Made by a program: the position numbers and the translations under genes
Shown here: piece by piece, positions 1 through 64,000 of the stretch
Numbering within the stretch: the first letter of the stretch is position 1
How the letters are laid out: each line of letters begins with the position of its first letter
DNA from: Haloarcula sp. DT43
Lineage (GTDB): Archaea > Halobacteriota > Halobacteria > Halobacteriales > Haloarculaceae
NCBI RefSeq assembly: GCF_037078405.1
Contig: NZ_JAYMGZ010000003.1
Span: 248,001 to 312,000, forward strand
DNA length: 64,000 nt
Direction: 5' to 3'
Notes under the pieces: generated by a model
Told to the model about the DNA's origin: nothing
The model's input: the letters and a program-made list of their open reading frames with translations, nothing else
Database searches by the model: none

Positions 1-285
1 TGCGAGCGCGGTCCGGCGGTCGACGAGCGTCTCCCCCTGGTACGCGAGCGTCACGTCCGCGCCGGAGACCGGGCCGCAGCCGAGCGTTATCGACCCCTCG
101 TCTGGCGTGAGCGCACCGCTCGCCAGTCGGAGGAGCGTCGTCTTGCCCGCGCCGGAGGGACCGACGACGGCCACGCGTTCGCCGCCGGAGAACCGCAGGG
201 ACACGTCCGACAGCGCCGGCTCGCCGTCGAAGCGCTTGGTCACGCCGTCGAACACCAGTTCGCGGTCCGCCGTCGGCTCAGACAT
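1..285 (-). CDS. phnC: Phosphonate/phosphate ABC transporter ATPase, N-terminal part
   Basis: Only the first 95 codons lie in the window; the gene runs off the left edge. The product starts [14 protein letters not shown] and has a clear Walker A motif, [11 protein letters not shown], about residue 40, so it is the nucleotide-binding subunit that powers import at the inner face of the membrane. It begins 6 bases after the stop codon of the substrate-binding gene, which fixes the pair as one operon and suggests a PhnC-type role. The permease gene is expected beyond the edge. Substrate (phosphonate, phosphite or another oxyanion) cannot be told from this fragment. Confidence 0.85.
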
Positions 286-291
286 CCGCGC

Positions 292-1182
292 TCACCCCGA
301 CCCCTCTGTCTCTGTACCGGTCTCGATACCGGCCATCTCGACGGCCGTGTCGAGCGAAGTGAAGTCGTCGTGGCTGACCTCGACGTAGCGGTCGACGTTC
401 TGCTGGTCGAGGATGTCGGCCTCGTCCGTCGAATCGAGGCCTGTGAACGCCCGGCGGACCTCGTCGGCCGTCGCCGTCTCCATCGACGGGGCAACGGCCC
501 ACGGGTAGTCGGGAAAGCCCGGGGTCCGCCAGATTTCGCGGACGCCCGTCACCGCGTCGTCGGCGACGAGCGCGTCGTAGATACGAGCGTTCAGCGCGCC
601 GACGGTCCCGGTCGACCCGGCGACGGTCTTCGCTGTGGCGTCGTGTGCGCCGACGTGGGTGACCTGCTCGAACGCCGTCTGCGGGGCCAGGTCGTGCTCC
701 GTCTGGAGGTAGTACGTCGGCATTACCGTCCCGCTGGTGGAGATGGGGTCGCCGAACACGAGTTCGAGGTCACCCGCGTTCGCGGCCACGTCGTCCATCC
801 CCCCGACCTCGGCGTCCGCGCCGACGACGAACGCGGAGTGCCACAGCGTCTCGCCGTCCTTCGACCCGACGACGACCGGCTCCGCGCCGGCCCGGTGGTG
901 GGCGAGGACGTACGAGACGCCACCGTAGTACGCGAGGTCGACCTGTCCGGCGACCATCGCCTGGACCATCCCGGCGTAGTCCGCGGCGGTCCGGAGGTCG
1001 ACCGTCGCGCCGAGTTCCGCTTCGAGATAGGACGCGAGCGCCGTGTTCTGCTCGATTGCCGTGTCGGGGTCCACGTCGGGAACCACGCCGACGGTCAGCG
1101 TCGGCCCGCTCGCACTCCCCAGACAGCCGGACAGCGACAGCGCCGCCGCTGTCCCCAGAAAGCCGCGTCTCGTGGTCTGCAT
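292..1182 (-). CDS. phnD: PhnD-like phosphonate/phosphate ABC transporter substrate-binding lipoprotein
   Basis: A 296-residue protein with a twin-arginine signal (R5-R6, then GFLG) and lipobox LSGC with Cys20. It is therefore probably exported folded and lipid-anchored outside the cell, as is usual for haloarchaeal binding proteins. The body has the PhnD-family layout: a beta strand with TVGVVPDVDPDTA, then a central region with MVQAMVAGQVDLAYYGG and the LVFGDPISTSGTVMPTYYL segment that lines the oxyanion pocket in this family. It lies directly upstream of the ATPase gene. Family assignment is firm. Whether the ligand is phosphonate, phosphite or phosphate is open. Confidence 0.88.
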   Translation of the reverse strand: MQTTRRGFLGTAAALSLSGCLGSASGPTLTVGVVPDVDPDTAIEQNTALASYLEAELGATVDLRTAADYAGMVQAMVAGQVDLAYYGGVSYVLAHHRAGAEPVVVGSKDGETLWHSAFVVGADAEVGGMDDVAANAGDLELVFGDPISTSGTVMPTYYLQTEHDLAPQTAFEQVTHVGAHDATAKTVAGSTGTVGALNARIYDALVADDAVTGVREIWRTPGFPDYPWAVAPSMETATADEVRRAFTGLDSTDEADILDQQNVDRYVEVSHDDFTSLDTAVEMAGIETGTETEGSG

Positions 1183-1266
1183 GTGCTACTCGCTGGCGTG
1201 GCGAGCGGCTTGAAACTTTCGTGGGACACACCGGCCGGCCCGTGTGTCGCGGCGCTTCCGCGCCGG

Positions 1267-1647
1267 TCAGTCGTTCGCGGCGATGGCCTCGATCTCGACG
1301 CCGACGCCCTTCGGGAGATTGGCGACCTCGACCGCGCTGCGGGCCGGCGGTTCGTCGTCGAAGAAACCGGCGTAGGTGTCGTTCATCGCGTCGAAGTCCT
1401 CGATGTCGTTCAGGAAGACAGTCACCTTGAGCACGTCGCTCATGTCCAGTCCCTCCTCGCGCAAGACGGCCTCGACGTTCGAGAGCGACTGCTCCGCCTG
1501 GACCTCGATGGGTTCGTCGTCCAGCAGTTCGCCGTCGGGCGTCAGCGGAATCTGGCCCGCCGTGAACACGAGGTCGCCGTTCGTCGTCGCCTGGCTGTAC
1601 GCGCCGACCGCCGCGGGGGCATCGTCGGTGCTGATGACGCGCTTCAT
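1267..1647 (-). CDS. ridA: RidA family (YjgF/UK114) enamine/imine deaminase
   Basis: A 126-residue protein beginning MKRVISTDDAPAAVGAYSQ, the usual RidA start. I preferred it over an in-frame start 20 codons upstream because the extra residues are Arg-rich and not conserved in the family. The catalytic arginine sits in the conserved ARSAVEVANLP segment (Arg103), and the acidic VEIEAIA end is present. RidA enzymes hydrolyse reactive enamine/imine intermediates from PLP enzymes, and related proteins work in pyrimidine and ureide catabolism. Position beside the molybdenum-cofactor genes suggests a clean-up role for nitrogen-compound breakdown, but a housekeeping role is equally possible. Confidence 0.9.
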   Translation of the reverse strand: MKRVISTDDAPAAVGAYSQATTNGDLVFTAGQIPLTPDGELLDDEPIEVQAEQSLSNVEAVLREEGLDMSDVLKVTVFLNDIEDFDAMNDTYAGFFDDEPPARSAVEVANLPKGVGVEIEAIAAND

Positions 1648-1727
1648 ACGCCGTCGTACCGGCGACCGTGTCATAAAAGCACCCCTCCCGCCAGCTGCTG
1701 CCCGCACGCCCCGTCAAGTGACCGCGA

Positions 1728-2330
1728 CTACTCTGTGGCGTCTCGAAGGTCTGCCTCGGTGTCGACGTCGCGCCGGACGCCGGGGTCGTCGACGTCGACG
1801 AACCGGACGCCGTCGCCGCGTTCGATCAGGTCCCGCCCCCCGCGGTCGCCGGAGACGGCCGCGAGCGCGTCGAAGTGCCGTCGGTCGAACAGCACGGGGT
1901 TGCCGCGCTGACCGTCGTATCGCGGGACGACGATACTGTCCCCGCCGGTTCGGTACGCCGCGAGGAGTCGGTCGACCGTCCCGGCGCTGACGAACGGCAT
2001 GTCCCCGAGTAGGAAGGCGGCGGCGTCCCAGCTGTTCTCGCGCGCGAACGCGACGCCGCGGCGGACCGAGGTGCTCTGGCCCTCGGGGTAGTCGTCGTTG
2101 TGCCGCACCGCAATCGGGAGACCGTCGAGTGCCGCGCCGACCGCCTCGGCCTCGTGACCGACGACGGCGACGACGTCGTCGAGTTCCGACGCGCACGCGG
2201 TCTCGGCAACGTGTCGGACCAGTGGCGCGCCGTCGACCGAGGCGAGCAGTTTGTTGTTGTCCCCGAACCGGGTGCTGTCGCCGGCGGCGAGGACGACGCC
2301 GCCGATTATCGAGCGGTCGTGTTCAGTCAT
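1728..2330 (-). CDS. mocA: MocA-like molybdenum cofactor nucleotidyltransferase
   Basis: A 200-residue NTP-transferase. The nucleotide-binding signature LAAGDSTRFGDNNKLL (14-29) and the GDMPFV motif (109-114), which holds the metal-binding Asp, match the MocA/YgfJ group. MocA attaches CMP to Mo-molybdopterin to give the dinucleotide cofactor used by xanthine-dehydrogenase-family enzymes. The start MTEHDRS places the signature at the usual distance; a longer upstream reading would overlap yqeC and adds a low-complexity lead. It follows yqeC by 31 bases. In E. coli, ygfJ also lies next to yqeB-yqeC and a selenate-related hydroxylase, so the context strongly supports this call. Confidence 0.9.
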   Translation of the reverse strand: MTEHDRSIIGGVVLAAGDSTRFGDNNKLLASVDGAPLVRHVAETACASELDDVVAVVGHEAEAVGAALDGLPIAVRHNDDYPEGQSTSVRRGVAFARENSWDAAAFLLGDMPFVSAGTVDRLLAAYRTGGDSIVVPRYDGQRGNPVLFDRRHFDALAAVSGDRGGRDLIERGDGVRFVDVDDPGVRRDVDTEADLRDATE

Positions 2331-2361
2331 CGCCGTGGTTCCCGGTGAGGAGCGACGGTCA

Positions 2362-3138
2362 TCAGTCACTGGCCTCCCGCATGGCGGTCCCGACTGGTTC
2401 ACAGACGCCAGTCTCGAAGGAGGTGACGACGCCGCGAGAGAATCGCTCGGTCTGTGCCATCGCGTGGTCGAGCACGTCGCGGGCGGTCGCTCGCAGCTCC
2501 GCCGTGTCGGCCTTGTTCACCAGCGGGACCACGAACGCCGACGACGGGGCGTTCCGGCGGCCGCCCTCTGAATGTGCGAGCACCTCCCCGACTGCCTCAG
2601 CCGTGATTGGGTCACCAACGTCGAGCCCGGTGAGCGCCGCGACGCGCTCCGGGCGGTGGACGGCGTCGGTCGTGAGCGGTTCGCCGACGGCCGCGACCGA
2701 GGCCACCGGCACGACGTGCGTCGCCGCGTTCGGAATCACCGGCTCGTCTTCGCCCGGGGCTTTGAACTCGCGCCGGCGCGCGCCGTCGGCCTTGACCAGC
2801 AGCCGGTCGAAGACGCCGCTGTAGTACACCGACCGAAGGAACTCGGGGTCGAAACCGCGGACCTTCTCGGCGACGCGCTCGGGGTTCGCAACCCACTCGC
2901 GGGCGAAGGCGAGCGGCGGGTCGTGGTCGGAGATGACGTACGGATAGCCGTCGCGGACGGTGAGCGTCAGGGGGAGGTCGGGCGGCGGGGGCATGGCCGT
3001 AGTCGTCGTGAATCCGACGTCGACGCCCTCGCGAGCGCCCTCGGCAGCCAACTGTCCCATCGCGGTCTTCTTCCCGCCGGCCCCCACGAACGCGACGAGC
3101 GCGCGGTCGTCGAGCGCCAGCGCGTCAGTCAGTCGCAT
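2362..3138 (-). CDS. yqeC: YqeC, selenium-dependent molybdenum hydroxylase accessory protein
   Basis: A 258-residue protein with an N-terminal glycine-rich nucleotide-binding loop, VGAGGKKT (18-25), and the family segment VKADGARRREFKAP followed by EDEPVIP. YqeC co-occurs in genomes with orphan SelD and YqeB and marks the pathway that installs a labile selenium on molybdenum hydroxylases; its exact reaction is unknown. The start MRLTDALALDD lies 27 bases downstream, on this strand, of an ATATAG box centred near 3165, so the mRNA is probably leaderless. The gene is divergent from the TusA-like gene and leads a yqeC-mocA-ridA string. Confidence 0.9.
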   Translation of the reverse strand: MRLTDALALDDRALVAFVGAGGKKTAMGQLAAEGAREGVDVGFTTTTAMPPPPDLPLTLTVRDGYPYVISDHDPPLAFAREWVANPERVAEKVRGFDPEFLRSVYYSGVFDRLLVKADGARRREFKAPGEDEPVIPNAATHVVPVASVAAVGEPLTTDAVHRPERVAALTGLDVGDPITAEAVGEVLAHSEGGRRNAPSSAFVVPLVNKADTAELRATARDVLDHAMAQTERFSRGVVTSFETGVCEPVGTAMREASD

Positions 3139-3232
3139 GCCATAGCTCGCCGGCACAGCCACATATAGCTCTCGCCGACACAGCCGCCGTGTCGCCGACA
3201 GCGTTTTTGTGACCGGGTGGCACGTATCCGGT
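3139..3232. promoter_or_regulatory. Divergent promoter region between yqeC and the TusA-like gene
   Basis: For the leftward yqeC an ATATAG box is centred near 3165, 27 bases from the start codon. For the rightward TusA-like gene a T-rich box (3204-3208) is centred 27 bases before its ATG. Both spacings fit leaderless haloarchaeal transcripts. The two arms of the selenium/molybdenum gene set therefore probably fire from one shared region. Confidence 0.55.
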
Positions 3233-3475
3233 ATGGCTCGCGTGGACGTTCGCGGCGAAATCTGTCCCCGACCGGCGCTCATCGTCCGCCGGGAGCTCTC
3301 GGACCTCGAACCCGGGGACACGCTCGTGGTCCGAGGCGACTACCCGCCGGCCGAACAGAATCTCCGCCGGATGTGTACGACCCACGGCTTCGACGTGTCG
3401 ACGGTCGAGTCCGACGGCGACGAGTTCGAACTCCGCCTGCTGGTGACCGAGCTGTCGTCGCTCCCAGACCGGTGA
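3233..3475 (+). CDS. TusA/YedF-like sulfur (selenium) carrier protein
   Basis: An 80-residue protein of the SirA/TusA fold. The signature cysteine is Cys11 in GEICPRPALI, at the tip of the first helix as in TusA and YedF. TusA passes persulfide sulfur to partner proteins; YedF-type paralogues are often found beside selD. Here the stop codon is followed after 2 bases by the ATG of selD, so the two are almost certainly co-translated. The obvious inference is that this protein carries sulfur or selenium at Cys11 for the SelD/hydroxylase system, together with the TusBCD-like trio encoded on the other strand. The chalcogen carried cannot be read from sequence. Confidence 0.88.
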   Translation: MARVDVRGEICPRPALIVRRELSDLEPGDTLVVRGDYPPAEQNLRRMCTTHGFDVSTVESDGDEFELRLLVTELSSLPDR

Positions 3476-3477
3476 CC

Positions 3478-4554
3478 ATGGCGGGCGATGGCCCTGCCGA
3501 CACGGACGCCCCGTCTGGGGAGGACCCCGGGACCGACGGCGGCTCCGACGAACCGCGCCTCACCGAGTACGCGGAACTGCACGGCTGCTCCTGCAAGGTC
3601 GGCCAGAGCGACCTCGACGCGCTCCTCGCCGACGCTTCCCTCACCGACACGCGAGACGAGCTGCTGTTCGGCGTGGGCGAGGACGCCGCCGCCCGCCGGC
3701 TCACCGACGACCTGGCGCTGGTCTCGACGGTGGATTTCTTCACGCCAATCGTCGACGACCCGTACGACTTCGGCCGGGTCGCGGCCTGTAACGCTGCGAG
3801 CGACGCGTTCGCGACGGGCGCGACCGAGAATCTCGACTGCCTCGTCGTCCTCGGACTGCCGCGCGAACTGACCGACAGCGCGGCCCCGCTTCTCGCCGGG
3901 ATGGCCGATGCCCTCGACGCCATGGACGGGGGCGTCGCCGGCGGTCACACCATCATGAGCCCGTGGCCGTTCGCCGGCGGAGCCGTCACCGCGACGGCAC
4001 ACCCCGACGCGCTGCTTACGGCGGCGGGAGCCGGTCCCGGCGATCGGCTCTACCTGACGAAACCGCTCGGGACGCAGTCGGCGATGGGCGCGACGCGCGT
4101 CTCCGACGGCGAGTTCGTCGAAACAGTCCGGGAGGCCACGGACCGTCCCCTCGACCGGCTCGGGGATGAGGCGGTCGCGTGGATGACCACGCCGAACCGC
4201 GACGCAGCGCTGGCATGCCGGGCGTTCGCCACCGCCGCGACAGACGTGACGGGCTTCGGCCTCGCCGGCCAGTGCCGCGTCCTTGCCGAGCGCTCGGGCG
4301 TCGGCGTCGAGCTGACGCACCTCCCGGTCATCGCGGGGACGCCGGCGCTCTCGCGGCTGTTCGGCTACGGACTCGCCGCGGGCGAGAGCGCCGAGACCAG
4401 CGGCGGACTGCTGGTCGCGGTCCCACCGGATTCGATGGCCGACCTCGAAGCCGCCTTCGACGACGCAGAGGTGTTCTACCGCGAAGTCGGCCGCGTCACC
4501 GACGGCAGCGGCGTCACCGTCGACGACCCGACCGTCGAACCGGTCCGCCGCTGA
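3478..4554 (+). CDS. selD: Selenide, water dikinase
   Basis: A 358-residue enzyme that makes selenophosphate from selenide and ATP. The glycine-rich N-terminal active site reads HGCSCKVG with Cys37, Cys39 and Lys40, matching the catalytic Cys17/Cys19/Lys20 arrangement of E. coli SelD; the enzyme uses Cys rather than selenocysteine. ATP-binding segments FGVGEDAA, STVDFFTP and VAGGHTI follow, and TDVTGFGLAGQ is the conserved C-terminal motif. The first 25 residues are an acidic extension typical of halophiles. No selA, selB, selC or Sec-type recoding signal is seen nearby, so this is an orphan selD whose product likely feeds the molybdenum hydroxylases. It converges on the XdhC-YqeB gene. Confidence 0.95.
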   Translation: MAGDGPADTDAPSGEDPGTDGGSDEPRLTEYAELHGCSCKVGQSDLDALLADASLTDTRDELLFGVGEDAAARRLTDDLALVSTVDFFTPIVDDPYDFGRVAACNAASDAFATGATENLDCLVVLGLPRELTDSAAPLLAGMADALDAMDGGVAGGHTIMSPWPFAGGAVTATAHPDALLTAAGAGPGDRLYLTKPLGTQSAMGATRVSDGEFVETVREATDRPLDRLGDEAVAWMTTPNRDAALACRAFATAATDVTGFGLAGQCRVLAERSGVGVELTHLPVIAGTPALSRLFGYGLAAGESAETSGGLLVAVPPDSMADLEAAFDDAEVFYREVGRVTDGSGVTVDDPTVEPVRR

Positions 4555-4629
4555 GAGTTCGTAGGACGCTTCTACTACCGTTCAGGAGGGTCCTAACAAG
4601 GTGACTGCGAATCGGGCGGAGAGGGCCAG

Positions 4630-6210
4630 TCAGCCCAGGCGGAGCGCTGCCTCAAGGACGCCGCCGCCCAGACACAGCGCCTTGTCCGAGATCTTCGTCG
4701 GGTCGACCGACTCGCCGCGGGGGTCGACGTCGCCGAGTTTCGTCCCCTCGGACACGTCGAGGCCGCCGTGGACGAGACCGCGGACGAGGCCGTCGATCTC
4801 CGTCTCGACCGGGCTGTCCCCCACCCGTCCGACCACGTCGCCAGCGGCCACGGTGTCCCCGATGGCGACGGTCGGCTCCCAGGATCCGTCGGTCGGCGCG
4901 CGGAGCACCCGCTCGTGGGTGTAGCCGCGGCGCTCGCCCGGTTCGCCGTCGTAGGCGCTCGCGGTCCCCTCGTAGAACACGCGGCCGAGTTCGTGCCCGC
5001 GGTCGGTCTCAACGACGGCGTCGACGTCCGCGCCGGCCACGAATCCGGGGCCCATCCCGACGACCACGTCGGCGTCACCCCGGCGCGTTCCGGTGTCGAA
5101 TTTCCCCTTCGCCATGATGGCGTCCACGAGGACAGCGGCGTCGAGTTCGTCGGCGACCGCCGCGTCGGGGTCGGCGAGAACCGGCACGTCCCCGGCGGCC
5201 AGAACCTCGATCGCCTCGTCGATATCGTCGGCTCGCCGGCCGGTGACGCCCTCGACGTCTACCTCGCCCTCGTAGAGCGCCGCCCCGAACGCGACCGCCC
5301 GGCGGACGACCGTCGGGCGCTCGACCTCGGTGACGACGACCGGGTAGCCCGCCCGGTGGAGGCGGAAGACGACGCCGCTACCGAGGTCGCCGCCGCCGCG
5401 GACGACGGCGAGGTCGTCGAGGTTGAGGTCGGTGGCGCGCTCACCGGTCGCGCCGTGGCGGTCCATGCTGACCTCCGCGAGGATCGAGAGCGCGACCGCG
5501 GCCGGGCCGCTCCCGCCGAGGTCGAGGCCGACTGGCGTCCGGACGCGAGCGAGGTCGCGCCGAGCGTAGCCAGCCTCGGCGAGCGAGTCGAGGACGTGGT
5601 CGGCCTTCGTCTTGCTAGCGACGAGACCGACGTAGCCCGCGCCGCCGTCCAGCGCCGCGGCGACCGCCTCCTGGTCGAACGTCCCGCTCCGCGTCGCCAC
5701 CGCGACCGCGGTGTCGCGGCCCATCGGCAGGGCCCGGAGTTCCTCGCCGTAGTCCCCGTGGACCACGTCGGTGTCCTCGGGAAACGCCTCGGGGGCGGCG
5801 TACTCCTCGCGGTCGTCCACGACGGTGACGGCGTAGCCCAGTCGTTCGGCCAGCGGCGCGAGGTCGGCGCTGATGTGGCCCGCGCCGGCGACGTAGAGGC
5901 GCGGCCGGCCGCGGACCCGGTCGACGAACACGTCCATCTCGCCGCCACAGACCATTCCCGTGTTGCCGCCGGGTTTGAGTTCGTACGTTCTGACGCCCGG
6001 TTCCCGGTCGCCGGACAGCACCGCGCGGGCGTCCTCGACGGCGAGGTGTTCGACGGTGCCTCCGCCGATGGTCCCGTACTCGTCGCTGGCGGTGACGACC
6101 ATCTTGTCGCCCACGTCCCGCGGGGCGCTCCCGTCCTTGCGGACGATGGTCAACAGCGCCGCCGGGTCGCCCTGGGCGGCGAGTTCGTCGAGACGCTGGA
6201 ACAGGCTCAT
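4630..6210 (-). CDS. yqeB: XdhC-YqeB fusion, molybdenum hydroxylase maturation protein
   Basis: A 526-residue two-part protein. Residues 1 to about 260 are XdhC-like: the CoxI segment with VRKDGSAPRDVG and GTIGGGTVE, then a Rossmann domain starting RPRLYVAGAGHIS. From about 262 on it is YqeB-like, opening with LAVVRGGGDLGSGVVFRL and including DAIMAKGKFDTG and VVGMGPGFVAG. XdhC binds Mo cofactor and guides insertion of the terminal sulfur into xanthine dehydrogenase; YqeB marks the selenium-dependent variant. Having both in one chain suggests cofactor handling and selenium loading are physically coupled. Its ATG overlaps the stop of the preceding TusB-like gene (ATGA). Confidence 0.88.
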   Translation of the reverse strand: MSLFQRLDELAAQGDPAALLTIVRKDGSAPRDVGDKMVVTASDEYGTIGGGTVEHLAVEDARAVLSGDREPGVRTYELKPGGNTGMVCGGEMDVFVDRVRGRPRLYVAGAGHISADLAPLAERLGYAVTVVDDREEYAAPEAFPEDTDVVHGDYGEELRALPMGRDTAVAVATRSGTFDQEAVAAALDGGAGYVGLVASKTKADHVLDSLAEAGYARRDLARVRTPVGLDLGGSGPAAVALSILAEVSMDRHGATGERATDLNLDDLAVVRGGGDLGSGVVFRLHRAGYPVVVTEVERPTVVRRAVAFGAALYEGEVDVEGVTGRRADDIDEAIEVLAAGDVPVLADPDAAVADELDAAVLVDAIMAKGKFDTGTRRGDADVVVGMGPGFVAGADVDAVVETDRGHELGRVFYEGTASAYDGEPGERRGYTHERVLRAPTDGSWEPTVAIGDTVAAGDVVGRVGDSPVETEIDGLVRGLVHGGLDVSEGTKLGDVDPRGESVDPTKISDKALCLGGGVLEAALRLG

Positions 6211-6452
6211 ACGAACGACTTCACCTCCCGCTCGACCAGTAGTTCGACCACCCGGTCGTAGGAGATCGGCTCGATCTCCGGGGGGAGGTCGACCCCGCGA
6301 ACGTCCACGTCCCTCGCGACGGCGGAGACCTGCGCGTCCAGGTCCGGCGTCAGGTAGACGCCGTCCTGGATCAGGACGACGTGAGCGTCGGGGTCGTCAG
6401 CGGCGGTGCGCAGTCCGATTTCGGCCATCGGCTTGTCGATGAGATAGAGCAT
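6207..6452 (-). CDS. TusB/DsrH-like small protein
   Basis: An 81-residue protein with the DsrH fold pattern: MLYLIDKP at the start and VVLIQDGVYL in the middle, the strand that precedes the partner-binding loop. It contains no cysteine, so it cannot itself carry persulfide and would be a structural subunit. It sits third in a TusD-TusC-TusB-like row, 3 bases after the TusC-like gene, and overlaps the XdhC-YqeB start by 4 bases. DsrEFH and TusBCD form heterohexamers that relay sulfur; here the complex would serve hydroxylase maturation (inference). Confidence 0.72.
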   Translation of the reverse strand: MLYLIDKPMAEIGLRTAADDPDAHVVLIQDGVYLTPDLDAQVSAVARDVDVRGVDLPPEIEPISYDRVVELLVEREVKSFV

Positions 6453-6455
6453 GAG

Positions 6456-6809
6456 TCAGAAGTCAAGCGTGTGGTCCGCGTCGCGGATGCGGGCTGCGAC
6501 GCGGTCGCCGGGCCACACCGCCACGTCGTCGGCGATGTCGGCTTCCTCGAGGTCGCGGGCGGCCATCGCGGCGGCGTCCGCGACCATCGTCCCGTCCTGT
6601 TCTTCGAGGTCCGCGACGTGTCCCGTCATGTTCAGCGCGTCCCGGTCGACGGCGTCGCGCGCGCCGTAGACCCCGTCCTGCGTGAACACCACGGTCACGT
6701 CGTGCAGGTCGAACCCGGCTGCGACGCCGCGGGCCGCGCGCAGTCCCTCGGGGACGTGAACCCGGCCGTAGGGCGCGCGGGTCAGCATGACGACCACGTC
6801 GCGCTTCAT
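6456..6809 (-). CDS. TusC/DsrF-like protein
   Basis: A 117-residue DsrE-family protein. MKRDVVVMLTRAPYGRVHVPEGLRAARG matches the N-terminal strand-helix of DsrF/TusC, and VTVVFTQDGVYGA is the second conserved strand. Like TusC it has no conserved redox cysteine (none in the whole chain). It overlaps the upstream TusD-like stop codon by 4 bases, so stoichiometric synthesis of the trio is likely. Confidence 0.75.
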   Translation of the reverse strand: MKRDVVVMLTRAPYGRVHVPEGLRAARGVAAGFDLHDVTVVFTQDGVYGARDAVDRDALNMTGHVADLEEQDGTMVADAAAMAARDLEEADIADDVAVWPGDRVAARIRDADHTLDF

Positions 6810-7177
6810 AGCGAGACCACCCGGTCAGCCTCCCCGAGGACGTCGGCGAGGTCGGGGAGCAGTCCCACCTCGACGCCGTCGGGATAGTCCGCGTCGGCGT
6901 CGATGCCGCGCGCGTCGACGCAGAGCCCGCAGCAGATGACCTCCGCGCCGTCCGAGATGAGTTCCTGGAACTTCGCCGTCGGCATCTCGTCGTACAGCCC
7001 CGAGTCCGAGCAGTCCGGGAAGGACTGGTCGGCGACCGGGACGAGCGCGCCGTCGAGGTAGTGGAAGTACGTCACCTCGTGACCCGCGTCCAGCGCTGCC
7101 CGCCCGAGTTCGTAGGCGGTCCGCCAGCGCTCGCTGTCGAAGGGCCCGCCGGTCAGGAGGAACCCGATGTAAGCCAT
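6806..7177 (-). CDS. TusD/DsrE-like protein with active-site cysteines
   Basis: A 123-residue DsrE/TusD-type protein starting MAYIGFLLTGGPF. It is the only member of the trio with cysteines: Cys56, and Cys82, Cys83 and Cys86 in the loop VICCGLCVDARG, placed where TusD/DsrE carries its persulfide cysteine. In the bacterial relay TusA hands sulfur to TusD. A TusA-like gene with Cys11 lies 3.5 kb away beside selD, so a complete relay set is encoded here. It follows the first hydroxylase large-subunit gene by 71 bases and starts the maturation part of the operon. Confidence 0.8.
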   Translation of the reverse strand: MAYIGFLLTGGPFDSERWRTAYELGRAALDAGHEVTYFHYLDGALVPVADQSFPDCSDSGLYDEMPTAKFQELISDGAEVICCGLCVDARGIDADADYPDGVEVGLLPDLADVLGEADRVVSL

Positions 7178-7248
7178 GGTGTCGATTTTCGTAGAATCGG
7201 TCTTAACGCTTCCCCCGACACAGCGAACGTGGGAACGGCGGCTGGCGG

Positions 7249-9714
7249 TCAGTCGTCTCCGTCTCTCGCGTCGAGGGCGGCCCGCAGGTCCTCGTCAGTG
7301 AACGGCAGGTCGGTCAGGCGGACGCCGACGGCATCGCGAATGGCGTTCGACAGCGCCGGCGGCACGCCGTTGGTCGGGAGCTCTGCGATGGACTTCGCGC
7401 CGAAGGGACCCGTCGGCTCGTGGGTCTCGACGAGGATGGTCTCCATCGGCGGGTGGTCCGTCGTCCGGGGCATCCCGTACTGCCGGAAGCCCTGCACCTC
7501 GGGGTTACCCTCCTCGTCGAACGAGAGGCCGCCGCTGGTGGCGTACTCGAGGCTCATGTGTTCGCCGCCCTCGATCTGCCCCTCGACGAGGGCGGGATTG
7601 ATGGCGACGCCGCAGTCGGCCGCGAACACCAGCTTGTTCAGTTCGTACTCGCCGGTCTCCTCGTTCACCGTCACGTCCGCAAACTGCGCGCCGTAGGGCG
7701 GCGGGCTCTCGTCGGTCGAGTGGTTCCCGTCGCCGAGGATGTGCTCGCGCTCGTCGTCGCCGTAGGCCGCCTCGTACCCGATCTCGTCCAGCGAGACGCG
7801 GTTCCCGGTTTCCTCGCTGTACACCGCGCCGTCGCCGGTGTCGAGGACCTCGGGCGGTTCCTCGAGCAGCTTCGAGCCCCAGTCGAGCAGTCGCTCCTTG
7901 GCGTCCTCGGCTGCGTTCTTGACCGCGCGGCCGCTGATGTACGTTGTCGAGGAGGCGTACGCGCCGTAGTCGAAGGGCGTCAGGTCGGTGTCAGCGGCGA
8001 CGACGACGATATCTTCGGGCGGACAGCCGAGTACCTCCGCGGCGATCTGTGAGAACATCGTGTCCGCGCCGGTACCGGTGTCGACGCCGCCGACCTGGAG
8101 GTGGAAGCTCCCGTCCTCGTTCATCTTCACCTGGGCCGCGCCGAGTTCCTTGCCCGCGACGCCGCTGCCCTGCGCGATGAGGGCCATCCCGACGCCGCGG
8201 TGCAGGTGCGCTTCCTCGGGCTGTTCGAGGTCGTCGTAGCCGATTGCGTCCTTCCCGCGTTCGACGCACTCGCGGATGCCACAGGAGCGGATCTGCCGCT
8301 CGAATCGGTCGTCGTCTTTCAGGATCGCGACGCTCCGGTCGAGGTCCCCCTCGCGGACCGCGTTCCGCAGACGGAACTCGATCGGGTCGAGGTCGAGGCG
8401 GCGGGCCACCTCGTCCATGTGGGACTCGACGGCGAAGTGACCCTGCGGTGCGCCGTAGCCCCGCATCGCCGCGCCCATCGGGAGGTTCGTGTGGACCACG
8501 TCGCCCGAGAAGCGGACGTTCGGGACCCGCGGGTAGATGGGCAGGGGCTTCGTCCCGACGTTGTTCGCGACGGTCATGCCGTGCGTGCCGTAGGCCCCCG
8601 AGTTCGACAGCGTGTAGAGGTCCATCGCCTCAATGTCGCCGTCGTCGGTGACGGCCGTCCGCATTTGCATCCGCATCGGATGCCGGAAGCGAAGCGCGGT
8701 GAACTCCTCCCGTCGGGTCATCTCCAGTTTGACCGGGCGACCGGCCGCGAGATGGAGCGCGAACGTGATCGGCTCGATGGCCATCTCCTGTTTCGAACCG
8801 AACCCCGCGCCGATTCGGGGTTTCGTCACGCGCACGTCGCGGATGGGCACGTCGAACAGGTGCGAGATCTGCCGGCGCGTGTGGAAGGGGACCTGCGTCG
8901 CCGTGATGAACACGTGGCGGTCGTCCTCGTCGGTGTAGGCGATGGTGGCGTGTGGCTCCGGGACGCAGTGGGACTGGTACGGCGTCTCCCACTCGGTCTC
9001 GACGACGTGGACGCCCTCGCCGCTCGCCGCTGCCTCGAACGCCGCGTCCACGTCACCCAGTTCCCCCTCGAAGTGCGATTCGAGGTTCTTCGCGTAGTCC
9101 GCGCCCGATTGCTTGTTCTCCACGTCGTCCGTCTCGAACAGTTGGGGGGCGTCCTCGTCCAGCGCCGCCTCGGGGTCGAACACCGCGTCGAGTTCGCGGT
9201 ACTCGACCTCGACTTTGCGGGCCGCGCGGTCGGCGGTGTCCGCGTCCTCGGCGGCGACGGCCGCGACGGGGTCGCCGACGAACCGGACGTGCTCGCGCAG
9301 GACCGTCAGGTCCCATGGGCTGGGTTCCGGATAGGACTGGCCGGAACTGGAGTACAGTTCGTCCGGGACCACGTCGTCGAACGGCGTGATGACCGCGTAG
9401 ACGCCGTCCATCGCCTCGGCCGCGCTGGTGTCGATGGACTCGACGTGCCCGTGGGCGACGTCGCTGCGCACCACTTTTCCGTGGGCGAGGGCCGGGAACC
9501 GGTCCCGGTAATCGGCCGTGTAGCGTGCCTCGCCGGTGACGATCTTGCGCGCGTCGTCTTTCTCCTCGTCGGTCGTGATGCTCTCGCGCTCGTCCGGCGC
9601 CTTGCGGTCCGGTTCTCTCGCCGCGCCCTCCACCGTTCCGCCGGTGGCCTCCTCCTCCGCCCGTACGCCGTCGGGTCCGTCGTCGAGTTCCGATGCGTCC
9701 TCCGAGTCGCTCAT
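7249..9714 (-). CDS. Xanthine-dehydrogenase-family molybdenum hydroxylase, large subunit 1
   Basis: An 821-residue Mo-binding subunit. After an acidic 50-residue lead, the aldehyde-oxidase a/b hammerhead domain begins near KIVTGEARYTADY. Cofactor motifs follow: GAGFGSKQE, AMRGYGAPQGHF and VGGVDTGTGADT. The catalytic glutamate is Glu778 in KSIAELPTN, equivalent to the GVGE motif of xanthine dehydrogenase. Reaction: hydroxylation of a purine or other N-heterocycle at Mo. It overlaps its 2Fe-2S subunit gene (ATGA) and precedes the TusDCB-like genes. Substrate is inferred from the purine-type neighbourhood; nicotinate or other heterocycles are alternatives. Confidence 0.88.
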   Translation of the reverse strand: MSDSEDASELDDGPDGVRAEEEATGGTVEGAAREPDRKAPDERESITTDEEKDDARKIVTGEARYTADYRDRFPALAHGKVVRSDVAHGHVESIDTSAAEAMDGVYAVITPFDDVVPDELYSSSGQSYPEPSPWDLTVLREHVRFVGDPVAAVAAEDADTADRAARKVEVEYRELDAVFDPEAALDEDAPQLFETDDVENKQSGADYAKNLESHFEGELGDVDAAFEAAASGEGVHVVETEWETPYQSHCVPEPHATIAYTDEDDRHVFITATQVPFHTRRQISHLFDVPIRDVRVTKPRIGAGFGSKQEMAIEPITFALHLAAGRPVKLEMTRREEFTALRFRHPMRMQMRTAVTDDGDIEAMDLYTLSNSGAYGTHGMTVANNVGTKPLPIYPRVPNVRFSGDVVHTNLPMGAAMRGYGAPQGHFAVESHMDEVARRLDLDPIEFRLRNAVREGDLDRSVAILKDDDRFERQIRSCGIRECVERGKDAIGYDDLEQPEEAHLHRGVGMALIAQGSGVAGKELGAAQVKMNEDGSFHLQVGGVDTGTGADTMFSQIAAEVLGCPPEDIVVVAADTDLTPFDYGAYASSTTYISGRAVKNAAEDAKERLLDWGSKLLEEPPEVLDTGDGAVYSEETGNRVSLDEIGYEAAYGDDEREHILGDGNHSTDESPPPYGAQFADVTVNEETGEYELNKLVFAADCGVAINPALVEGQIEGGEHMSLEYATSGGLSFDEEGNPEVQGFRQYGMPRTTDHPPMETILVETHEPTGPFGAKSIAELPTNGVPPALSNAIRDAVGVRLTDLPFTDEDLRAALDARDGDD

Positions 9715-10298
9715 GTCTCGCCCCCCGAGCAGTCACACCTGCCGGGCGGACAGCCCGAATCGAGCGTCCCGCCGGCCGCGCCGTCGGGCGGTGCGTCCCC
9801 GTCGATCGGGGGGCCCCCGTCGGTCGCCACCGCGCGGCTCTCGTCCAGCCGGTCTGCGGCGTCGAGCACGGCCTCCACGATCTTCTTGTAGCCCGTACAC
9901 CGACAGAGGTTGTCCGAGAGGGCCTCACGGACCTCCCGCTCCGTCGGATCGGGGTTCTCATCCAGGAGCGCTTTCGAGCGCATGATCATCCCCGGGATGC
10001 AGAAGCCACACTGCAGCGCGGTGTTGTCCACGAAGGCCTGCTGGACCGGGTGCAGGTCGTCCTGCTCGCCGAGTCCCTCGATTGTCTGAACCGACGCCCC
10101 CTCGGCTTTCGTCACGGGCGTCACGCACGACAGCGTCGCCTCGCCGTCGACGTGGACCGTACAGAAGCCGCAGGCCCCGGTGTCACACCCTCGCTTCGCG
10201 CCGGTGTACCCGTTGGCCCGCAGCACGTCCAGGAGGGAGTCGGACTTCGACGCCTCGAACGTCTCCGTCTCGCCGTTCACGTCCAGTTCGATTTGCAT
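9711..10298 (-). CDS. 2Fe-2S subunit 1 of molybdenum hydroxylase
   Basis: A 195-residue CoxS/XdhC-type iron-sulfur protein. The plant-ferredoxin cluster is held by Cys38, Cys43, Cys46 and Cys58 (GCDTGACGFC...C), and the second cluster by Cys97, Cys100, Cys132 and Cys134 (CGFCIPGM, CRCTGY); all eight are present. It passes electrons out of the Mo centre. Start MQIELDVNGE is preferred by alignment with the second copy; an ATG three codons earlier is possible. The last 40 residues are an unusual Gly/Pro-rich tail ending CPPGRCDCSGG with three extra cysteines. No FAD subunit gene lies beside it. Confidence 0.9.
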   Translation of the reverse strand: MQIELDVNGETETFEASKSDSLLDVLRANGYTGAKRGCDTGACGFCTVHVDGEATLSCVTPVTKAEGASVQTIEGLGEQDDLHPVQQAFVDNTALQCGFCIPGMIMRSKALLDENPDPTEREVREALSDNLCRCTGYKKIVEAVLDAADRLDESRAVATDGGPPIDGDAPPDGAAGGTLDSGCPPGRCDCSGGET

Positions 10299-10401
10299 AT
10301 GGCTCATCAGCTCGCTAACTATATCGGCTACGTGACGCCCAGAACCGTAAATAGCTATCGCGGACAGCGGCTCGCACACGGGAATCTGTGGTCGCCGCCG
10401 G

Positions 10402-12852
10402 TCAGTGCTCGCGCTCGTCCAGTTTCGCGCGAATCTTCTCGGCGGTTATCGGCATCTCCCGGATTCGGACGCCGACGGCGTCACGGACGGCGTTCGACAG
10501 CGCCGGCGGGACCGTGTTCGTCGGCACTTCAGCGACGGACTTCGCGCCGAACGGACCCGTCGGCTCGTGGGTCTCGACGAGGATGGACTCGATGGGCGGC
10601 GTCTCGGTGGCCGACGGGAGGTGGTACTCGTCGAAGTCCGACACCTCGGCGCGGCCCGCCTCGTCGAGCGTGATGCCCTCGCTGACGGCCAGCTCGTAGC
10701 TCATGTGGTTCGCGCCCTCGACCTGGCCCTCGGCCATGCCGGGGTTGATGGCGACGCCGCAGTCGACGGCGACCACCAGCTTGTGGACGTCGAACTCGCC
10801 GGTCTCCTCGTTCACCGTCACGTCCACGAACTGGGCGGCGAAGGGCGGGGGGCTCTCCTCGGTGCAGTGGGTGCCCTTCCCGAGGATGTGCTCGCGCTCC
10901 TCGTCGCCGTAGGCCGCCTCGTAGCCGATATCTTCGAGCGTGACCGAGTCGCCGGTTTCCTCGCTGTACACCGTACCGTCGCCGGTGTCGAGGTCAGCCA
11001 CGGGCTCGTCCAGAAGCTTCGCCCCCCACTCCAAGATCCGCTCTCTGGCGTCTTCGGCGGCCTTCTTCACCGCCATCCCGCTGATGTAGGTGGTCGAAGA
11101 CGCGTACGCACCGTAGTCGAAGGGCGTCACGTCCGTGTCCGATGAGCGGACGACGATCTGCTCCTCGTCACAACCCAGCACCTCGGCTGCGATCTGGAGG
11201 AAGGCGGTGTCAGCGCCCGTGCCGATGTCGACGCCGCCGACCTGCAGGTGGAAGCTCCCGTCCTCGTTCATCATGAGCTGTGCGGCCCCGAGTTCGTCGC
11301 CGGCGACGCCGGTTCCCTGGGCGGACAGCGCCATGCCGACGCCGCGGTGCAGGTGGTCTTCCTCGGGCTGTTCCACGTCGTCCCAGCCGATGGCCGCCTT
11401 CCCGCGCTCGATGCACTCGTCGAGACCACAGGAGCGGATACGCCGTTCCGCCCCTTCGCCGCCCATCATCCCGGCGATTTCGTCCAGGTCGCCGACCTCC
11501 ATGTAGTGGCGCTGTCGGAACTCGACGGGGTCGAGGTCGAGGTCGCGGGCCACCTCGTCGAGGTGGCCCTCCAGCGCGAGCGTGCCCTGTGGCGCGCCGT
11601 AGCCCCGCATCGCACCGGTCTGGGGCGTGTTCGTGTGGACGATGTCGGCCTCGAAGTGGACGTTCGGGACCTTCGAGTACAGCGGCAGCGGCTTGCTCCC
11701 GACGTTACCCGCGACGGTCATGCCGTGACTGCCGTACGCGCCGGTGTTCGACAGCGCGTAGATGTCGATGGCCGCGATGTCGCCGTCGTCGGTGACGGCC
11801 GTCTTCGCCCTGACTTTCATCGGGTGGCGCGAGCGCATCGCGTAGAACTCCTCCTCGCGCGTGGCCTCGTACAGGACCGGGCGGTCGATTTCGAGCGAGA
11901 GGGCGAGCGGAATCGGTTCGACGACCATCGCCTGCTTGCCGCCGAACCCGCCGCCGACGCGCGGTTTCTTCACCCGGATGTCCCGGATGGGGATGTCGAA
12001 GAGGTGCGCCAGCTGGCGGCGCGTGTGGTTCGGGACCTGCGTGCTGGTGACGAGGACGTGGCGGTCGTCCTCGTTGCAGTAGGCCAGCGACGTGTGCTTC
12101 TCGACGTTGGCGTGGGACTGCCGGATGGTCTCCCACTCCGTCTCGTGGACGTGCACGTCGTCGCCGTCGAGGGCGCTCTCGGGGTCGCCGAGTTCCCCCT
12201 CGATGCTCGCCATGCGGTTGCGGTCGTAGTCGTGGCCGACGATTTCGTTCTCCACCTCGTCCTCGCCGAACAGCTGCGGCGCGTCGGCGTCGAAGGCCGC
12301 CTCGGGGTCGGTGACGTAGTCGTACGCCTCGTAGCTCACGTCGACGGCGTCGGCGGCGGCCCGGGCCGTCTCTGCGTCCTCTGCGGCGACGGCGGCGACG
12401 GGGTCGCCCACGTAGCGGACGTGCTCGTTCAGGACGTGCATGTCCCACGGACTGGGCTCGGGGTAGGACTGCCCGGCGCTGGTGTACTTCGCGTCGGGGA
12501 CCGCGTCGGAGTCCGGCGTGAGGACGGCCGCGACGCCGTCCATCGCCTCGGCCGCGCTCGTGTCGATGTCGGTGACCCGCCCGTGAGGAATCTCGCTGCG
12601 GACGACCGCGGCGTAGGCGAGGTCCGGATACCGCTCCTCGTAGTCGGCGGTGTACTTCGCCTGCCCGGTGACGAGCTTGCGGTCGTCGTACTTCTCGGCG
12701 CGCTGGGAGACGCTGTCGCGCTCGCCCGGCGAGAGGTCGTTGTTCGCCGGTTCGTCCCACTCCAGTGGGTGTTCCTCGACGCGCTCCTCTCCGACGCCCT
12801 CGGGCTGTGACGCCGTCCCCCCGTCGGCTTCGACCGTTTCGTCGTCACTCAT
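10402..12852 (-). CDS. Xanthine-dehydrogenase-family molybdenum hydroxylase, large subunit 2
   Basis: An 816-residue paralogue of the gene to its left, alike over nearly the whole length (for example ESILVETHEPTGPFGAKS against the same string in copy 1). It keeps the hammerhead entry KLVTGQAKYTADY, the Mo-cofactor loop GGGFGGKQ, AMRGYGAPQG and catalytic Glu775 in KSVAEVPTN. I took MSDDETVEADGG as start; the frame stays open upstream but only through the partner gene. It overlaps that partner by 8 bases. The two pairs look like a tandem duplication that has diverged, perhaps towards different substrates such as hypoxanthine and xanthine (inference). Confidence 0.88.
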   Translation of the reverse strand: MSDDETVEADGGTASQPEGVGEERVEEHPLEWDEPANNDLSPGERDSVSQRAEKYDDRKLVTGQAKYTADYEERYPDLAYAAVVRSEIPHGRVTDIDTSAAEAMDGVAAVLTPDSDAVPDAKYTSAGQSYPEPSPWDMHVLNEHVRYVGDPVAAVAAEDAETARAAADAVDVSYEAYDYVTDPEAAFDADAPQLFGEDEVENEIVGHDYDRNRMASIEGELGDPESALDGDDVHVHETEWETIRQSHANVEKHTSLAYCNEDDRHVLVTSTQVPNHTRRQLAHLFDIPIRDIRVKKPRVGGGFGGKQAMVVEPIPLALSLEIDRPVLYEATREEEFYAMRSRHPMKVRAKTAVTDDGDIAAIDIYALSNTGAYGSHGMTVAGNVGSKPLPLYSKVPNVHFEADIVHTNTPQTGAMRGYGAPQGTLALEGHLDEVARDLDLDPVEFRQRHYMEVGDLDEIAGMMGGEGAERRIRSCGLDECIERGKAAIGWDDVEQPEEDHLHRGVGMALSAQGTGVAGDELGAAQLMMNEDGSFHLQVGGVDIGTGADTAFLQIAAEVLGCDEEQIVVRSSDTDVTPFDYGAYASSTTYISGMAVKKAAEDARERILEWGAKLLDEPVADLDTGDGTVYSEETGDSVTLEDIGYEAAYGDEEREHILGKGTHCTEESPPPFAAQFVDVTVNEETGEFDVHKLVVAVDCGVAINPGMAEGQVEGANHMSYELAVSEGITLDEAGRAEVSDFDEYHLPSATETPPIESILVETHEPTGPFGAKSVAEVPTNTVPPALSNAVRDAVGVRIREMPITAEKIRAKLDEREH

Positions 12853-13396
12853 CGCAGTCACCCCCACAGCACCCGACTGACCTCGCGCCGCGGGACGGCG
12901 CACCGACCGACCGGCCGCCGTCGGCGGCGACGCCCTCCTCGCGCATCCGGCCGGCGGCGTCGAGTACCGCTTCGACGGGCTTCTGGTAGCCGGTGCAGCG
13001 ACAGACGTTGTCCTCAAGCGCCTCGCGGACCTCCCGCTCGGTCGGGTCCGGATTCTCGGATAGCAACGCCGTCGCCTCGACGATCATCCCCGGAATGCAG
13101 AAGCCACACTGGACGGCGAAGTTGTCCACGAAGGCCTGCTGGACCGGGTGTAAGTCGTCCTGCGTGCCCAGCGACGCGACCGTCCGAACGTCGCTGCCCT
13201 CGGCCTCGGTCGCGGCCATGCCACAGGCCATGCGTACCTCGTCGTCGACGAACACCTTCGACGCGCCGCAGGTGCCGCCGTCGCAGCCGCACTTCACGTC
13301 GATGTGGCCGTGCTGTCTCAGTACCGTCGCCAGGTCCTGCTCGGTCCCGGCTTCGACTGTCGTCCGCTCGCCGTTGAGTGTGAGTTGGATTTCCAC
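12845..13396 (-). CDS. 2Fe-2S subunit 2 of molybdenum hydroxylase, altered cluster ligand
   Basis: A 183-residue CoxS-type protein starting at GTG with a good Shine-Dalgarno-like GGAGGG 6 bases upstream on this strand, so this start is better than ATGs further out. The second cluster is intact (CGFCIPGM, CRCTGY). In the first cluster, Cys38, Cys43 and Cys58 remain but the third ligand is Ser46 (CGCDGGTCGAS); an extra Cys36 lies two residues before. I checked the codon: TCG, so it is not a reading-frame artefact. The tail ends CCGGDCDE with three more cysteines, like copy 1. Electron transfer may be tuned or the cluster may use Cys36 (inference). Confidence 0.88.
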   Translation of the reverse strand: MEIQLTLNGERTTVEAGTEQDLATVLRQHGHIDVKCGCDGGTCGASKVFVDDEVRMACGMAATEAEGSDVRTVASLGTQDDLHPVQQAFVDNFAVQCGFCIPGMIVEATALLSENPDPTEREVREALEDNVCRCTGYQKPVEAVLDAAGRMREEGVAADGGRSVGAPSRGARSVGCCGGDCDE

Positions 13397-13450
13397 GGAG
13401 TTCCCTCCAGTCTCTCGGCATGCGCTGTACACGCACGCCTGTTAGTGCCC

Positions 13451-13577
13451 AACTGTGGGACACTTCACATATATGTATGGTTCACAGGTCTCCGACGCCG
13501 GTGTTGCCGGCGGCCGCTCCCGGCAACATCCCGCCGCGACGCGACAGACGGGCCTACTGGCGACATATCCCACAGTT
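13451..13577. promoter_or_regulatory. Long-range inverted repeat upstream of hydroxylase pair 2
   Basis: AACTGTGGGA at 13451-13460 and its exact complement TCCCACAGTT at 13568-13577 flank a gap of 107 bases in the 221-base region upstream of the second hydroxylase pair. A TATA-like CACATATATG lies just inside the left arm, placing that arm between TATA box and transcript start for the leftward gene. Two distant operator halves bridged by a looping repressor, or chance, would explain this. Confidence 0.4.
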
Positions 13578-13581
13578 GCTG

Positions 13582-13597
13582 TGTGGCGTGTGCCACA
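13582..13597. promoter_or_regulatory. TGTGGC-GTGT-GCCACA palindrome
   Basis: A perfect 6-base inverted repeat with a 4-base spacer, about 190 bases upstream of the hydroxylase pair 2 start codon. The same TGTGGC/GCCACA half-sites recur in most other intergenic gaps of the purine island, so it is a candidate operator for a cluster regulator. No regulator of a known purine family is visible in the island itself. Confidence 0.45.
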
Positions 13598-13617
13598 TCT
13601 GTGACGGGCGTGGCCGC

Positions 13618-14850
13618 TCACTCGGCGGCCTTCGCACGGACCGCTTCGAGGAGGACCTCGGCCCCGGTGACGACGTCCTCCCACTCGGTGAACTCGCTCT
13701 CGCGGTGGCTGATGCCGTCGACGCTCGGGACGAAAATCATGCTCGTCGGCGTTATCTTGTTGAGGTAGTTCGCGTCGTGGCCCGCGCCGCTGACCAGTCG
13801 CGTGTATTCACAGCCGACCGTCTCGGCGGCGTCGACGACCGTGTCGATGCAGTCCCGGTCGAACGGGTCTGCGTCGACGCGCATGATTTGCTCGACCTCG
13901 TAGTCGAGTCCCTCGCGCTCGGCGGCGTTGGCGATTTCTCGCTCGATGCGCTCGATAGCCGCGTCGACCGCCGCGTCGTCGTACGAGCGGAAGTCGAGCG
14001 TGAACTCCACGCGCTCGGGGATGACGTTGATGGCGTTGGGCCACACGTCGACGCTACCGACCGTCCCGACGAGGTCCGTGCCCTCGGTCGCGGTGATGCG
14101 CCGGACCGCCCGCGTCACGTCCGCCGTGGCGACGAACGCGTCGTGGCGCATGTCCATCGGCGTCGGCCCGGCGTGGTTGGCCTGCCCCTCGAAGCTGACG
14201 TTCAGCCAGGCGAAGCCGAACACGCCCTCGACGGCGGCGACGGGGATGTCCTGCTGTTCGAGGAACGGCCCCTGTTCGACGTGCATCTCGAAGTAGCAGT
14301 GGATGTCGTCGGCCTCGCAGGGAACGTCGCCCTTGTAGCCGATGCGTTCGAGCTCCTCGCCGAACCGCTTGCCGTCTTTGTCCTCGCGCGCGTAGGCGTA
14401 GTCGAGGTCGAACACGTCGCAGTAGACGCCACTACCGAGCATGTCTGGCTGGAAGCGCACGCCCTCCTCGTTGCTCCAGGCGACGACCTCCAGCGGCCGC
14501 TCGGTCGTCTCGCCGGCGTCGTTCAGCGCCTCGACGACTTCGAGCGCGCCGAGGACGCCCACGACGCCGTCGTACCGCCCGCCGTTGTACTGGCTGTCGA
14601 CGTGTGAGCCGAACAGCACCGGCGCGGCGTCGCCGTCGGCTCCCTCCCGCCGGCCGAAGATGTTGCCCATCGTGTCGATTCGGACCGCCAGCCCGGCGTC
14701 CCGGAACCACTCGACGAGCGCGTCCCGGGCCTCTCGGTTTGCGTCCGAGAGGCTCGGCCTGTTCACTCCGCCCCGCTCCGTCGCGCCTATCTCGTTGAAC
14801 GTGTCGAATCGCCGTCTGAACCGCTCGCTGTCGAGACTGACGGATGGCAT
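13618..14850 (-). CDS. M20-family amidohydrolase (allantoate amidohydrolase / N-carbamoyl-amino-acid hydrolase)
   Basis: A 410-residue zinc or manganese hydrolase of the hydantoinase/carbamoylase group. Metal-site motifs are visible: GSHVDSQYNGGRYDG (His and Asp), the EEG acid pair in WSNEEGVRFQ, MHVEQGP (His), and GAGHDANYL near the C-terminus. FEGQANHAGPTPMDMRHDA is the dimerisation-domain signature. Such enzymes open allantoate or remove carbamoyl groups from N-carbamoyl amino acids. With an allantoinase-like gene 14 kb away, allantoate is the likely substrate. The start MPSVSLDSERFRRRFD gives the normal family length; the long open frame upstream runs through the divergent neighbour and is spurious. 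Confidence 0.88.
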   Translation of the reverse strand: MPSVSLDSERFRRRFDTFNEIGATERGGVNRPSLSDANREARDALVEWFRDAGLAVRIDTMGNIFGRREGADGDAAPVLFGSHVDSQYNGGRYDGVVGVLGALEVVEALNDAGETTERPLEVVAWSNEEGVRFQPDMLGSGVYCDVFDLDYAYAREDKDGKRFGEELERIGYKGDVPCEADDIHCYFEMHVEQGPFLEQQDIPVAAVEGVFGFAWLNVSFEGQANHAGPTPMDMRHDAFVATADVTRAVRRITATEGTDLVGTVGSVDVWPNAINVIPERVEFTLDFRSYDDAAVDAAIERIEREIANAAEREGLDYEVEQIMRVDADPFDRDCIDTVVDAAETVGCEYTRLVSGAGHDANYLNKITPTSMIFVPSVDGISHRESEFTEWEDVVTGAEVLLEAVRAKAAE

Positions 14851-14908
14851 TGGGTAGCTGTTCCGTGGCGTCGTCTTGAAGATTGCGTCGGGAGTGGGGT
14901 CACACACC

Positions 14909-14934
14909 TGTGGCACGCGACGCCCGCCGCCACA
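14909..14934. promoter_or_regulatory. TGTGGC...GCCACA pair in a divergent promoter
   Basis: In the 136-base gap between the amidohydrolase and D-aminoacylase-like genes, TGTGGC (14909-14914) and GCCACA (14929-14934) form an inverted pair with 14 bases between. Both half-sites extend into runs of CACACAC. It matches the words found upstream of other genes in the island and could control both divergent genes. Confidence 0.4.
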
Positions 14935-14986
14935 CACGGTCGGGGCCACCGAAAGAGCCAAACGACCGTTCCGCGAGTCGGCAGAC

Positions 14987-16702
14987 ATGACAGAGCCGAG
15001 TGCCGCGTCTATCGCGTTTCGGGACGCGCGGGTACTGGACGGGAGCGGCGGCCCTCCGTTCACTGCGAGCGTGCGCGTCGCCGAGGGCCGAATCGACGCT
15101 ATCAGCGACGCCCCGCTGGACGCCGACCGCGTCGTGGACCTCGACGGGTCGTATCTCGCGCCGGGGTTCATCGACATGCACGCGCATTCGGAACTGCGGC
15201 TGTTCGAGCACCCCGGGGCCGAGGAGAAACTGACGCAGGGAATCACGACGGAAGTCCTCGGGCAGGACGGGGTCAGCGTCGCCCCGGTCCCGGCGAACCT
15301 CACGGCGGAGTGGGAGGAACGGGTCAAGTCACTCGACGGGAGCCTCGACGACACGTGGCCCTGGCACACCGTCGACGGCTACCTCGCGGCGCTCGACGGT
15401 GCCGACCCGGCCGTCAACTGCGCGTACTACGCCCCGCACGGCAACATCCGGTCGATGCTGGCCGGGTTCGAGGACCGCCCGCTCACCGACGAACGCGTCG
15501 TCGCCGCCGGCCCGGTCACGGACCAGCGCCTGGCGGCCCACGAGTTCGACGGCGACGCGCCGCCCGGGGAACTGGACGTGCTCCAGCAGGAACTGGAAGT
15601 GGCCCTCGAAGAGGGCGCGTTCGGCATGTCCAAGGGGATGATATACCCGCCCAGTTCCTACGCCCGCGACGACGAGCTGGTGGCGCTCGCGGACACGCTC
15701 GCCGAGCGCGACTCGTTCATGGTCTCGCACGTCTGGAACGAGACGGACCGCGTGGTCGAGTCAATCGACCGGTACCTCGACATCTGTCGCCAGGCCGGCT
15801 GCCACGCTCACGTCTCCCACCTCAAGGTCGGCGGCCAGCAGAACTGGGGCGACTCCGAGGCCGTGCTCGACCTGTTCGAGGACGCCGGCCAGCGGGGCCA
15901 ACGGGTCACCTTCGACCAGTACCCCTACACGGCCGGGTCGACGATGCTGACCGCGCTCCTCCCGCCGTGGGCGCGCCAGGGCGAGTCCGACGACATCCGC
16001 CACCGCCTCAACTCCGCGGCCGTCCGCGACCGCATCGCCGACGACATCGCCCGGCCGGGTGACTGGGAGAACCTCGCCTACGCCGCCGGCTCCTGGGACA
16101 ACATCCTCGTGACGCGGACGGGGAGCGGTCGCCACCAGGGCGAGACCATCGCGGACGTCGCCGCCGAGATGGACCGCGAACCGGTCGACGCGATGTGTGA
16201 ACTGCTCGTCGCGGAGGAACTGGACGTGACGATGGCCGACTTCGTGATGGCCGAGGAAGACATCGAGCGGTTCCTCGCCGACGACCGCGGCACGTTCTGC
16301 ACCGACGGCATCTTCGGCGGGAAGCCCCACCCCCGGGCCATCGGGGCGTTCGGCCGCATCCTCGAACGCTACGTCCGGGAGCGGGACGTGCTCTCGCCGG
16401 CACTGATGGCCCGCAAGGCCGCCGGCAACCCGGCCGACATCCTGGGTCTCAGGGACCGCGGCTACGTCCGGGAGGGGTACGTCGCGGACCTCGTGGCCTT
16501 CGACCTCGACGCCGTGTCCGCGAACGCCACCTACGAGGAACCGTTCCAGTACACTGACGGGATGGAGTACGTCCTCGTGGGCGGCGAAATCGCCGTCCGG
16601 GACGGCGAGCCGACCAGTGCCCGGAACGGCGCGGTGCTGCGCTCCTACGAGGAGTGGGGCAGTGCGAGCCGGCCGACTCTCGACCGGGCTGCCGGGGACT
16701 AG
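14987..16702 (+). CDS. N-acyl-D-amino-acid deacylase family amidohydrolase
   Basis: A 571-residue metal-dependent hydrolase. The beta-barrel entry PGFIDMHAHSELRLFEHPGAEEKLTQGITTEVLGQDGV is characteristic of the D-aminoacylase group (broken here by its His-x-His and the QGITT segment). SKGMIYPPSSYA, SHLKVGG and TFDQYPYTAGST are further family motifs, and GTFCTDG holds the catalytic Asp. It would deacylate N-acyl-D-amino acids or related cyclic-ureide products in the cytosol. The ATG chosen is the first that gives a family-like N-terminus; upstream codons lie in the promoter region. Its role in the purine island is unclear; clean-up of D-configured carbamoyl or acyl products is possible. Confidence 0.85.
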   Translation: MTEPSAASIAFRDARVLDGSGGPPFTASVRVAEGRIDAISDAPLDADRVVDLDGSYLAPGFIDMHAHSELRLFEHPGAEEKLTQGITTEVLGQDGVSVAPVPANLTAEWEERVKSLDGSLDDTWPWHTVDGYLAALDGADPAVNCAYYAPHGNIRSMLAGFEDRPLTDERVVAAGPVTDQRLAAHEFDGDAPPGELDVLQQELEVALEEGAFGMSKGMIYPPSSYARDDELVALADTLAERDSFMVSHVWNETDRVVESIDRYLDICRQAGCHAHVSHLKVGGQQNWGDSEAVLDLFEDAGQRGQRVTFDQYPYTAGSTMLTALLPPWARQGESDDIRHRLNSAAVRDRIADDIARPGDWENLAYAAGSWDNILVTRTGSGRHQGETIADVAAEMDREPVDAMCELLVAEELDVTMADFVMAEEDIERFLADDRGTFCTDGIFGGKPHPRAIGAFGRILERYVRERDVLSPALMARKAAGNPADILGLRDRGYVREGYVADLVAFDLDAVSANATYEEPFQYTDGMEYVLVGGEIAVRDGEPTSARNGAVLRSYEEWGSASRPTLDRAAGD

Positions 16703-16759
16703 CCAACCGCCAGCCGGTCGGAGACTTCTCCGTCTGCCACCTACACCAACGACGCGACG

Positions 16760-16784
16760 AAAAAACGGTCCGCGAACCGGACCG
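16760..16784 (-). terminator. Hairpin plus T-run after the first BMP lipoprotein gene
   Basis: Read leftward, arms CGGTCC (complement of 16779-16784) and GGACCG enclose a 7-base loop and are followed at once by six T residues. It begins 2 bases after the lipoprotein stop codon, so it is well placed to end that transcript between two convergent genes. Confidence 0.55.
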
Positions 16785-16786
16785 CG

Positions 16787-17905
16787 CTACTCCGGCACTT
16801 CGGCGTCGACGGCGTCGACGAAACTGTTCATCTCCTGGAAGAGGAACTCGTCGCTCTCGCCCTCGAACGGCGAACCGGCCCAGACGTCGAGGTCGCCGTT
16901 GACGATTTCTTCCTCGGTCTCGGCGACGGTGTCCTTGACCTCCTGTGGGACCTCCGGCCCCCACTCGTCCAGCGCCGGGAGGTTCGTCTCCATGCCGCCC
17001 CAGAAGGCGTCGGACTCCCAGGTTCCGTCCCGGACTGCGGAGACGGTCGGGTCGTAGACCTCTTCCCAGTTCCACACCGGGGAGATGAGGTAGTTGTCGC
17101 CGCCGAACTCGCCCATCGGCGCGTTGTAGCCGGAGGCCCACACGTCCGCCTCGTTCGCGGCCCTGACCGGTGCGGGGGAGTCCTGCTCCTGTGAGATGAC
17201 GTCACAGCCCTCGTCGATGAGGGAGTTGGCCGCCTGTCGGGAGGTCTGGGGGTCGAACCACGCGTTGACCCACCGAATCTTGAACGTCGCGTCCGGGTTC
17301 ACCGACCGCGCGCCCAGCGCCATCGCGTTGATAGAGCGGATGACCTCGGGAATCGGGAATGCGGCGACGTAGCCGATGGTGTCGTTCTCGGTGACCATCC
17401 CGGTCGCTTGCCCGGCGAGATACCGTGGCTCGTAGATTCGGCCCATGTACCGACCCATGTTCTCCCGGGTGCGGTAGCCGGTCGCGTGCTCGAAGTACGT
17501 GTCGGGGTACTGCTCCGCGACGGTGTACATCGGGTCTTGGTAGCCGAACGTCGTCCCGAAGACGATGTCGGCGTCGCCCTGTGCGTACTGCTCGAAGACG
17601 CGCTCGGAGTCCTCCGGCGCGACGGCCTCGGTGTACTCCGTCTCCAGCCAGTCGTACTTCTCGTCGACCGTCTTGCGACCCTCGTCGTGGGCCCAGGACC
17701 ACCCGAGGTCGCCCACTTCCGAGATGTACACCCAGGCGGCCGTGACCGTGTCCGTGCCGCCGCCGCTGGTCGCGGTGCCGTCAGTCGTGTCGGTGTCGCC
17801 GCTCCCGCCGTCGCCGCCGCTACACCCGGCGAGCGCGGTTACCCCCGACGCCCCGAGGGCACCGAGCATCTCCCGTCGCGTTATCGTTCGGTTCGTGTCC
17901 ACCAT
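16787..17905 (-). CDS. BMP-family nucleoside-type ABC transporter substrate-binding lipoprotein 1
   Basis: A 372-residue BMP/PnrA-type protein. The signal has twin arginines (R10-R11 in TRREMLG) and lipobox LAGC with Cys28, followed by a Gly/Ser/Thr linker. Body motifs include AAWVYISEVGDLGWSWAHDEGRK, DIVFGTTFGYQDP and GYVAAFPIPEVIRSINAMALGA, all characteristic of the family that binds purine nucleosides. A TTAAG-containing promoter-like stretch lies about 36 bases upstream of the start. It is highly similar to the next gene, so the pair is a tandem duplication; the ABC ATPase and permeases they serve are encoded divergently after the second copy. Confidence 0.9.
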   Translation of the reverse strand: MVDTNRTITRREMLGALGASGVTALAGCSGGDGGSGDTDTTDGTATSGGGTDTVTAAWVYISEVGDLGWSWAHDEGRKTVDEKYDWLETEYTEAVAPEDSERVFEQYAQGDADIVFGTTFGYQDPMYTVAEQYPDTYFEHATGYRTRENMGRYMGRIYEPRYLAGQATGMVTENDTIGYVAAFPIPEVIRSINAMALGARSVNPDATFKIRWVNAWFDPQTSRQAANSLIDEGCDVISQEQDSPAPVRAANEADVWASGYNAPMGEFGGDNYLISPVWNWEEVYDPTVSAVRDGTWESDAFWGGMETNLPALDEWGPEVPQEVKDTVAETEEEIVNGDLDVWAGSPFEGESDEFLFQEMNSFVDAVDAEVPE

Positions 17906-18100
17906 TACTGAACTGCATAGATGTAACGGAAACTGCTACTTAAGCTATCCCATCTCTGACCTTGCAGCGAACGAATATTTCCATCGAAACTGACTGAATG
18001 GCTGGCTTTAGGCGTGAGAATCAGACGTACGTCCCGTCATCGGACAGAAAGGAACCGCAATCGGCAGGCGGCTACCGGCCGCCGGGGACCGTCGGTGGCG

Positions 18101-19243
18101 TCAGCTCGGGACCTCCCCTTCGACGGCGTCGACGTAGCTGCTCATCTCCTGGAAGAGGAACTCGTCGCTCTCGCCCTCGAACGCCGAGCCGGCCCAGATG
18201 TCCAGCTCCCCGTTGAGTATCGCCGACCGCGACTCGGAGACGGTGTCTTTCGCTTCCTGGGGGACCTCGGGCCCCCAGTCGTCGAGGCTGCAGATGCCCG
18301 AATCGATGCCCTCCCAGTACGCGTCGGACTCCCAGGTGCCGTCCCTGACGGATTCGACGGTCGGCCCGTAGAACTCCTCCCAGTGCCATATCGGGGAGGT
18401 GAGGTAGTTCTCGCCCGCGATATCTCCCATGGGGGCGTCGTAGCCGGTCGCCCAGATGCCCGCGTCGGCGGCCGCACGGAGCGCGGCGGGGGAGTCCTGG
18501 TGTTGGGCCATCACGTCGACGTCCTCGTCCAGCAGGGCGTTCGCCGCCTCGCTCTCGGTCGGCGGGTCGAACCAGGAGTTCGTCCACCTGACCTGCAGTG
18601 TCGCGCTGTCGTTGACCGACGCGGCCCCGAGCGCGTAGGCGTTGATGCCGCGGATGACCTCGGGAATCGGGAACGCGGCCACGTACCCCAGGGTGTCGGT
18701 CTCGGTTACGATACCGGCGGCCTGTCCGGCGAGGTACCGTGGCTGGTAGATACGACCCATGTACCGGCCCATGTTCTCCCGGGTCAGGTAGCCGGTGTTG
18801 TGTTCGAAGTACGTGTCGGGGTACTGCTCCGCGACGGCCGCCATCGGGTCCTGGTACTCGAACGTACAGCCGAAGATGATGTCGGCGTCGCCCTGTGCGT
18901 ACTGCTCGAAGACGCGCTCTGAGTCGGCCGGGGCGACGGCCTCCGTGTACTCCGTCTCCAGCCAGTCGTACTCCTCTGCGACCGCCAGCCGCCCCTCGTT
19001 GTGCGCCCAGGACCACCCAAGGTCGCCGACCTCAGAGTTGTACACCCAGGCGGCCGTGACCGAATCCATCCCGCCACCGCCGGTCGTCGCGCCCTCGGTG
19101 GCCCCGCTGTCGGTCCCGCCGCCGCTGTCGCCGCTGTCGCCGCCGTCACCGCCACCACTGCAACCGGCCAGCCCGGCGACGCCCGCCGCCCCGAGCGCTG
19201 TCAGTAACTCCCGTCTCGATTTTGCGTGATTCTTGTCAACCAT
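18101..19243 (-). CDS. BMP-family nucleoside-type ABC transporter substrate-binding lipoprotein 2
   Basis: A 380-residue paralogue of the gene to its left, with the same twin-arginine signal (R10-R11), lipobox LAGC at Cys28 and a longer Gly/Ser/Asp linker. It shares AAWVYNSEVGDLGWSWAHNEGR and GYVAAFPIPEVIRGINAYALGA. Differences cluster in the ligand half (for example RWTNSWFDPPTESEAANAL against RWVNAWFDPQTSRQAANSL), which fits two receptors of differing specificity for one transporter. It lies back-to-back with the ATPase gene across a 308-base promoter region. Confidence 0.9.
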   Translation of the reverse strand: MVDKNHAKSRRELLTALGAAGVAGLAGCSGGGDGGDSGDSGGGTDSGATEGATTGGGGMDSVTAAWVYNSEVGDLGWSWAHNEGRLAVAEEYDWLETEYTEAVAPADSERVFEQYAQGDADIIFGCTFEYQDPMAAVAEQYPDTYFEHNTGYLTRENMGRYMGRIYQPRYLAGQAAGIVTETDTLGYVAAFPIPEVIRGINAYALGAASVNDSATLQVRWTNSWFDPPTESEAANALLDEDVDVMAQHQDSPAALRAAADAGIWATGYDAPMGDIAGENYLTSPIWHWEEFYGPTVESVRDGTWESDAYWEGIDSGICSLDDWGPEVPQEAKDTVSESRSAILNGELDIWAGSAFEGESDEFLFQEMSSYVDAVEGEVPS

Positions 19244-19551
19244 CGACTAACCGACTGTCCATTGCGGAAACATTCACTTAAATCGTTCCGTTCACGCATC
19301 TTTCTCTCCGATATCTTCCAAATATCTGCCACAGAAGCCCCACTATCACATACTGATTGGTGAAAAACTGCAGTATATGTGCATACCGGCGTCGTTCGCA
19401 CCCGGGGAGCGTGACCGTCGCCGACGGACGCTAACACACACCGACTGACATTTGGCAAACGTCCGGTATATCCCGTCTGGACGGCGAATATCACTGCCTT
19501 TGGAAACAATTATGCCACTACATAGTCGATACCCGGCCAAGAACAGACAGC
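19244..19551. promoter_or_regulatory. 308-base divergent control region, BMP lipoprotein 2 / ABC ATPase
   Basis: No convincing gene. It is AT-richer than its flanks. For the leftward lipoprotein a TTAAA/TTTAAG box lies about 34 bases before the start (near 19277). For the rightward ATPase an AACAATTATG box lies about 45 bases before its ATG. One GCCACA half-site of the type common in this island is at 19328-19333, next to a run AATATCTTCCAAATATCTGCC with a repeated AAATATCT-like word. Confidence 0.5.
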
Positions 19552-21210
19552 ATGTCCGAACACACCACGCTCAGGATGGAGGGGATACGCAAGGAGTTCC
19601 CCGGGGTCGTCGCCAACGACCACGTCGACCTCTCCGTCGAGCGCGGGGAAATCCACGGTCTCCTGGGCGAAAACGGCGCGGGAAAGAGTACGCTGATGAA
19701 GATTCTCTACGGGCTCTATTCGCAGGACGCTGGCGACATCTATCTCGACGGTGAGCGACTCGACCTGGGGTCGCCACAGGACGCCATCGACGCCGGCATC
19801 GGGATGGTCCACCAGCACTTCATGCTGATACCACGTCTCACCGTCGCCGAGAACGTCGTCCTCGGCGAGCGGGAACCGGCGACGGCCTTCCGGGACGACG
19901 CCGAGGACAGCTGGCTCCCGGCGGCGGTCCGGAACAACGGTCTCGTCCAGTCGCTGGCCGGCCAGTTCTCGCTGGGGCTTGACGTCCCCGAACAGCGGAT
20001 TCAGGCCCTGGCGGACCAGTACGGCTTCGACATCGACGTCAGCGCGAAGATATGGGAACTCGACGTGGGCCAGCAACAGCGCGTCGAGATACTCAAGGCG
20101 CTGTACCGGGACGTCGACCTCCTGATTCTCGACGAACCAACGGCCGTGCTCACGCCGACAGAGGCCGAGCGGCTCTTCGACTCGCTGGAGCGACTGACCG
20201 ACGAGGGGCTCTCGATTATCTTCATCACGCACAAGCTCACCGAGGTCGACGCCATCGTCGACCGGGTGACGGTGCTCCGGGAAGGGCAAAACGTCGGCAC
20301 CGCCGAGGTGGCGTCGGTCTCCCGGGCCGACCTCGCGGAGATGATGGTCGGCCGCGAAGTCCTGTTCGAAATCGACAGGGAGGCGGTCGACCTCGGTGAG
20401 CCGGTCCTGCGCGCACGCGGGGTGACGGCCGACGACGACCGCGGCATCGAGGCCCTCTCCGGCGTCGACCTGACGGTCCGCCAGGGCGAAATCGTCGGTA
20501 TCGCGGGCGTGAGCGGCAACGGCCAGAAGGAACTGGCCGAGGTCATGGCCGGCATCCGGGACGTGACGGCCGGCGAACTCGTCGTCGACGGCGAGGACAT
20601 CACGGGCGCAAAGCCAAAGACGTTCGTCGACAGCGGCGTCTCGTTCGTCCCCGAGGACCGGCTCAGGTACGGCTGTGCCGAGGACCTCTCGGTGATGCAC
20701 AACGCCACGATGAAGGACTTCAGGGACGGCCGCTTTGGCGACCGGTCGTTCCTTGACTACGGGGCACTCCGGGAGTACGCCGAGACGCTGGTCGAGGAGT
20801 TCGACGTCCGCGGCGTCAGCGACGTGACCGAGACCGAGGCCGGCGACCTCTCCGGGGGGAACCTCCAGAAGCTCATCCTGGCCCGGGAGATACATCGCGA
20901 CCCGGACCTGCTCATCGCGAACCAGCCGACCCGGGGCGTCGACGTCGGGGCCATCGAGTTCATCAGGGAGACGCTGTTAGAACAGCGCAAGGCGGGCACC
21001 GGCATCATCCTCCTCTCGGAGGACTTGGACGAGATTTTCGACCTCAGCGACCGGATTCTGGTCGTCTACGAGGGCGAGTTCGTCTACGAGACGACGCCGG
21101 CCGAGGCCGACCGGGAGCGGATCGGCCTGGAGATGACCGGCGGTGGCGGCGACGAGGGCGGCGAGCCGGTCGCAGTACAGTCCGGCGTCACAGGGGGGAG
21201 CGAGAGCTGA
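19552..21210 (+). CDS. Nucleoside-type ABC transporter ATPase with two nucleotide-binding domains
   Basis: A 552-residue double ATPase of the RbsA/YufO kind. Domain 1 has Walker A GENGAGKST and Walker B LLILDEPTAVLTPTE, but its signature is WELDVGQQQRVEIL rather than LSGGQ. Domain 2 has a degenerate Walker A (GVSGNGQKEL), signature LSGGNLQKLILARE and NQPTRGVDVG. This split of one complete and one degenerate site is normal for sugar and nucleoside importers. The gene ends ...TGATG, sharing bases with the start of the first permease, so the three transporter genes are translated together. It would energise uptake of nucleosides delivered by the BMP lipoproteins. Confidence 0.92.
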   Translation: MSEHTTLRMEGIRKEFPGVVANDHVDLSVERGEIHGLLGENGAGKSTLMKILYGLYSQDAGDIYLDGERLDLGSPQDAIDAGIGMVHQHFMLIPRLTVAENVVLGEREPATAFRDDAEDSWLPAAVRNNGLVQSLAGQFSLGLDVPEQRIQALADQYGFDIDVSAKIWELDVGQQQRVEILKALYRDVDLLILDEPTAVLTPTEAERLFDSLERLTDEGLSIIFITHKLTEVDAIVDRVTVLREGQNVGTAEVASVSRADLAEMMVGREVLFEIDREAVDLGEPVLRARGVTADDDRGIEALSGVDLTVRQGEIVGIAGVSGNGQKELAEVMAGIRDVTAGELVVDGEDITGAKPKTFVDSGVSFVPEDRLRYGCAEDLSVMHNATMKDFRDGRFGDRSFLDYGALREYAETLVEEFDVRGVSDVTETEAGDLSGGNLQKLILAREIHRDPDLLIANQPTRGVDVGAIEFIRETLLEQRKAGTGIILLSEDLDEIFDLSDRILVVYEGEFVYETTPAEADRERIGLEMTGGGGDEGGEPVAVQSGVTGGSES

Positions 21211-22310
21211 TGAACGTAGCAGTACACGTCGACGCACGCGAGGACATCCCGGCCTGGTTGGCCTACGGGACGCCCGTGTTCACCGTGCTGGCCGCGCTGG
21301 CGGTCAGCGCCGTCGCGCTGGTCGTCCTCGGCGTGAACCCCATCGCGGCGTACGCGACGATGTTCGTCGACACGCTCGTCACCGAGTTCGGCCTCACCGA
21401 GACGCTGACGAAGGCGGTGCCGCTGATTCTGACGGGCCTGGCGGTGTACCTCCCGCTGAAGGCGGGCCTGTTCAACATCGGTGCCGAGGGTCAGCTCGTC
21501 GCCGGCGCGCTCGCGGGGACCTGGGTCGGACTCAACGTCCCGCTCCCGGGACTGGCGCTGGTCCCGCTGATGTTCGCCGCCGCGGCCGTCGCCGGTGGCC
21601 TCTGGGCCGGCATCCCGGCGTACCTGCGGGCGAAGTGGGACGTCAACGAGATTATCACGTCGCTCCTGCTCACGTTCGTCGCCCTCGAAATCCAGAGCTA
21701 TCTGCTCCGCGGGCCGATGCAGGGCGGGACCGGCAACTTCCCGCAGTCCGAGCGGTTCTCCGAGGCCGCGACGATTCCGGAACTGGTCAGCGGCGTCCAC
21801 GCCGGCCTGCTGGTCGCCGTCGCGATGGTCGTAGTGACCTACGTCCTGATGACGAGAACGCGGCTCGGCTTCGAGATTACCTTCGTCGGCTCGAACCACG
21901 AGGCCGCCCGACAGGCGGGGATGAGCAAGTTCTACGTGTACCTCCTGGTGTTCGTCGTCGGCGGCGCGTTCGCAGCCATGGGCGGCATCAGCGAAATCGC
22001 CGGCGCACAGGGGCGGTACCGAGCCGGGTTCGAACCCGGCTACGGCTTCACCGCCATCCCGATTGCCCTGCTCGGGCGCAACAGCGCGCTCAAGGTACTG
22101 CTCGCCGGCCTGTTTTTCGCCGTGCTGTTCGTCGGCGGGTCGAGCATGGAGGTGGCCTTCGGCGTGCCCGCGGCGCTGGTCGAGATAATCCAGGCACTCG
22201 TCATCCTCTTTCTGATTACCGCGGAGTTCTTCAAGAACTACCGGGTCGGTATCGACTTCGACCGCGGGCCCAGCGGTGCGGCGGTCGAGCCACAGGGGGG
22301 TGACGACTGA
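21210..22310 (+). CDS. Nucleoside-type ABC transporter permease 1 (BPD_transp_2)
   Basis: A 366-residue, strongly hydrophobic protein with about nine membrane segments. LKAGLFNIGAEGQLVAGAL and the following AGALWAGIPA-like loop are the hallmarks of YufP/RbsC-type permeases, and ARQAGMSKFYVYLLVF is the conserved cytosolic coupling segment. A 20-residue soluble lead precedes the first membrane span. It overlaps the ATPase stop codon and its own stop overlaps the next permease start. Confidence 0.92.
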   Translation: MNVAVHVDAREDIPAWLAYGTPVFTVLAALAVSAVALVVLGVNPIAAYATMFVDTLVTEFGLTETLTKAVPLILTGLAVYLPLKAGLFNIGAEGQLVAGALAGTWVGLNVPLPGLALVPLMFAAAAVAGGLWAGIPAYLRAKWDVNEIITSLLLTFVALEIQSYLLRGPMQGGTGNFPQSERFSEAATIPELVSGVHAGLLVAVAMVVVTYVLMTRTRLGFEITFVGSNHEAARQAGMSKFYVYLLVFVVGGAFAAMGGISEIAGAQGRYRAGFEPGYGFTAIPIALLGRNSALKVLLAGLFFAVLFVGGSSMEVAFGVPAALVEIIQALVILFLITAEFFKNYRVGIDFDRGPSGAAVEPQGGDD

Positions 22311-23302
22311 TGGTCGGGTTCGTCGCCGGTCTGCTCGATGCGACCGTCCAGGCGGCGACGGTGCTCCTGCTGGCCGGGATGGGGGAACTCATCAGCGAGC
22401 GGGCGGGCGTCCTCAACCTCGGCGTCGAGGGGATGATGCTCGTCGGCGCGCTCGGCGGGTTCATCACGACCGTCCTCACGGGGAGCCACTGGCTCGGGTT
22501 CGGCGTCGGCATCCTCCTGGGGATGGTGCTGGCGCTGGTTCACGCGTTCCTCTGTATCACGCTGAAGTCGAACCAGGTCATCAGCGGCGTCATGCTGACG
22601 CTTCTGGGGACCGGGCTCACGACCTTCTTCGGCTCCGGCTGGGTCGAGGAATCAATCGACGGCTTCCCGCAGATGACGTTCCCGCTCGTCGGGCAGTACC
22701 TCGTCGGCGTCCCGGTCGTCGGCGAGGCGCTCTTCCGGAGCACGGCGACGGACTACCTCGCGCTCGGCCTGCTGGTCGTGGTCTGGTACTTCCTGCACCA
22801 CTCGAACCTGGGCCTGGAGATGATTGCGGTGGGCGAGGACCCCGAGATGGCGGACACGATGGGCGTGTCCGTGTTCCGGCTGCGGTACCTCGCGGTGCTC
22901 ATCGGCGGCGGGTTCGCCGGCGCGGCCGGAGCCCACCTCTCGCTGGCCTTCTCACAGCTGTGGGTGCCCGGCATGACCGCGGGGCGGGGCTGGATTGCCG
23001 TCGCGCTGGTCATCTTCGCGCAGTGGCGGCCCCGCCGGATGCTGGTCGGGGCGTACCTGTTCGGCCTGCTCGACGCGCTCCGCATCCGGTCACAGTCCAT
23101 TTCGCTGACGCTGGGCCCCGACGCGCCGCTCGCCGGCGTTATCAACCCCGTCGTCGAGTTCCTCATGACGCCACAGATAATGGGGACGTACCCGTACCTG
23201 GCGACGATTATCGTGCTGGCCTACGCCGTCATCCGGACCAAGAGCGACCAGCTCGCGGTCCCGTCGGCGCTGTTGCAGTCCTACAGCCGCGAGACGGACT
23301 GA
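22310..23302 (+). CDS. Nucleoside-type ABC transporter permease 2 (BPD_transp_2)
   Basis: A 330-residue membrane protein of the YufQ type: ERAGVLNLGVEGMMLVGAL is the family signature and GEDPEMADTMGVSVFRLRYLAV is the coupling loop. Together with permease 1 it forms the heterodimeric channel. The stop codon is followed immediately by an 80-base palindromic element, which may end the transcript. Confidence 0.92.
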   Translation: MVGFVAGLLDATVQAATVLLLAGMGELISERAGVLNLGVEGMMLVGALGGFITTVLTGSHWLGFGVGILLGMVLALVHAFLCITLKSNQVISGVMLTLLGTGLTTFFGSGWVEESIDGFPQMTFPLVGQYLVGVPVVGEALFRSTATDYLALGLLVVVWYFLHHSNLGLEMIAVGEDPEMADTMGVSVFRLRYLAVLIGGGFAGAAGAHLSLAFSQLWVPGMTAGRGWIAVALVIFAQWRPRRMLVGAYLFGLLDALRIRSQSISLTLGPDAPLAGVINPVVEFLMTPQIMGTYPYLATIIVLAYAVIRTKSDQLAVPSALLQSYSRETD

Positions 23303-23381
23303 TACTGTTGGCTGTACCTTCGTGAAAATATTCGCCTCCTCGATGAGGCCATCTGCTTCACGTGAGTACAGCCGACAGTAT
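23302..23381. repeat. 80-base symmetric palindromic element
   Basis: The whole segment pairs with itself about the point between 23341 and 23342. The outer 16 bases ATACTGTTGGCTGTAC match the complement of the last 16 (GTACAGCCGACAGTAT) with one mismatch. An inner block CGTGAA/TTCACG and a central block GCCTC..GAGGC also pair, with short unpaired steps of 3 and 6-7 bases at mirrored places. It overlaps the last base of the permease stop codon. It could be a small non-autonomous inverted-repeat element (MITE or REP-like) or a very long terminator-like stem. Confidence 0.7.
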
Positions 23382-23419
23382 GACCCCAGCGGCCGGCCAC
23401 ACCTCCCACAGACCGTGTG

Positions 23420-23425
23420 TGTGGC
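23420..23425. promoter_or_regulatory. TGTGGC half-site before the LLM oxidoreductase gene
   Basis: TGTGGC lies at the end of a GTGTGTGTGGC run, just before a TATA-like CTATTTACC and 40 bases from the start codon. TCCCACAG, the word forming one arm of the 13.45/13.57 kb repeat, is at 23404-23411. Confidence 0.35.
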
Positions 23426-23464
23426 AAATCTATTTACCTGCATTCGCTGAATCCCGCATGTCTC

Positions 23465-24499
23465 ATGAGTGCCAATCAGGTCTTCGAGAGAGGCGACCGC
23501 GTCGGTATCTACTTGCAGGACAAACACTCCCTCGAAGCGAACGTCGAACTCGTACAGTACGCGGAACAGCAGGGTATCGACGAGGTCTGGCAGGCCGAAT
23601 CGCGCCTCGCGCGCGACGCCATCTCCCCGCTGGGCGCGTACGCCGCGGTCACCGACGACATCAAGCTCGGGACCGGCGTCATCAACAACTGGACGCGCAA
23701 CGCGGCCCTCATCGCCCAGTCGATGAGCACGCTCGAGGAACTCGCCGGCCCGGACCGCATCCTGTGCGGTATCGGGGCCTGGTGGGACCCGCTGGCCGAG
23801 AAAGTCGGTATCGACCGCAGCGGCGCGCTGCGTGCGATGCGCGAGTGCGTCGAGGTGACCCAGGACCTGCTCGACATGGAGAACGTCACCTACGACGGCG
23901 AGTTCGTCCAGATGCGCGACGTGGAACTGGACGTGGTCCACGGCGACGACGGGCCACGCACCGTGCCCGTCTACGTCGGCGGGACCGGCTTCAAGATGTT
24001 GGAACTCACCGGCCACTTCGCCGACGGCGCGCTGTTGAACTACCTCGTCAGCCCCGAGTACAACGAGAAGGCGCTCGACGCGCTGGAGACCGGCGCGGAG
24101 CGCGGCGACCGGGCGCTGGAGGACATCGACCGCCCGCAGCTCGTCGTCTGCTCGATGGACCACGACGAAGACAAGGCCCTGGACAACGCCCGCGAACTCA
24201 TCACGCAGTACCTCGGTCAACAGCCCCACATCATGAAGGCCAGCGGCGTCAGCCAGGACCTCATCGACGAAGTGGGCGAGACCATCGGCGGGTGGCCGGC
24301 CGACAAGGACGACATCAAGGAGGGGATGCACCTCATCCCGGACGACGTGGTCCACAAGCTCACCGCCAGCGGGACGCCAGAACAGTGCCGCGAGAAGGTC
24401 CGTGAGTACGCCGAGACGGGCTGCCAGTGTCCGATTCTCTACCCGCTGGGCGACGACCGGCGGCTGATGATAGACGAGTTCGCCGACGGCTACCTGTAG
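23465..24499 (+). CDS. LLM-class (F420/FMN-dependent) oxidoreductase
   Basis: A 344-residue luciferase-like barrel protein. YAEQQGIDEVWQAE, the KLGTGVINNWTRN strand, RILCGIGAWWDPLAEKVGI and VPVYVGGTGFKMLELTGHFADG are conserved in F420-dependent LLM enzymes. Start MSANQVFERGD is favoured because a TATA-like CTATTTACC is about 30 bases upstream, giving a very short leader; an ATG 16 codons earlier would lie on the box itself. The substrate is unknown. Between the nucleoside transporter and the xanthine permease, a reductive or oxygen-inserting step on a purine product is conceivable. Confidence 0.85.
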   Translation: MSANQVFERGDRVGIYLQDKHSLEANVELVQYAEQQGIDEVWQAESRLARDAISPLGAYAAVTDDIKLGTGVINNWTRNAALIAQSMSTLEELAGPDRILCGIGAWWDPLAEKVGIDRSGALRAMRECVEVTQDLLDMENVTYDGEFVQMRDVELDVVHGDDGPRTVPVYVGGTGFKMLELTGHFADGALLNYLVSPEYNEKALDALETGAERGDRALEDIDRPQLVVCSMDHDEDKALDNARELITQYLGQQPHIMKASGVSQDLIDEVGETIGGWPADKDDIKEGMHLIPDDVVHKLTASGTPEQCREKVREYAETGCQCPILYPLGDDRRLMIDEFADGYL

Positions 24500-24503
24500 G
24501 CGC

Positions 24504-25910
24504 TCAGTCGTCGTCGACCGGCGGTGCGCCGGCCCCCGGCTCGCCCGGATTCGGCTCCAGCCCGGCGGTGTACTCCGTCGGCCCGGTGCCGACGCTCCCG
24601 CCGGGGAACACGACGTTGAGGACCAGCGCGGCCATCCCGCCGGTGACGAGCGCGGACCCGAACAGCGTCTGGACCTCCGACGGGAAGTTCTGGAGGATTT
24701 CGGGGCGGAACGCGACCCCCAGGCCCAGCGCCATCGACATCGCCAGGATGGTGGAGTTGCGGTGGTCCAGTTCGACGTTCTGCGTGATGAGCCGCGCGCC
24801 CGAGGAGAATATCATCGCGAACAGGATGAGCGCGCCACCGCCCAGCACGGCGTCGGGCATCGCCGAGACGACCGCGCCGACCTTCGGCACGAACCCGAGC
24901 GCGAGCAGGACGGCGCCCCCGATGCCGGCGACGTACCGGCTGGCGACGCCGGTGAAGTTCACCAGGCCGACGTTCTGCGAGAACGACGTGTTCGGGAGCG
25001 CGTTGAACACCGCGCCGAAGGCGCTCATCACGCCGTCGGCGACGAGCCCGCCCCGGATTTCCTCGCGGGTGGCGTCCCGCCCGGTGGCCGACACCGTCCC
25101 CGAGATGTCGCCGATGGTCTCCATGCCGGTGATGACATAGAGGAAGGCCACGGTGACGACCGCGCTCGGCTCGAAGGCGAGGCCGTACCTGAGCGGGACC
25201 GGGACCGTCACCCACCCGGCGGCGGCGACCGTGGAGAGGTCGACCACGCCCAGTGCGAGCGCGACGAGGTAGCCGACGACGATACCCACGAACACGCTGA
25301 TGACGCGCAGGAACCCCTCGAAGAACTGGTTCAGCCCGACGGTGACGACCAGGACCAGCCCCGCCAGCCCGAGGTTGACGAAAGAGCCGTACCCCTCCGC
25401 CGACGGCCCTGCCGAGGCCCCCGCGGCGTAGTTCATCCCGGTGGGAATGAGCGTCAGGCCGATGAGCATCACGACGATGCCAGTGACGAGCGGCGGGAAG
25501 TACCGTCGGAACCGGTCGAAGGAGACGCCCATGACGATTTCGACCGGCGCGGCCAGCAGCGACGCCCCGAACACGGCGGCGATACCGAACTGGTTCCCGA
25601 TGCCGATGAGCGGGCCGAGAAAGGCGAAACTGGTCCCCATCACCACCGGGAGCCGCGCGCCGACGGGCCCGACCGGGTACGCCTGGACGATGGTGGCGAC
25701 GCCGGCGACGATGAGCGCCATCTGGACGAGAAACGTCGTCTGTCCCGTCACCGACCCGACGGCCCCCGCGAGGATGAGCGGGGGCGCAACGTTGCCGAGA
25801 AACATGGCGAGCACGTGCTGGATGCCGAGGGGAATCGCCTTCCCCAGCGGCGGCTTGTCCTCGATATCGTACGATACGACCGATTGTCGCTCCGCCTCTG
25901 GACTGCCCAT
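24504..25910 (-). CDS. Uracil/xanthine permease (NCS2 family)
   Basis: A 468-residue nucleobase transporter with about 13-14 membrane spans. GIQHVLAMFLGNVAPPLILAGA is the N-terminal signature (reported here in parts), LPVVMGTSFAFLGPLIGIG is the substrate-contacting TM3 region, and GMETIGDISGTVSATGRDAT and FSQNVGLVNFTGVASRYVAG are the conserved TM8-TM10 segments. The QNVGLV..TGV motif resembles xanthine/urate transporters (XanQ/UacT) rather than uracil-only ones. I used the second in-frame Met, MGSPEAERQ, as start. The gene converges closely (4 bases) on the LLM gene. It supplies xanthine, urate or related bases to the island's enzymes (inference). Confidence 0.9.
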   Translation of the reverse strand: MGSPEAERQSVVSYDIEDKPPLGKAIPLGIQHVLAMFLGNVAPPLILAGAVGSVTGQTTFLVQMALIVAGVATIVQAYPVGPVGARLPVVMGTSFAFLGPLIGIGNQFGIAAVFGASLLAAPVEIVMGVSFDRFRRYFPPLVTGIVVMLIGLTLIPTGMNYAAGASAGPSAEGYGSFVNLGLAGLVLVVTVGLNQFFEGFLRVISVFVGIVVGYLVALALGVVDLSTVAAAGWVTVPVPLRYGLAFEPSAVVTVAFLYVITGMETIGDISGTVSATGRDATREEIRGGLVADGVMSAFGAVFNALPNTSFSQNVGLVNFTGVASRYVAGIGGAVLLALGFVPKVGAVVSAMPDAVLGGGALILFAMIFSSGARLITQNVELDHRNSTILAMSMALGLGVAFRPEILQNFPSEVQTLFGSALVTGGMAALVLNVVFPGGSVGTGPTEYTAGLEPNPGEPGAGAPPVDDD

Positions 25911-26117
25911 GAGTGGCCATCCAGACGCCTCTCTTTTCAATCCACCTACTGGAAACCTAATACCAACATATGTGTTTAATTTTGTCGCCGAGACACAGCC
26001 GAACGGCCCACTATTTTCGGGTATTCGTGGGCAATCGGCTCACTGGCGTTCGGCCCGGGAGCCGTGGCTCGACGGACTGCCGAATCCGACTGCAAAACCG
26101 GACAGCGGGTCGCGGCT

Positions 26118-27377
26118 TCAGTCGTCGGCCGCGGCTTCCTCGGCCGTGCCGTACAGGCCCTCGACCTCCTCGATGTCGGGGTCGATGCGGTCGACGCCGC
26201 CCGTGGCCTTCTCCGCGCTTTTCGTGTCTTTCAGCCCGAAGCCCGTCGAGACGACGACGACCGTCTCGTCTTGCTCGATGATGCCGCGGTTGAGGGCCGT
26301 CCGGACGCCGGCGACGGGCGTCGCGCCCGCGGGTTCGGAGTAGATGCCCTCGGTGCTGCCCAGCAGTTTCTCGGCTTCCAGAATATCCTCGTCGGAGACC
26401 AGCACGCTCGTCCCGCCGCTCTGTTCGAGCGCGCGGCAGGCCTTGACGGTGTTTCGCGGCCGGCCGACGGCGATGGAGTCGGCCACGGTCTCGGCGATGT
26501 CGTCCACGTCGTCGTGGTCGTGGAAGGCGTCGTGGATGGCGGACGCGCCCTCGGCCTGGACGCCGAGCATCTTCGGATGGTCGTCGACGTAGCCCATGTC
26601 GTAGAACTCCCTGAAGCCCTTCCAGGCCCCGGCGATGGTACAGCCGTCGCCCATCGAGAAGACGACCCAGTCGGGGACGTGCCCGCGGTCGATGGACTGG
26701 TCGGCGAGTTCGTGACCGACGGTGCGCTTGCCCTCGACCTGGAAGGGGTTGATGGCGGCGTTGCGGTTGTACCAGCCGTACTTCTCGGTCACCTCGACGC
26801 TGAGGTCGTAGGCCTCGTCGTAGCTCCCGTTGACGGCGAGCACGTCAGCGCCGTAGACGAGCGGCTGTGCGAGCTTGCCGGTCGGGGCGTCGCCGGGGAC
26901 GAAGATGCGACAGTCCATCCCGCCGCGGGCGGCGTACCCCGACAGCGAGGCGGCCGCGTTGCCCGTCGAGGCACAGGTGATGATGTCGCGGCCGGCGTGT
27001 CTGGCCTTCGTGACCGCGATTGAGCTGGCGCGGTCCTTGAAACAGCCCGTCGGGTTGCGGCCGTCGTCCTTGACGAGCGTCGTGACCCCGAGCGCCTCGC
27101 TGAGGTTCGGCGCGTCGAAGAGGTCCGTCCCGCCCTCGTTGAGCGTTACCACGTCGGCCTCGGCCGCGACCGGGAGGAACGCCTCGTACTTCCACTGGCT
27201 CGCTATCGGCCCGCCGAGGTCGCCGTCGAACGCCTCGTCGATGGCGTCGTAGTCGTATTTCACTTCGAGAATCCCCTTCACGCCCTCGTGTTCGGTGCAG
27301 GTGTAGATGACCTGGTTCGGGTCGTACTCCGCCCCACAGAGTGTGCACTCGAGGGTGGTGACTTGCGTCATGCCCAT
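26118..27377 (-). CDS. thrC: Threonine-synthase-like PLP enzyme
   Basis: A 419-residue PLP fold-type II enzyme. An N-terminal zinc-ribbon start (LECTLCGAEY..YTC) precedes the catalytic domain. The PLP lysine lies in NPTGCFKDRASS and the phosphate loop is ASTGNAAASLSGYAA; SEPAGATPVAG is the C-terminal family motif. MGMTQVTT is chosen because a TTTTATATCC box is centred 26 bases upstream, fitting a leaderless message. Threonine synthase makes threonine from O-phosphohomoserine. Its place among purine-catabolic genes is odd: in E. coli the comparable position is held by another PLP enzyme, diaminopropionate ammonia-lyase, so a lyase role is worth considering. Confidence 0.82.
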   Translation of the reverse strand: MGMTQVTTLECTLCGAEYDPNQVIYTCTEHEGVKGILEVKYDYDAIDEAFDGDLGGPIASQWKYEAFLPVAAEADVVTLNEGGTDLFDAPNLSEALGVTTLVKDDGRNPTGCFKDRASSIAVTKARHAGRDIITCASTGNAAASLSGYAARGGMDCRIFVPGDAPTGKLAQPLVYGADVLAVNGSYDEAYDLSVEVTEKYGWYNRNAAINPFQVEGKRTVGHELADQSIDRGHVPDWVVFSMGDGCTIAGAWKGFREFYDMGYVDDHPKMLGVQAEGASAIHDAFHDHDDVDDIAETVADSIAVGRPRNTVKACRALEQSGGTSVLVSDEDILEAEKLLGSTEGIYSEPAGATPVAGVRTALNRGIIEQDETVVVVSTGFGLKDTKSAEKATGGVDRIDPDIEEVEGLYGTAEEAAADD

Positions 27378-27430
27378 ACTACTCCCTGAGTACAACCGGA
27401 TATAAAATCGTACTGTGGAGTCCCCGCTTG

Positions 27431-27494
27431 TGTGGCGTTGAGTCGCCGCCACACCACACACACGGCTCGCACACGCGACACACCTGTTTGTGGC
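27431..27494. promoter_or_regulatory. Cluster of TGTGGC/GCCACA words between thrC-like and allantoinase-like genes
   Basis: TGTGGC at 27431-27436 faces GCCACA at 27448-27453 across 11 bases, and a third half-site TGTGGC is at 27489-27494 after a run of CACAC repeats. The stretch lies just upstream of the TATA-like box of the thrC-like gene, where an activator or repressor site would be expected. Confidence 0.45.
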
Positions 27495-27515
27495 GTCGCG
27501 GGCTCCGATGGCCCG

Positions 27516-28859
27516 CTACAGCGGCCGGTCCAGGAACTGCCCGCGACCGGCCGTCGACAGGACGTCGTGGTCCCGCGCGACGATGTCGCCGCCGGCGACG
27601 ACCGTGTCCACGCGGGCGCTCCAGCGCCGCCCCTCGTACGGCGTCCAACCGCCGACGAACGCGTGGTCCTCGGCGGTCACCTCGTAGTCGTCCTCGCGGA
27701 CGAGCAGCACGTCGGCATCCGTGCCGACCTGCAGTGACCCCTTCCGCGGGTAGATGCCGGCGTTCCTGGCCGGGGCCGCACACACGAGTTCGTGGAGCCG
27801 CGGCCACGAAATCCGGCCCGCGTGGACGCCCTCGCTGACGAGGAACTCGACCATCGTCTCGACGCCCGGGAGGCCGGCGTAGGGCTCCCAGATGTCTGCC
27901 CAGCCGGCCTCCCGGGTCTCGCGGTAGGTCGGGAAGTGGTCCGTCCCGACGAGGTCTATCGTCCCGTCCCGGACCGCATCCCAGAGTCGCTCTCGCTCGG
28001 CCTCGGACTTGAGGCTGGGGTTGACCTTCAGGAACGGGCCCTTCTCGTCGACGTCGGCCTTCGAGAAGGCCAGATACTGCGGACAGGTTTCGAGCGTGAC
28101 CGGGACGTTGGCCCGCGAGTCGAAGCGGGCGGCCTCGCGTGCGCCGCTCCCGCTGGAGATGTGGACGACGTGCAGCGGGCAGTCGGCGTACTCCGCGAAG
28201 TACCCGGCCCGGGAGATGGCGTCCAGTTCGGCTTCCAGCGGCCGCGAGTCCATGTACACGTCGGGGCCGTCGCCGTCGATAGTCGACCGCGCGTCGTCGA
28301 GCAGTCCCTGCGTCTCGCAGTGGACGCGAACCGTGCCTCCGGCCTCGCCCACCCGGCGCATGAGACGGGCGATGGACGCGTCGCTCGCCCGGTACGGGTC
28401 GGCGGTGAACGTCTTGAAGTCGGCCGTCCCTGCGTCCATGACTCCCTCGACGTCGAGGTCGGGGTCCCGAACGTTGCCCGCGACGAGGCCGAAATCGACG
28501 TGTGCGAGGGCTGCGCACGTCGCCGCCTTCTCGCGCAGTGCCGCCGGCGTCGTGACGGGTGTCTGGGTCGGTAGCTCGACGACCGTCGTCACCCCGCCGG
28601 CGGCCGCGCTCGCGGTCTGGGACGCGAAGTCGATGCCGTCGGGAAACAGGTCGTCGTCGTGCATGTGGGTGTGGACGTCGATGGCTCCCGGGAGCGCGAC
28701 CATGCCGTCCGCGTCGATGACGGTCTCGGGGTCGCTGGGCGCGGAGACTGACGACGCCGGACCGACGGCGTCAATCGTCCCGTCGGAGATGGCGAGCTCG
28801 CCCCGCTGGACTCCGGACGCCGTCACCAGCCGCGCGTCTCTGATGTGAACGTCTGTCAT
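27516..28859 (-). CDS. Allantoinase/dihydropyrimidinase-like cyclic amidohydrolase
   Basis: A 447-residue metal-dependent hydrolase. The first metal motif is DVHTHMH (His63, His65); the lysine expected to be carboxylated is Lys149 in GTADFKTF. RVHCETQG and HVVHISSG carry further metal histidines and VGTDHFPTY the catalytic Asp. Length and motifs fit the allantoinase/dihydroorotase group; the VNPSLKSEAERERLWDAV segment is closer to allantoinase and hydantoinase than to PyrC. It would open allantoin to allantoate. The extra N-terminal reading frame before MTDVHIRDARLV crosses the promoter and was discarded. A T-rich box 27 bases upstream suggests leaderless start. Confidence 0.87.
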   Translation of the reverse strand: MTDVHIRDARLVTASGVQRGELAISDGTIDAVGPASSVSAPSDPETVIDADGMVALPGAIDVHTHMHDDDLFPDGIDFASQTASAAAGGVTTVVELPTQTPVTTPAALREKAATCAALAHVDFGLVAGNVRDPDLDVEGVMDAGTADFKTFTADPYRASDASIARLMRRVGEAGGTVRVHCETQGLLDDARSTIDGDGPDVYMDSRPLEAELDAISRAGYFAEYADCPLHVVHISSGSGAREAARFDSRANVPVTLETCPQYLAFSKADVDEKGPFLKVNPSLKSEAERERLWDAVRDGTIDLVGTDHFPTYRETREAGWADIWEPYAGLPGVETMVEFLVSEGVHAGRISWPRLHELVCAAPARNAGIYPRKGSLQVGTDADVLLVREDDYEVTAEDHAFVGGWTPYEGRRWSARVDTVVAGGDIVARDHDVLSTAGRGQFLDRPL

Positions 28860-28905
28860 GCCAGTACGGCTCGGGCGGACGAGCAAAACAGTTGGTGTGT
28901 GAGAC

Positions 28906-28911
28906 GCCACA
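28906..28911. promoter_or_regulatory. GCCACA half-site between allantoinase-like and SsnA-like genes
   Basis: GCCACA sits in GTGTGTGAGACGCCACAT, within the 141-base divergent gap. On the ssnA side a CTTTTAG box is centred 27 bases before the GTG start. One word only, so weak alone; it counts as part of the recurrent set. Confidence 0.3.
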
Positions 28912-29000
28912 TCCGGCACACACGCTAATTGCGAGCGGCGGGCCGATACGGCCGTTCTGGCGCGGACAGCTTTTAGTCGGCCGCCGGTATCCTCAGACCT

Positions 29001-30299
29001 GTGATACTGAACGCAGGGACGCTCGTCACGATGAACGACGAGCGCACGGTCCGGTCGGAGGCCCACGTCGTCGTCGAGGACGGGGAAATCGTCGCTATCG
29101 AGGACGGCTACGCGCCGGACGAGGACGCAGTCGACGCACGCGAGGAAGTCGTCATCCCGGGGCTGGTGAACTGCCACACGCACATGTACGCGCTCCCGAT
29201 TCGCGGCGCGCCGCTCGACGCCGCACCGGAGAGCTTCTACGAGGCGCTCGTCGACATCTGGTGGAACGTCGACGAGGCGTTCACCGAGCGTGACGCCCGC
29301 CTCTCGGCGCTGGGGTCCTGTGCCGAGATGCTGGCAAGCGGCGTCACGACGTTCTGTGACAACTACTCCGGGCCGAACACGCTGCCGGGCGGGCTCGACG
29401 CCGTCGCCGAGGGCGTCGCACAGACGCCGATACGAGGCATGCTAGCGTTCGAGGCGACGGCCCGGAACTCCGAGGCCCAGGCCAGGGAGGGCATCGCGGA
29501 GAACCGCCGGTTCGTCCGCGACGGCGAGGACGACTACGACAGGGTGTCGGGGCACTACTGCCTCCACACGCTGTTTACGAATACCGAAGCCGTCGTCGAG
29601 GAGTGCGTCGACCGGGCCGTTGACGACGACCGCCCCATCCAGATTCACCTCGAAGAGGGGCTCGTCGACGTCCACGAGTCCATCGCCGAGTACGGGGCGC
29701 GGCCGGTGCCGGCGCTCGACGAGATGGGCTTTTTCGACGCCGAGGTCATCGCGGCCCACTGCGTCCACTCGACGGAGTCAGAAATCGAAATCCTCGCCGA
29801 GAACGACGCTCGCGTGGCCCACAACCCCTACTCCAACATCAACAACGCCGTCGGCATCGCCGACGTCGAGACGATGGCGGCCCACGACGTGACAATCGGG
29901 CTCGGTGACGACGGGTGGGACCCGGACATGTTCGAGACCATGCGCTCGGCCGTCGGCATCCACAAACTGAAACAGCGCAATCCCAGCGGATTCGACATGG
30001 CGACCGCCCTCGGGTGGGCGACCATCGGCAGCGCGGCGGTCCTGGGGATGGACGACGCGGTCGGTAGCATCGAAGTGGGGAAACAGGCCGACTTCGTCAC
30101 GCTGGACCTCGGTCCGAACCCGGTCCTGGCCGGGAGCGCCCCGTACTACGTCGTCAGCGCCGCGAGTCGCGCGGACGTGACGCGGACGATTGTCGGCGGG
30201 GAGACCGTCTACGAGCGCGGGGCCGGCGTGACTGGGGTCGACGACGCGGACATGGCCGCCGTCGGCGACGCGAGCGCCGAACTCTGGGACCGGCTGTAG
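29001..30299 (+). CDS. ssnA: SsnA-like / guanine-deaminase-type amidohydrolase
   Basis: A 432-residue chlorohydrolase/deaminase family protein starting at GTG. Metal motifs: NCHTHMYA (His59, His61), QIHLEEG, AHCVHS, and GLGDDGWDPDMFE, where the Asp-Gly-x-x-x-Asp-Met signature matches SsnA rather than classical GuaD. SVEVGKQADFVTLDL-like ending is typical of the family. In E. coli, ssnA lies in the yqeB-yqeC-ygfJ-xdhD cluster and in gut bacteria the gene belongs to an anaerobic urate-breakdown set. The same company here strengthens the purine reading. Precise reaction is not known. Confidence 0.85.
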   Translation: MILNAGTLVTMNDERTVRSEAHVVVEDGEIVAIEDGYAPDEDAVDAREEVVIPGLVNCHTHMYALPIRGAPLDAAPESFYEALVDIWWNVDEAFTERDARLSALGSCAEMLASGVTTFCDNYSGPNTLPGGLDAVAEGVAQTPIRGMLAFEATARNSEAQAREGIAENRRFVRDGEDDYDRVSGHYCLHTLFTNTEAVVEECVDRAVDDDRPIQIHLEEGLVDVHESIAEYGARPVPALDEMGFFDAEVIAAHCVHSTESEIEILAENDARVAHNPYSNINNAVGIADVETMAAHDVTIGLGDDGWDPDMFETMRSAVGIHKLKQRNPSGFDMATALGWATIGSAAVLGMDDAVGSIEVGKQADFVTLDLGPNPVLAGSAPYYVVSAASRADVTRTIVGGETVYERGAGVTGVDDADMAAVGDASAELWDRL

Positions 30300-30618
30300 G
30301 TCGACACGCCGTGGCTCCCGTCGGTCGCCCGCCGGAGTCCGGGTGCCTATCGGCCCGCTGTGGTCACGGATAGATTCACACCCTAAGGGCATACATTGTT
30401 TAATCGGTCAGTCGCCGAGGCCCGCTGTCACGACTGGCCATAAATTAACACCCTAAGGGTGTATAATACAGCGGCTGCTGAAATCTCTCGTCAGTGTGCA
30501 CGTTCCGTACACAGTATCCGACCGCAGCGTGGCTGACGGGCCAAATATCTCGCTTCGCGGCCGCGCAAATATTTCCGATTCCAGTACGTAATAGTAGCAC
30601 TGTGTTCGTGAGTGACAT
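30300..30618. promoter_or_regulatory. 319-base intergenic region with two CCCTAAGGG-centred palindromes
   Basis: No gene seen. ACACCC-TAA-GGGTGT (30448-30462) is a perfect palindrome that runs straight into TATAATA (30462-30468). A near copy ACACCC-TAA-GGGCAT is at 30378-30392, 70 bases away. A second TATA-like AAATATTT lies near 30572, about 45 bases before the next start codon. The first palindrome overlaps what looks like the core promoter, so a repressor site is likely (inference). Transcription could begin near 30495 or 30600. Confidence 0.5.
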
Positions 30619-31548
30619 ATGGTAGTTAGTGACGCCTTTGAGACGTTCACGCAGGTACTCGAATGCGTGGAATCGTCAGACACTGAGGTGGAGTCGGTCT
30701 CGGTCAGAGGCCAGACGACCGCGGACAACGACGAAATCAGCGCCGACCTGACGCTCTCGACGCCGGTCTTCGGCGGGGTATCGCTCCACGACGACGTCTC
30801 CGTCGACGCCGAGGAGCTCGACCTGACCGACAGGCGAATCGAACTCGACGTGACGGTCACCGTGCCCGTCGGGACCGACATCCCGGTCCCGTCGGCGGAG
30901 GGAGAGGAACCGGACGAACTGGCCGGGACCCTCTCGCAGTCGGACTCCGTGCCGGCGTACAAGGACCCGGAGGCGCTCCAGGCCGCCTACGAGGCCTGCG
31001 ATACGTTCCCGGAGATGACCGAGGCGCTGGACGCCGACGTGACCTCCGAGACCGTCCGCCGGTACATGGTCGAGTACGACATCCACGACCCGACCGAGAC
31101 GACGCCACAGGCCGGCGGGCTCAGCCTCTCGAACGTACAGCCGGAATCGGGTGCGGACTCGGACGCTGACGCCAGTTCCTCGGCCGACTCGGACCCGCCC
31201 GACGACCGGTCGGCCGACGGCGAACAGCCCGAGGAACCGGACGGGCTGGGCTCGCGGTCGGTCGCCGACCTGCTTGCCGAGGCGGACGCGAAGGACAGCG
31301 ACGACAACCTCGTCGCGGACGGGCTCGGCATCTCACAGGACCTCACAGTCGCCGAACTCGCGCAGACCGTCACCCGGGCCACCTCGCTGCACGAAGTGAC
31401 TCAGCGGCTCGACCTGAGCCAGACCCACGCCCGCCGGCTGCTGTCCGAACTGGACCTGCTCGACCTCGTCACCCACCGACTGGCCGCGAACCAGATACGC
31501 GTCTCGAACGCCGAAATCAAGCGCCGTATCACCGCTGCCAGTCACTGA
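30619..31548 (+). CDS. Putative DNA-binding protein with two helix-turn-helix-like segments
   Basis: A 309-residue acidic protein that I do not recognise by name. Residues 1-100 form a beta-rich part with repeated Val/Asp strands. A first HTH-like stretch is LQAAYEACDTFPEMTEALD followed by SETVRRYMVEYDIHD. A disordered Asp/Ser/Glu linker follows (about 160-215), then a second HTH-like stretch near the C-terminus (LHEVTQRLDLSQTHARRLLSELDLLD). Layout suggests a haloarchaeal regulator. It sits behind the CCCTAAGGG palindromes and could autoregulate through them. Next gene is also a putative DNA-binding protein. Confidence 0.6.
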   Translation: MVVSDAFETFTQVLECVESSDTEVESVSVRGQTTADNDEISADLTLSTPVFGGVSLHDDVSVDAEELDLTDRRIELDVTVTVPVGTDIPVPSAEGEEPDELAGTLSQSDSVPAYKDPEALQAAYEACDTFPEMTEALDADVTSETVRRYMVEYDIHDPTETTPQAGGLSLSNVQPESGADSDADASSSADSDPPDDRSADGEQPEEPDGLGSRSVADLLAEADAKDSDDNLVADGLGISQDLTVAELAQTVTRATSLHEVTQRLDLSQTHARRLLSELDLLDLVTHRLAANQIRVSNAEIKRRITAASH

Positions 31549-31628
31549 CCTACACGACGCCGTGGGCGGAGCGACGGACCAGCGCACCGGGGAAACCATA
31601 TTTGTACCTGGGCTTATATGTGTGACAA

Positions 31629-32471
31629 ATGGCAACGATTCGCGTACGCGACTGGACGAAAGAACAGATAGAGCGGATACGTGACGCGGAGTCCCACTCC
31701 TCGCACGACTCGGTCATCAAGTCGCTGCTGAAAGACCGGAAGCTAGCCAAGTACGCGGACGACGCCGCCGAGAACGACACCGAGGCCACGTCGGAGTCCC
31801 GGACGACCCCGCCAGACACGGCGTTCGACGACCTGACCGTGCTCGGCGAACTGGCCGGTGCGGACAACGGGGTGTTGTTCCTGTGGTGTCCCGGATGCGG
31901 GAACGAACTGGCCCACCTGACTGCGGAGCACCCGCTCGGCCTGTCCGTGTTCGAAATCGAATGCCAGCGCTGTCTGACTCACCTCGACCGTCACGCCGTC
32001 GTCGCCATCGAAATCGGCTACCCAATCGAGCAGAAACTGGTCGAGGACCGGCTTCAGGCCGACCTCAAGGACTGCGTCGTCGACTACTGGGACCGGACGC
32101 TCGACGCGGCCGCCGTGGGGGCGCTCGACGATGACCGCGACCCGGAGTCACTCGTCTGGCAGTTCGACCGCTACCTCCGAGAGTTCTCCTGGGAGTGGCC
32201 CGACGAGGTCCCCGTCGTCGGCTTCGCCGCGGGGGACACGTACCGCAACACCGCCACCGGCGAGTACATCGACGTCGTCGAACCGGTGTCCGAGAACCGG
32301 AACGCGATGGACTCGTTCGAGGTCCGCCGGTACGACGCCGACTGGGACGACGGCGAGACGGAGATTCTCGACAGCACCACCGTCGTCGACCACGTCGTCA
32401 ATCGGCGACTCGTACTCGAAGGACGCAGCGATTCGACGCCAGCCACCGAGGCGACCGAACCGACGACGTGA
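31629..32471 (+). CDS. Putative ribbon-helix-helix/zinc-ribbon protein
   Basis: A 280-residue protein of unknown function. The N-terminal 45 residues (ATIRVRDWTKEQIERIRD, then SHDSVIKSLLKDRKLA) have the strand plus two-helix pattern of MetJ/Arc-type DNA-binding or antitoxin domains. A CPGCG..CQRC zinc ribbon lies at about 88-120, and the C-terminal half is a soluble alpha/beta domain rich in acidic residues. A TATA-like TTATATG directly precedes the ATG, close enough that the true transcript start may lie further up. No toxin partner is seen, so a transcription-factor role is more likely than an antitoxin role. Confidence 0.55.
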   Translation: MATIRVRDWTKEQIERIRDAESHSSHDSVIKSLLKDRKLAKYADDAAENDTEATSESRTTPPDTAFDDLTVLGELAGADNGVLFLWCPGCGNELAHLTAEHPLGLSVFEIECQRCLTHLDRHAVVAIEIGYPIEQKLVEDRLQADLKDCVVDYWDRTLDAAAVGALDDDRDPESLVWQFDRYLREFSWEWPDEVPVVGFAAGDTYRNTATGEYIDVVEPVSENRNAMDSFEVRRYDADWDDGETEILDSTTVVDHVVNRRLVLEGRSDSTPATEATEPTT

Positions 32472-32512
32472 CCGCTCGCGTCGCGTCCGCTCCTCAACTC
32501 CATCTATCTCGA

Positions 32513-32530
32513 TACTGTTGCAGAGTCGAT
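32513..32530. other. Possible remnant of an insertion-sequence end
   Basis: GATACTGTTGCAGAGTCG resembles the terminal inverted repeat of IS6-family elements (GGcACTGTTGCAaA type). It stands at the start of an AT-rich 160-base stretch without a gene. No matching second end and no transposase were found, so it is at best a scar. Confidence 0.2.
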
Positions 32531-32676
32531 TTTTCCACTCGAAATGTCCCCAATATGTCCTTGTATTCATACACGTATTTCCATGTGTCCTCTATATGGT
32601 GGCATCTGAGTACAAATCTCTCTCAAAGCTTATTGTATCTGTAGGCTGGTGGCGGAATAGCTGTAAACCGCGTGAA

Positions 32677-33447
32677 TCAATTCGTCTCTGCCGTCGGATG
32701 AGAACACCGGAGGCACAGAACGCTCTCGGCGACCCAGTTCACGTCCGTCGAGCCACAGTGCGGACAGCGGTGGTGATCGGTGTCGTACTCCGTCGTCCCT
32801 CGGGGGGCGGCGAGGAACCCGTCGTCGACCGCTCGCTCGACGAGGCCGGGGAACCGCTGGCGTTTGACGACGGCCCGCTGTGCGAGGAAGCGGCCGGGGT
32901 CGTCGGGGTCCGTGCCGTGGAGGTCCGCCCAGGGGATGGCGATTTCTCCGTCGGCGGGGCCGCGGGCGACCTGCTGGAGGACCGTCGCGGCGGCCTCGAA
33001 CAGCGGCGTCGTTCCCCAGGTCTGTGGGCTGTCGACGGCGCTGGCAGCGTCCTCGTAGGCCGTCTCCGCCGCCCGGTACGCCCCGTCCGCGCCGTCGAGT
33101 CCCGCGACCGTCCGGAAGTCCGCGGCGAACTCTTTCAGGCAGGCGTGCTGGACCGGGTGGTCGAGCCCGTTGGTCAGGTCCTCGGCCACGGCGACTCCCT
33201 CGACGCCGCGGCGAGTGGCCCGCGTCTCCAGGCTGGCGACGCGGTAACAGACCGCGCCGGTCGCCAGGTACCCGAGGCCGTCGCCGACCCAGCCCTTCTC
33301 GTCGGCGTCGAAGGGGTCGATACCCTCCCGCGGGTCCGAGAGCACGCGCCACCCGGCCCGCGTGTACTCGTCCCCGGCGCGGCGATAGTCGCGGTCGGCG
33401 ATGGCGGCGACCGCGGCCGCCCGGTGTCCCGCGTCCTGTGTGCGCAT
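32677..33447 (-). CDS. Conserved-looking haloarchaeal protein with C-terminal zinc ribbon
   Basis: A 256-residue protein with no recognised family. Most of it is helical and Ala-rich, resembling tetratricopeptide-like packing (DYRRAGDEYTRAGW, GAYRAAETAYEDAASAV). The last 30 residues carry CPHCGSTDVNW followed by CLRC, a rubredoxin-type zinc ribbon. Start MRTQDAGHRAAAVAAIADRDY is preferred to an upstream Met that overlaps the divergent promoter. Possibly a scaffold or adaptor; function unknown. Confidence 0.7.
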   Translation of the reverse strand: MRTQDAGHRAAAVAAIADRDYRRAGDEYTRAGWRVLSDPREGIDPFDADEKGWVGDGLGYLATGAVCYRVASLETRATRRGVEGVAVAEDLTNGLDHPVQHACLKEFAADFRTVAGLDGADGAYRAAETAYEDAASAVDSPQTWGTTPLFEAAATVLQQVARGPADGEIAIPWADLHGTDPDDPGRFLAQRAVVKRQRFPGLVERAVDDGFLAAPRGTTEYDTDHHRCPHCGSTDVNWVAESVLCLRCSHPTAETN

Positions 33448-33547
33448 ACGTCGGCTACGGACCGTAGCATCACGGGCTTTCGCACCCAACAAATCGGTGT
33501 CGGCCCGAACCGTCAGACAGAATACATCCCCGTCCTGTCAGTGGTAC

Positions 33548-34021
33548 ATGGAGTCGGTCCCGCTTGTCACGACGCTTACGGTGTCGCTCAGGTTCGTTAT
33601 CGGCGTTGCCGCCGGCGTCGCCGCGACGCTGGCGATGGACCTCGTGATGGCCAGACTCACGGAGGGTGAGACGCCGCCGCTCGTCGCCGCCGGCGTGCTG
33701 ACCGACAGCGCGCCACAGCACGCCCCGGAGCGGCTCGCCAGCGTCGTCCACTACGTCGCCGGCTGGCTGACCGGCCCGCTGTTCGTCTGGGTGCTGCTCA
33801 CCAGCGAGGGACTCCTAGGCGGGCAGTCGCTGCTGGCGACGGGACTCGCCGCCGCCGTCCTGTACGCGCTGATGGTCGGCTTCTTCGTCTTCGTCGTCCT
33901 CCCGCGGTCCCGTCTGCCGTCGGTCCGGCTGGCGGCCATCCGGCGGGACTGGGCGATATCGGCCGCCGCGTATCTGCTCGTTCTCGTGCCCCTCGTCGCG
34001 GTCGGGTCGCGGCTCGTCTGA
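33548..34021 (+). CDS. Small four-span membrane protein
   Basis: A 157-residue protein with four hydrophobic stretches (FVIGVAAGVAATLAMDLVMA; VVHYVAGWLTGPLFVWVLL; ATGLAAAVLYALMVGFFVFVV; SAAAYLLVLVPLVAVG) and short polar loops. Start MESVPLVTTLT begins just before the first span. No family is recognised. It converges on the hemerythrin-fusion gene with 37 bases between stops. Confidence 0.65.
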   Translation: MESVPLVTTLTVSLRFVIGVAAGVAATLAMDLVMARLTEGETPPLVAAGVLTDSAPQHAPERLASVVHYVAGWLTGPLFVWVLLTSEGLLGGQSLLATGLAAAVLYALMVGFFVFVVLPRSRLPSVRLAAIRRDWAISAAAYLLVLVPLVAVGSRLV

Positions 34022-34058
34022 TTCGGACCGGGGACCGCTCCGGTCGCCGGCAGGGCTC

Positions 34059-35894
34059 TCACTCGCCCAGCGACAGCGTGCCGTCCGACCCCACTTCGGC
34101 GGTCTCGCCGGTGTGGTACCAGTCGTCCCGGAGCGTCCGTGCGCCCGTCCGGTCGTCGTCGAGGAAGCCGCCCAGGACGGTCGGGCCGCGGACCAGTAGC
34201 TCCCTGTTCTCCGCCACCGCGAGTTCGACGCCGGCCATCGGGTCGCCGATTGTCCCCTCGACGTAGGCGTCCGCCCGGTTCAGAGCGCCGATGCCGGTCG
34301 TCCCGACGGAGCCGTACAGCTCACAGACCGGTACGTCGAGCCCCCGGAAGAAGTACAGCAGGTGGTCGTCTAGCTGGCCCGTTCCGGAGAGGGCGTACGT
34401 GAGGTTCGCGAGCCCCGCCTCCCGCCGGAGCGGCCTGTACACGAGCCGCTCCGCGGCCCGGTATTTCAGCGGCGTCCCCCGTCCCGCGACGATGTCCCGC
34501 CCGTAGGCGGTGACCCGGCCGCCGACCTTGCGCTTCATCCAGCCCATGTCGCCCAGTCGGTCCTGTATCGTCCCGTAGAGCTGCTGGTACATCTTCGGGA
34601 CGCCGACGAGCACGTCGGGCTCGACGGCCGCGAGCTGGTCGACGAACGAGTCGGCCCCGAGGTAGGCGACGGCGCTCCCGGTCGCCCAGAGGTAGTACGT
34701 CGCGACCCGCTGATAGACGTGTGCCAGCGGGAGCGAACACGTCCCGGTCGCCCCGGGGTCGACGGGTAGCTCCTCGCGGAGGCTCTCGGCTGCCGCCAGG
34801 AGGTTCCGGTGTGTCAGCGCACAGCCGGCCTGCTCCGCCGGGGCGGCCACGTCGAACGCGACCGTCGCCACCTCGTCGCCGTCCGTCTGGAGGCCGGGGA
34901 GCACCCTCGCCTCGTCGGTCGGCAGCGCCCCGAAATCGAGCACGGTCTCGACGGCCCTCGCGAGGTCCTCGGCCACGTCGCCCTCGGCGACGAGCCCGGT
35001 CGCGCCGGTCCGTTCGATGACCTCGGCGGCCCGGTCGTCGCTGGCCGACGGGTAGAGCGCCACCGGGACGAGCCCGGCGAAGTGACAGGCCAGGTCGAGG
35101 ACGGACCACTCGTACTGGGACTGCGCCCTGATGGCCAGTCGGTCCCCCGGCCGCAGGGCCGTCGAGAGGAGGCCGCCCGCGATAGCTTTCGCCCGGTCTG
35201 CCATCCCCTCGAAGCTCCGCTCGACGAACTCGCCGTCGGCCCGGACGAGCGCCGCGGTCCGGTCCCCGTACTCCGAGGCGACGTCCTCGAACCAGGCGGC
35301 CACCGACCCCTCGGGGACCGACAGCGACCCCCCGTCGTGGACCTCGCTGTCGAGGCGCACGCCGGCGTCCTCGCTTCGCCGCTCGACCGGGACAGGGTCT
35401 TCCGACGCCGACCGGTCCTGGTAGAGCTGGCCGGGCTCGTACTCGTAGTCGTCGCTGACCTCGTTCTCGAAGTAGTCCGCGTAGTTCTGGTCCTCGTCGC
35501 TCGCGGCGATGTGGGCGTCGAGCCAGTCCCGGGCGACTGTCAGGACCTCCATCGTGACGTACTCCCCGTTCTCGTGTTTCTCGCGGAGCTCCCGGACCTT
35601 CCCGGCGAACTCCTCGTGCATCTCCCGGTGGTTGTAGAAACAGTCGCTGCAGTCCATGGCGTACCCGCAGTTCTGCATGAACTCCTCCTCGTCGCCGAAG
35701 TGGTACTCCGTGTACCGTTCTAGCTCCCGCAGGATGTCGCCGACCTCCTCCTCGGAGTGGCCCTCGTCCATCGCCGTGTGGAGGTCGTTCAGCAGTCCGA
35801 ACAGCCGCTTGTGCTGCTCGTCGAACCGCTCGACGTTGGTGCTGTATCGCTCCTCGTCCCACTCGGCGAATTCCCCCGTCGAGTCCGTGCCCAT
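34059..35894 (-). CDS. Bacteriohemerythrin fused to a degenerate acyl-CoA-synthetase-like domain
   Basis: A 611-residue fusion. Residues 1-142 are a complete bacteriohemerythrin with all diiron ligands: His28, His65-x3-Glu69, His89-x3-His93, His128-x4-Asp133; an insert with Cys76, Cys82 and Cys85 lies between ligands. After a polar linker (143-190), residues 195-611 follow the long-chain acyl-CoA synthetase fold (NLLAAAESL after the P-loop site, LPLAHVYQRV, GVPKMYQQLY, ELYG). Key catalytic parts are lost: the Gly/Ser/Thr P-loop is FDVAAPAEQAGCAL (347-360), the YGxTE motif is YGSVGT, HTGD is HTGE, and the roughly 100-residue C-terminal lid is absent. Probably an oxygen/redox-sensing pseudoenzyme. 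Start MGTDSTGEF begins the hemerythrin domain normally. Confidence 0.85.
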   Translation of the reverse strand: MGTDSTGEFAEWDEERYSTNVERFDEQHKRLFGLLNDLHTAMDEGHSEEEVGDILRELERYTEYHFGDEEEFMQNCGYAMDCSDCFYNHREMHEEFAGKVRELREKHENGEYVTMEVLTVARDWLDAHIAASDEDQNYADYFENEVSDDYEYEPGQLYQDRSASEDPVPVERRSEDAGVRLDSEVHDGGSLSVPEGSVAAWFEDVASEYGDRTAALVRADGEFVERSFEGMADRAKAIAGGLLSTALRPGDRLAIRAQSQYEWSVLDLACHFAGLVPVALYPSASDDRAAEVIERTGATGLVAEGDVAEDLARAVETVLDFGALPTDEARVLPGLQTDGDEVATVAFDVAAPAEQAGCALTHRNLLAAAESLREELPVDPGATGTCSLPLAHVYQRVATYYLWATGSAVAYLGADSFVDQLAAVEPDVLVGVPKMYQQLYGTIQDRLGDMGWMKRKVGGRVTAYGRDIVAGRGTPLKYRAAERLVYRPLRREAGLANLTYALSGTGQLDDHLLYFFRGLDVPVCELYGSVGTTGIGALNRADAYVEGTIGDPMAGVELAVAENRELLVRGPTVLGGFLDDDRTGARTLRDDWYHTGETAEVGSDGTLSLGE

Positions 35895-35996
35895 ACCCGT
35901 TCTGTTCACCCTTATTTGAAAAGCGACTCTCACGTTCCCACCGACTGAAAACGCGACCCCCATCACAAGTGGTTCCCGGGCGTCACTGCGGTCGGA

Positions 35997-36431
35997 ATGC
36001 GCACACTCAGTGACGAAGCGGTCGTCGAGGTCCTCGCGGGGAACGGCATCGGCGTGCTGGCGCTGTCGAGTCCGTCGGAGGCGACCCCGTACCCGGTCCC
36101 GGTCGCGTTCGGCTACGACCCGGCGACGGACTGCCTGGCGTTTCACCTCTCGGAGAGCGACGGGAGCCGGAAACACCGCTACTTGGCGGCGAACGCCAGC
36201 GCCGCCTTCACCGTCTACGAGGAGACCGAACCCAAGTCTGTGTGGCGAAGCGTCGTCGTCACCGGCGAACTGGTCGAGACGACCTACGGCGACGTGGAGC
36301 CGGCCCTCGCCTCGCTGGCCAGCAACACGCAGTTCGCGCCGAACCCGGTCAGCTGGGGCGGGACGGAGACGACCACGCCGTACGAACTCCGAATCGAGGA
36401 CTGGAGCGGGCGGGAGTTCCGGGTCGGGTGA
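35997..36431 (+). CDS. Pyridoxamine-5'-phosphate-oxidase-like FMN/heme split-barrel protein
   Basis: A 144-residue split-barrel protein. GIGVLALSSPSEATPYPVPVAFGYD, FHLSESDGSRKHRYLAANASAAFTV and VWRSVVVTGELVE (given here only in part by their core) follow the haloarchaeal PNPOx-like pattern in which Ser/Lys-His residues contact the flavin phosphate. Such small proteins bind FMN, F420 or heme and reduce unknown substrates. It starts 102 bases from the divergent hemerythrin-fusion gene, so shared control under redox stress is possible. Confidence 0.8.
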   Translation: MRTLSDEAVVEVLAGNGIGVLALSSPSEATPYPVPVAFGYDPATDCLAFHLSESDGSRKHRYLAANASAAFTVYEETEPKSVWRSVVVTGELVETTYGDVEPALASLASNTQFAPNPVSWGGTETTTPYELRIEDWSGREFRVG

Positions 36432-36559
36432 GCGGTGGGCACGGCCCGTCTCCTGCCGAGCCGTCGCTCCCCTTCGGCGGCGGCACGTTCTCACGCGATG
36501 GGAACCAGCGAACGTTGTTATACCCCGTGACACGTACGTACAACTGAGAGGTGACCACG

Positions 36560-36835
36560 ATGTTCCCATTCACGACCGCGTTACTCCAGCACGGACCGAT
36601 GGGCCCCCACGGCGGGGCGATGGGGGCGGGGACGGGCGCGACACCGGGCGTCTGGTGGCTGCTCCTGGCGCTCGTCGTCTTCGTGGCGATTGGGGGCCTG
36701 TGGTACCTGCGGCGACAACGGACGACCGCCCAGCCGGACTCGCTGGAGACGCTCAAACGGCAGTACGCGAACGGCGAGATAGACGAGGCGGAACTGGAGA
36801 CGCGGGCCGACCGACTGCTCCAGTACGAATCGTAG
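36560..36835 (+). CDS. SHOCT-domain small membrane protein
   Basis: A 91-residue protein with a Gly/Met/His-rich N-terminus (LLQHGPMGPHGGAMG), one membrane span (TPGVWWLLLALVVFVAIGG) and a C-terminal SHOCT motif, LKRQYANGEIDEAELETRAD. ATG at 36560 is preceded by a GAGAGGTG Shine-Dalgarno-like run at good distance; a GTG three codons earlier overlaps that run. SHOCT proteins are short oligomerisation modules of unknown role. The His/Met/Gly stretch could bind a metal. Confidence 0.8.
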   Translation: MFPFTTALLQHGPMGPHGGAMGAGTGATPGVWWLLLALVVFVAIGGLWYLRRQRTTAQPDSLETLKRQYANGEIDEAELETRADRLLQYES

Positions 36836-36943
36836 GCCGGTCCGGACGACCGCCTGATTCGCCCGGAAACCGCGGCGCGTTCGCCCGCCTTCCCCCGACA
36901 CGCACTTCGTGGTGCATTTATTCCGCAACAGTGTACGGAGGGT

Positions 36944-37561
36944 ATGGACCCGGACGACGTTCGAGACGACTGGGCCTCCCGCTCCGGGAAGTTCTCGCCG
37001 GCGTACTACGCCGAACTCGGCCCCAACGAGGTTAGCGAGACGCTCGTCGACGTGCTCGACCACTACGTCCACGACGACGCCCGAATCATCGAACTCGGGT
37101 GTGGGTCGGGTCGCCACCTGGCCCACCTCAAGAACCACGGCTACGGGGACCTCACCGGGGTCGACATCAACGACGACTCCTTCGACGTGATGGCCGAGCA
37201 CTACCCCCGGCTCGCGGAGTCGGGGACGTTCCACACCGGCGCGCTGGAGGACCTCCTCCCGGAGTTCGAGGACGACGCGTTCGACGTCGTCTACTCCGTC
37301 GAGACGCTCCAGCACATCCATCCCGACGACGCGTGGGTGTTCGGGGAAATCGCGCGCGTCGCCGGGGACCTGCTGGTCGTCGCCGAGAACGAGGGCAACA
37401 GCCCCGACCGCGGACGCGCGGACGCCGAGGTCAGCTACGTCGACGACGACTTCCCGCTGTACCACCGCGACTGGAAGCAGGTGTTCTCGGAACACGGCCT
37501 CGCACAGATTATCCGTGAGCCAACGTCGCGGGACACCATCCGCGTGTTCCGCGCCCCCTGA
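36944..37561 (+). CDS. Class I SAM-dependent methyltransferase
   Basis: A 205-residue methyltransferase. Motif I is IIELGCGSGRHL, motif II LTGVDINDDSFDVM, and the post-I/IV region FDVVYSVETLQHI marks the class I fold. The N-terminal 45 residues (SRSGKFSPAYYAELGPNEVS) cap the site. Substrate unknown. It has its own gap of about 100 bases on both sides and is probably transcribed alone. Confidence 0.85.
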   Translation: MDPDDVRDDWASRSGKFSPAYYAELGPNEVSETLVDVLDHYVHDDARIIELGCGSGRHLAHLKNHGYGDLTGVDINDDSFDVMAEHYPRLAESGTFHTGALEDLLPEFEDDAFDVVYSVETLQHIHPDDAWVFGEIARVAGDLLVVAENEGNSPDRGRADAEVSYVDDDFPLYHRDWKQVFSEHGLAQIIREPTSRDTIRVFRAP

Positions 37562-37670
37562 CCTCGCCCGCTGTCTCGTCGCTCGACCGACAGCCGTCCC
37601 GGGACTCTCAGCGCCGATACTCGGGCAGTAGTTATTTGTGTCACGGTACCATGGGACAACTTGAATCGCC

Positions 37671-37940
37671 ATGCAACTGTGCCAGAACTGTCAGGCGGCT
37701 ATCGACGAGTACCTCTTGGACAAACAACTCGAACCCCTGCGGGACCTCACAGTCGACGACTTCAACCTCTGTACCGACTGCGTGACAGTCGTCGCGGACG
37801 CCTGCACGGAGTGTGGCGGCGCGGTGTACGTCCCGCGCTCGAAGTCCGCGGTCCCCGATTGCTGTCCGGCCTGCCGGTCCGACCACATCGCAGAGACCGG
37901 GGCCGACCCGGGCTGGCACTTCGACGCGGCGTCGACCTGA
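37671..37940 (+). CDS. Cysteine-rich zinc-finger protein
   Basis: An 89-residue protein with four Cys pairs: CQNC near the start, CTDC at about 34-37, CTEC at about 45-48 and CCPAC at about 63-67. The spacing suggests two zinc knuckles. ATG CAA is preceded by a TTATTTGTG box 24-32 bases upstream, compatible with a leaderless start. No family name recognised; such proteins are common and mostly uncharacterised in haloarchaea. Confidence 0.72.
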   Translation: MQLCQNCQAAIDEYLLDKQLEPLRDLTVDDFNLCTDCVTVVADACTECGGAVYVPRSKSAVPDCCPACRSDHIAETGADPGWHFDAAST

Positions 37941-38214
37941 GCGGTCCGCTCGGGTCTGCCGACGTGGGCATCGTCCGCGGCCCCGCCGATAGTGACAGAC
38001 AACTGAACTTATTTCCCCGCCGAATTCGAACTCCGCGACACGCCAGCGAGCAGAACGCTACGTCTCGCTACGCCGAGCCAGGATAGCACTGCGAACACAC
38101 ACCGTTCGCCGGAATTTCTGAACGGCGGATTCCGCGGTAGCGGCCGTGTGTGTGGGTCACAGTGGCGATAGAAGCTTCATACTCCTCCAGCACGTACGGT
38201 TGGTCTCTACTGGA

Positions 38215-39201
38215 ATGACACGCTCGACACGACATCTCGGCTCGCTGTTTGCTGCGCTCGCGCTCATCTGGGGTCTCTCCTTTGTGGCTATCAAGACCGG
38301 CCTCGAAACCGTCCCGCCGGTGCTGCTGGCAGCGGTCCGACACGACATCGCCGCCGTCGTCCTGCTCGGCTACGCCCTCTGGCAGGGCCGAACGCTGCGC
38401 CCGCGGACCCGCGACGACTGGTCGCTGATACTCATCGGCGGCATCGTCCTCATCGGCGCACACTTCGCGTTGCTGTTTCTCGGTCAGCAGTACGTCCCGA
38501 GCTCCTTCGGCGCAATCCTGCTCAGTCTCACGCCGGTGGTGACCCCGGCGTTCGCCTCGACGCTGCTGCCCAGCTACCGGGTCCGCCCCCACGAACTCAT
38601 CGGTACCGTCTGCGGGTTCGTCGGCGTGGTCATCATCGCCAACCCCACGCCGGGTTCGGTCGGCGGCCGGCTGCTGGGCGTCGCCCTACTCATCGGGTCG
38701 GCCGTGGCGTTCGCGGTCGGTGCGGTCCTGACCGAACGCTTCACCAGTTCCCTCCCGCTCGTGAGCCTCCAGGCCTGGATGACGCTGCTCGGTGCCGCCA
38801 TCTTACACGCCGTCAGCGCCGGCCTGCCCTCGGAGCGGCTCGGGACTGTCTCGGTCGGTCTCGAACAGGTCGCGGCGGTCGCGTACCTCGGTATCGTCGC
38901 CAGCGCCGTCGGGTTCCTGCTGTACTTCCGCCTGGTCAGCACCGTCGGGGCCGCCGAGACCAGTCTGGTCTCCTACGCCGTCCCGGCGGTGACGGCCGTC
39001 AGCGGCTGGCTCCTGCTCGGCGAGACGCTCGGGCCGGTGACCGTCGCCGGCTTCGCCGTCATCGTGGTCGGGTTCGCGTGGGTGAAAGCCGACGTGCTCC
39101 GGTCCCTGCGGCGTCGCCACGCCGGCTCCCGGTCGTACCACTGTGGCCCCCAGGACGACTGCGTGGTCGTCAGCGGGAACGCGTACGCGACCCGGGAATA
39201 A
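38215..39201 (+). CDS. DMT-superfamily (EamA) transporter 1
   Basis: A 328-residue ten-span exporter made of two EamA repeats. The signature LFAALALIWGLSFVAIKTG opens the first repeat, and SAVGFLLYFRLVSTVGAAETSLVSYAVPAV the second (core only). A 27-residue cytosolic tail with Cys-Gly-Pro and Cys residues follows the last span. The substrate is unknown. It is alike in plan to a second EamA protein 23 kb away. Confidence 0.88.
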   Translation: MTRSTRHLGSLFAALALIWGLSFVAIKTGLETVPPVLLAAVRHDIAAVVLLGYALWQGRTLRPRTRDDWSLILIGGIVLIGAHFALLFLGQQYVPSSFGAILLSLTPVVTPAFASTLLPSYRVRPHELIGTVCGFVGVVIIANPTPGSVGGRLLGVALLIGSAVAFAVGAVLTERFTSSLPLVSLQAWMTLLGAAILHAVSAGLPSERLGTVSVGLEQVAAVAYLGIVASAVGFLLYFRLVSTVGAAETSLVSYAVPAVTAVSGWLLLGETLGPVTVAGFAVIVVGFAWVKADVLRSLRRRHAGSRSYHCGPQDDCVVVSGNAYATRE

Positions 39202-39340
39202 CCGGGCCGCCACGGCGAAGCTACCACTGACCGCCCTGCGGATTTGGCGTTTGTGGCCGCACTGCGGGCACCGTCCGTTCGATGCCCGCCGCCGACCGCG
39301 ATGGTTTCGGTGCCCCTAATTTCCGAAAGCGCTTTATCCG

Positions 39341-39356
39341 TTTAGGCTGCCCTAAA
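39341..39356. promoter_or_regulatory. DtxR/SirR-like iron box, copy 1
   Basis: TTTAGG-CTGC-CCTAAA is a near-perfect palindrome of the DtxR/IdeR type (consensus core TTAGG..CCTAA). It lies between a CTTTATC box centred 26 bases upstream and the ATG at 39361, so a metal-bound repressor would block polymerase. It precedes the iron-type ABC permease and ATPase genes. Confidence 0.75.
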
Positions 39357-39360
39357 TAAT

Positions 39361-39582
39361 ATGTCGGTAGATTCGAGCGACACTGTCGGACCGACCCGCC
39401 GGCTGTCCGTGACCGGCGGCGGGGCGACAGCCGTGGGGGGACGTCCGGTGTGGGGCTGGGCCGACACCGCCGGTCGCTCTCCCGTCCCTGAGTTGGTCGC
39501 ATCGCCCGTCCGGACCGCGCGTGGGGTGGCGGCCGAGACACGACGCCGGGCCGGGCCCGGCCGCGCGGAGGTGTGCGAGTAG
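39361..39582 (+). CDS. Possible 73-residue leader protein of the iron transporter operon
   Basis: The ATG lies 5 bases after the iron box and 26 bases from the TATA-like box, exactly where a leaderless transcript would begin. The frame ends TAG two bases before the permease ATG, which is consistent with coupled translation. The product is Gly/Ala/Arg/Thr-rich and I recognise no domain; Arg content is higher than in neighbours. It is either a true small protein, a translated leader that sets permease expression, or untranslated 5' RNA. Confidence 0.4.
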   Translation: MSVDSSDTVGPTRRLSVTGGGATAVGGRPVWGWADTAGRSPVPELVASPVRTARGVAAETRRRAGPGRAEVCE

Positions 39583-39584
39583 CG

Positions 39585-40760
39585 ATGGCGAGCAGGTCGA
39601 CGAACACCCCCGGCGTCCGGGAACGCGCACGGGCCTGGGTCGGCGACGTCGACGCGTCGCTGCTCGGGCTCTGTCTGGCGAGCGTGGCGGTCGTCGTCGC
39701 CGGCGGTCTCGTGCAGGTGAGTTTCGGCGCGTACTCGATGACTATCCTCGAAGCGTGGCGGGCCGTCTTCGACCCGCAGATTCTGTTCGACCTCCGGGTC
39801 TGGCAGGTGCTGTTGCTCGGCGGGCAGGTCAACCCCGACGCGCTGTTGCACCCCCTGGCCTGGGACTCGCTCGTCGTCGACGCGTCGCTCCCGGAGATGA
39901 ACAGGCGGAGCCTCATCGTCTGGAACATCCGGCTGCCCCGCGTGCTCGTCGGCGTGCTCGTCGGGATGAACCTCGCGGTGTCCGGAGCCATCTTCCAGGC
40001 GGTCACACGGAACGAACTCGCCAGCCCGTTCATCCTCGGCGTCTCCTCGGGCGCGGGGCTGATGATTCTGCTCACGCTGGTGGTGTTCTCGGGGCTGGCG
40101 ACGCTCCTCCCGCTGATTGCCTCCGCCGGCGGCGCGGTGGCGTTTCTCGTCGTCTACGCCATCGCCTGGAAGAACGGCACCTCGCCGGTCCGGTTGGTGC
40201 TGGCCGGCGTCATCGTCAGCACCGTCTTCGGCTCCCTCCAGACGGCGATGTTCTTCTTCGCGGACGACATCGGCATCGTCCAGTCCGCCATCGCCTGGAC
40301 CACCGGGTCGCTGACCGGAACCGACTGGGAGCAGGTTCGGATGGCGCTGCCCTGGACGGTCGTGGCGATGGGGCTGTCGCTTTTCAGCTCGCGCCAGCTG
40401 AACGTCCTCCTGCTCGGCGAGAACACCGCCAGGTCGCTGGGCATGAGCGTCGAGAAGGTCCGGTTCGCGCTCTCGGGCGTGGCCGTGCTCGCGGCGTCCG
40501 CGAGCATCGCCGTGGCCGGTATCGTCGGCTTCATCGGCCTCATCGTCCCCCACATGGTCCGCAACATCGTCGGGAGCGACTACCGGAAGCTCGTCGTCGG
40601 CTGTGTCTTCGCCGGGCCGGCGCTCATGGTCGGTGCCGACGTCGGGGCGCGCCTGGCGTTGAGCCCGACACAGATTCCGGTCGGCATCGTCACCGGACTG
40701 GTCGGGGGGCCGTACTTCCTCTATCTGATGCGCAGACAACAGCACATGGGTGAGATATGA
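39585..40760 (+). CDS. Iron-siderophore/heme-type ABC transporter permease (FecCD family)
   Basis: A 391-residue permease with about ten spans. Family signatures: LPRVLVGVLVGMNLAVSGAIFQAVTRNELASPFILGVSSGAG (seen across this stretch) and PHMVRNIVGSDYRKLV. It starts at ATG after the leader frame; a GTG four codons earlier is possible. It imports Fe3+-chelates, heme or cobalamin; the iron box upstream points to iron. Its stop overlaps the ATPase start (ATATGACG region), showing co-translation. Confidence 0.92.
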   Translation: MASRSTNTPGVRERARAWVGDVDASLLGLCLASVAVVVAGGLVQVSFGAYSMTILEAWRAVFDPQILFDLRVWQVLLLGGQVNPDALLHPLAWDSLVVDASLPEMNRRSLIVWNIRLPRVLVGVLVGMNLAVSGAIFQAVTRNELASPFILGVSSGAGLMILLTLVVFSGLATLLPLIASAGGAVAFLVVYAIAWKNGTSPVRLVLAGVIVSTVFGSLQTAMFFFADDIGIVQSAIAWTTGSLTGTDWEQVRMALPWTVVAMGLSLFSSRQLNVLLLGENTARSLGMSVEKVRFALSGVAVLAASASIAVAGIVGFIGLIVPHMVRNIVGSDYRKLVVGCVFAGPALMVGADVGARLALSPTQIPVGIVTGLVGGPYFLYLMRRQQHMGEI

Positions 40761-41671
40761 CGTCACAGAACCACGCGACCGCGAGCGGTACCGCCGCTAC
40801 GGAGTCGTCGACGAACCGAACCGAGGCCTCGCTGACCGGCGAGGACCTGGTCCTGACCTACCCGTCCGGCGACAGTCCGGTCATCGACGGCGAGTCGATT
40901 GCGGCCGAGCCGGGGGCCGTGACCGCCCTCGTCGGCCCGAACGGCTCGGGCAAGAGTACGCTACTGAAGGGTCTGGCGAACCAGCTCACGCCGGCGGCGG
41001 GGTCGGTCCTGCTGGACGGGCAGGACATCCAGACCCTTGAACCCAAAGAGATGGCCCGAAAGCTCGGCCTCCTCTCACAGGAGAGCACGTCGCCGAACAG
41101 CATCACCGTCGAGGATTTGGTGTATCACGGCCGCTACCCGCACCGCGGGTTCTTCGAGAGCGTCACCGACGAGGACGAGGCCGCCGTCGACCGGGCCATC
41201 GACCTGGCCGGCTGTGACCACCTCCGCGACCGCGAAGTCGGCAGTCTCAGCGGCGGCCAGAAGCAACTGGCCTGGATAGCGATGGTCCTCGCACAGGACA
41301 CCGACGTCCTCCTGCTTGACGAGCCGACGACGTTTCTCGACCTCCACCACCAACTCGAAGTGATGGCGATAATCGAGACGCTCCGGGACGAGAGCGACAT
41401 CACAGTCGTCGTGGTCCTCCACGACATCGAGCAGGCGGCCCGCCTCGCCGACAGGATGGTCGCGCTCAGGGACGGCGAGATACAGGCCCGGGGGAAGCCC
41501 GAGGATGTCGTGACGGAGCAGTTACTCGCGGAGGTCTTCGAAATCGAGGCCGAGGTCTCGGTCACGCCCCGCGGGCCGCGCGTCGACCCCATCTGTGCCC
41601 GTCATGACGGGGACGAACGCGGGAGCGACGGCGACGAAGCGGAGCGCCCCGGAGAAGTCGTCGCCGAGTAG
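40757..41671 (+). CDS. Iron-type ABC transporter ATPase (FecE family)
   Basis: A 304-residue ATPase. Walker A GPNGSGKST, signature LSGGQKQLAWIA, Walker B VLLLDEPTTFLD and the HDIEQAARLADR switch are all intact. The N-terminal 25 residues and the acidic C-terminal tail of about 30 residues are halophilic extensions. Overlaps the permease by 4 bases. Energises the FecCD channel. Confidence 0.92.
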   Translation: MTSQNHATASGTAATESSTNRTEASLTGEDLVLTYPSGDSPVIDGESIAAEPGAVTALVGPNGSGKSTLLKGLANQLTPAAGSVLLDGQDIQTLEPKEMARKLGLLSQESTSPNSITVEDLVYHGRYPHRGFFESVTDEDEAAVDRAIDLAGCDHLRDREVGSLSGGQKQLAWIAMVLAQDTDVLLLDEPTTFLDLHHQLEVMAIIETLRDESDITVVVVLHDIEQAARLADRMVALRDGEIQARGKPEDVVTEQLLAEVFEIEAEVSVTPRGPRVDPICARHDGDERGSDGDEAERPGEVVAE

Positions 41672-41734
41672 CGACCGGACCGACGCCCGACCCGGCGTCT
41701 GCCCCGCGGTCGCCGAACCGGAACGCCTATATAA

Positions 41735-41754
41735 TTTTTAGGCTAGCCTAAAAA
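41735..41754. promoter_or_regulatory. DtxR/SirR-like iron box, copy 2
   Basis: TTTTTAGGCTAGCCTAAAAA is a perfect 20-base palindrome ending one base before the ATG of the binding-protein gene. A TATATAA box is centred 25 bases before the ATG. The operator therefore covers the transcript start of a leaderless gene. It is a stronger match to the DtxR-type consensus than copy 1. Confidence 0.82.
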
Positions 41755-41755
41755 C

Positions 41756-42952
41756 ATGGCAGACGACGCCGATACCGAGACGCCGACGCGGAGAGAGTAC
41801 GTGAAATACGGCGCGACAGTTCTCAGCGCCGGGTTACTCGCTGGCTGTACCGGCGACACGGAGGGAAGCGAAGCCACACCGACGCCGTCCGCGACGGGGA
41901 CGGCCGACGGGTCCTACTCCGTCGCCATCTCGCCGATGGGCGAGGTGACGTTCGATTCGCCTCCGGAGACCGTCTTCACGCGGCTCACCCACCACGCCGA
42001 CATGGCTTTCGCCCTGGGACGGGGGGACACCGTCACGGCGATGCACGCCCCGGACTACTACAACGGCCTCTGGAACCAGTTCGTCGAACGGCTGCCCGGC
42101 GTGTCGCTGGACTGGAGCGGGCTGTACTCCTCGTGGGAGCCGAGCAAGGAGAAACTGTACGAACTGGACAGCGACGTCCACCTGGCGGACCCGGCCTGGA
42201 TAGCCAAACAGGACAACTGGGACCGGCCGGACTTCGAGGAGATAGCGACCAACGTCTCGCCGTGGTTCGGCAACTCGCTGAGCGACCGCCACGCCGAACC
42301 AGCGCCGGGCTGGGAGGACTACGAGTACTACACCCTCTGGGAGCAGTTCGAACTCGTCGCCGAGGCGTTCCAGGAGCAGGCTCGCTACGAGGCGCTCGCG
42401 GCCGTCCACGACGAGCTACGCTCGACCATCGACGCGAGGCTCCCGCCCGAGTCCGAGCGCCCGTCGGCGGTGATGCTCGCCGCAGCCGACATCGACGAGA
42501 TGTACGCGTACACGCTCGACAACCCCGGGTTCCTGACCGCCCACACCCGCCCGCTCGGCGCACGGGACGCCTTCGAGGGCGCGGTCGAGACCAACACCGT
42601 GGTCGACTTCGAGACGCTGCTGGAGGCGGACCCGGACGTGATACTCCACCTCGGCGGGTTCGAGCCGAACACGAGCCTCCCGGAGCGGCGCGAGGCGTTC
42701 GCGTCCGACCCCGTCGCCGCCGAGATAACGGCCGTCCAGAACGACCGCATCTACCCGCAGGGGGCGCGATACCAGGGGCCGATTCTCCACCTCTTCCAGT
42801 TGGAGATGACCGCGAAGCAGCTGTACCCGGAGCAGTTCGGCGAGTGGCCGACCTACACCTCGGGCCCCTATCCCGAGATTCCGGCCGAGGAACAGCTGTT
42901 CGACCGCCAGCGGGTCGCGGACGTCATCACCGGGTCGTTCGACCCCGTGTAG
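41756..42952 (+). CDS. Iron-type ABC transporter substrate-binding lipoprotein
   Basis: A 398-residue binding protein. The signal has RREYVKYG (R12-R13) and lipobox LAGC with Cys31. The body opens with the PMGEVTFDSPPETVFTRLTHHADMAFALG region typical of FecB-like proteins (cores only) and includes LEADPDVILHLGG. Expected to sit outside the membrane and hand an Fe-chelate to the permease. Unlike the permease and ATPase genes it has its own iron-boxed promoter, allowing separate and higher expression. Confidence 0.88.
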   Translation: MADDADTETPTRREYVKYGATVLSAGLLAGCTGDTEGSEATPTPSATGTADGSYSVAISPMGEVTFDSPPETVFTRLTHHADMAFALGRGDTVTAMHAPDYYNGLWNQFVERLPGVSLDWSGLYSSWEPSKEKLYELDSDVHLADPAWIAKQDNWDRPDFEEIATNVSPWFGNSLSDRHAEPAPGWEDYEYYTLWEQFELVAEAFQEQARYEALAAVHDELRSTIDARLPPESERPSAVMLAAADIDEMYAYTLDNPGFLTAHTRPLGARDAFEGAVETNTVVDFETLLEADPDVILHLGGFEPNTSLPERREAFASDPVAAEITAVQNDRIYPQGARYQGPILHLFQLEMTAKQLYPEQFGEWPTYTSGPYPEIPAEEQLFDRQRVADVITGSFDPV

Positions 42953-43065
42953 CTCTCGACGGGGCCAGCGCCCGCGACTCGGTCCGCTCCGTCACCGACA
43001 CCCGCAGGCGATACTGACCACCGGTCGCTCTACGCGGTCTTGATAGGTCCTTGGATGTAAAGAAT

Positions 43066-43087
43066 ATCGCCCGAATACCTGGGCGAT
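43066..43087. other. Hairpin ATCGCCC/GGGCGAT in the gap after the binding-protein gene
   Basis: A perfect 7-base stem with an 8-base loop, 113 bases past the stop codon. No T-run follows directly on the plus strand, so a terminator role is uncertain. The rest of the 238-base gap is AT-rich and holds the promoter of the next small gene. Confidence 0.3.
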
Positions 43088-43190
43088 TGTCTCACGAACT
43101 CGGTCTGCGCTAGCAGTATATGTGGAATATAAGGTACTACTGTGCTATTTGTCCAGAAAATTTTTATAGTACCGTGTCATCCACTCTCAT

Positions 43191-43328
43191 ATGTTAGTAC
43201 ACGAAGGAAACGCGCACTCGCATGCCGCCGGCTCCGACCGCTACTGCCACCACTGCAACGACGTCGCCCTGGCTTACGACCCGACTGCCGAACGGCCGCG
43301 ATGTCGTTCCTGCGGTAAGTTAGGGTAA
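43191..43328 (+). CDS. 45-residue zinc-finger microprotein
   Basis: Starts MLVHEGNAHSHAAG and carries CHHC and CRSC, two Cys pairs 18 residues apart that would bind one zinc. Codon use matches neighbours. A TTTTATA box is centred 26 bases before the ATG, giving a leaderless gene, and ATATG surrounds the start. The frame ends TAA. Many such tiny zinc-finger proteins are known in haloarchaea, and some affect swarming or biofilm; no function is claimed here. Confidence 0.72.
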   Translation: MLVHEGNAHSHAAGSDRYCHHCNDVALAYDPTAERPRCRSCGKLG

Positions 43329-43417
43329 CGCTGTCCGATTCGAATCGGTGACGCCACGCCAAGAACTACCGACCGGTCGCTTCTCCGTCCGTGTGCAGTT
43401 CCGCACCCGGTGACCGA

Positions 43418-44458
43418 CTACAGTTTGACGAGGACTTTGATTGCTTCCCGTTCGTCCATCGCCCGATACCCGTCGGGCACGCCGTCGAGGTCGACGGTCT
43501 TCGTGAATATCGGCGACGGGTCGAGCGTGCCCTGTAACACGTCGGCCAGCAGGTCGTCGGCGTAGGCCCGAACCGGTGCCACGCCGCCGTTGAGCCCGAT
43601 GTTGTCGCCGAACATCGAGAACACGTCCAGTCCGTCGTCGTCGACGCCGTGTGGCACGCCGACGTAGCCGACGGTCCCGCCCGGCCGACAGACGTCGATG
43701 GCCGTCTCCATCGCCGAGGCCGCACCGACACACTCCAGCACGTGGTTCGCGCCGCCGTCGGTCAGGTCCAGCGCCGCGTCGACGGCGTCCTGTCCGCGGG
43801 CGGCGACTGTCTCCGTCGCGCCGAACGACTCCGCCAGGTCGAGGCGGTCCTCGTGGTGGCCCATGGCGATGATGCGTTCCGCACCGAGGCGGCGCGCCGC
43901 GAGCACGCCACACAGGCCGACGGCCCCGTCGCCGACGACGACGCAGGTGTCGCCCTCCTCGACGCCGGCGCTGACCGCCGCGTGGTGGCCGGTCCCCATC
44001 ACGTCCGTCAGCGGCAGAATCGCCTCCAGCGTGTCCTCGTCGTCGGCGTGGCGGCCCGGAACGCGGACGAGCGTCCCGTCGGCCTCCGTCGCCCGGACGT
44101 ACTCGCCCTGGCCGCCGCCGTTGTCGCCGCCCCAGGAGTCGCCGTTGACACAGGAGGTGTGCAGGCCCTTCCGGCAGAACTCACACCGGCCGCAACTGAC
44201 GACGAACGGAGCGAACACCCGGTCGCCGGGTTCGACCGAACGCACGTCGTCGCCGACCTCCTCGACGATGCCCATCGGCTCGTGGCCGACCCGAGACCCC
44301 TCCTCGCGGTCGCTCTCGCCGCGATAGAACCACAGGTCGGAGCCACAGACCGCGGTGTGTGTCACGCGGACGATTGCGTCGGTTGGCGACTCGATTTCCG
44401 GTCGCGGGACCTCCTCGACGGTTATCTCTCCGGGACCGCGATAGATAGCTGCGCGCAT
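43418..44458 (-). CDS. Zinc-dependent alcohol dehydrogenase (threonine-dehydrogenase-like) 1
   Basis: A 346-residue MDR-family enzyme. Catalytic zinc: CGSDLWFY near 38 and GHEPMG near 60. Structural zinc: CGRCEFCRKGLHTSC. Rossmann motif: VVGDGAVGLCGVLAA. It oxidises an alcohol with NAD(P). The genuine start is MRAAIYRGPGEITVEE; the longer frame upstream is in the promoter. Substrate not deducible. Convergent with nothing; divergent from a flavoprotein gene. Confidence 0.9.
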   Translation of the reverse strand: MRAAIYRGPGEITVEEVPRPEIESPTDAIVRVTHTAVCGSDLWFYRGESDREEGSRVGHEPMGIVEEVGDDVRSVEPGDRVFAPFVVSCGRCEFCRKGLHTSCVNGDSWGGDNGGGQGEYVRATEADGTLVRVPGRHADDEDTLEAILPLTDVMGTGHHAAVSAGVEEGDTCVVVGDGAVGLCGVLAARRLGAERIIAMGHHEDRLDLAESFGATETVAARGQDAVDAALDLTDGGANHVLECVGAASAMETAIDVCRPGGTVGYVGVPHGVDDDGLDVFSMFGDNIGLNGGVAPVRAYADDLLADVLQGTLDPSPIFTKTVDLDGVPDGYRAMDEREAIKVLVKL

Positions 44459-44569
44459 GTGCTCGCTTCGGAGCGACCGTGCAAAACCGTTCCCATGCGG
44501 CCGTCGTGACACCGGCACGATGTTACTAGATGAAAACAATTACCACCGCCGGGACAGAAACAGCGGCAC

Positions 44570-45148
44570 ATGACGGACGTACTCGTCGTCGGCGGCGGCC
44601 CCGCCGGCCTGAGCGCCGCACTGTTCGCACAGAAGAACGGCCTGGAAACGACGGTCTTCGACACCGACGGGACCTGGATGCACAAGGCCCACCTGTTCAA
44701 CTACCTCGGGGTCGGCTCCCATGACGGTTCCGCGTTCATGGAGACCGCCCGTACACAGGTCGATAGCTTCGGCGTCGACCGAAAGCAGGGCACGGAAGTA
44801 ACCGACGTGGCACAGACCGAGTCCGGGTTCGAGGCCACGACCGCCGAGGAGACCTACGAGGCGGACTACCTCGTCCTCGCGACGGGTGCCAACCGCGACC
44901 TCGCGGAGTCGCTGGGCTGTGGGATGACCGACGAGGACACCGTCGACGTGGACGTGACGATGGAGACGAGCGTCGACAACGCCTACGCGACGGGTGGCAT
45001 GGTCCGGGCCGAGGAGTGGCAGGCGGTCATCTCCGCCGGCGACGGCGCGGCCGCGGCGCTGAACATCCTCACCAAGGAGAAAGGGGAGCACTTCCACGAC
45101 TTCGATACGCCCGCCGACGCCGACGCGCTGTTCGGCTCGGAGGAGTAG
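44570..45148 (+). CDS. Short FAD-dependent oxidoreductase of the thioredoxin-reductase fold
   Basis: A 192-residue flavoprotein. VVGGGPAGLSAALFAQ is the FAD Rossmann motif, YLVLATGANRDLA the ATG motif, and DNAYATGGMVRAEEWQAVISAGDG the C-terminal FAD site (core). The NAD domain with its CxxC redox pair, about 120 residues in a normal thioredoxin reductase, is missing, so this is not a thioredoxin reductase in function. Such short forms are frequent in haloarchaea. Electron donor and acceptor unknown. Confidence 0.8.
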   Translation: MTDVLVVGGGPAGLSAALFAQKNGLETTVFDTDGTWMHKAHLFNYLGVGSHDGSAFMETARTQVDSFGVDRKQGTEVTDVAQTESGFEATTAEETYEADYLVLATGANRDLAESLGCGMTDEDTVDVDVTMETSVDNAYATGGMVRAEEWQAVISAGDGAAAALNILTKEKGEHFHDFDTPADADALFGSEE

Positions 45149-45287
45149 GCCCCGGCGCTGCCCCCGGTGGACGACCGGCGAGTCCGGGGCGTAAGCAAGT
45201 ACGTAATCGGCGGTTTCAGTGTCTCCAAGCGTCGTTTCGGCGTCCGCGCGCCCCGGAACGACAGCCGGTTTTATCGACTGATTCACT

Positions 45288-45857
45288 ATGGTGGTCCGGG
45301 GCCACCCGTTCCCTGTGAGGGAGTTCGAGTTCACTATCAGGTTCGCCGCGGGGGCCGACCCCCTGATGGACCTGTTCCGGGAGTACCCTGCGCTACGGCT
45401 CCGGAACGCGACCTGTACCGTCGCCGGAGACGCCATGTGGCGCGTCGACCGCGTGGACGGGTCCGCCGCCGCCGTCTCGGCGTTCGAGGACGCGTTCCTC
45501 GACGACGGACGCTGTAACGAGTGTCTCGGTAGCGACCGCTGTGCCGGGACCAGGGAGTATCAGGTCCTCGACCGGGGACCGACCGCACGGACAGTGTACA
45601 CCTACCACGCCGAAATCGACCGGTGTCAGTCGGTCGCTCCCATCGTCACCGACCGGATTGTCGACGGGGTCGTCTTCGCGTCGGAGCGCACCGACGGGGC
45701 GTATCGCTGGCGTGTCCTGTCGCCGGCGGCGATATCGCCGGAGGGGGTGTTCGACGGACTCGAAACGGCGCTCCGCGACGGACTGACGCTCGACGTCGAC
45801 CGCGTCGGCGGGGCGGGACAGTGGAACGTGGAGCCGAGGCCGGCGTTTCTCCAGTGA
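45288..45857 (+). CDS. Truncated Bat-type (bacterioopsin-activator-like) regulator lacking its HTH
   Basis: A 189-residue protein. FEFTIRFAAGADPLMDLF, MWRVDRVDGS, the Cys cluster CNECLGSDRC and YTYHAEIDRCQSVAPI match the N-terminal sensory part of haloarchaeal HTH-10 regulators. The normal C-terminal HTH of about 55 residues is absent: the frame stops at GQWNVEPRPAFLQ, and the 64 bases to the next gene cannot hold it. Either a decayed regulator or a sensor-only partner. N-terminal sensory domain identity is moderately sure. Confidence 0.65.
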   Translation: MVVRGHPFPVREFEFTIRFAAGADPLMDLFREYPALRLRNATCTVAGDAMWRVDRVDGSAAAVSAFEDAFLDDGRCNECLGSDRCAGTREYQVLDRGPTARTVYTYHAEIDRCQSVAPIVTDRIVDGVVFASERTDGAYRWRVLSPAAISPEGVFDGLETALRDGLTLDVDRVGGAGQWNVEPRPAFLQ

Positions 45858-45921
45858 CGCGCTCACTGGCGAGTATTCGATATAATACAATGAATACGCG
45901 CGTCTCAACCGGTCTGTCGCT

Positions 45922-46731
45922 TCACTCCGCCTGCCACGGCGCGCCGTCGCGCTCGACGAACCGCTCGGTGTGCTCGATACCGCGGATTCGGTCGACGTCC
46001 GCGGCGTCGAGGGCCAGGTCGAGCGCCCCGAGGTTGTCCCGGATGTGGGCTTCGCTCGTGGCCTTCGGGACGACGCTCACGCCGTCTCGCGAGAGCAACC
46101 AGGCGAGACTAACCTGTGCCGGGCTGACGCCGTGTTTCACCGCGATTGCCTCGATTTCCGGGACGTCGAACACGCGCCCACGGGCCAGCGGCGAGTACGC
46201 GACGTGGTGGTACCCGTCTGCCTGCGCGTGGGCGACGAGTTCGTCCTGCTGTAACAGCGGGTGGGTCTCGGCCTGGTGGGCGAACAGCGGCACGTCGAGC
46301 GTGTCGATGGCCTCGTCCAGCAACTCGACGCTGAAGTTCGAGACGCCGACGTGCTCTATTCGTCCTCGATTGACCAGTTCGTCGAACGCCGCCAGCGTCT
46401 CCGTCGCCTCGTAGCCGTCCACCGGCCAGTGGACGTAGAGGAGGTCAAGCGTTTCCAGCCCAAGCCGGTCCAGCGTCGCGTCGAGGCCCTCGATGACCTC
46501 GTCGTAGCCCAGTCCGAACCGCTTCGGATGCACTTTCGAGGCGACGAACACCTCGTCTCGCGGCACGTCGGCGGCGGCGATGCCCGCCCCGACGGCCCGC
46601 TCGTTCTCGTAGTGCTGTGCGGTGTCGATGTGGCGATACCCGGCTTCCAGCGCCGTTCGAACGCTGTTCGCACAGGTGTCCGGGTCCGTGTTCTCCCAGG
46701 TGCCGAGTCCCATCGCTGGCAGGTCAGTCAT
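45922..46731 (-). CDS. Aldo/keto reductase 1
   Basis: A 269-residue barrel reductase. GYRHIDTAQHYENERAVG holds the catalytic Asp and Tyr, VASKVHPKRFG the lysine region, and YVHWPVDGYE the His. VPKATSEAHIRDNLGALDLALD is the NADP-binding end (core). Start MTDLPAMGLGTWE is the family start. Paralogue of the aldo/keto reductase near 60 kb. Reduces aldehydes or ketones; substrate unknown. Confidence 0.9.
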   Translation of the reverse strand: MTDLPAMGLGTWENTDPDTCANSVRTALEAGYRHIDTAQHYENERAVGAGIAAADVPRDEVFVASKVHPKRFGLGYDEVIEGLDATLDRLGLETLDLLYVHWPVDGYEATETLAAFDELVNRGRIEHVGVSNFSVELLDEAIDTLDVPLFAHQAETHPLLQQDELVAHAQADGYHHVAYSPLARGRVFDVPEIEAIAVKHGVSPAQVSLAWLLSRDGVSVVPKATSEAHIRDNLGALDLALDAADVDRIRGIEHTERFVERDGAPWQAE

Positions 46732-46788
46732 GGGCTATAGCACCAGCGAGGTCCTGATATCTCTTTGGTTCCGTGCAGCGGCCCCGAC

Positions 46789-47529
46789 TCAGTGGACCGA
46801 CCGGTCGTCGCTCTCGTCGATGGCCTCGATGGGGTCGGCGTTGCCGAAGTCGGGGGTCGGACCGTCGCCCTCCGCGGCCCACTCGCAGGCGTTGGCGAGG
46901 ACCCGCTGGATGTCCTCGTCGTGGTAAATCGGATACGTCTCGTGGCCCGGCCGGAAGTAGAAGATACGGCCCGCGCCGCGGCGGTAGCAACAGCCCGACC
47001 GGAACACCTCCCCGCCCTCGAACCAGGAGTTGAACACGAGCGTGTCCGGCGCGGGGACGTCGAAGCGCTCCCCGTACATCTCCGTCTCCGGGAGCTCGAT
47101 GTACTCCCCGACGCCGTCGGCGATTGGATGCCCGGGTTCGACGACCCACAGTCGCTCGGTTTCGGCGGCTTCACGCCACTTCAGACTGCAGGTCGTCCCC
47201 ATCAACTCGCGGAATATCTTGGAGTAGTGGCCCGAGTGGAGGACGACGAGTCCCATGCCGTCGAGGACACGCTCTTTCACCCGGGCGACCACCGCGTCGT
47301 CGACCTGGTCGTGGGCCGCGTGGCCCCACCAGGTCAGGACGTCCGTCTCCGCCAGTACCGCCTCGGTGAGGCCGTGTTCCGGCTCGTGGAGCGTCGCCGT
47401 CTCCGTGTCGAACCCGCGGTTCTCCAGCGCCGCGGCGATAGCGCCGTGAATCCCGTCGGGATACAGGTCCGCGACGGCCTCGTGCTCCTGTTCGTGGACG
47501 TACTCGTTCCAGACTGTGACGCGTGTCAT
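46789..47529 (-). CDS. ThuA-like trehalose-utilisation family protein
   Basis: A 246-residue ThuA/glutamine-amidotransferase-like fold protein. [12 protein letters not shown] at the start, [40 protein letters not shown] (core) and the tail [27 protein letters not shown] follow the family. ThuA proteins act in trehalose or keto-sugar metabolism in bacteria. MTRVTVWN is chosen as start; upstream codons are Arg-rich and not conserved. Confidence 0.85.
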
Positions 47530-48085
47530 ACCTCTGGTTTCCACCTCCGCCGTAACGGCGTTGGCTAAGCGGCAATCCGTACGACGAGCGGTCGCCCCGT
47601 CCGCGCGCCAACGGCGGCCGAGCGGCGCTTCGGCACCTCCGATAGCGGACGCCGAGACGGGTCGTGTCCGCATGGCTGTGACTCACACTCTGAGACCGCT
47701 AAATACAGACGAATGTAGGCGTCCCGCCCCGGAGTACAGTCGACTGAAATCAAGCCGTAGACCGCCGCTATACCCGATACACACGACTGTATCCCGTTTC
47801 GATTGGCCGTCCAGAGAACGGCCGGATTTTTACACTTTCAGACGCTCTCGCTCCCGGACCGCCGATATTCTTGATGGACGATAATGTAAACAGTAGATAG
47901 GTATAAATACTCCCTGCCGGACGACGTGACTGATGCACCCTACCAGAAACCGCCGTATCGGAAGGTTTCGAGCGATAGAGCCGCGAAACGAGGTGGGTTC
48001 GAAATGAGACCGCGACACCTGCTTCCGGCACACGCCTCGACAGCCGGGACACGACTGCCGGCGCGGACTTCGGGGGTGTGCCGCC
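47530..48085. promoter_or_regulatory. 556-base control region before the lactate permease
   Basis: The left 350 bases show no convincing gene. On the right, TATAAAT (47902-47908) lies 28 bases before an ATG at 47933. That ATG opens a 24-codon frame ending at 48007, which overlaps (ATGA) a 29-codon frame from 48004 to 48093 that in turn overlaps the permease ATG. The promoter call is good. Whether the two mini-frames are translated is unknown. Confidence 0.45.
47933..48007 (+). other. Possible 24-codon leader frame
   Basis: Starts where a leaderless transcript from the TATAAAT box would begin. The peptide MHPTRNRRIGRFRAIEPR... is very basic, unlike halophilic proteins, so the frame may act only through translation. 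Joined to the next mini-frame by ATGA. Confidence 0.25.
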
Positions 48086-49864
48086 ATGTCTGAGCACACG
48101 CTGGTGCTGATGGCGCTGTTGCCCCTGGCGACGATTGCAGTGCTGATGGTCGGGCTGTACCAGCCCGCGACACGCACGATGCCGATTGCGTGGGCCGTGG
48201 CGGCCGTCGCCGCCTTCGTCGGCTGGCAGATGTCGCCCCGGCTCATCGCCGCCGCGTCGATACGCGGTGCGCTGACGGCGACCAGAATCCTGGTCATCGT
48301 CTTCGGGGCGATACTCCTGCTGTACACGCTGAAACAGTCAGGCGCGTTCGAGGTCATCAACGCCGGGTTCTCCTCGATAAGCGACGACCGCCGCGTGCAG
48401 GTCGTCCTGCTCGTCTTCCTCATGGGGTCGTTCATCGAGGGCGCGGCCGGGTTCGGGACGCCCGCGGCCATCGTCGGCCCGCTGCTGGTCGGCCTGGGCT
48501 TCCCGCCGCTGGCCGCCGTGGTCGTCGCGCTCACGGGGAACATCCTCGCAATCACCTTCGGCGCGGTCGGCACGCCGCTGATTATCGGCCTCCGGGACGT
48601 GGTGTTCGCGGAGGGGACTGGCGCAGCACAGCAGGTGCTCCAGCAGGGCGGCTACGAGAGCGTCGGCGCGTACGTCGCCCAAATCGGCGTGTGGGCGGCG
48701 CTCATCCACGCCATCGTCGGCATCGCCATCCCCTTTATCGGCGTGGCGATGATGACCCGCTTCTTCGGCGAGGAGCGGTCCATCAAGCCCGCGCTGGAAG
48801 TCCTGCCCCTGTGCCTCTTCGCGTGGGCGTCCTTCGCAATCCCCTACGTCGCCACCGCGTACTTCCTCGGCCCGACGTTCCCGGGCCTGCTGGGTGCGAT
48901 GGTCGGGCTGCTCGTCGTGACGACCACGCTCCGGGCCGGCTACTTCCTCCCCGACGAGGAGTGGGACTTCGGCCCACAGGACCAGTGGCCCGACCACTGG
49001 ATCGGAAGCATCGAGCCCGGCGAAGGCGTCGGCGCGACGACGGGCGACAACCGCGAGGGCACCGTCGCGGCCGACGGCGGGACGCCTGCCTTCGAGGAGA
49101 CCCACTCCCAGGACATGTCGCTCGGCATGGCCTGGCTGCCGTACCTCCTCGTGGCCGCGCTGCTCGTCGTGACCCGCGTCGTCGACCCGGTTCAGACGTT
49201 CCTCTCGACAAACGGCGTGCTCCTGTGGAGTAACATCCTCGGCACGCCGTTCTCCGAGGGCGTCGAGATGTTGTACCTCCCGGGGAGCCTCTTCGTGCTG
49301 GTCGCGGTGATTACCTACGCGCTTCACGGGATGTCCACCGACGAAATCAAGGCCTCGTGGAGCGAGGCGCTCCGGAACATCGCGCCGGCCGTCGTCGCGC
49401 TGTGGTTCGCCGTCGCGACGGTCATGATTATGCAGCGGACCGGTAGCGCCGTCGTCCTGGAGACCGCGCCGATTGACGCCGGCATGCTCGGCCTGCTGTC
49501 GGAGATAACCGCGGGCGCGACCGGCCAGATGTTCCCGTTCTTCTCGGGCTTCATCGGCGCGTTCGGCGCGTTCATCGCCGGTTCGAACACGGTCAGTGAC
49601 ATCCTGTTCGGGCTGTTCCAGTTCCAGGCCGCCCAACAAATCGGCGCACCGACCCAGATAGTCGTCGCCGCGCAGGCGGTCGGCGGCGCAATCGGCAACC
49701 TCATCGCGATTCACAACGTGGTCGCCGCCCTCACGGTGGTCGGCCTCATCGGCGAGGAGGGACGCGTCATCCGGCTCGAACTGATACCGGTGCTGTACTA
49801 CGGCGTGTTCACGGGCATCCTGACGCTCGTCCTGGCCTACGTCGTGGCACCGGGCGCGTTCTGA
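48086..49864 (+). CDS. lctP: L-lactate permease family transporter (LctP)
   Basis: A 592-residue secondary carrier with about 14 spans. FLMGSFIEGAAGFGTPAAI, ALTGNILAITFGAVGTPLIIGL and FSGFIGAFGAFIAGSNTVSDILF (cores) are the conserved LctP segments. A soluble loop at about 300-345 carries a Gly/Thr-rich acidic insert. The next gene, a lactate-type dehydrogenase, begins 25 bases later, so the pair imports and oxidises lactate or a like hydroxy acid. Confidence 0.92.
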   Translation: MSEHTLVLMALLPLATIAVLMVGLYQPATRTMPIAWAVAAVAAFVGWQMSPRLIAAASIRGALTATRILVIVFGAILLLYTLKQSGAFEVINAGFSSISDDRRVQVVLLVFLMGSFIEGAAGFGTPAAIVGPLLVGLGFPPLAAVVVALTGNILAITFGAVGTPLIIGLRDVVFAEGTGAAQQVLQQGGYESVGAYVAQIGVWAALIHAIVGIAIPFIGVAMMTRFFGEERSIKPALEVLPLCLFAWASFAIPYVATAYFLGPTFPGLLGAMVGLLVVTTTLRAGYFLPDEEWDFGPQDQWPDHWIGSIEPGEGVGATTGDNREGTVAADGGTPAFEETHSQDMSLGMAWLPYLLVAALLVVTRVVDPVQTFLSTNGVLLWSNILGTPFSEGVEMLYLPGSLFVLVAVITYALHGMSTDEIKASWSEALRNIAPAVVALWFAVATVMIMQRTGSAVVLETAPIDAGMLGLLSEITAGATGQMFPFFSGFIGAFGAFIAGSNTVSDILFGLFQFQAAQQIGAPTQIVVAAQAVGGAIGNLIAIHNVVAALTVVGLIGEEGRVIRLELIPVLYYGVFTGILTLVLAYVVAPGAF

Positions 49865-49888
49865 CTCGCTTCCTCCCAGTTCTAATTT

Positions 49889-52800
49889 ATGGCATACGAC
49901 TCCCGACCCCCCGAGCAGCGTGACCCGGCGACGGACCCGAGCGCGAACTACGACTACCAGGGCGACAGCGTCCAGCGCCCGGATCTCGTGGCGGCCCTGG
50001 AACGGCGCGTCGACGGCGACGTGCGCTTTGACACGTACACCCGCGAGCTGTTCGCCACCGACGCGAGCGCGTACGAACAGCTCCCGCTCGGCGTCGTCTC
50101 CCCGGTCTCGACCGAGGACGTGGTCGCGGTGATGGAGTACTGCGACGAGCAGGACGTGCCGGTGCTGCCGCGGGGCGGCGGGACCAGTCTCGCCGGTCAG
50201 GCCGTCAACGAGGCCGTCGTCCTCGATTTCAAGCGCCACATGGACCAGACGGTGTCGGTCGACCCCGATGCCCGACAGGCCCGTGCCCAGGCCGGCATCA
50301 CCATCGCCCGGCTCAACGACCGCCTGGAACCCCACGGGCTGAAGTTCGCGCCGGACCCCGCCTGGGGCGACAAGAGCGTGCTGGGCGGCGCTATCGGCAA
50401 CAACACGACCGGCGCGCACTCGCTGAAGTACGGCAAGACCGACGCCTACATCGAGGAGTGCGAGGTCGTTCTCGCGGACGGCACCCGGACGACCTTCGGC
50501 TGGGTCGACGTCGAGGACCTCCGGGCGGCCGAGGCCGGTCCGGACGCCGACCTCGAAACCCGCATTCGCGCCGAGGTCGCCCGCATCCTCTCAGAGGACG
50601 CCGAAGAGATAGACGCCAGGTACCCGGACCTCAAGCGCAACGTCTCCGGGTACAACCTGGACGAACTGGTCGATAGCGCCAGGGAGCGCGGCGAGGTCAA
50701 CCTCGCCCGCCTGCTCGCCGGGAGCGAGGGGACGCTTGCAGTCGTCACCGAGGCGACGGTGTCGCTCGAACCCGTCCCCGAGGCCACGGCCGTCGCCATG
50801 CTGACCTACGACGACATCATCTCGGCGATGCGGGACGTGGCCCCGATTCTCGACCACGACCCCTCGGCCGTCGAGGTGATGGACGACGTGCTCCTCGACC
50901 TCGCCGCGGAGACGCCGGAGTTCGCCGACGTCGTCGGCATGCTCCCCGAGGAGACGGACTCGACGCTGCTCGTCGAGTTCTACGCCGACTCGGCCGAGGC
51001 GGGCGCACAGAAGGTCGCCGACCTCCTCGCCGACCGGCTCCCGGGCTACGGCGCCAAGGAATCGCCCAGCGAGAGGGCGGGGTCGGTCACCGACGCCCCG
51101 GTCCACGCCGTCGACGCGCTGGAAGCCTACGACCCCGACCGGCAGGCGAAGTTCTGGAAGATGCGCAAGGCCGGGCTGCCGATTCTGCTCTCGCGGACGG
51201 GCGACGACAAGCACTGGCCGTTCGTCGAGGACACGGCGGTCCCGGCCGAGAACCTCCCGGAGTACGTCGCCGACATCCGGGAGCTGTTCGACGAGCACGA
51301 CACGTTCGCCTCCTACTACGCTCACGCCGGTCCCGGCGTCCTGCACATCAGGCCGCTGTTGAACCTGAAATCCGAGGCCGGCATCGAGACGATGGAGGCC
51401 ATCTCCGACGCCATCACGGACCTCGTCGTCCAGTACGACGGCTCCGTCTCCGGCGAACACGGCGACGGCCGCGCCCGAACCCAGTGGAACCGCAAGCTGT
51501 ACGGCGACGACCTCTGGGAGACGTTCCGCGACCTCAAGACCGCGTTCGACCCCGACTGGCGGCTGAACCCGGGGAACATCTGTGGCGACCACGACCCGGC
51601 CGAGCACCTCCGGTACGACCCCGACTACGCCTTCGACGCGGGCTTCGACCCCACGCTGGAGTGGGACAACGAGAACGGGTTCCAGGGGATGGTCGAACTC
51701 TGTCACGGCTGTGCGGGCTGTACCGGCCACCAGGAGACCACCGGCGGCGTGATGTGCCCGACCTACCGCGCCGCCGAGGAGGAAATCACCAGCACCCGCG
51801 GCCGGGCCAACATGCTCCGGTCGGCGATGGACGGCGACCTGCCCGAGGACCCCACCGACGAGGAGTTCGTCACCGAGGTGCTGGACCTCTGTATCGGCTG
51901 TAAGGGCTGCAAGAAGGACTGTCCGAGCGGCGTCGACATGGCGAAGCTCAAAGCCGAGGTGGTCCACGAGTACCACCAGCGCGAGGGCGTCTCGCTGCGG
52001 GACCGGCTGTTCGCCAACGTCGAGACGGTGCTCTCGGTCGGGAGCGCCTTCGCCCCGGTGTCGAACTGGCTGATGGACCTGCCGGGAGCGGGCCGTCTCA
52101 TGGAGACAACGGTCGGCATCACGGACGAACGCACCCTGCCCGCCTTCCACCGGACCACGTTCCGGGACTGGTGGACGGACCGTGGCGGGGCACGGGTCGC
52201 GGCCGACGAGGCCGACCGGACGGCGCTCCTGCTCGCCGACCCGTACACGAACTACAGCCACCCCGACGTGGGGAAGGCGGCGGTCCGGGTGCTCGAAGCC
52301 GCCGGCGTCCACGTGGCCGTGCCCGACGACGTGACCGACAGCGGCCGGCCCGCCTACTCGAAGAGTATGCTGGACCACGCCCGCGAGACGGCGCGAGCCA
52401 ACGTCGATTCGCTCGCGCCCCGCGTCGCCGACGGCTGGGACGTGGTCACCATCGAACCCTCCGACGCGGTCATGTATCAGGTCGACTACCGTGACCTCCT
52501 CTCCGGCGACGGCGTCGACGCGGTCGCTGAGAATACGTACGGCGTCTGTGAGTATCTCGACACCTTCCGGCTCGGGGAGTCGCTGGCCGTCGACGGGGCC
52601 GACCGCTCGCTGGCGTACCACGGTCACTGCCACCAGAAGGCGACGAAGAAGGACCACCACGCCGTCGGCGTCCTCCGGCGGGCCGGCTACGACGTGGACC
52701 CGCTCGACTCGGGCTGTTGTGGCATGGCCGGCTCGTTCGGCTACGAGGCCGAGCATTTCTCGATGAGCGAAGCCATCGCCGACCTCCTGCTGGGCCAGAT

Positions 52801-52921
52801 AGACGACTCGCCCGCCGAACAGGTCGTCGCGCCCGGCGCGTCCTGTCGGTCGCAACTCGACGACCTCGGCGGGGTGGAGCCACCCCACCCCATCGAGATG
52901 GTCGCGGCGGCGCTCGATTAG
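49889..52921 (+). CDS. FAD- and Fe-S-binding D-lactate/2-hydroxyacid dehydrogenase
   Basis: A 1010-residue membrane-peripheral enzyme with four parts. The PCMH FAD domain has LPRGGGTSLAGQAV (93-106). The FAD-oxidase C domain ends with SVSGEHGDGRARTQ and DPDWRLNPGNI. The ferredoxin region has CHGCAGCTGH..CP at about 605-625 and CIGCKGCKKDCPSG at about 667. The CCG repeats have YHGHCHQKA at about 909 and DSGCCGMAGSFGY at about 940. This GlcD-GlpC fusion oxidises D-lactate or glycolate and passes electrons to the quinone pool. The stereochemistry is inferred from the family. Confidence 0.9.
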   Translation: MAYDSRPPEQRDPATDPSANYDYQGDSVQRPDLVAALERRVDGDVRFDTYTRELFATDASAYEQLPLGVVSPVSTEDVVAVMEYCDEQDVPVLPRGGGTSLAGQAVNEAVVLDFKRHMDQTVSVDPDARQARAQAGITIARLNDRLEPHGLKFAPDPAWGDKSVLGGAIGNNTTGAHSLKYGKTDAYIEECEVVLADGTRTTFGWVDVEDLRAAEAGPDADLETRIRAEVARILSEDAEEIDARYPDLKRNVSGYNLDELVDSARERGEVNLARLLAGSEGTLAVVTEATVSLEPVPEATAVAMLTYDDIISAMRDVAPILDHDPSAVEVMDDVLLDLAAETPEFADVVGMLPEETDSTLLVEFYADSAEAGAQKVADLLADRLPGYGAKESPSERAGSVTDAPVHAVDALEAYDPDRQAKFWKMRKAGLPILLSRTGDDKHWPFVEDTAVPAENLPEYVADIRELFDEHDTFASYYAHAGPGVLHIRPLLNLKSEAGIETMEAISDAITDLVVQYDGSVSGEHGDGRARTQWNRKLYGDDLWETFRDLKTAFDPDWRLNPGNICGDHDPAEHLRYDPDYAFDAGFDPTLEWDNENGFQGMVELCHGCAGCTGHQETTGGVMCPTYRAAEEEITSTRGRANMLRSAMDGDLPEDPTDEEFVTEVLDLCIGCKGCKKDCPSGVDMAKLKAEVVHEYHQREGVSLRDRLFANVETVLSVGSAFAPVSNWLMDLPGAGRLMETTVGITDERTLPAFHRTTFRDWWTDRGGARVAADEADRTALLLADPYTNYSHPDVGKAAVRVLEAAGVHVAVPDDVTDSGRPAYSKSMLDHARETARANVDSLAPRVADGWDVVTIEPSDAVMYQVDYRDLLSGDGVDAVAENTYGVCEYLDTFRLGESLAVDGADRSLAYHGHCHQKATKKDHHAVGVLRRAGYDVDPLDSGCCGMAGSFGYEAEHFSMSEAIADLLLGQIDDSPAEQVVAPGASCRSQLDDLGGVEPPHPIEMVAAALD

Positions 52922-52957
52922 GCGGGTCGCCCGCGACGGGCGCTGTCGGTCGTGGCG

Positions 52958-53395
52958 TCAGAACCCGAAGCCGTCCCGCCGTCGGACGGTCACGTCGTGT
53001 CCGTCGACCGCCGACCGGAGCGCCTCCTCGAAGGGGGCCGCGTCGAACTGGCCGTGGACTCTGACCGTCGTCTCCGCCCCAGCGCGGGGCCGGGCCGTGA
53101 TTTTCGGCCGCCCGACCCGGCCACCCGAGTGGATGTCGACCCCGTCGAGGGCGTCGTAGGGCTGTGTCTCCACCTGCTCGGCAGTTTCGAGGGCCGCGGG
53201 CACGCCCTCTTCGACCACCCGTGACGCGAACGCGGCGGCCCGCCGGTCCGGCGACCCGAACAGCAGGTCCACGGGCGTCAGGTAGTCGTACTCGACGAAG
53301 TAGGCCCGCTCCGTACAGAACAACACGTCGAGCAGCCGGAGCGGGTACGAGCCACGCATCGTGTAATGCAGGTGCACGCGGAGTTCGTCGGTCAC
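52958..53395 (-). CDS. Small partner protein of the Nramp-like transporter
   Basis: A 145-residue soluble protein starting at GTG, whose first bases overlap the transporter stop (GTGA). VTDELRVHLHYTMRGSYPLRLLDVLF and the RAYFVEYDYLTPVDLLFG segment (cores) suggest an alpha/beta fold, but no family is recognised. Tight overlap implies a stoichiometric partner or regulator of the transporter. The much longer open frame that contains it upstream runs antisense to nothing of its own and is an artefact of GC bias. Confidence 0.7.
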   Translation of the reverse strand: MTDELRVHLHYTMRGSYPLRLLDVLFCTERAYFVEYDYLTPVDLLFGSPDRRAAAFASRVVEEGVPAALETAEQVETQPYDALDGVDIHSGGRVGRPKITARPRAGAETTVRVHGQFDAAPFEEALRSAVDGHDVTVRRRDGFGF

Positions 53396-55146
53396 GAGAA
53401 CCACCCCTGGGCGGTGGCGGCGTCGGCGACCGTCCCGTCGGCTGCGACCTTCGCCCGTGCGACCCGGTACATCGTGTACGTCTGGACGAGGAGGTAGCTG
53501 GCCCAGAGGACGTATCCGCCCGGCGCGCTCCCGAGGACGGCGGGCCGGACGGCGAACGTCGCCAGTCCGAGCCGCGTCGCCAGGCCGGTGCCGACCAGCA
53601 GAACGCTGAAGTAGCCGAAAAACGCCGCCGCGAGCCACATCGCGGCGACGCGGCCCCACCCCGGCATCGTGTGCTCGGGGAGCCGGACCGTGTTGACGAG
53701 CTGGACGACGACGATGTAGGGCCACATCAACAGGCCGGACATGGCCGCCCCGACGACCAGGAGCCCGAAGGGGTCGGCTATCGAAATCGGGAGGGTGAGG
53801 ATGAGCACGCCCCAGCCACAGAAGACGGTCAGCAGGCCCCAGAACAGCCGCGGCAGGCTCCAGCCCGCGTCCCGGCCGTACAGCTCGTAGATGATGTCCG
53901 AGCTGTTCCGGACGAACGACTCGATGATGGCGTACTCGGTCGTGAACAGAGCCAGAAACAGCGTGACGTAGATGACACTCGTCGCGAGCCCGCCGACCGA
54001 GGGGGCGATTTCGATGAGCCACATGTCGACCGCGTCGCTCGTCGCCCCCGGGGCCTGTGACACCGCGACGACGACCAGCATCGTCGTGACGAGGACCAGC
54101 CCGAAAAAGAAGGTGAGCAGGTGTTCGAGCTGTGTCACGCGCCACCAGCCGCGCCACCGCTTGAGGTTCTGGGTGTCCGGCGTGAACGTGAACCCGTCTT
54201 CGTGGACCGTCTCGGGGTCGTCGCCGGCGAAGGGGTTCTTGATTCGGCCCTGATACCGGCCCATCCCGTAGCCCTTCTCGCGTATCCAGAGGCTCTGTGA
54301 GAGGTTGAGATACCCCCCTGCCCCGGCGTAGGCCAGGGCCCCGACCAGGACGGCGATGGTCCCGACCGGCGAGTAGTCGCCCACCGTCGTCAGGCTCCCC
54401 GGGACGCCGACCAGCACGTCGACCGACCCGATGAGGACGAACAGCAACAGCGCGAACGCGATGGACAGCGCCACCAGGACGAGTTGGAGGCTCTCGACGA
54501 CGTTGTACATCAGCGGCGTCACCTGGTAGGTCACCCAGATGAACACCATGAGCGCGATGCCGAACAGCCGCCAGCCGACGACGTCGACGCCGACGATGTC
54601 GTACGTGCCGAGCCCGAGCCCCTGGGCACCGATTTGCGCGGCGCTCGCCGCCCAGCCCGGCCAGCCGAGGCTGACGAACCCGCCGATCAGCATGGCCAGC
54701 GGAACGACCGGATGGACCCGCTCGAACGCGCGGAACACGCTCTCACCGGTCGCCAGCGACCACCGCTGAATCTCCGTGTTGACGACGAAGTGGAGACAGA
54801 CGGCCACGAGGAACAGCCAGTACAGCCCCCACCCGTAGCTGGCGACCAGGTGCGGCCAGAACAGCGTCTCGCCGCTGCCCAGCGACGCCCCCAGCATGAT
54901 GGCGCTTGGGCCGACGACGTGACGGAGCTTCGGCACCTTCGGCAGCGCGAGCTCTCTGAACCGACCGCCCGACCCGGTGTCCGGGTAGTCGTCGGTCTCC
55001 GGTGCGGCCTCCAGGTTCTCGTAGGCGACCGGGGTGTACGAGGAGATGGGGTAGCGCTGCTCCGCGAGGGAGGCGTACACCTCCGCCTGGTCCGATTCCG
55101 AGTCGTCCGCCACGTCCGGCTCATCGGGCCGCTTTTCTTCTGGCAT
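53392..55146 (-). CDS. Nramp-family-like membrane transporter
   Basis: A 584-residue protein with about 11-12 spans. Its first span region, GPSAIMLGASLGSGETLFWP, is placed like the Nramp TM1 but lacks the DPGN metal motif, and TGESVFRAFERVHP follows TM3 as in the family. A 75-residue acidic cytosolic lead precedes TM1, and a charged loop at about 330-370 (EKGYGMGRYQGRIKNPF) divides the halves. The missing metal motif means the substrate may not be a divalent metal. It is encoded between a winged-helix regulator and a small partner gene, forming a three-gene unit. Confidence 0.78.
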   Translation of the reverse strand: MPEEKRPDEPDVADDSESDQAEVYASLAEQRYPISSYTPVAYENLEAAPETDDYPDTGSGGRFRELALPKVPKLRHVVGPSAIMLGASLGSGETLFWPHLVASYGWGLYWLFLVAVCLHFVVNTEIQRWSLATGESVFRAFERVHPVVPLAMLIGGFVSLGWPGWAASAAQIGAQGLGLGTYDIVGVDVVGWRLFGIALMVFIWVTYQVTPLMYNVVESLQLVLVALSIAFALLLFVLIGSVDVLVGVPGSLTTVGDYSPVGTIAVLVGALAYAGAGGYLNLSQSLWIREKGYGMGRYQGRIKNPFAGDDPETVHEDGFTFTPDTQNLKRWRGWWRVTQLEHLLTFFFGLVLVTTMLVVVAVSQAPGATSDAVDMWLIEIAPSVGGLATSVIYVTLFLALFTTEYAIIESFVRNSSDIIYELYGRDAGWSLPRLFWGLLTVFCGWGVLILTLPISIADPFGLLVVGAAMSGLLMWPYIVVVQLVNTVRLPEHTMPGWGRVAAMWLAAAFFGYFSVLLVGTGLATRLGLATFAVRPAVLGSAPGGYVLWASYLLVQTYTMYRVARAKVAADGTVADAATAQGWFS

Positions 55147-55154
55147 CGCGCTAC

Positions 55155-55724
55155 TCACCCACCGACGTAGTGCCAGACGTGTTCGTGGTCCTCGGCTAAG
55201 TCGACCTGCGGGAGGTCCTCCAGCGCCGGCCCGATGGCGTCCCACCACTCGTCGGCGGTCTTGTAGCCCGCCGGGTGCTCCTGGAACACCTCCGTGATGA
55301 GCTTCCCGGCGTCGGTGTCGGGGTTCTCACGGAGGTAGTCGTACGCGGCTTTCAGCGCCGCGCGCCGGGCGGCGAGCACCTCCCCAGTCCCCGGCAGGTC
55401 CGCGTCGGCGATGCTGTGCTCAACGGGCGGCTCCCGCCCCTGTGGCCCCGTGTCCGTGCCGACGAGCTGTGCGAACGGAACCCACCAGACCCGGCTCCGC
55501 GCGCCGACTTTCCGCGTTTCGAGGTCCCCCCGGTCTACGAGTACGTCGAGCTTGTTGTGTGCCGTCTTCCGGGAACAGCCGAGCGCGTCCATCACGTCGG
55601 ACGCCGTCAGCGGCTTCGCCTGGTCCGCCCGGTCTTGAAACACCGAGAGCACCCGCTCCGGTGTGAACTCTGCCGTGGACGGTGGCGACCCGTCGGCCCG
55701 ACCATCGTCCGCGGTATTGCTCAT
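55155..55724 (-). CDS. Winged-helix regulator preceding the Nramp-like transporter
   Basis: A 189-residue protein. The HTH is KPLTASDVMDALGCSRKTAHNKLDVLVDRGDLETRKVG (about 36-73, cores), with the wing SRVWWVP behind it. The remainder is helical (ALKAAYDYLRENPDTDAGKL). It lies 8 bases before the transporter gene and likely controls the unit, perhaps sensing its substrate. No ligand domain is recognised. Confidence 0.75.
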   Translation of the reverse strand: MSNTADDGRADGSPPSTAEFTPERVLSVFQDRADQAKPLTASDVMDALGCSRKTAHNKLDVLVDRGDLETRKVGARSRVWWVPFAQLVGTDTGPQGREPPVEHSIADADLPGTGEVLAARRAALKAAYDYLRENPDTDAGKLITEVFQEHPAGYKTADEWWDAIGPALEDLPQVDLAEDHEHVWHYVGG

Positions 55725-55854
55725 ACGTAGCCATTACAGTCGTATGTAATAGACTTTTCTGCAGAGAACCCCGCGGCGGGAGCAAGCGGCCTGTGCGCGC
55801 TTCGCTGGCACCCAGTTGTACACGAGGGCAGGGACGGGACCGTCCGACGGCCCC

Positions 55855-57189
55855 TCACTCGGCCGGTTCCGGCGCGGCCACCGACTGCTCAGTCTCGACG
55901 ACTGCCCGGTCGGGCAGTTCGGGGTTCGGTTTCCGACCGAGGGTCAGCAGCCGTTCGGTGAGCGTCAGTTCCTCGGGGCTGGGGCTCGGCTTCTGGACCT
56001 CCTCGAAGTCGACGACGACCTGCCCGTCCTCGGCCGCGATGCGCACCGCACAGAGCTGGTAGGAGGGGTAAAACACCGGGGGCAGGAGCCCGATGACCCC
56101 GTTACGCCGGTGGAGGCGCTTGAGCCAGGTCCCGCTGTTGACGACCAGCCCACCATCGACCGCCTGCACGTTCGGGCGGTGCGTGTGCCCGTAGCAGAAG
56201 ACGACCACGTCTTCCTGCTCTTCGAACACGTCCTGCGCGGCTTCCCTGTAGGTCGTCCGGGTGTCGACGGTGAGGTCGGTCTCGAAGATGCCGAAGCGGT
56301 TGATTGTCTTCTTGATGTCTCGCCGCAGGAGATACAGCGGGACGCCGACGAGCAACAGGAGCCCGGCCAGCGACGCGTTCACGACGAGCAACACCCAGAT
56401 AGCGGTCCCGACCGTCCCGAACTGGCCCAGGAACGACGTCGTGGTCTCGACCGGTGCCGACCAGACGCCGAGCAGATTCAGCGCCGCCAGAATCGCCAGG
56501 ATGGCGCTGATGTTGAACAGCAACAGGAACGGAACCAGCGCGTACCGCAGCAGGGGGTTCATCTCGCGGTAGAAGTATTTCGAGAGCATCCAGACCGGGA
56601 CCCGCTCGGTCGGCGTGACGGCCTGGACGTCCTTGAGCCAGTTGTACCGGCCCCGGTCAGAGAGCTGGCCGGCCCGGCTCGTCACGAGCGTGTTGTAGTA
56701 GTAGCCAAGCGGCGTCACGTTCGTGTCTCCCCAGTCCTCGATGCGGTTGTTGGGGTCCTGCTGGTTCCCGTGTTCGAGGTGGATTGCCTGGTCACCGACC
56801 GCTCGGGTGACCGACTTCGACTGGACCAGCCTGACGTTGTACGCCGCGAACCGCTCGACGTACTCGTCGTAGGCCGCGAGTTCGTGGTCGTGGTTGCCCG
56901 GGATGAGGGTTATCTGTACGTTCTCGCCGGTCTTTCGCAACTGCTCGAACAGCGACGGGTAGGTCTCTTCGAGGACGTCGAACTTCTCTAGCCCCGACAC
57001 CCCGGTGAACTCCCAGAGGCCGAAGGCGTCGCCGTTGATGAGTAGCTCGACGTCCTCGTCGGTGGTCTCCAGCCGCGAGAGGAAATCCAGCAGTTCGTCC
57101 AGAAACTCCACCTCCTCCAGCTGCTCGTCGCCGCCGATGTGGAGGTCGCTTATGACGTAGTAGACGCGGTCATCGGCGGAGCCGTCCAT
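55855..57189 (-). CDS. Membrane-anchored metallophosphoesterase
   Basis: A 444-residue calcineurin-like phosphoesterase. Metal motifs in order: SDLHIGG (14-20), INGDAF (about 51), GNHDHE (about 98) and YGHTHRP (about 319). Between about 215 and 280 are two or three hydrophobic spans (ALVPFLLLFNISAILAILAAL; TAIWVLLVVNASLAGLLLLV), so the catalytic halves flank a membrane insert. Substrate unknown; lipid or nucleotide phosphoesters are possible. It reads outwards from a 96-base gap with the second alcohol dehydrogenase gene. Confidence 0.85.
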   Translation of the reverse strand: MDGSADDRVYYVISDLHIGGDEQLEEVEFLDELLDFLSRLETTDEDVELLINGDAFGLWEFTGVSGLEKFDVLEETYPSLFEQLRKTGENVQITLIPGNHDHELAAYDEYVERFAAYNVRLVQSKSVTRAVGDQAIHLEHGNQQDPNNRIEDWGDTNVTPLGYYYNTLVTSRAGQLSDRGRYNWLKDVQAVTPTERVPVWMLSKYFYREMNPLLRYALVPFLLLFNISAILAILAALNLLGVWSAPVETTTSFLGQFGTVGTAIWVLLVVNASLAGLLLLVGVPLYLLRRDIKKTINRFGIFETDLTVDTRTTYREAAQDVFEEQEDVVVFCYGHTHRPNVQAVDGGLVVNSGTWLKRLHRRNGVIGLLPPVFYPSYQLCAVRIAAEDGQVVVDFEEVQKPSPSPEELTLTERLLTLGRKPNPELPDRAVVETEQSVAAPEPAE

Positions 57190-57285
57190 TGAATACGGGT
57201 TCTGGACCCACGGACAAAGGCGTTGCTTTCCGGGGACTCCGAGTAGATGCGCCGTGTCGGCCGGGACAGGTGCGTCGTCCCGCGG

Positions 57286-58302
57286 CTACAGTTCCAGCAC
57301 GGCCCGGAAGCGCGCTTCGTTCTCTATCATCCGGCCGTAGGCCTCGTTCACGTCTTCGAGCGGGAAGGTCTCTATCTCCGGCGTGATGTCCCGAAGCGAA
57401 CTGAACTCCAGCGTGTCCTGGGAGTCGCGGGCGTGGCCGGACCCCCAGCCCTCGACAGCGCCGCGGGTCTGGACGAGGTCCATAGCGTTGACTGCGACCG
57501 GTTCGCCGGGGACGCCCACGACGACGACGGAGCCGTCGACGCCGATGCCGCTGACGACGGAGCTGATGGCGTCGCTCGACGGGGCCGTCCCCAGCACTAC
57601 GTCGGCCCCGCCCAGTTCCTGCAGCCGCTGGCCGGCATCCGTCTCCGTCGCGTCGATGAAGTGGTCCGCTCCCAGTTCTCTCGCCAGGGACTCCTTCTCC
57701 GGTGTTCGGGAGATGGCGGCCGTCTCGAAGCCGGCCGCGTGCGCGTACTGGATGCCGAGGTGCCCGAGGCCGCCGATGCCCTGTACGGCGACGAGGTCGC
57801 CGACGTTCGCGTCGCTGTTCCGGAGCGCGTTGAACGTCGTCACGCCCGCACAGAGCAGCGGTGCCGCGGCCGCCGCGTCGAGCGACTCCGGAATCCTCGC
57901 CAGCGCCTCCGACGGGGCGGTCATGTACTCGGCGTACCCGCCGTCGTAGGTCAGCCCGGTGACTTCGCCGTTCTCGCACTGCAGGAAGTTGCCCTGCCGA
58001 CACTGGTCACACGTCGAGCAGTGGCCGCCGTGCCAGCCGACGCCGACCCGGTCGCCCACCTCCCAGGCGTCGACGGCGTCGCCGACGGCGTCGATGTGGC
58101 CCGCCACCTCGTGGCCCGGGACTCGCGGATACGTGACCGCGGGGTTGGTCCCCTCTTTCGTGAACACGTCGCTGTGGCAGATGCCGCAGGCGTCGACCGA
58201 GACCCGAACCTCGTCGGCGTCCGGTTCGGGCACGTCCCGTTCGACGACCTCGAACTCCGCTCCCGGCTCGGGCACGACCGCCGCTTGCATCGTGTCTGAC
58301 AT
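57286..58302 (-). CDS. Zinc-dependent alcohol dehydrogenase 2
   Basis: A 338-residue MDR enzyme. Catalytic zinc CGICHSD and GHEVAGH; structural zinc CSTCDQCRQGNFLQC; NAD motif VQGIGGLGHLGIQ. It is close to class III/propanol-preferring alcohol dehydrogenases. Start MSDTMQAAVVPEPGAEF. Substrate unknown. Confidence 0.92.
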   Translation of the reverse strand: MSDTMQAAVVPEPGAEFEVVERDVPEPDADEVRVSVDACGICHSDVFTKEGTNPAVTYPRVPGHEVAGHIDAVGDAVDAWEVGDRVGVGWHGGHCSTCDQCRQGNFLQCENGEVTGLTYDGGYAEYMTAPSEALARIPESLDAAAAAPLLCAGVTTFNALRNSDANVGDLVAVQGIGGLGHLGIQYAHAAGFETAAISRTPEKESLARELGADHFIDATETDAGQRLQELGGADVVLGTAPSSDAISSVVSGIGVDGSVVVVGVPGEPVAVNAMDLVQTRGAVEGWGSGHARDSQDTLEFSSLRDITPEIETFPLEDVNEAYGRMIENEARFRAVLEL

Positions 58303-58416
58303 AGCGACATTTTCGGCTCGACGCGGATAAACGGCCAGTTAGCAGACATCCTTACGGGGGTCCGACGGGACCGCCAGAGTCACGACCTATCGCCGGGTGA
58401 CGGCCCGGTCGTCGGC

Positions 58417-59241
58417 TCAGGACCGGAGCCGCTGGATGCGCTTCTCCGTCGGCGGGTGGGTCGAAAACAGCCGCTCGAACAGCCCCTTATCGGCGTTGAA
58501 GATACAGAGGGCGTTCATGCTGTCCTCGACCGCCGATTCCCGCCCCTCGGCACCGCGGGAAATCTTCTCCAGCGCCCGGGCCAGCGGCTCGCCGGTGCCG
58601 ATGGCGCGGCGCGCGTCCGCGTCGGCGACGTACTCCCGGTAGCGGGAGATAGCCAGCACGAACACCATGACCAGCGCGTTCGCCAGCGAGGAGGCGACCA
58701 TCGCCAGGAGCCAGGAGCCGATGTTCCGTTCGCCCCCGAACAGCACCGCGAAGTAGGCGACGTAGCCGACGAGCATCCCGATGGACTGGCCCACGACCAT
58801 CGTGATGACGTCCCGGTTCTTGATGTGGGCCAGTTCGTGGGCGACAACGCCCTCCAGTTCGTCGTCGTCCAACAGCTGTAGCAGTTCGCTCGACACGACG
58901 ACGACGCCCGCGCCCTTGCGCCCGACGGCGAAGGCGTTGGGGACGCCCATGTCCATCACCATCAGCCGCGGCTCTTCGAGCCCCATGTCTCTGCAGAGCC
59001 GGCGGACCATCTGGTGGACGTGCCCGAACCGACTGTCGTCGGGCATCTCCTCTGCGCCACGGAGCGCCAGCCACTTCCCGAGCTTGTACTGGATGGCCGG
59101 AACGACGAGGATGCCGACGAGGAGCACCGGCACGAGCGGAAGCCCCAGAAGCACCGACAGCGCCGTGCCGGCGAAGACGTAGAACGCGAACAGGACCGCC
59201 CCGACGACCAGCATCCGAAGTTGTAATCCGAAGTCCGTCAT
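58417..59241 (-). CDS. htpX: HtpX-type M48 membrane metalloprotease
   Basis: A 274-residue protease. Two spans at the N-terminus (LVVGAVLFAFYVFAGTA; LPLVPVLLVGILVV), the zinc motif HELAH followed by IKNRDV, a second pair of spans, and SRYREYVADADA with the third ligand. HtpX degrades damaged membrane proteins; active site faces the cytosol. Length is normal for archaeal HtpX. Confidence 0.93.
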   Translation of the reverse strand: MTDFGLQLRMLVVGAVLFAFYVFAGTALSVLLGLPLVPVLLVGILVVPAIQYKLGKWLALRGAEEMPDDSRFGHVHQMVRRLCRDMGLEEPRLMVMDMGVPNAFAVGRKGAGVVVVSSELLQLLDDDELEGVVAHELAHIKNRDVITMVVGQSIGMLVGYVAYFAVLFGGERNIGSWLLAMVASSLANALVMVFVLAISRYREYVADADARRAIGTGEPLARALEKISRGAEGRESAVEDSMNALCIFNADKGLFERLFSTHPPTEKRIQRLRS

Positions 59242-59354
59242 ACAGGGTCAAGTCCGGCCGGCCGTATAAACCGTCTGGCTGGTGACGCCGCCGCGTCAGC
59301 CGGTTTCGAGCCGGGTGGCAACAGCTATGGGCCTGGGTTCGGAACCTCTCCGAC

Positions 59355-59954
59355 GTGTCCCTCCGACGCCTCGCCGGGCGGTTCCGGCCTTACTCCGTCC
59401 CAATCTGTCTGTTCGCCCTGGTGGTAGTCACCGTGTCGGTCGTACCGCCGCTGGTGCTCGGGGAGGCGACCGGCCGCACGTACGCCCTGACCGTGGCCGT
59501 GCTGGTCGTCGCCGTCTCGTCGGTCCTCCCGTACGCCGCCGCCGTCGCTGTCCTGACTGTGCCGTTCCCCTACGCCGGACTGGGGAGCTACGCCGCTCCG
59601 GCCGCCGGCGAGCCGTTCTCGCCCACTGCGGCGCTCCGCCACGCCGTCGCCGGCGTCTCGTACGTCGTCGCGGCCACCGCCGTCGGGGCTGTCGGAATCG
59701 GCGTCGACTTCGCGGTTTCCAGCGGCTTGACCCCGTTCCCGGCGGTGCGGTTCCCGGCGGTCGGGGTGCCGCCCTACCTGGCGCTCGGCGGCGCGGCCGT
59801 CGCCGGCGTCTACGTCGCCGTCCAGTTGTGGCGATACGACACTCCGCTCGGGGAGCTGGGGCTCGATACGGTCCTCGGGACGGTCGTCCTCGGTGCGCTG
59901 CTCGCCGCGTCGCCCGTCGTCGCGCTCTGGCTGTTCGGGGCCTACGGGTTCTGA
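59355..59954 (+). CDS. Five-span hypothetical membrane protein
   Basis: A 199-residue hydrophobic protein starting at GTG. Spans of about 20 residues follow one another with short Pro/Gly/Tyr loops (YSVPICLFALVVVTVSVV; TVAVLVVAVSSVLPYAAAVAVL; VSYVVAATAVGAVGIGVDF; LALGGAAVAGVYVAVQLW; VVLGALLAASPVVALWLF). No family recognised. ATG at 59326 is in another frame, so the GTG is retained. Confidence 0.6.
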   Translation: MSLRRLAGRFRPYSVPICLFALVVVTVSVVPPLVLGEATGRTYALTVAVLVVAVSSVLPYAAAVAVLTVPFPYAGLGSYAAPAAGEPFSPTAALRHAVAGVSYVVAATAVGAVGIGVDFAVSSGLTPFPAVRFPAVGVPPYLALGGAAVAGVYVAVQLWRYDTPLGELGLDTVLGTVVLGALLAASPVVALWLFGAYGF

Positions 59955-60036
59955 GCGGCCGTGTGCCCCCGTCACGTCCTCGGCGCTACCCGCCGGCTTC
60001 AAAACGTCTTAAAGTCGCAAGCACTCGGTACCGGAT

Positions 60037-60873
60037 ATGACGCAGCAACAGTCCCAGACGGGCGGCCCGCGAGCGAGCGGGATGCCGATGCTCGGGCTCG
60101 GCACGTGGCAGAACGACGACGAAGCGCAGTGTGCCGAGAGCGTTCGGACGGCGCTGGAAGCCGGCTACCGGCACATCGACACCGCACAGGCCTACGACAA
60201 CGAGGGCGCCGTCGGCGACGGCATCGCCGCGGCCGCCGTCGACCGCGACGACATCTTCCTGGCGACGAAGGTCTGGCTATCGAACCTCTCGCACGACGAC
60301 GTCATCGAGACGACCGAGGAGAGCCTCGACAAGCTCGGCGTCGACTCGGTGGACCTGCTGTACGTCCACTGGGCGGCCGGCGAGTACGACCCCGAGGAGA
60401 CGCTGCCCGCGTTCGACGAACTCGTCGACCGCGGCCTCATCGACAACGTCGGCGTCTCGAACTTCGAACCCCACCACGTCGAGACGGCGATGGACGTGCT
60501 CGACGCGCCGGTGTTCGCCAACCAGGTCGAGACGCACCCGTTCCTCCAGCAGTCGGACCTGCGCGAGCACGCGGCGGCCCACGACTACGAACTGGTCGCG
60601 TACTCGCCGCTGGCCCGCGGGGCGGTGTTCGGCCACGAGGTCATCGAAGCCATCGCCGACGACCACGGCGTGAGCGAGGCCCAGGTCAGCCTGGCGTGGC
60701 TCCGCGAGAAGGGCGTGACGGCGATTCCGAAGGCCACGAGCGAGGCCCACATCACGGACAACCTGGCGAGCCTCGACCTGTCGCTTTCCGACGCCGACGT
60801 CGACCGCATCGACGGCATCGAGACGGTCGACCGGCGCATCGACCCGGACTGGTCGCCGGCGGCCTGGGACTGA
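60037..60873 (+). CDS. Aldo/keto reductase 2
   Basis: A 278-residue paralogue of the reductase at 46 kb. GYRHIDTAQAYDNEGAVG (Asp, Tyr), ATKVWLSNLSHD (Lys), YVHWAAGEYD (His) and IPKATSEAHITDNLASLDLSL (core, NADP site) are all present. Start MTQQQSQTGG has an AT-rich box and a short leader. Substrate unknown. Confidence 0.9.
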   Translation: MTQQQSQTGGPRASGMPMLGLGTWQNDDEAQCAESVRTALEAGYRHIDTAQAYDNEGAVGDGIAAAAVDRDDIFLATKVWLSNLSHDDVIETTEESLDKLGVDSVDLLYVHWAAGEYDPEETLPAFDELVDRGLIDNVGVSNFEPHHVETAMDVLDAPVFANQVETHPFLQQSDLREHAAAHDYELVAYSPLARGAVFGHEVIEAIADDHGVSEAQVSLAWLREKGVTAIPKATSEAHITDNLASLDLSLSDADVDRIDGIETVDRRIDPDWSPAAWD

Positions 60874-60949
60874 GCCGACGCCTTTCGCCCCGTGCCACCA
60901 CGCCTCTCACAGCCCTCTTCACATTTCCACCCCTTGAACACACGATGAG

Positions 60950-61987
60950 ATGGTTTCCTCCTCTCGGGTGGTCCGGCTGACCCGGACCACGCTACGGTCC
61001 GCGCTCGCCGTTCGCCCGTCGGTCCCGGCCCGGTACCGCGACACCGCTCTGTTCGTCCTGCTGGCCGTGCTGTTCGGTGGCTCGTTCGTCGCAATCAAGA
61101 CCGGGCTCCGCGAGCTTCCGCCGGTGCTGTTTGCTGGCCTCCGGTTCGACCTGGCGGCGGTGACGCTGCTCGGCTACATCGCCATCACCCGCCCTCGTTC
61201 GACGTGGCTCCCGCGAACACGCGGGGACGTCGTGGGCATCGGGATGGCGGCGCTGTTCCTCATCGCGCTCAACAACGGCCTGCTGTTCCTCGGCCAGGGC
61301 GCGACGACGCCAGCGGCGGCCTCCGTGATGTACGGCCTGAACCCGATACTCGCCCCCGTGTTCGCCTGGTGGCTGCTGGGCGAGCGGCTCTCCTGGCTCG
61401 GCGCGCTCGGCATCGGCGTCGCGCTGAGCGGCGTCGTCCTCATCGTCCAGCCCTCGCCCTCGACGTTCACCGACGCGAGCGCCGTCGGCCAGCTCCTGGT
61501 CCTCGGCGCGGCGGCGGCCGTCGCCCTCGGCAGCGTCCTCCTCCAGCGCGTCGGCCCCCGGATGGACAGCACGCCGCTGACCGCGTGGGCGATGGCCGTC
61601 GGCGCGGTGTTGCTCCACGCCGCGAGCCTGCTGGTCGGGGAGCCGCCGGCGGCCGTCGTCGGCATCGGCCCCGAGACGGTCGCGAGCATCGTGGCCGTCG
61701 GCATCCCCTCGACGGCGGTGGCCTACGCTATCTACTTCGGGCTCATCGGGCGCATCGGGCCGGTGCGTGCGAACCTGGTGGCCTACGTCGTGCCGGTGTT
61801 CGCCGCGCTCATGGGCTGGGCGCTGCTGGGCGCCTCGGTGTCGCTGTGGACGCTGGCCGGGTTCCTGGTCGTCGTCGCGGGCTTTGCCCTCATCGAGCGA
61901 GCGACCATTCGCACGGAACTGCGCCGGCTCTACCACCGCTTCGGGGAACCGCCGGCCTCCCAGCAGACGCCCCGGTGTGACGACTGA
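60950..61987 (+). CDS. DMT-superfamily (EamA) transporter 2
   Basis: A 345-residue ten-span protein. LFVLLAVLFGGSFVAIKTGLRELPPVLFAGLRFD starts the first EamA repeat (core), and YAIYFGLIGRIGPVRANLVAYVVPVF the second. A basic 40-residue lead precedes the first span; the true start may be slightly downstream. Same plan as the transporter at 38-39 kb. Confidence 0.86.
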   Translation: MVSSSRVVRLTRTTLRSALAVRPSVPARYRDTALFVLLAVLFGGSFVAIKTGLRELPPVLFAGLRFDLAAVTLLGYIAITRPRSTWLPRTRGDVVGIGMAALFLIALNNGLLFLGQGATTPAAASVMYGLNPILAPVFAWWLLGERLSWLGALGIGVALSGVVLIVQPSPSTFTDASAVGQLLVLGAAAAVALGSVLLQRVGPRMDSTPLTAWAMAVGAVLLHAASLLVGEPPAAVVGIGPETVASIVAVGIPSTAVAYAIYFGLIGRIGPVRANLVAYVVPVFAALMGWALLGASVSLWTLAGFLVVVAGFALIERATIRTELRRLYHRFGEPPASQQTPRCDD

Positions 61988-62152
61988 ACGGCGAGTACGG
62001 CGCGCATAGACTGCTTTCTCGCTCCCGACGTCATGTTATCGCCGGTGCCAGCGACGGTCGATACCGAGTAGCCGGCCGCGCCACCGGTCCCGCTCCGGGG
62101 GCCGTCTGTCAGTACCCGTGTGTACATACGCCTCCGGCGGGAAACGGTCGTG

Positions 62153-63076
62153 ATGACTGCGCTGGACCACGCCAACGCCGGCTATCGACGACTCTTCGAG
62201 CAGGACGGCCTCTCGTTTGGCCTCGGGTTCCCGCTCACGGGGGAGAAGGAGTCGACGCCCGACGTGGACGCGGAGCTCCGGCTGGCGAGCCACGCCGAAT
62301 CGGTCGGGTTCGACGCGCTCTGGGCCCGGGACGTGCCGACGTACTGGCCGCGGTTCGGGGACGCCGGCGGGGCCTTCGACCCGTGGGGGCTGCTGTCCCA
62401 CGTCGCCGCCACCACCGAGTCGGTCGCGCTCGGCACCGCGAGCATCGTCCTCCCGCTGCGCCACCCAATCCACGTGGCGAAGTCGGCCGCGACCGTCGAC
62501 CGGCTCTCCGACGGCCGGCTCGTGCTGGGCGTCGCCTCGGGCGACCGCGACCCCGAGTACCCGGCGTTCGGTGTCGACCCCGAGAACCGGGGGCACCTCG
62601 TCCGCGAGAGCGTCGACGCGCTCCGCGTGCTCTGGCGCGAGGCGTACCCGACCCTCGACGGCTCCTGGGGCCACGTCGACGGCGACCTCGACGTGCTCCC
62701 GAAACCGACGACGGACACGCTCCCGCTGTTCCCGACCGGCAACGCCAGGCAGTCGACGGAGTGGATAGCCGAGAACGGCGATGGCTGGATATTCTACCAC
62801 CTCCCCGAATCGACGCTGGAGTCGTATCTCGACACCTGGCGGAGCCACGCGCCCGAGAAGCCGTTCACGATTGCCGTCCAGGTCGCGCTCGCCGACGACC
62901 CGACGGCCGACCCCGAACCGCTCCACCTGGGCTACCGGGCCGGCGTCGAGTGGTTCCGCGAGTACTTCCGGCGGCTCGACGGCTACGGGCTGGACCACGT
63001 CATCGTCGGGCTTCGCGCCGCGGACCCCGAGGCGGCGATGGCGACGTTCGCGGACGAAATCATCGACGAGCTGTAG
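62153..63076 (+). CDS. LLM-class oxidoreductase 2
   Basis: A 307-residue luciferase-like protein. FGLGFPLTGEKE at the start, LASHAESVGFDALWARDVPTYWPRFGDAGG, VALGTASIVLPLRHPIHVAKSAATVDRLSDGR and LGVASGDRDPEYPAFGVD (cores) match the F420/FMN TIGR03571-like group. MTALDHANAG is chosen; an ATG 11 codons earlier has a basic lead. Reaction unknown. Confidence 0.84.
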   Translation: MTALDHANAGYRRLFEQDGLSFGLGFPLTGEKESTPDVDAELRLASHAESVGFDALWARDVPTYWPRFGDAGGAFDPWGLLSHVAATTESVALGTASIVLPLRHPIHVAKSAATVDRLSDGRLVLGVASGDRDPEYPAFGVDPENRGHLVRESVDALRVLWREAYPTLDGSWGHVDGDLDVLPKPTTDTLPLFPTGNARQSTEWIAENGDGWIFYHLPESTLESYLDTWRSHAPEKPFTIAVQVALADDPTADPEPLHLGYRAGVEWFREYFRRLDGYGLDHVIVGLRAADPEAAMATFADEIIDEL

Positions 63077-63237
63077 TGGAGCGATGTTCGCGGACAGGGC
63101 CGTCGATGGGGCGGACGATACACAGCGGTCCGCCGTCGGCGACGTGGGCGGCGCGACCTGCCATTCGTGGACGTGCGAATCCGAGGCTCCACTGCTCCTC
63201 CGTCGTCGAGTGACTGCGGTCCCCGTTTTGCCGCCCC

Positions 63238-63606
63238 TCACGGGTCGAACTCGTCCTTCCTGAGCCCCTCCCGGACGGGGCCGTGCTCGGCGTCGGTCGG
63301 CGGCGGCGCGGTCACCAGCAACGCCTCCAGCCGACCGTCCGTCGCCCTGACGCCGCGCTCGGTGTCGGCCTCGACGACCACCACGTCGCTCGGCTCGACC
63401 GTCCGCTCTGTGTCCCCGTCGCGGACGACGCCGGTCCCGGACTGGACGTGTATCGCCACGTCGCTCGCGGGCGCGTGGACCGGGATGAACTGTCCCGGCT
63501 CGAAGTAGCCACAGACGACTTTCATCCGGTCGCTGCAGAACACCTCGACGGCCGAGAACCGGTCGTCGTTGTATTCACGGGCGGCGTCGAAGTCGGTCGC
63601 CGTCAT
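63238..63606 (-). CDS. Cupin-domain protein
   Basis: A 122-residue single cupin. GQFIPVHAPASDVAIHVQSGTGVVRDGD spans the first metal motif (core HAPASDVAIH) and VEADTERGVRATD the second. Likely a small-molecule-binding or isomerase domain; no specific reaction can be given. It stands alone. Confidence 0.78.
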   Translation of the reverse strand: MTATDFDAAREYNDDRFSAVEVFCSDRMKVVCGYFEPGQFIPVHAPASDVAIHVQSGTGVVRDGDTERTVEPSDVVVVEADTERGVRATDGRLEALLVTAPPPTDAEHGPVREGLRKDEFDP

Positions 63607-63789
63607 CGCCGGCCCCCGTTCGTTTCCGACGGCCCTGGGCGCGTCGTCACGCTGTGCCGAGACAGTCCAGGTCGACTGAGCGGTCCCGCTCCACGTCGCT
63701 GTCGGTGCATACGCGGCTGGTCCGACCGCACAACGGAAAGCGTCGGTCCCGAACGGCTTCGTCTCCCCGTCGCCGACGGCGCTTCCGAT

Positions 63790-64000
63790 TCACTCCCCGA
63801 TGTCGGGATAGGACTGGCTGCTCCCGTGGGACTTCCTGGCGACCAGTTGCGCGGTGGCCGCGGTCGTCCCGTCCGTCGTCGCCGTCCGCTCGTCGTAGTG
63901 GAGCACGGTCAGGCCGAGTCCGGCCCTGAGCAGTTCGTTCGAGGCGAACCGATACCGGTCCCCGGACGGTCCGCCGTCCACGTCGTCCGTCGTCCGGAGG
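63790..64000 (-). CDS. C-terminal end of a methyltransferase-like protein (partial)
   Basis: About 69 residues, entering from the right edge and ending at 63790. RYRFASNELLRAGLGLTVLHYDE resembles the C-terminal helix-strand of haloarchaeal class I methyltransferases (FxxNELLxAFxGLxVLHYE pattern; core only), and AQLVARK the final strand. The catalytic region lies outside the window, so the family is tentative. Confidence 0.45.
   Translation of the reverse strand, partial: LRTTDDVDGGPSGDRYRFASNELLRAGLGLTVLHYDERTATTDGTTAATAQLVARKSHGSSQSYPDIGE

Follow-up and report, generated by a model that had tools for sequence, protein, structure and literature searches.

The enzyme SelD makes selenophosphate. 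Among the pathways of selenium use, the insertion of labile selenium on molybdenum is the least understood (PMC11448449), and the proteins implicated in it so far are only SelD, YqeB and, weakly, YqeC. In C. difficile, mutation of yqeB and mutation of selD lead to the same purine phenotype, and YqeB is needed as much as SelD for selenium-dependent xanthine use (PMC11448449). On the cofactor side, XdhC is described as binding the molybdenum cofactor (Moco) while a cysteine desulfurase sulfurates it, and then passing it to xanthine dehydrogenase (PMC10609526).

The closest described locus is the orphan-SelD locus of Haloarcula marismortui pNG700, for which the accessible text of Haft & Self 2008 and Zhang et al. 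2008 reports the same content as found here: a SirA-like protein, SelD, YqeC, MocA, an XdhC-YqeB fusion and two molybdenum hydroxylases. The same text makes no mention of a trio of DsrE/F/H-like genes beside yqeB, and in the pNG700 annotation the three are entered as two ‘DsrE family protein’ and one ‘hypothetical protein’. No paper on such a trio was retrieved in literature searches whose coverage left out most subscription papers. As far as the accessible parts of these sources extend, the selD/SirA-like/YqeC/XdhC-YqeB locus has been described since 2008 and its link with the trio is new.

Gene content and layout of the locus

The window considered here is the whole stretch of 64,000 nucleotides from Haloarcula sp. 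DT43 that was analysed. It includes the following genes:

1728..2330, minus strand: MocA/YgfJ-like Moco nucleotidyltransferase (TIGR03310 155 bits, below the cut-off of 186)
2362..3138, minus strand: yqeC, selenium cofactor biosynthesis protein (TIGR03172 191 bits, over cut-off)
3233..3475, plus strand: TusA-like protein, 80 aa (PF01206 2.2e-18; Cys11, CPxP)
3478..4554, plus strand: selD, selenide water dikinase (NF010705 312 bits and TIGR00476 272 bits, both over cut-off)
4630..6210, minus strand: XdhC-YqeB fusion (PF13478 5e-36; TIGR03309 360 bits, over cut-off)
6207..6452, minus strand: TusB/DsrH-like protein, 81 aa (PF04077 3.4e-6, over cut-off; TM0979 6e-7; E. coli TusB)
6456..6809, minus strand: TusC/DsrF-like protein, 117 aa (PF02635 4e-9; TIGR03010 3e-7; DsrF 2hy5_B 1.1e-6)
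6806..7177, minus strand: TusD/DsrE-like protein, 123 aa (PF02635 2.7e-19)
7249..9714, minus strand: XdhA-like molybdenum hydroxylase large subunit, presumed client (MoCoBD domains; NF043082 652 bits, below cut-off)
9711..13432, minus strand: second XdhA-like Mo subunit and two [2Fe-2S] subunits, presumed clients (NF043082 665 bits; synteny with annotated H. marismortui pNG700)

The minus strand thus reads, in order, two XdhA-like hydroxylases, tusD, tusC, tusB and xdhC-yqeB. The initial annotation had the trio leading into the fusion gene by 4-base overlaps. Such overlaps do exist between tusD and tusC (6806-6809) and between tusB and yqeB (6207-6210), but tusC and tusB do not overlap, the gap between them being 3 bases here and 1-8 bases in other loci. 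The junction that it described between selD and a TusA-like protein with Cys11 is confirmed as that of two separate neighbouring genes with a 2-base spacer, not of a fusion, both lying on the strand opposite to the tusDCB trio. As SelD, YqeB and YqeC all exceed curated cut-offs in one genome, the strain has the gene set of the selenium-cofactor (SDMH) trait.

At the Pfam level, the trio is made up of two PF02635 proteins and one PF04077 protein, adjoining and all over the gathering score. The Tus equivalog models are far from being reached: TIGR03012 (TusD) gives 19.2 bits for a cut-off of 89.25, TIGR03010 (TusC) 30.4 for 94.15 and TIGR03011 (TusB) 27.6 for 49.2. Together with the absence of TusE/DsrC (PF04358) from the strain's own genome, these scores contradict the ‘full’ Tus relay announced by the initial annotation. 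Among the orthologues, all 20 TusB-like proteins match PF04077, and E. coli TusB and Thermotoga TM0979 rank highest with their profile. The TusC-like profile prefers DsrF among solved structures, and in the tree the TusC-like proteins join E. coli TusC (90/74), on long branches. The 20 TusD-like proteins of the trio form one clade (96/96); their profile ranks YchN first, TusD second and YedF third, and judging from these comparisons the protein may be closer either to TusD or to YchN. Its AlphaFold model (pLDDT 52.6) is too low in confidence for reliable use.

For the TusA-like protein, the selenium_YedF N-terminal domain is the best NCBIfam match in three of four orthologues, below cut-off (hhalign 96.9%). 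A ‘split YedF’, attractive from its motif, was nevertheless not borne out: the DsrE motif aligns, but the tree separates the two, the profile prefers YchN and TusD, and TIGR03527 matches one of 20 proteins, with an E-value of 0.07. Two further TusA paralogues of the same genome look like components of general sulfur metabolism, one (C3:446580) lying beside DsrE-family and rhodanese/metallo-beta-lactamase proteins and the other (C3:101292) beside an SQR-like protein, these neighbours being named by eye.

Conserved relay cysteines are limited to two members of the set. Indeed, C11 and C48 of the TusA-like protein are invariant in 30/30 loci, as is the CCGLC core of the TusD-like motif I-C82-C83-G-L-C86-V-D-A-R-G, whereas the TusB-like and TusC-like proteins of these 30 loci hold scattered cysteines, none of them conserved; the earlier statement that only the TusA- and TusD-like members carry cysteines is therefore true of conserved ones. 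The invariant C83 aligns with the catalytic Cys78 of E. coli TusD, and the position of DsrE that matches this Cys78 carries sulfur (PMC3397948). C86 aligns with the second cysteine of the YchN/YedF CxxC motif, which TusD lacks. The CGxC motif was rejected as a selenium signature, since it also occurs (as ACGTC) in solo DsrE proteins, mostly from haloarchaea without a true SelD. The active-site motif of SelD, HGCSCK, is found in 30/30 loci. The XdhC-YqeB fusion has two invariant cysteines in 30/30 orthologues, C88 in a CGG motif and C513 in SDKALC(L/V)GGG. C88, in the XdhC half, also occurs in the YqeB of E. coli and in an XdhC from a clostridium; the position of C513 is Ala or Ser in the four bacterial YqeBs compared (E. 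coli, E. faecalis, Peptoclostridium and Collinsella). From this alignment, C513 is a candidate chalcogen acceptor in haloarchaeal YqeB.

Distribution and conservation among haloarchaea

With YqeB and SelD called over their own cut-offs and the TusD-like protein at E < 1e-50, the three occur in an identical set of 30 out of 391 haloarchaeal genomes. A naive calculation puts the chance that one pair of sets would coincide at about 1e-45, a figure which ignores relatedness and block transfer. The positive genomes span nine genera and five families, and the same genera also hold genomes with none of the three proteins. A scan of genome contigs with a TusD alignment retrieved 18 loci, from haloarchaea only, its patterns (RWRTAYEL, FHYLD) being such that distant relatives would be missed. 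The association would have been weakened by a trio widespread without yqeB or selD. Inside Halobacteria this was not observed for the orthologous TusD-like protein, but DsrE/DsrH relatives do exist in Thermotoga maritima and Methanosarcina without an over-cut-off SelD, so that membership of the DsrE/DsrH family does not by itself mark selenium use.

The arrangement goes well past what chance would give and is conserved in 30/30 loci across nine genera: the order tusD-tusC-tusB-xdhC/yqeB and both 4-base overlaps are kept throughout, with YqeB identity down to 60%. In six loci (L057, L060, L062-L065) the hydroxylase genes have changed place or orientation, and the trio-yqeB unit is intact there too, which indicates that the trio goes with the maturation gene and not with the enzyme. 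Likewise, the tusA-like gene adjoins selD in 30/30 loci, and in all of them selD and the trio occupy opposite strands. All genes are under purifying selection (dN/dS of 0.06-0.35 across the trio genes), which in most comparisons is strongest on the TusD-like one (0.08-0.17). In one Natronococcus genome, a 34-aa tusD remnant coexists with the absence of yqeB and of any over-cut-off selD, i.e. a joint decay. Finally, XdhC is present and the trio absent in 121 haloarchaeal genomes; the trio is thus not generally required for XdhC-assisted Moco sulfuration.

The locus often resides on plasmids and is patchily distributed, and perfect co-occurrence can also be expected from a cassette transferred as a block. 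Its plasmid carriage and patchiness would also suit a passenger trio, neutral or of unrelated function (a sulfur-oxidation carrier, for instance), travelling in a mobile purine-catabolism cassette. Such a passenger is very improbable, however, given an order and overlaps maintained while neighbouring enzyme genes were shuffled, low dN/dS values and joint loss with yqeB and selD. Still less credible is a relay for tRNA 2-thiouridine of the E. coli kind, despite the family resemblance to TusA and TusBCD, and we rejected it. Indeed, MnmA (TIGR00420) is found in none of the 391 haloarchaeal genomes and TusE is missing from the strain's own genome, whereas every one of the five trio genomes examined has the NcsA/TtuA family, s2U34 being made in Haloferax by NcsA-SAMP2-UbaA (PMC5372739); besides, 361 haloarchaea live without the trio. 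The initial annotation had also pointed to the lack of MnmA nearby. The observation is correct, but with MnmA missing from all 391 genomes it has no weight as a neighbourhood argument. Its broader proposal of an association with the selenium-cofactor module instead of tRNA thiolation is upheld by the co-occurrence table that it called for (the same 30 genomes for the TusD-like protein, YqeB and SelD, none for MnmA), as well as by the 121 XdhC genomes without trio. Moreover, neither SelU nor SepSecS was found in any of the 30 trio genomes, whose selenophosphate is consequently left with no known use besides the YqeB-dependent one.

Proposed role of the trio

On balance, we consider it somewhat probable that the trio serves the selenium-cofactor pathway of haloarchaea as a dedicated chalcogen-carrier complex, feeding XdhC-YqeB. 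We infer complex formation, transfer chemistry and direction as follows. The TusD-like protein, with C83 and its partners C86 and C82, would assemble into a hetero-oligomer with the TusC-like and TusB-like subunits, in which no cysteine is conserved, and the activated atom would travel on the TusA-like protein and the DsrE-type subunit in persulfide or perselenide form. The atom may then move from TusA C11 to TusD C83, with the assistance of C86/C82, and on to YqeB C513 and/or XdhC C88 before reaching Mo. Meanwhile, the XdhC half of the fusion would hold the molybdenum cofactor as C513/C88 accept the atom, and the two XdhA-like hydroxylases, whose genes lie upstream, would then receive the loaded cofactor.

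As for the nature of the atom, the pairing of selD with tusA and a distribution limited to SelD genomes favour selenium, whereas the known chemistry of the DsrE/Tus families favours sulfur; we lean modestly towards selenium, a preference which, like the direction of transfer, sequence cannot decide. The more specific idea of a sulfur relay turned into a selenium relay, in which perselenide would pass via TusA Cys11 and TusD Cys83 to Cys513/Cys88 of XdhC-YqeB and then to molybdenum, is put forward tentatively. To our knowledge, selenophosphate needs no persulfide-type relay in either of its two well-known uses, which counts against the carrier complex as a whole. Selenium depletion raises the tusA and tusD transcripts of M. 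maripaludis by about 4.5 log2 (PMC11097638), and selenoproteins that resemble DsrE and carry a UxxC motif have been described (PMC9312934), both being suggestive only. None of the yqeB loci inspected in E. coli, E. faecalis, Peptoclostridium and Collinsella contains the trio, which the pathway at large can thus do without; its haloarchaeal task may be that of a substitute for YedF/DUF3343 or some other carrier.

Two other roles within the same module have to be weighed against this carrier complex. Together with the TusA-like protein, the trio could act before SelD, binding elemental or thiol-bound selenium and reducing it by CxxC redox chemistry, and either offer selenide to SelD or buffer toxic selenium. 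This would agree with the constant contact (30/30) between the tusA-like gene and selD, with a TusA-like profile near the YedF N-terminal domain and a TusD-like CGxC that aligns with that of YedF, and with bacteria in which YedF and DUF3343 adjoin selD, a redox function having been proposed for YedF (PMC5322559). We nonetheless find it unlikely, as the trio overlaps xdhC-yqeB and not selD, from which it is divided by strand in 30/30 loci, and as the tree, with long branches, separates the YedF DsrE domain from the trio protein. Slightly lower again do we place a trio that carries sulfur, either for the Moco sulfido ligand on XdhC-YqeB or for the dithiolene, selenium being exchanged later by another route. 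TusBCD and DsrEFH are sulfur carriers (PMC3397948, PMC13293266), bacterial TusA supports Moco synthesis (PMC7759655) and XdhC-bound Moco is the substrate of a cysteine desulfurase (PMC10609526), all of which fits this role; that 121 haloarchaeal genomes possess XdhC and no trio, and that the trio is confined to genomes with SelD, does not.

Their constant association with the selenium-cofactor genes makes the three proteins new candidates for the machinery that delivers a selenium (or sulfur) atom to a molybdenum enzyme. With three added genes of identical distribution and their mappable reactive cysteines, the question comes down to a limited number of point mutants and pairwise transfer assays, for which the haloarchaeal setting is useful in that SelD appears there without any other client. 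Should a selenium relay prove true, it would supply some of the insertion machinery still missing from the third selenium-use pathway; no earlier relay of the DsrEFH/TusBCD type dedicated to selenium is known to us.

Comparison with known systems

The archaeal TusA/TusD pair of Methanococcus maripaludis (TusAD, MMJJ_07490-50) responds to selenium status (PMC11097638) and resembles the present set by gene names; its host differs in being a Sec-using methanogen.

With DsrEFH, the locus shares a three-gene DsrE/F/H set, in which the TusC-like protein matches DsrF. The known DsrEFH, however, accompany dsrAB and, in the bacterial type II (compared here by description only), tusA-yeeE (PMC13293266), whereas no dsr genes are annotated around the H. 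marismortui orthologue. Cys67 of DsrE is a feature of type II (PMC13293266). With respect to type I, Cys20 of DsrH has no conserved counterpart in the TusB-like protein, and DsrC is missing from the strain's own genome.

The bacterial selenium loci offer another parallel, since YedF (TIGR03527), a TusA-DsrE fusion that adjoins selD there, and DUF3343 also bring TusA-type and CGxC DsrE-type domains beside selD. Yet YedF is one fused chain without B and C partners, its DsrE domain stands apart in the tree, and it is reported absent from archaea (PMC5322559).

Finally, the likeness to the TusA-TusBCD-TusE-MnmA system of E. coli lies in the presence of TusA, in the tusD-tusC-tusB order with its tusD/tusC contact, and in a TusD equivalent that carries cysteine next to B and C equivalents without conserved ones. 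The haloarchaeal set departs from it by having neither TusE nor MnmA and by scoring below the Tus equivalog cut-offs, but also by a TusD-like protein of the CxxC type (CCGLC) in place of a single catalytic cysteine and by its linkage to YqeB and SelD.

Genes surrounding the cluster

Genes of purine catabolism are grouped together at window 13618-30299 and, because of this neighbourhood, purines are suggested as the substrates of the hydroxylase. Next to the cluster lies a gene for a PhnD-type substrate-binding protein.

292-1182, minus strand: PhnD-type substrate-binding protein, best NCBIfam match TIGR04553
within 13618-30299: allantoate-amidohydrolase-type enzyme
within 13618-30299: PbuX, xanthine permease, match over cut-off
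within 13618-30299: ABC transporter, sugar/nucleoside-type
29001-30299: SsnA-like aminohydrolase

Against TIGR04553 (putative selenate ABC transporter), the PhnD-type protein scored 184 bits, below the cut-off of 250; a role in selenium uptake is possible.

Displaced and decayed loci

At six haloarchaeal loci (L057, L060, L062-L065), trio-yqeB-selD units occur with the hydroxylase genes several kilobases off or oppositely oriented. On contig 102 of Natronococcus jeotgali (L067/L085), the locus is decayed: tusD is reduced to a 34-residue remnant adjoining a Mo subunit gene, and neither yqeB nor true selD was found in this genome.

DsrE and TusA relatives outside the trio

A solo DsrE-family protein with the motif ACGTCLDSR (loci L104-L112) is conserved among haloarchaea, mostly in genomes without true SelD. 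In the Haloarcula genome itself, a TusA paralogue is followed by a DsrE-family gene (L089, C3:446580-447352), near a rhodanese/metallo-beta-lactamase protein and thioredoxins; this pair looks like part of persulfide metabolism.

A cysteine of haloarchaeal XdhC-YqeB

Residue 513 of XdhC-YqeB (window 4633-6210) is Cys in all 30 haloarchaeal sequences, within the most conserved motif of their YqeB, whereas the four bacterial YqeBs compared carry Ala or Ser at this position.

Follow-up and report, generated by a model that had tools for sequence, protein, structure and literature searches.

A haloarchaeal hemerythrin joined to a degenerate acyl-CoA-synthetase-like domain and preceded by a conserved palindrome

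The 64,000-nucleotide stretch of Haloarcula sp. DT43 DNA analysed here (hereafter the window) encodes a 611-residue protein in which a hemerythrin (Hr) is followed by the core of an ANL superfamily acyl-CoA synthetase, and comparison with related sequences strongly supports the view that this second domain is a maintained pseudoenzyme. For the protein as a whole we favor, with about as much doubt as confidence, a diiron Hr belonging to a low-oxygen regulon and carrying a lidless, ATP-independent, acyl- or carboxylate-binding ANL core as a regulatory or scaffold module.

Architecture of the fusion protein

The gene and its parts occupy the following window coordinates:
34059..35894, minus strand: Hr-pseudoANL fusion gene, 611 aa, with ATG at 35894 and stop at 34059 (open reading frame and profile matches)
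35445..35867, minus strand: hemerythrin domain, residues 10-150, including the Cys76/82/85 insert
34062..35300, minus strand: ANL core without lid, residues 199-611 (structure model and fold alignment)
34821..34856, minus strand: erased P-loop, residues 347-358 (motif comparison)

Both domains lie above their Pfam cut-offs (hemerythrin, residues 20-134, 47.5 bits against 25.3; AMP-binding, PF00501, residues 202-577, 122 bits against 29.9), and the N-terminal part is recognized as bacteriohemerythrin by NCBIfam (NF033749, 110.7 bits, cut-off 84). The reading frame and coordinates of the Hr/acyl-CoA-synthetase-like fusion proposed by an initial annotation are correct, and the layout is not a product of chance, because orthologs carry it too. 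Although the frame remains open upstream of the ATG as far as 36569, orthologs and promoter support a start codon at 35894. An AlphaFold2 model of the protein (mean pLDDT 85.5, pTM 0.70) consists of a helical Hr, a low-confidence stretch at residues 157-176 (pLDDT <50) and a full ANL N-terminal core.

All seven Hr ligands, which had been read as intact, are found in each of the 34 aligned fusions: H28, H65, E69, H89, H93 and H128 are invariant, and so is D135, which aligns with the Asp ligand of canonical Hr but is shifted by two residues toward the C-terminus relative to other Hrs. Position 133 is Asp in 29 of these sequences and Asn in 5, and D135, not D133, is probably the seventh iron ligand. 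The alignment comprises 34 of 37 fusion genes, leaving out that of genome G059 (a near copy of G114) and both copies of G294, for which frame errors are suspected. The Cys76/Cys82/Cys85 insert, also noted at the outset, is present in the window protein and in 34/34 fusions; the same cysteines recur in 10/10 lone haloarchaeal Hrs and in 0/22 Hrs from outside the class, which rules out a fusion-specific invention and marks the insert as a trait of haloarchaeal Hr. Compared with bacteriohemerythrin (NF033749; PDB 4xpx), the fusion is alike in its above-cut-off family score and its ligands, but adds the Cys insert, the two-residue shift before the Asp and the C-terminal pseudoenzyme. It provides the sole PF01814 match of its genome.

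A fold comparison with VIA-align 2, covering the ANL part of the fusion only, placed residues 195-611 on positions 3-388 of 8wev_A, a feruloyl-CoA synthetase chain of 486 residues (Z 44.3, rmsd 2.0, 363 residues aligned); since the fit ends at residue 388 of 486, the fusion protein stops where the lid would start. Past motif A7 there remain 7-15 residues in 34/34 fusions, compared with 160-161 in four sister enzymes, so the C-terminal lid with its catalytic Lys is absent. TSGTTG of the A3 P-loop (TSGTTGxPKG) is found in 0/34 fusions and 4/4 sister enzymes, and identity at this site is 29.5% among 22 diverse fusions against 90.3% in the four enzymes. Motif A4 (PLxHxYQR), which in ANL enzymes forms part of the pocket wall on the acyl side, has 68.4% identity in the 22 diverse fusions versus 58.3% in the four enzymes; over the whole second domain, identity among the former is 46.6%. 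With YGSVG at A5 and HTGE at A7, the window protein has also lost the A5 Glu and the A7 Asp, so that every loss originally ascribed to it (P-loop, YGxTE Glu, HTGD Asp and C-terminal lid) is borne out. These two acidic residues are retained in all nine basal fusions, which still display P-loop traces such as YKLGTDKHPRG. As the Haloarcula group has lost both residues as well, the loss was stepwise, and early members of the fusion family may have kept some nucleotide contact.

This residual signature is one argument for regarding the protein as an adenylating enzyme still, one that either dispenses with the canonical P-loop and lid or receives a lid in trans; another is that N-terminal ANL domains alone have been crystallized with acyl-AMP (PDB titles 5oe3, 5oe4). 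Such activity is nevertheless very unlikely, considering that the P-loop is missing from 34/34 fusions, with divergent sequence in its place, and that the DT43 genome contains no orphan lid: all 11 of its PF13193 matches sit beside a PF00501 core, which for this genome rules out a lid in trans. The closest comparison is with lone acyl-CoA synthetases of Haloarculaceae (L062-L065), about 37-43% identical to the fusion ANL core, which retain P-loop, YGxTE, TGD and lid, whereas the fusions lack P-loop and lid.

Distribution, origin and selection

A scan of genome contigs recovered 14 loci, of which 12 hold full fusions with 49-88% identity; these come from Haloarcula, Halorientalis, Halosimplex, Salinibaculum and SHR40, and a class-wide search of 391 genomes found every fusion within the single family Haloarculaceae. 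There, 41/146 genomes have a match at 1e-40; once five genomes with a lone synthetase only and one with a lone or broken Hr are removed, 35/146 remain in which the domain order of the window protein is kept. The fusions form one clade in both the ANL tree (SH-aLRT 99), where the lone synthetases L062-L065 are their sister group, and the Hr tree (SH-aLRT 97), where lone haloarchaeal Hrs fall outside; the trees included 6 of 14 Haloarcula-like rows and 8 of 22 outside Hrs, and the Hr tree was built without L100 and L101, both of them broken. A single fusion event accounts for this most simply.

Some genomes depart from the single intact copy. G294 contains a frame-shifted duplicate (L066) and G332 a remnant in which Hr is followed by just the final residues of the ANL tail (L100), both genomes being without a nirK match. 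G450 carries two fusion genes (L056 and L057) and three lone Hr matches.

Across 14 Haloarcula-like genomes (91 pairs), omega is 0.114 for the ANL part and 0.030 for Hr, compared with 0.101 for an intact long-chain synthetase in 13 of the same 14 genomes (78 pairs; L124, a fragment, left out); for some pairs NG86 dS approaches saturation, which makes the omega of deep groups uncertain. The second domain is thus under purifying selection comparable to that on an intact enzyme (0.11 versus 0.10), and the earlier suggestion of an open frame and a maintained pseudoenzyme agrees with this value and with the retention of the fusion by orthologs. Given that omega resembles that of an intact synthetase and that P-loop and lid are gone, the domain appears to be retained for something other than ATP use. 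That the dead domain is decaying neutrally, a view for which the broken copies in G294 and G332 might be cited, is contradicted by the same comparison and, with frames open in all 34 aligned members, we consider it barely conceivable.

Flavoprotein neighbor and promoter palindrome

Upstream of the fusion gene, the window contains the following elements:
35912..35923, minus strand: putative TATA-like element, -29 to -18, assigned from sequence
35935..35951, minus strand: palindrome TTTTCAGTCGGTGGGAA, at -57 from the fusion ATG
35997..36431, plus strand: divergent PPOX-type flavoprotein, 144 aa (PF12900, Pyridox_ox_2, 54 bits, cut-off 27)
36488..36504, reading on both strands: second palindrome
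36560..36835, plus strand: small membrane protein with a SHOCT domain (27.0 bits, at cut-off), downstream of the second palindrome

A PPOX-type gene lies directly upstream of the fusion, in divergent orientation, in 15/21 loci compared. At more than 110 bits, orthologs of the flavoprotein occur in 28/146 Haloarculaceae genomes, each adjoining and divergent to the fusion as judged by coordinates (counted by hand from the search listings), so that 28/35 fusion genomes have the neighbor and 7/35 do not. The protein scores below the cut-offs of two F420-dependent PPOX subfamilies (TIGR04023, 22.3 of 85.6 bits; TIGR03618, 17.8 of 79.05 bits), and may exchange electrons with the diiron site.

This association underlies the proposal of a detoxifying pair, in which the PPOX flavoprotein would reduce the diiron Hr and NO or O2 would be consumed during low-oxygen or denitrifying growth, with the ANL core serving only for docking, as a scaffold. 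Consistent with it are the adjacency just described, a nirK match above cut-off in 30/35 fusion genomes versus 50/111 others (counted by hand, with the partial matches of G269 and G424 scored as absent) and a palindrome upstream of nirK in G229. The nirK link is, however, confounded by kinship; G294 and G395 are without nirK, and G267 is also without a full match; moreover, a scaffold role leaves the conserved A4 motif unexplained. On balance we regard this pair as rather unlikely. The flavoprotein could instead be the reductase in an O2-using chemistry, whereby the diiron site would oxidize a fatty acid or acyl-CoA held by the ANL core. Joint conservation of the two domains, including motif A4, speaks for such a reaction, but the Hr ligation sphere is of the O2 carrier type and the domains are joined by the stretch of pLDDT <50 at residues 157-176, making it very unlikely.

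The palindrome is a property of the fusion promoter. The pattern TTYYCA-N6-GRGAA, or a looser form of it, is found at -57 to -59 in 34/35 fusion promoters (30 strict), with a TATA-like element farther downstream near -28, and in 300 shuffles of the fusion upstream regions it appeared in at most 2; the sole upstream region without it is that of the L057 copy in G450. Fusion genomes lacking the flavoprotein have it too, so the palindrome belongs to the fusion. The second palindrome of the window, of the same type, lies beyond the flavoprotein gene and 72 bases before that of the SHOCT membrane protein. The published haloarchaeal denitrification motif CGAA-N4-TTCG precedes anaerobic genes, including nirK and heme genes (PMC5746218, PMC10062603). 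As described there it is likewise a palindrome before anaerobic genes, but TTYYCA-N6-GRGAA differs from it in sequence; CGAA-N4-TTCG is absent from 35895-35996, upstream of the fusion, and is ruled out as an element of this promoter.

Genome-wide, strand matches to the pattern far outnumber those to a reversed control (20 versus 2 in the DT43 genome, 29 versus 1 in G229 and 23 versus 1 in G267). In 25/50 strand matches at loci, an open reading frame of at least 60 aa starts 56-63 bases downstream, compared with 226/3200 random positions. In DT43, the genes behind such sites encode a DmsR_N/HTH_10 regulator, the siroheme decarboxylase AhbA/B, a NirJ/AhbC-like radical SAM protein, a multicopper oxidase, an MCP, and DoxX and SHOCT proteins; in G229 and G267, for which only sites with a locus (L140-L164) were read, they include COX2, a heavy-metal ATPase, CtaA, DsbD_2 cytochrome biogenesis, universal stress proteins (Usp), the copper nitrite reductase nirK (in G229) and another PPOX protein. 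Several other sites are intragenic or precede genes that have no evident connection. With the sites of G229 and G267 covered to this extent, no target besides the fusion was found to recur as an ortholog in all three genomes, and no identical regulon emerged; Usp and copper-oxidase families are found at sites in two of the three. From these targets we infer that the sites mark a regulon of respiration at low oxygen, for which the DmsR-like protein is the candidate regulator.

Two further sites are recorded for their surroundings. In L129 (1501-3015), a palindrome precedes a candidate RiPP precursor of the Htur_1727 family and a pseudo-SAM/SPASM radical SAM protein; in L131 (1501-1517), another lies between two divergent genes, one for the siroheme decarboxylase AhbA/B and the other anthranilate-phosphoribosyltransferase-like.

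Proposed function, precedent and significance

In the reading that we favor, low oxygen would lead to production of the fusion protein under the control of a DmsR-like regulator. Its diiron Hr site would bind O2 or perhaps NO, and the lidless ANL core, making no use of ATP, would bind an acyl or carboxylate ligand, the pseudoenzyme module thereby tuning or localizing the Hr protein. In a more specific and doubtful version, the fusion is a receptor whose ATP site was erased and whose acyl pocket was kept, the occupancy of that pocket being integrated with the O2 or redox status of the diiron/tri-cysteine site and passed on to the flavoprotein. Of the O2/redox-sensing pseudoenzyme originally put forward, the pseudoenzyme part thus stands on firm ground, whereas support for sensing is only indirect and comes from the complete set of diiron ligands and from a palindrome common to low-oxygen genes.

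To our knowledge, there is hardly a known case in which a catalytically dead ANL superfamily protein has been kept as a sensory or scaffold module, and the literature search returned none by title. Nor did it find a study devoted to an Hr/AMP-binding protein. The layout itself, first thought to be undescribed, has a precedent: one clause of a 2016 PLoS One article attributes long archaeal hemerythrins with an AMP-binding domain to Methanococci (PMC4919030). The same Pfam domain pair is involved, and the portion of that article concerned with these proteins, unlike the present work, offers no motif, selection, partner or promoter analysis. Since all fusions found here are Haloarculaceae, the Methanococci label mentioned in that clause may reflect a class-name problem, and the proteins could be the same. 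Within the literature searched, the pseudoenzyme state, the flavoprotein link and the palindrome appear to be unreported.

With intact relatives as a sister clade, the fusion family makes the loss of ATP use by an ANL enzyme traceable step by step, and the palindrome, differing from the published denitrification motif, offers a way into how haloarchaea control their genes at low oxygen. If the receptor version were true, the protein would constitute a combined lipid/oxygen switch of haloarchaea within a previously undescribed low-oxygen regulon.
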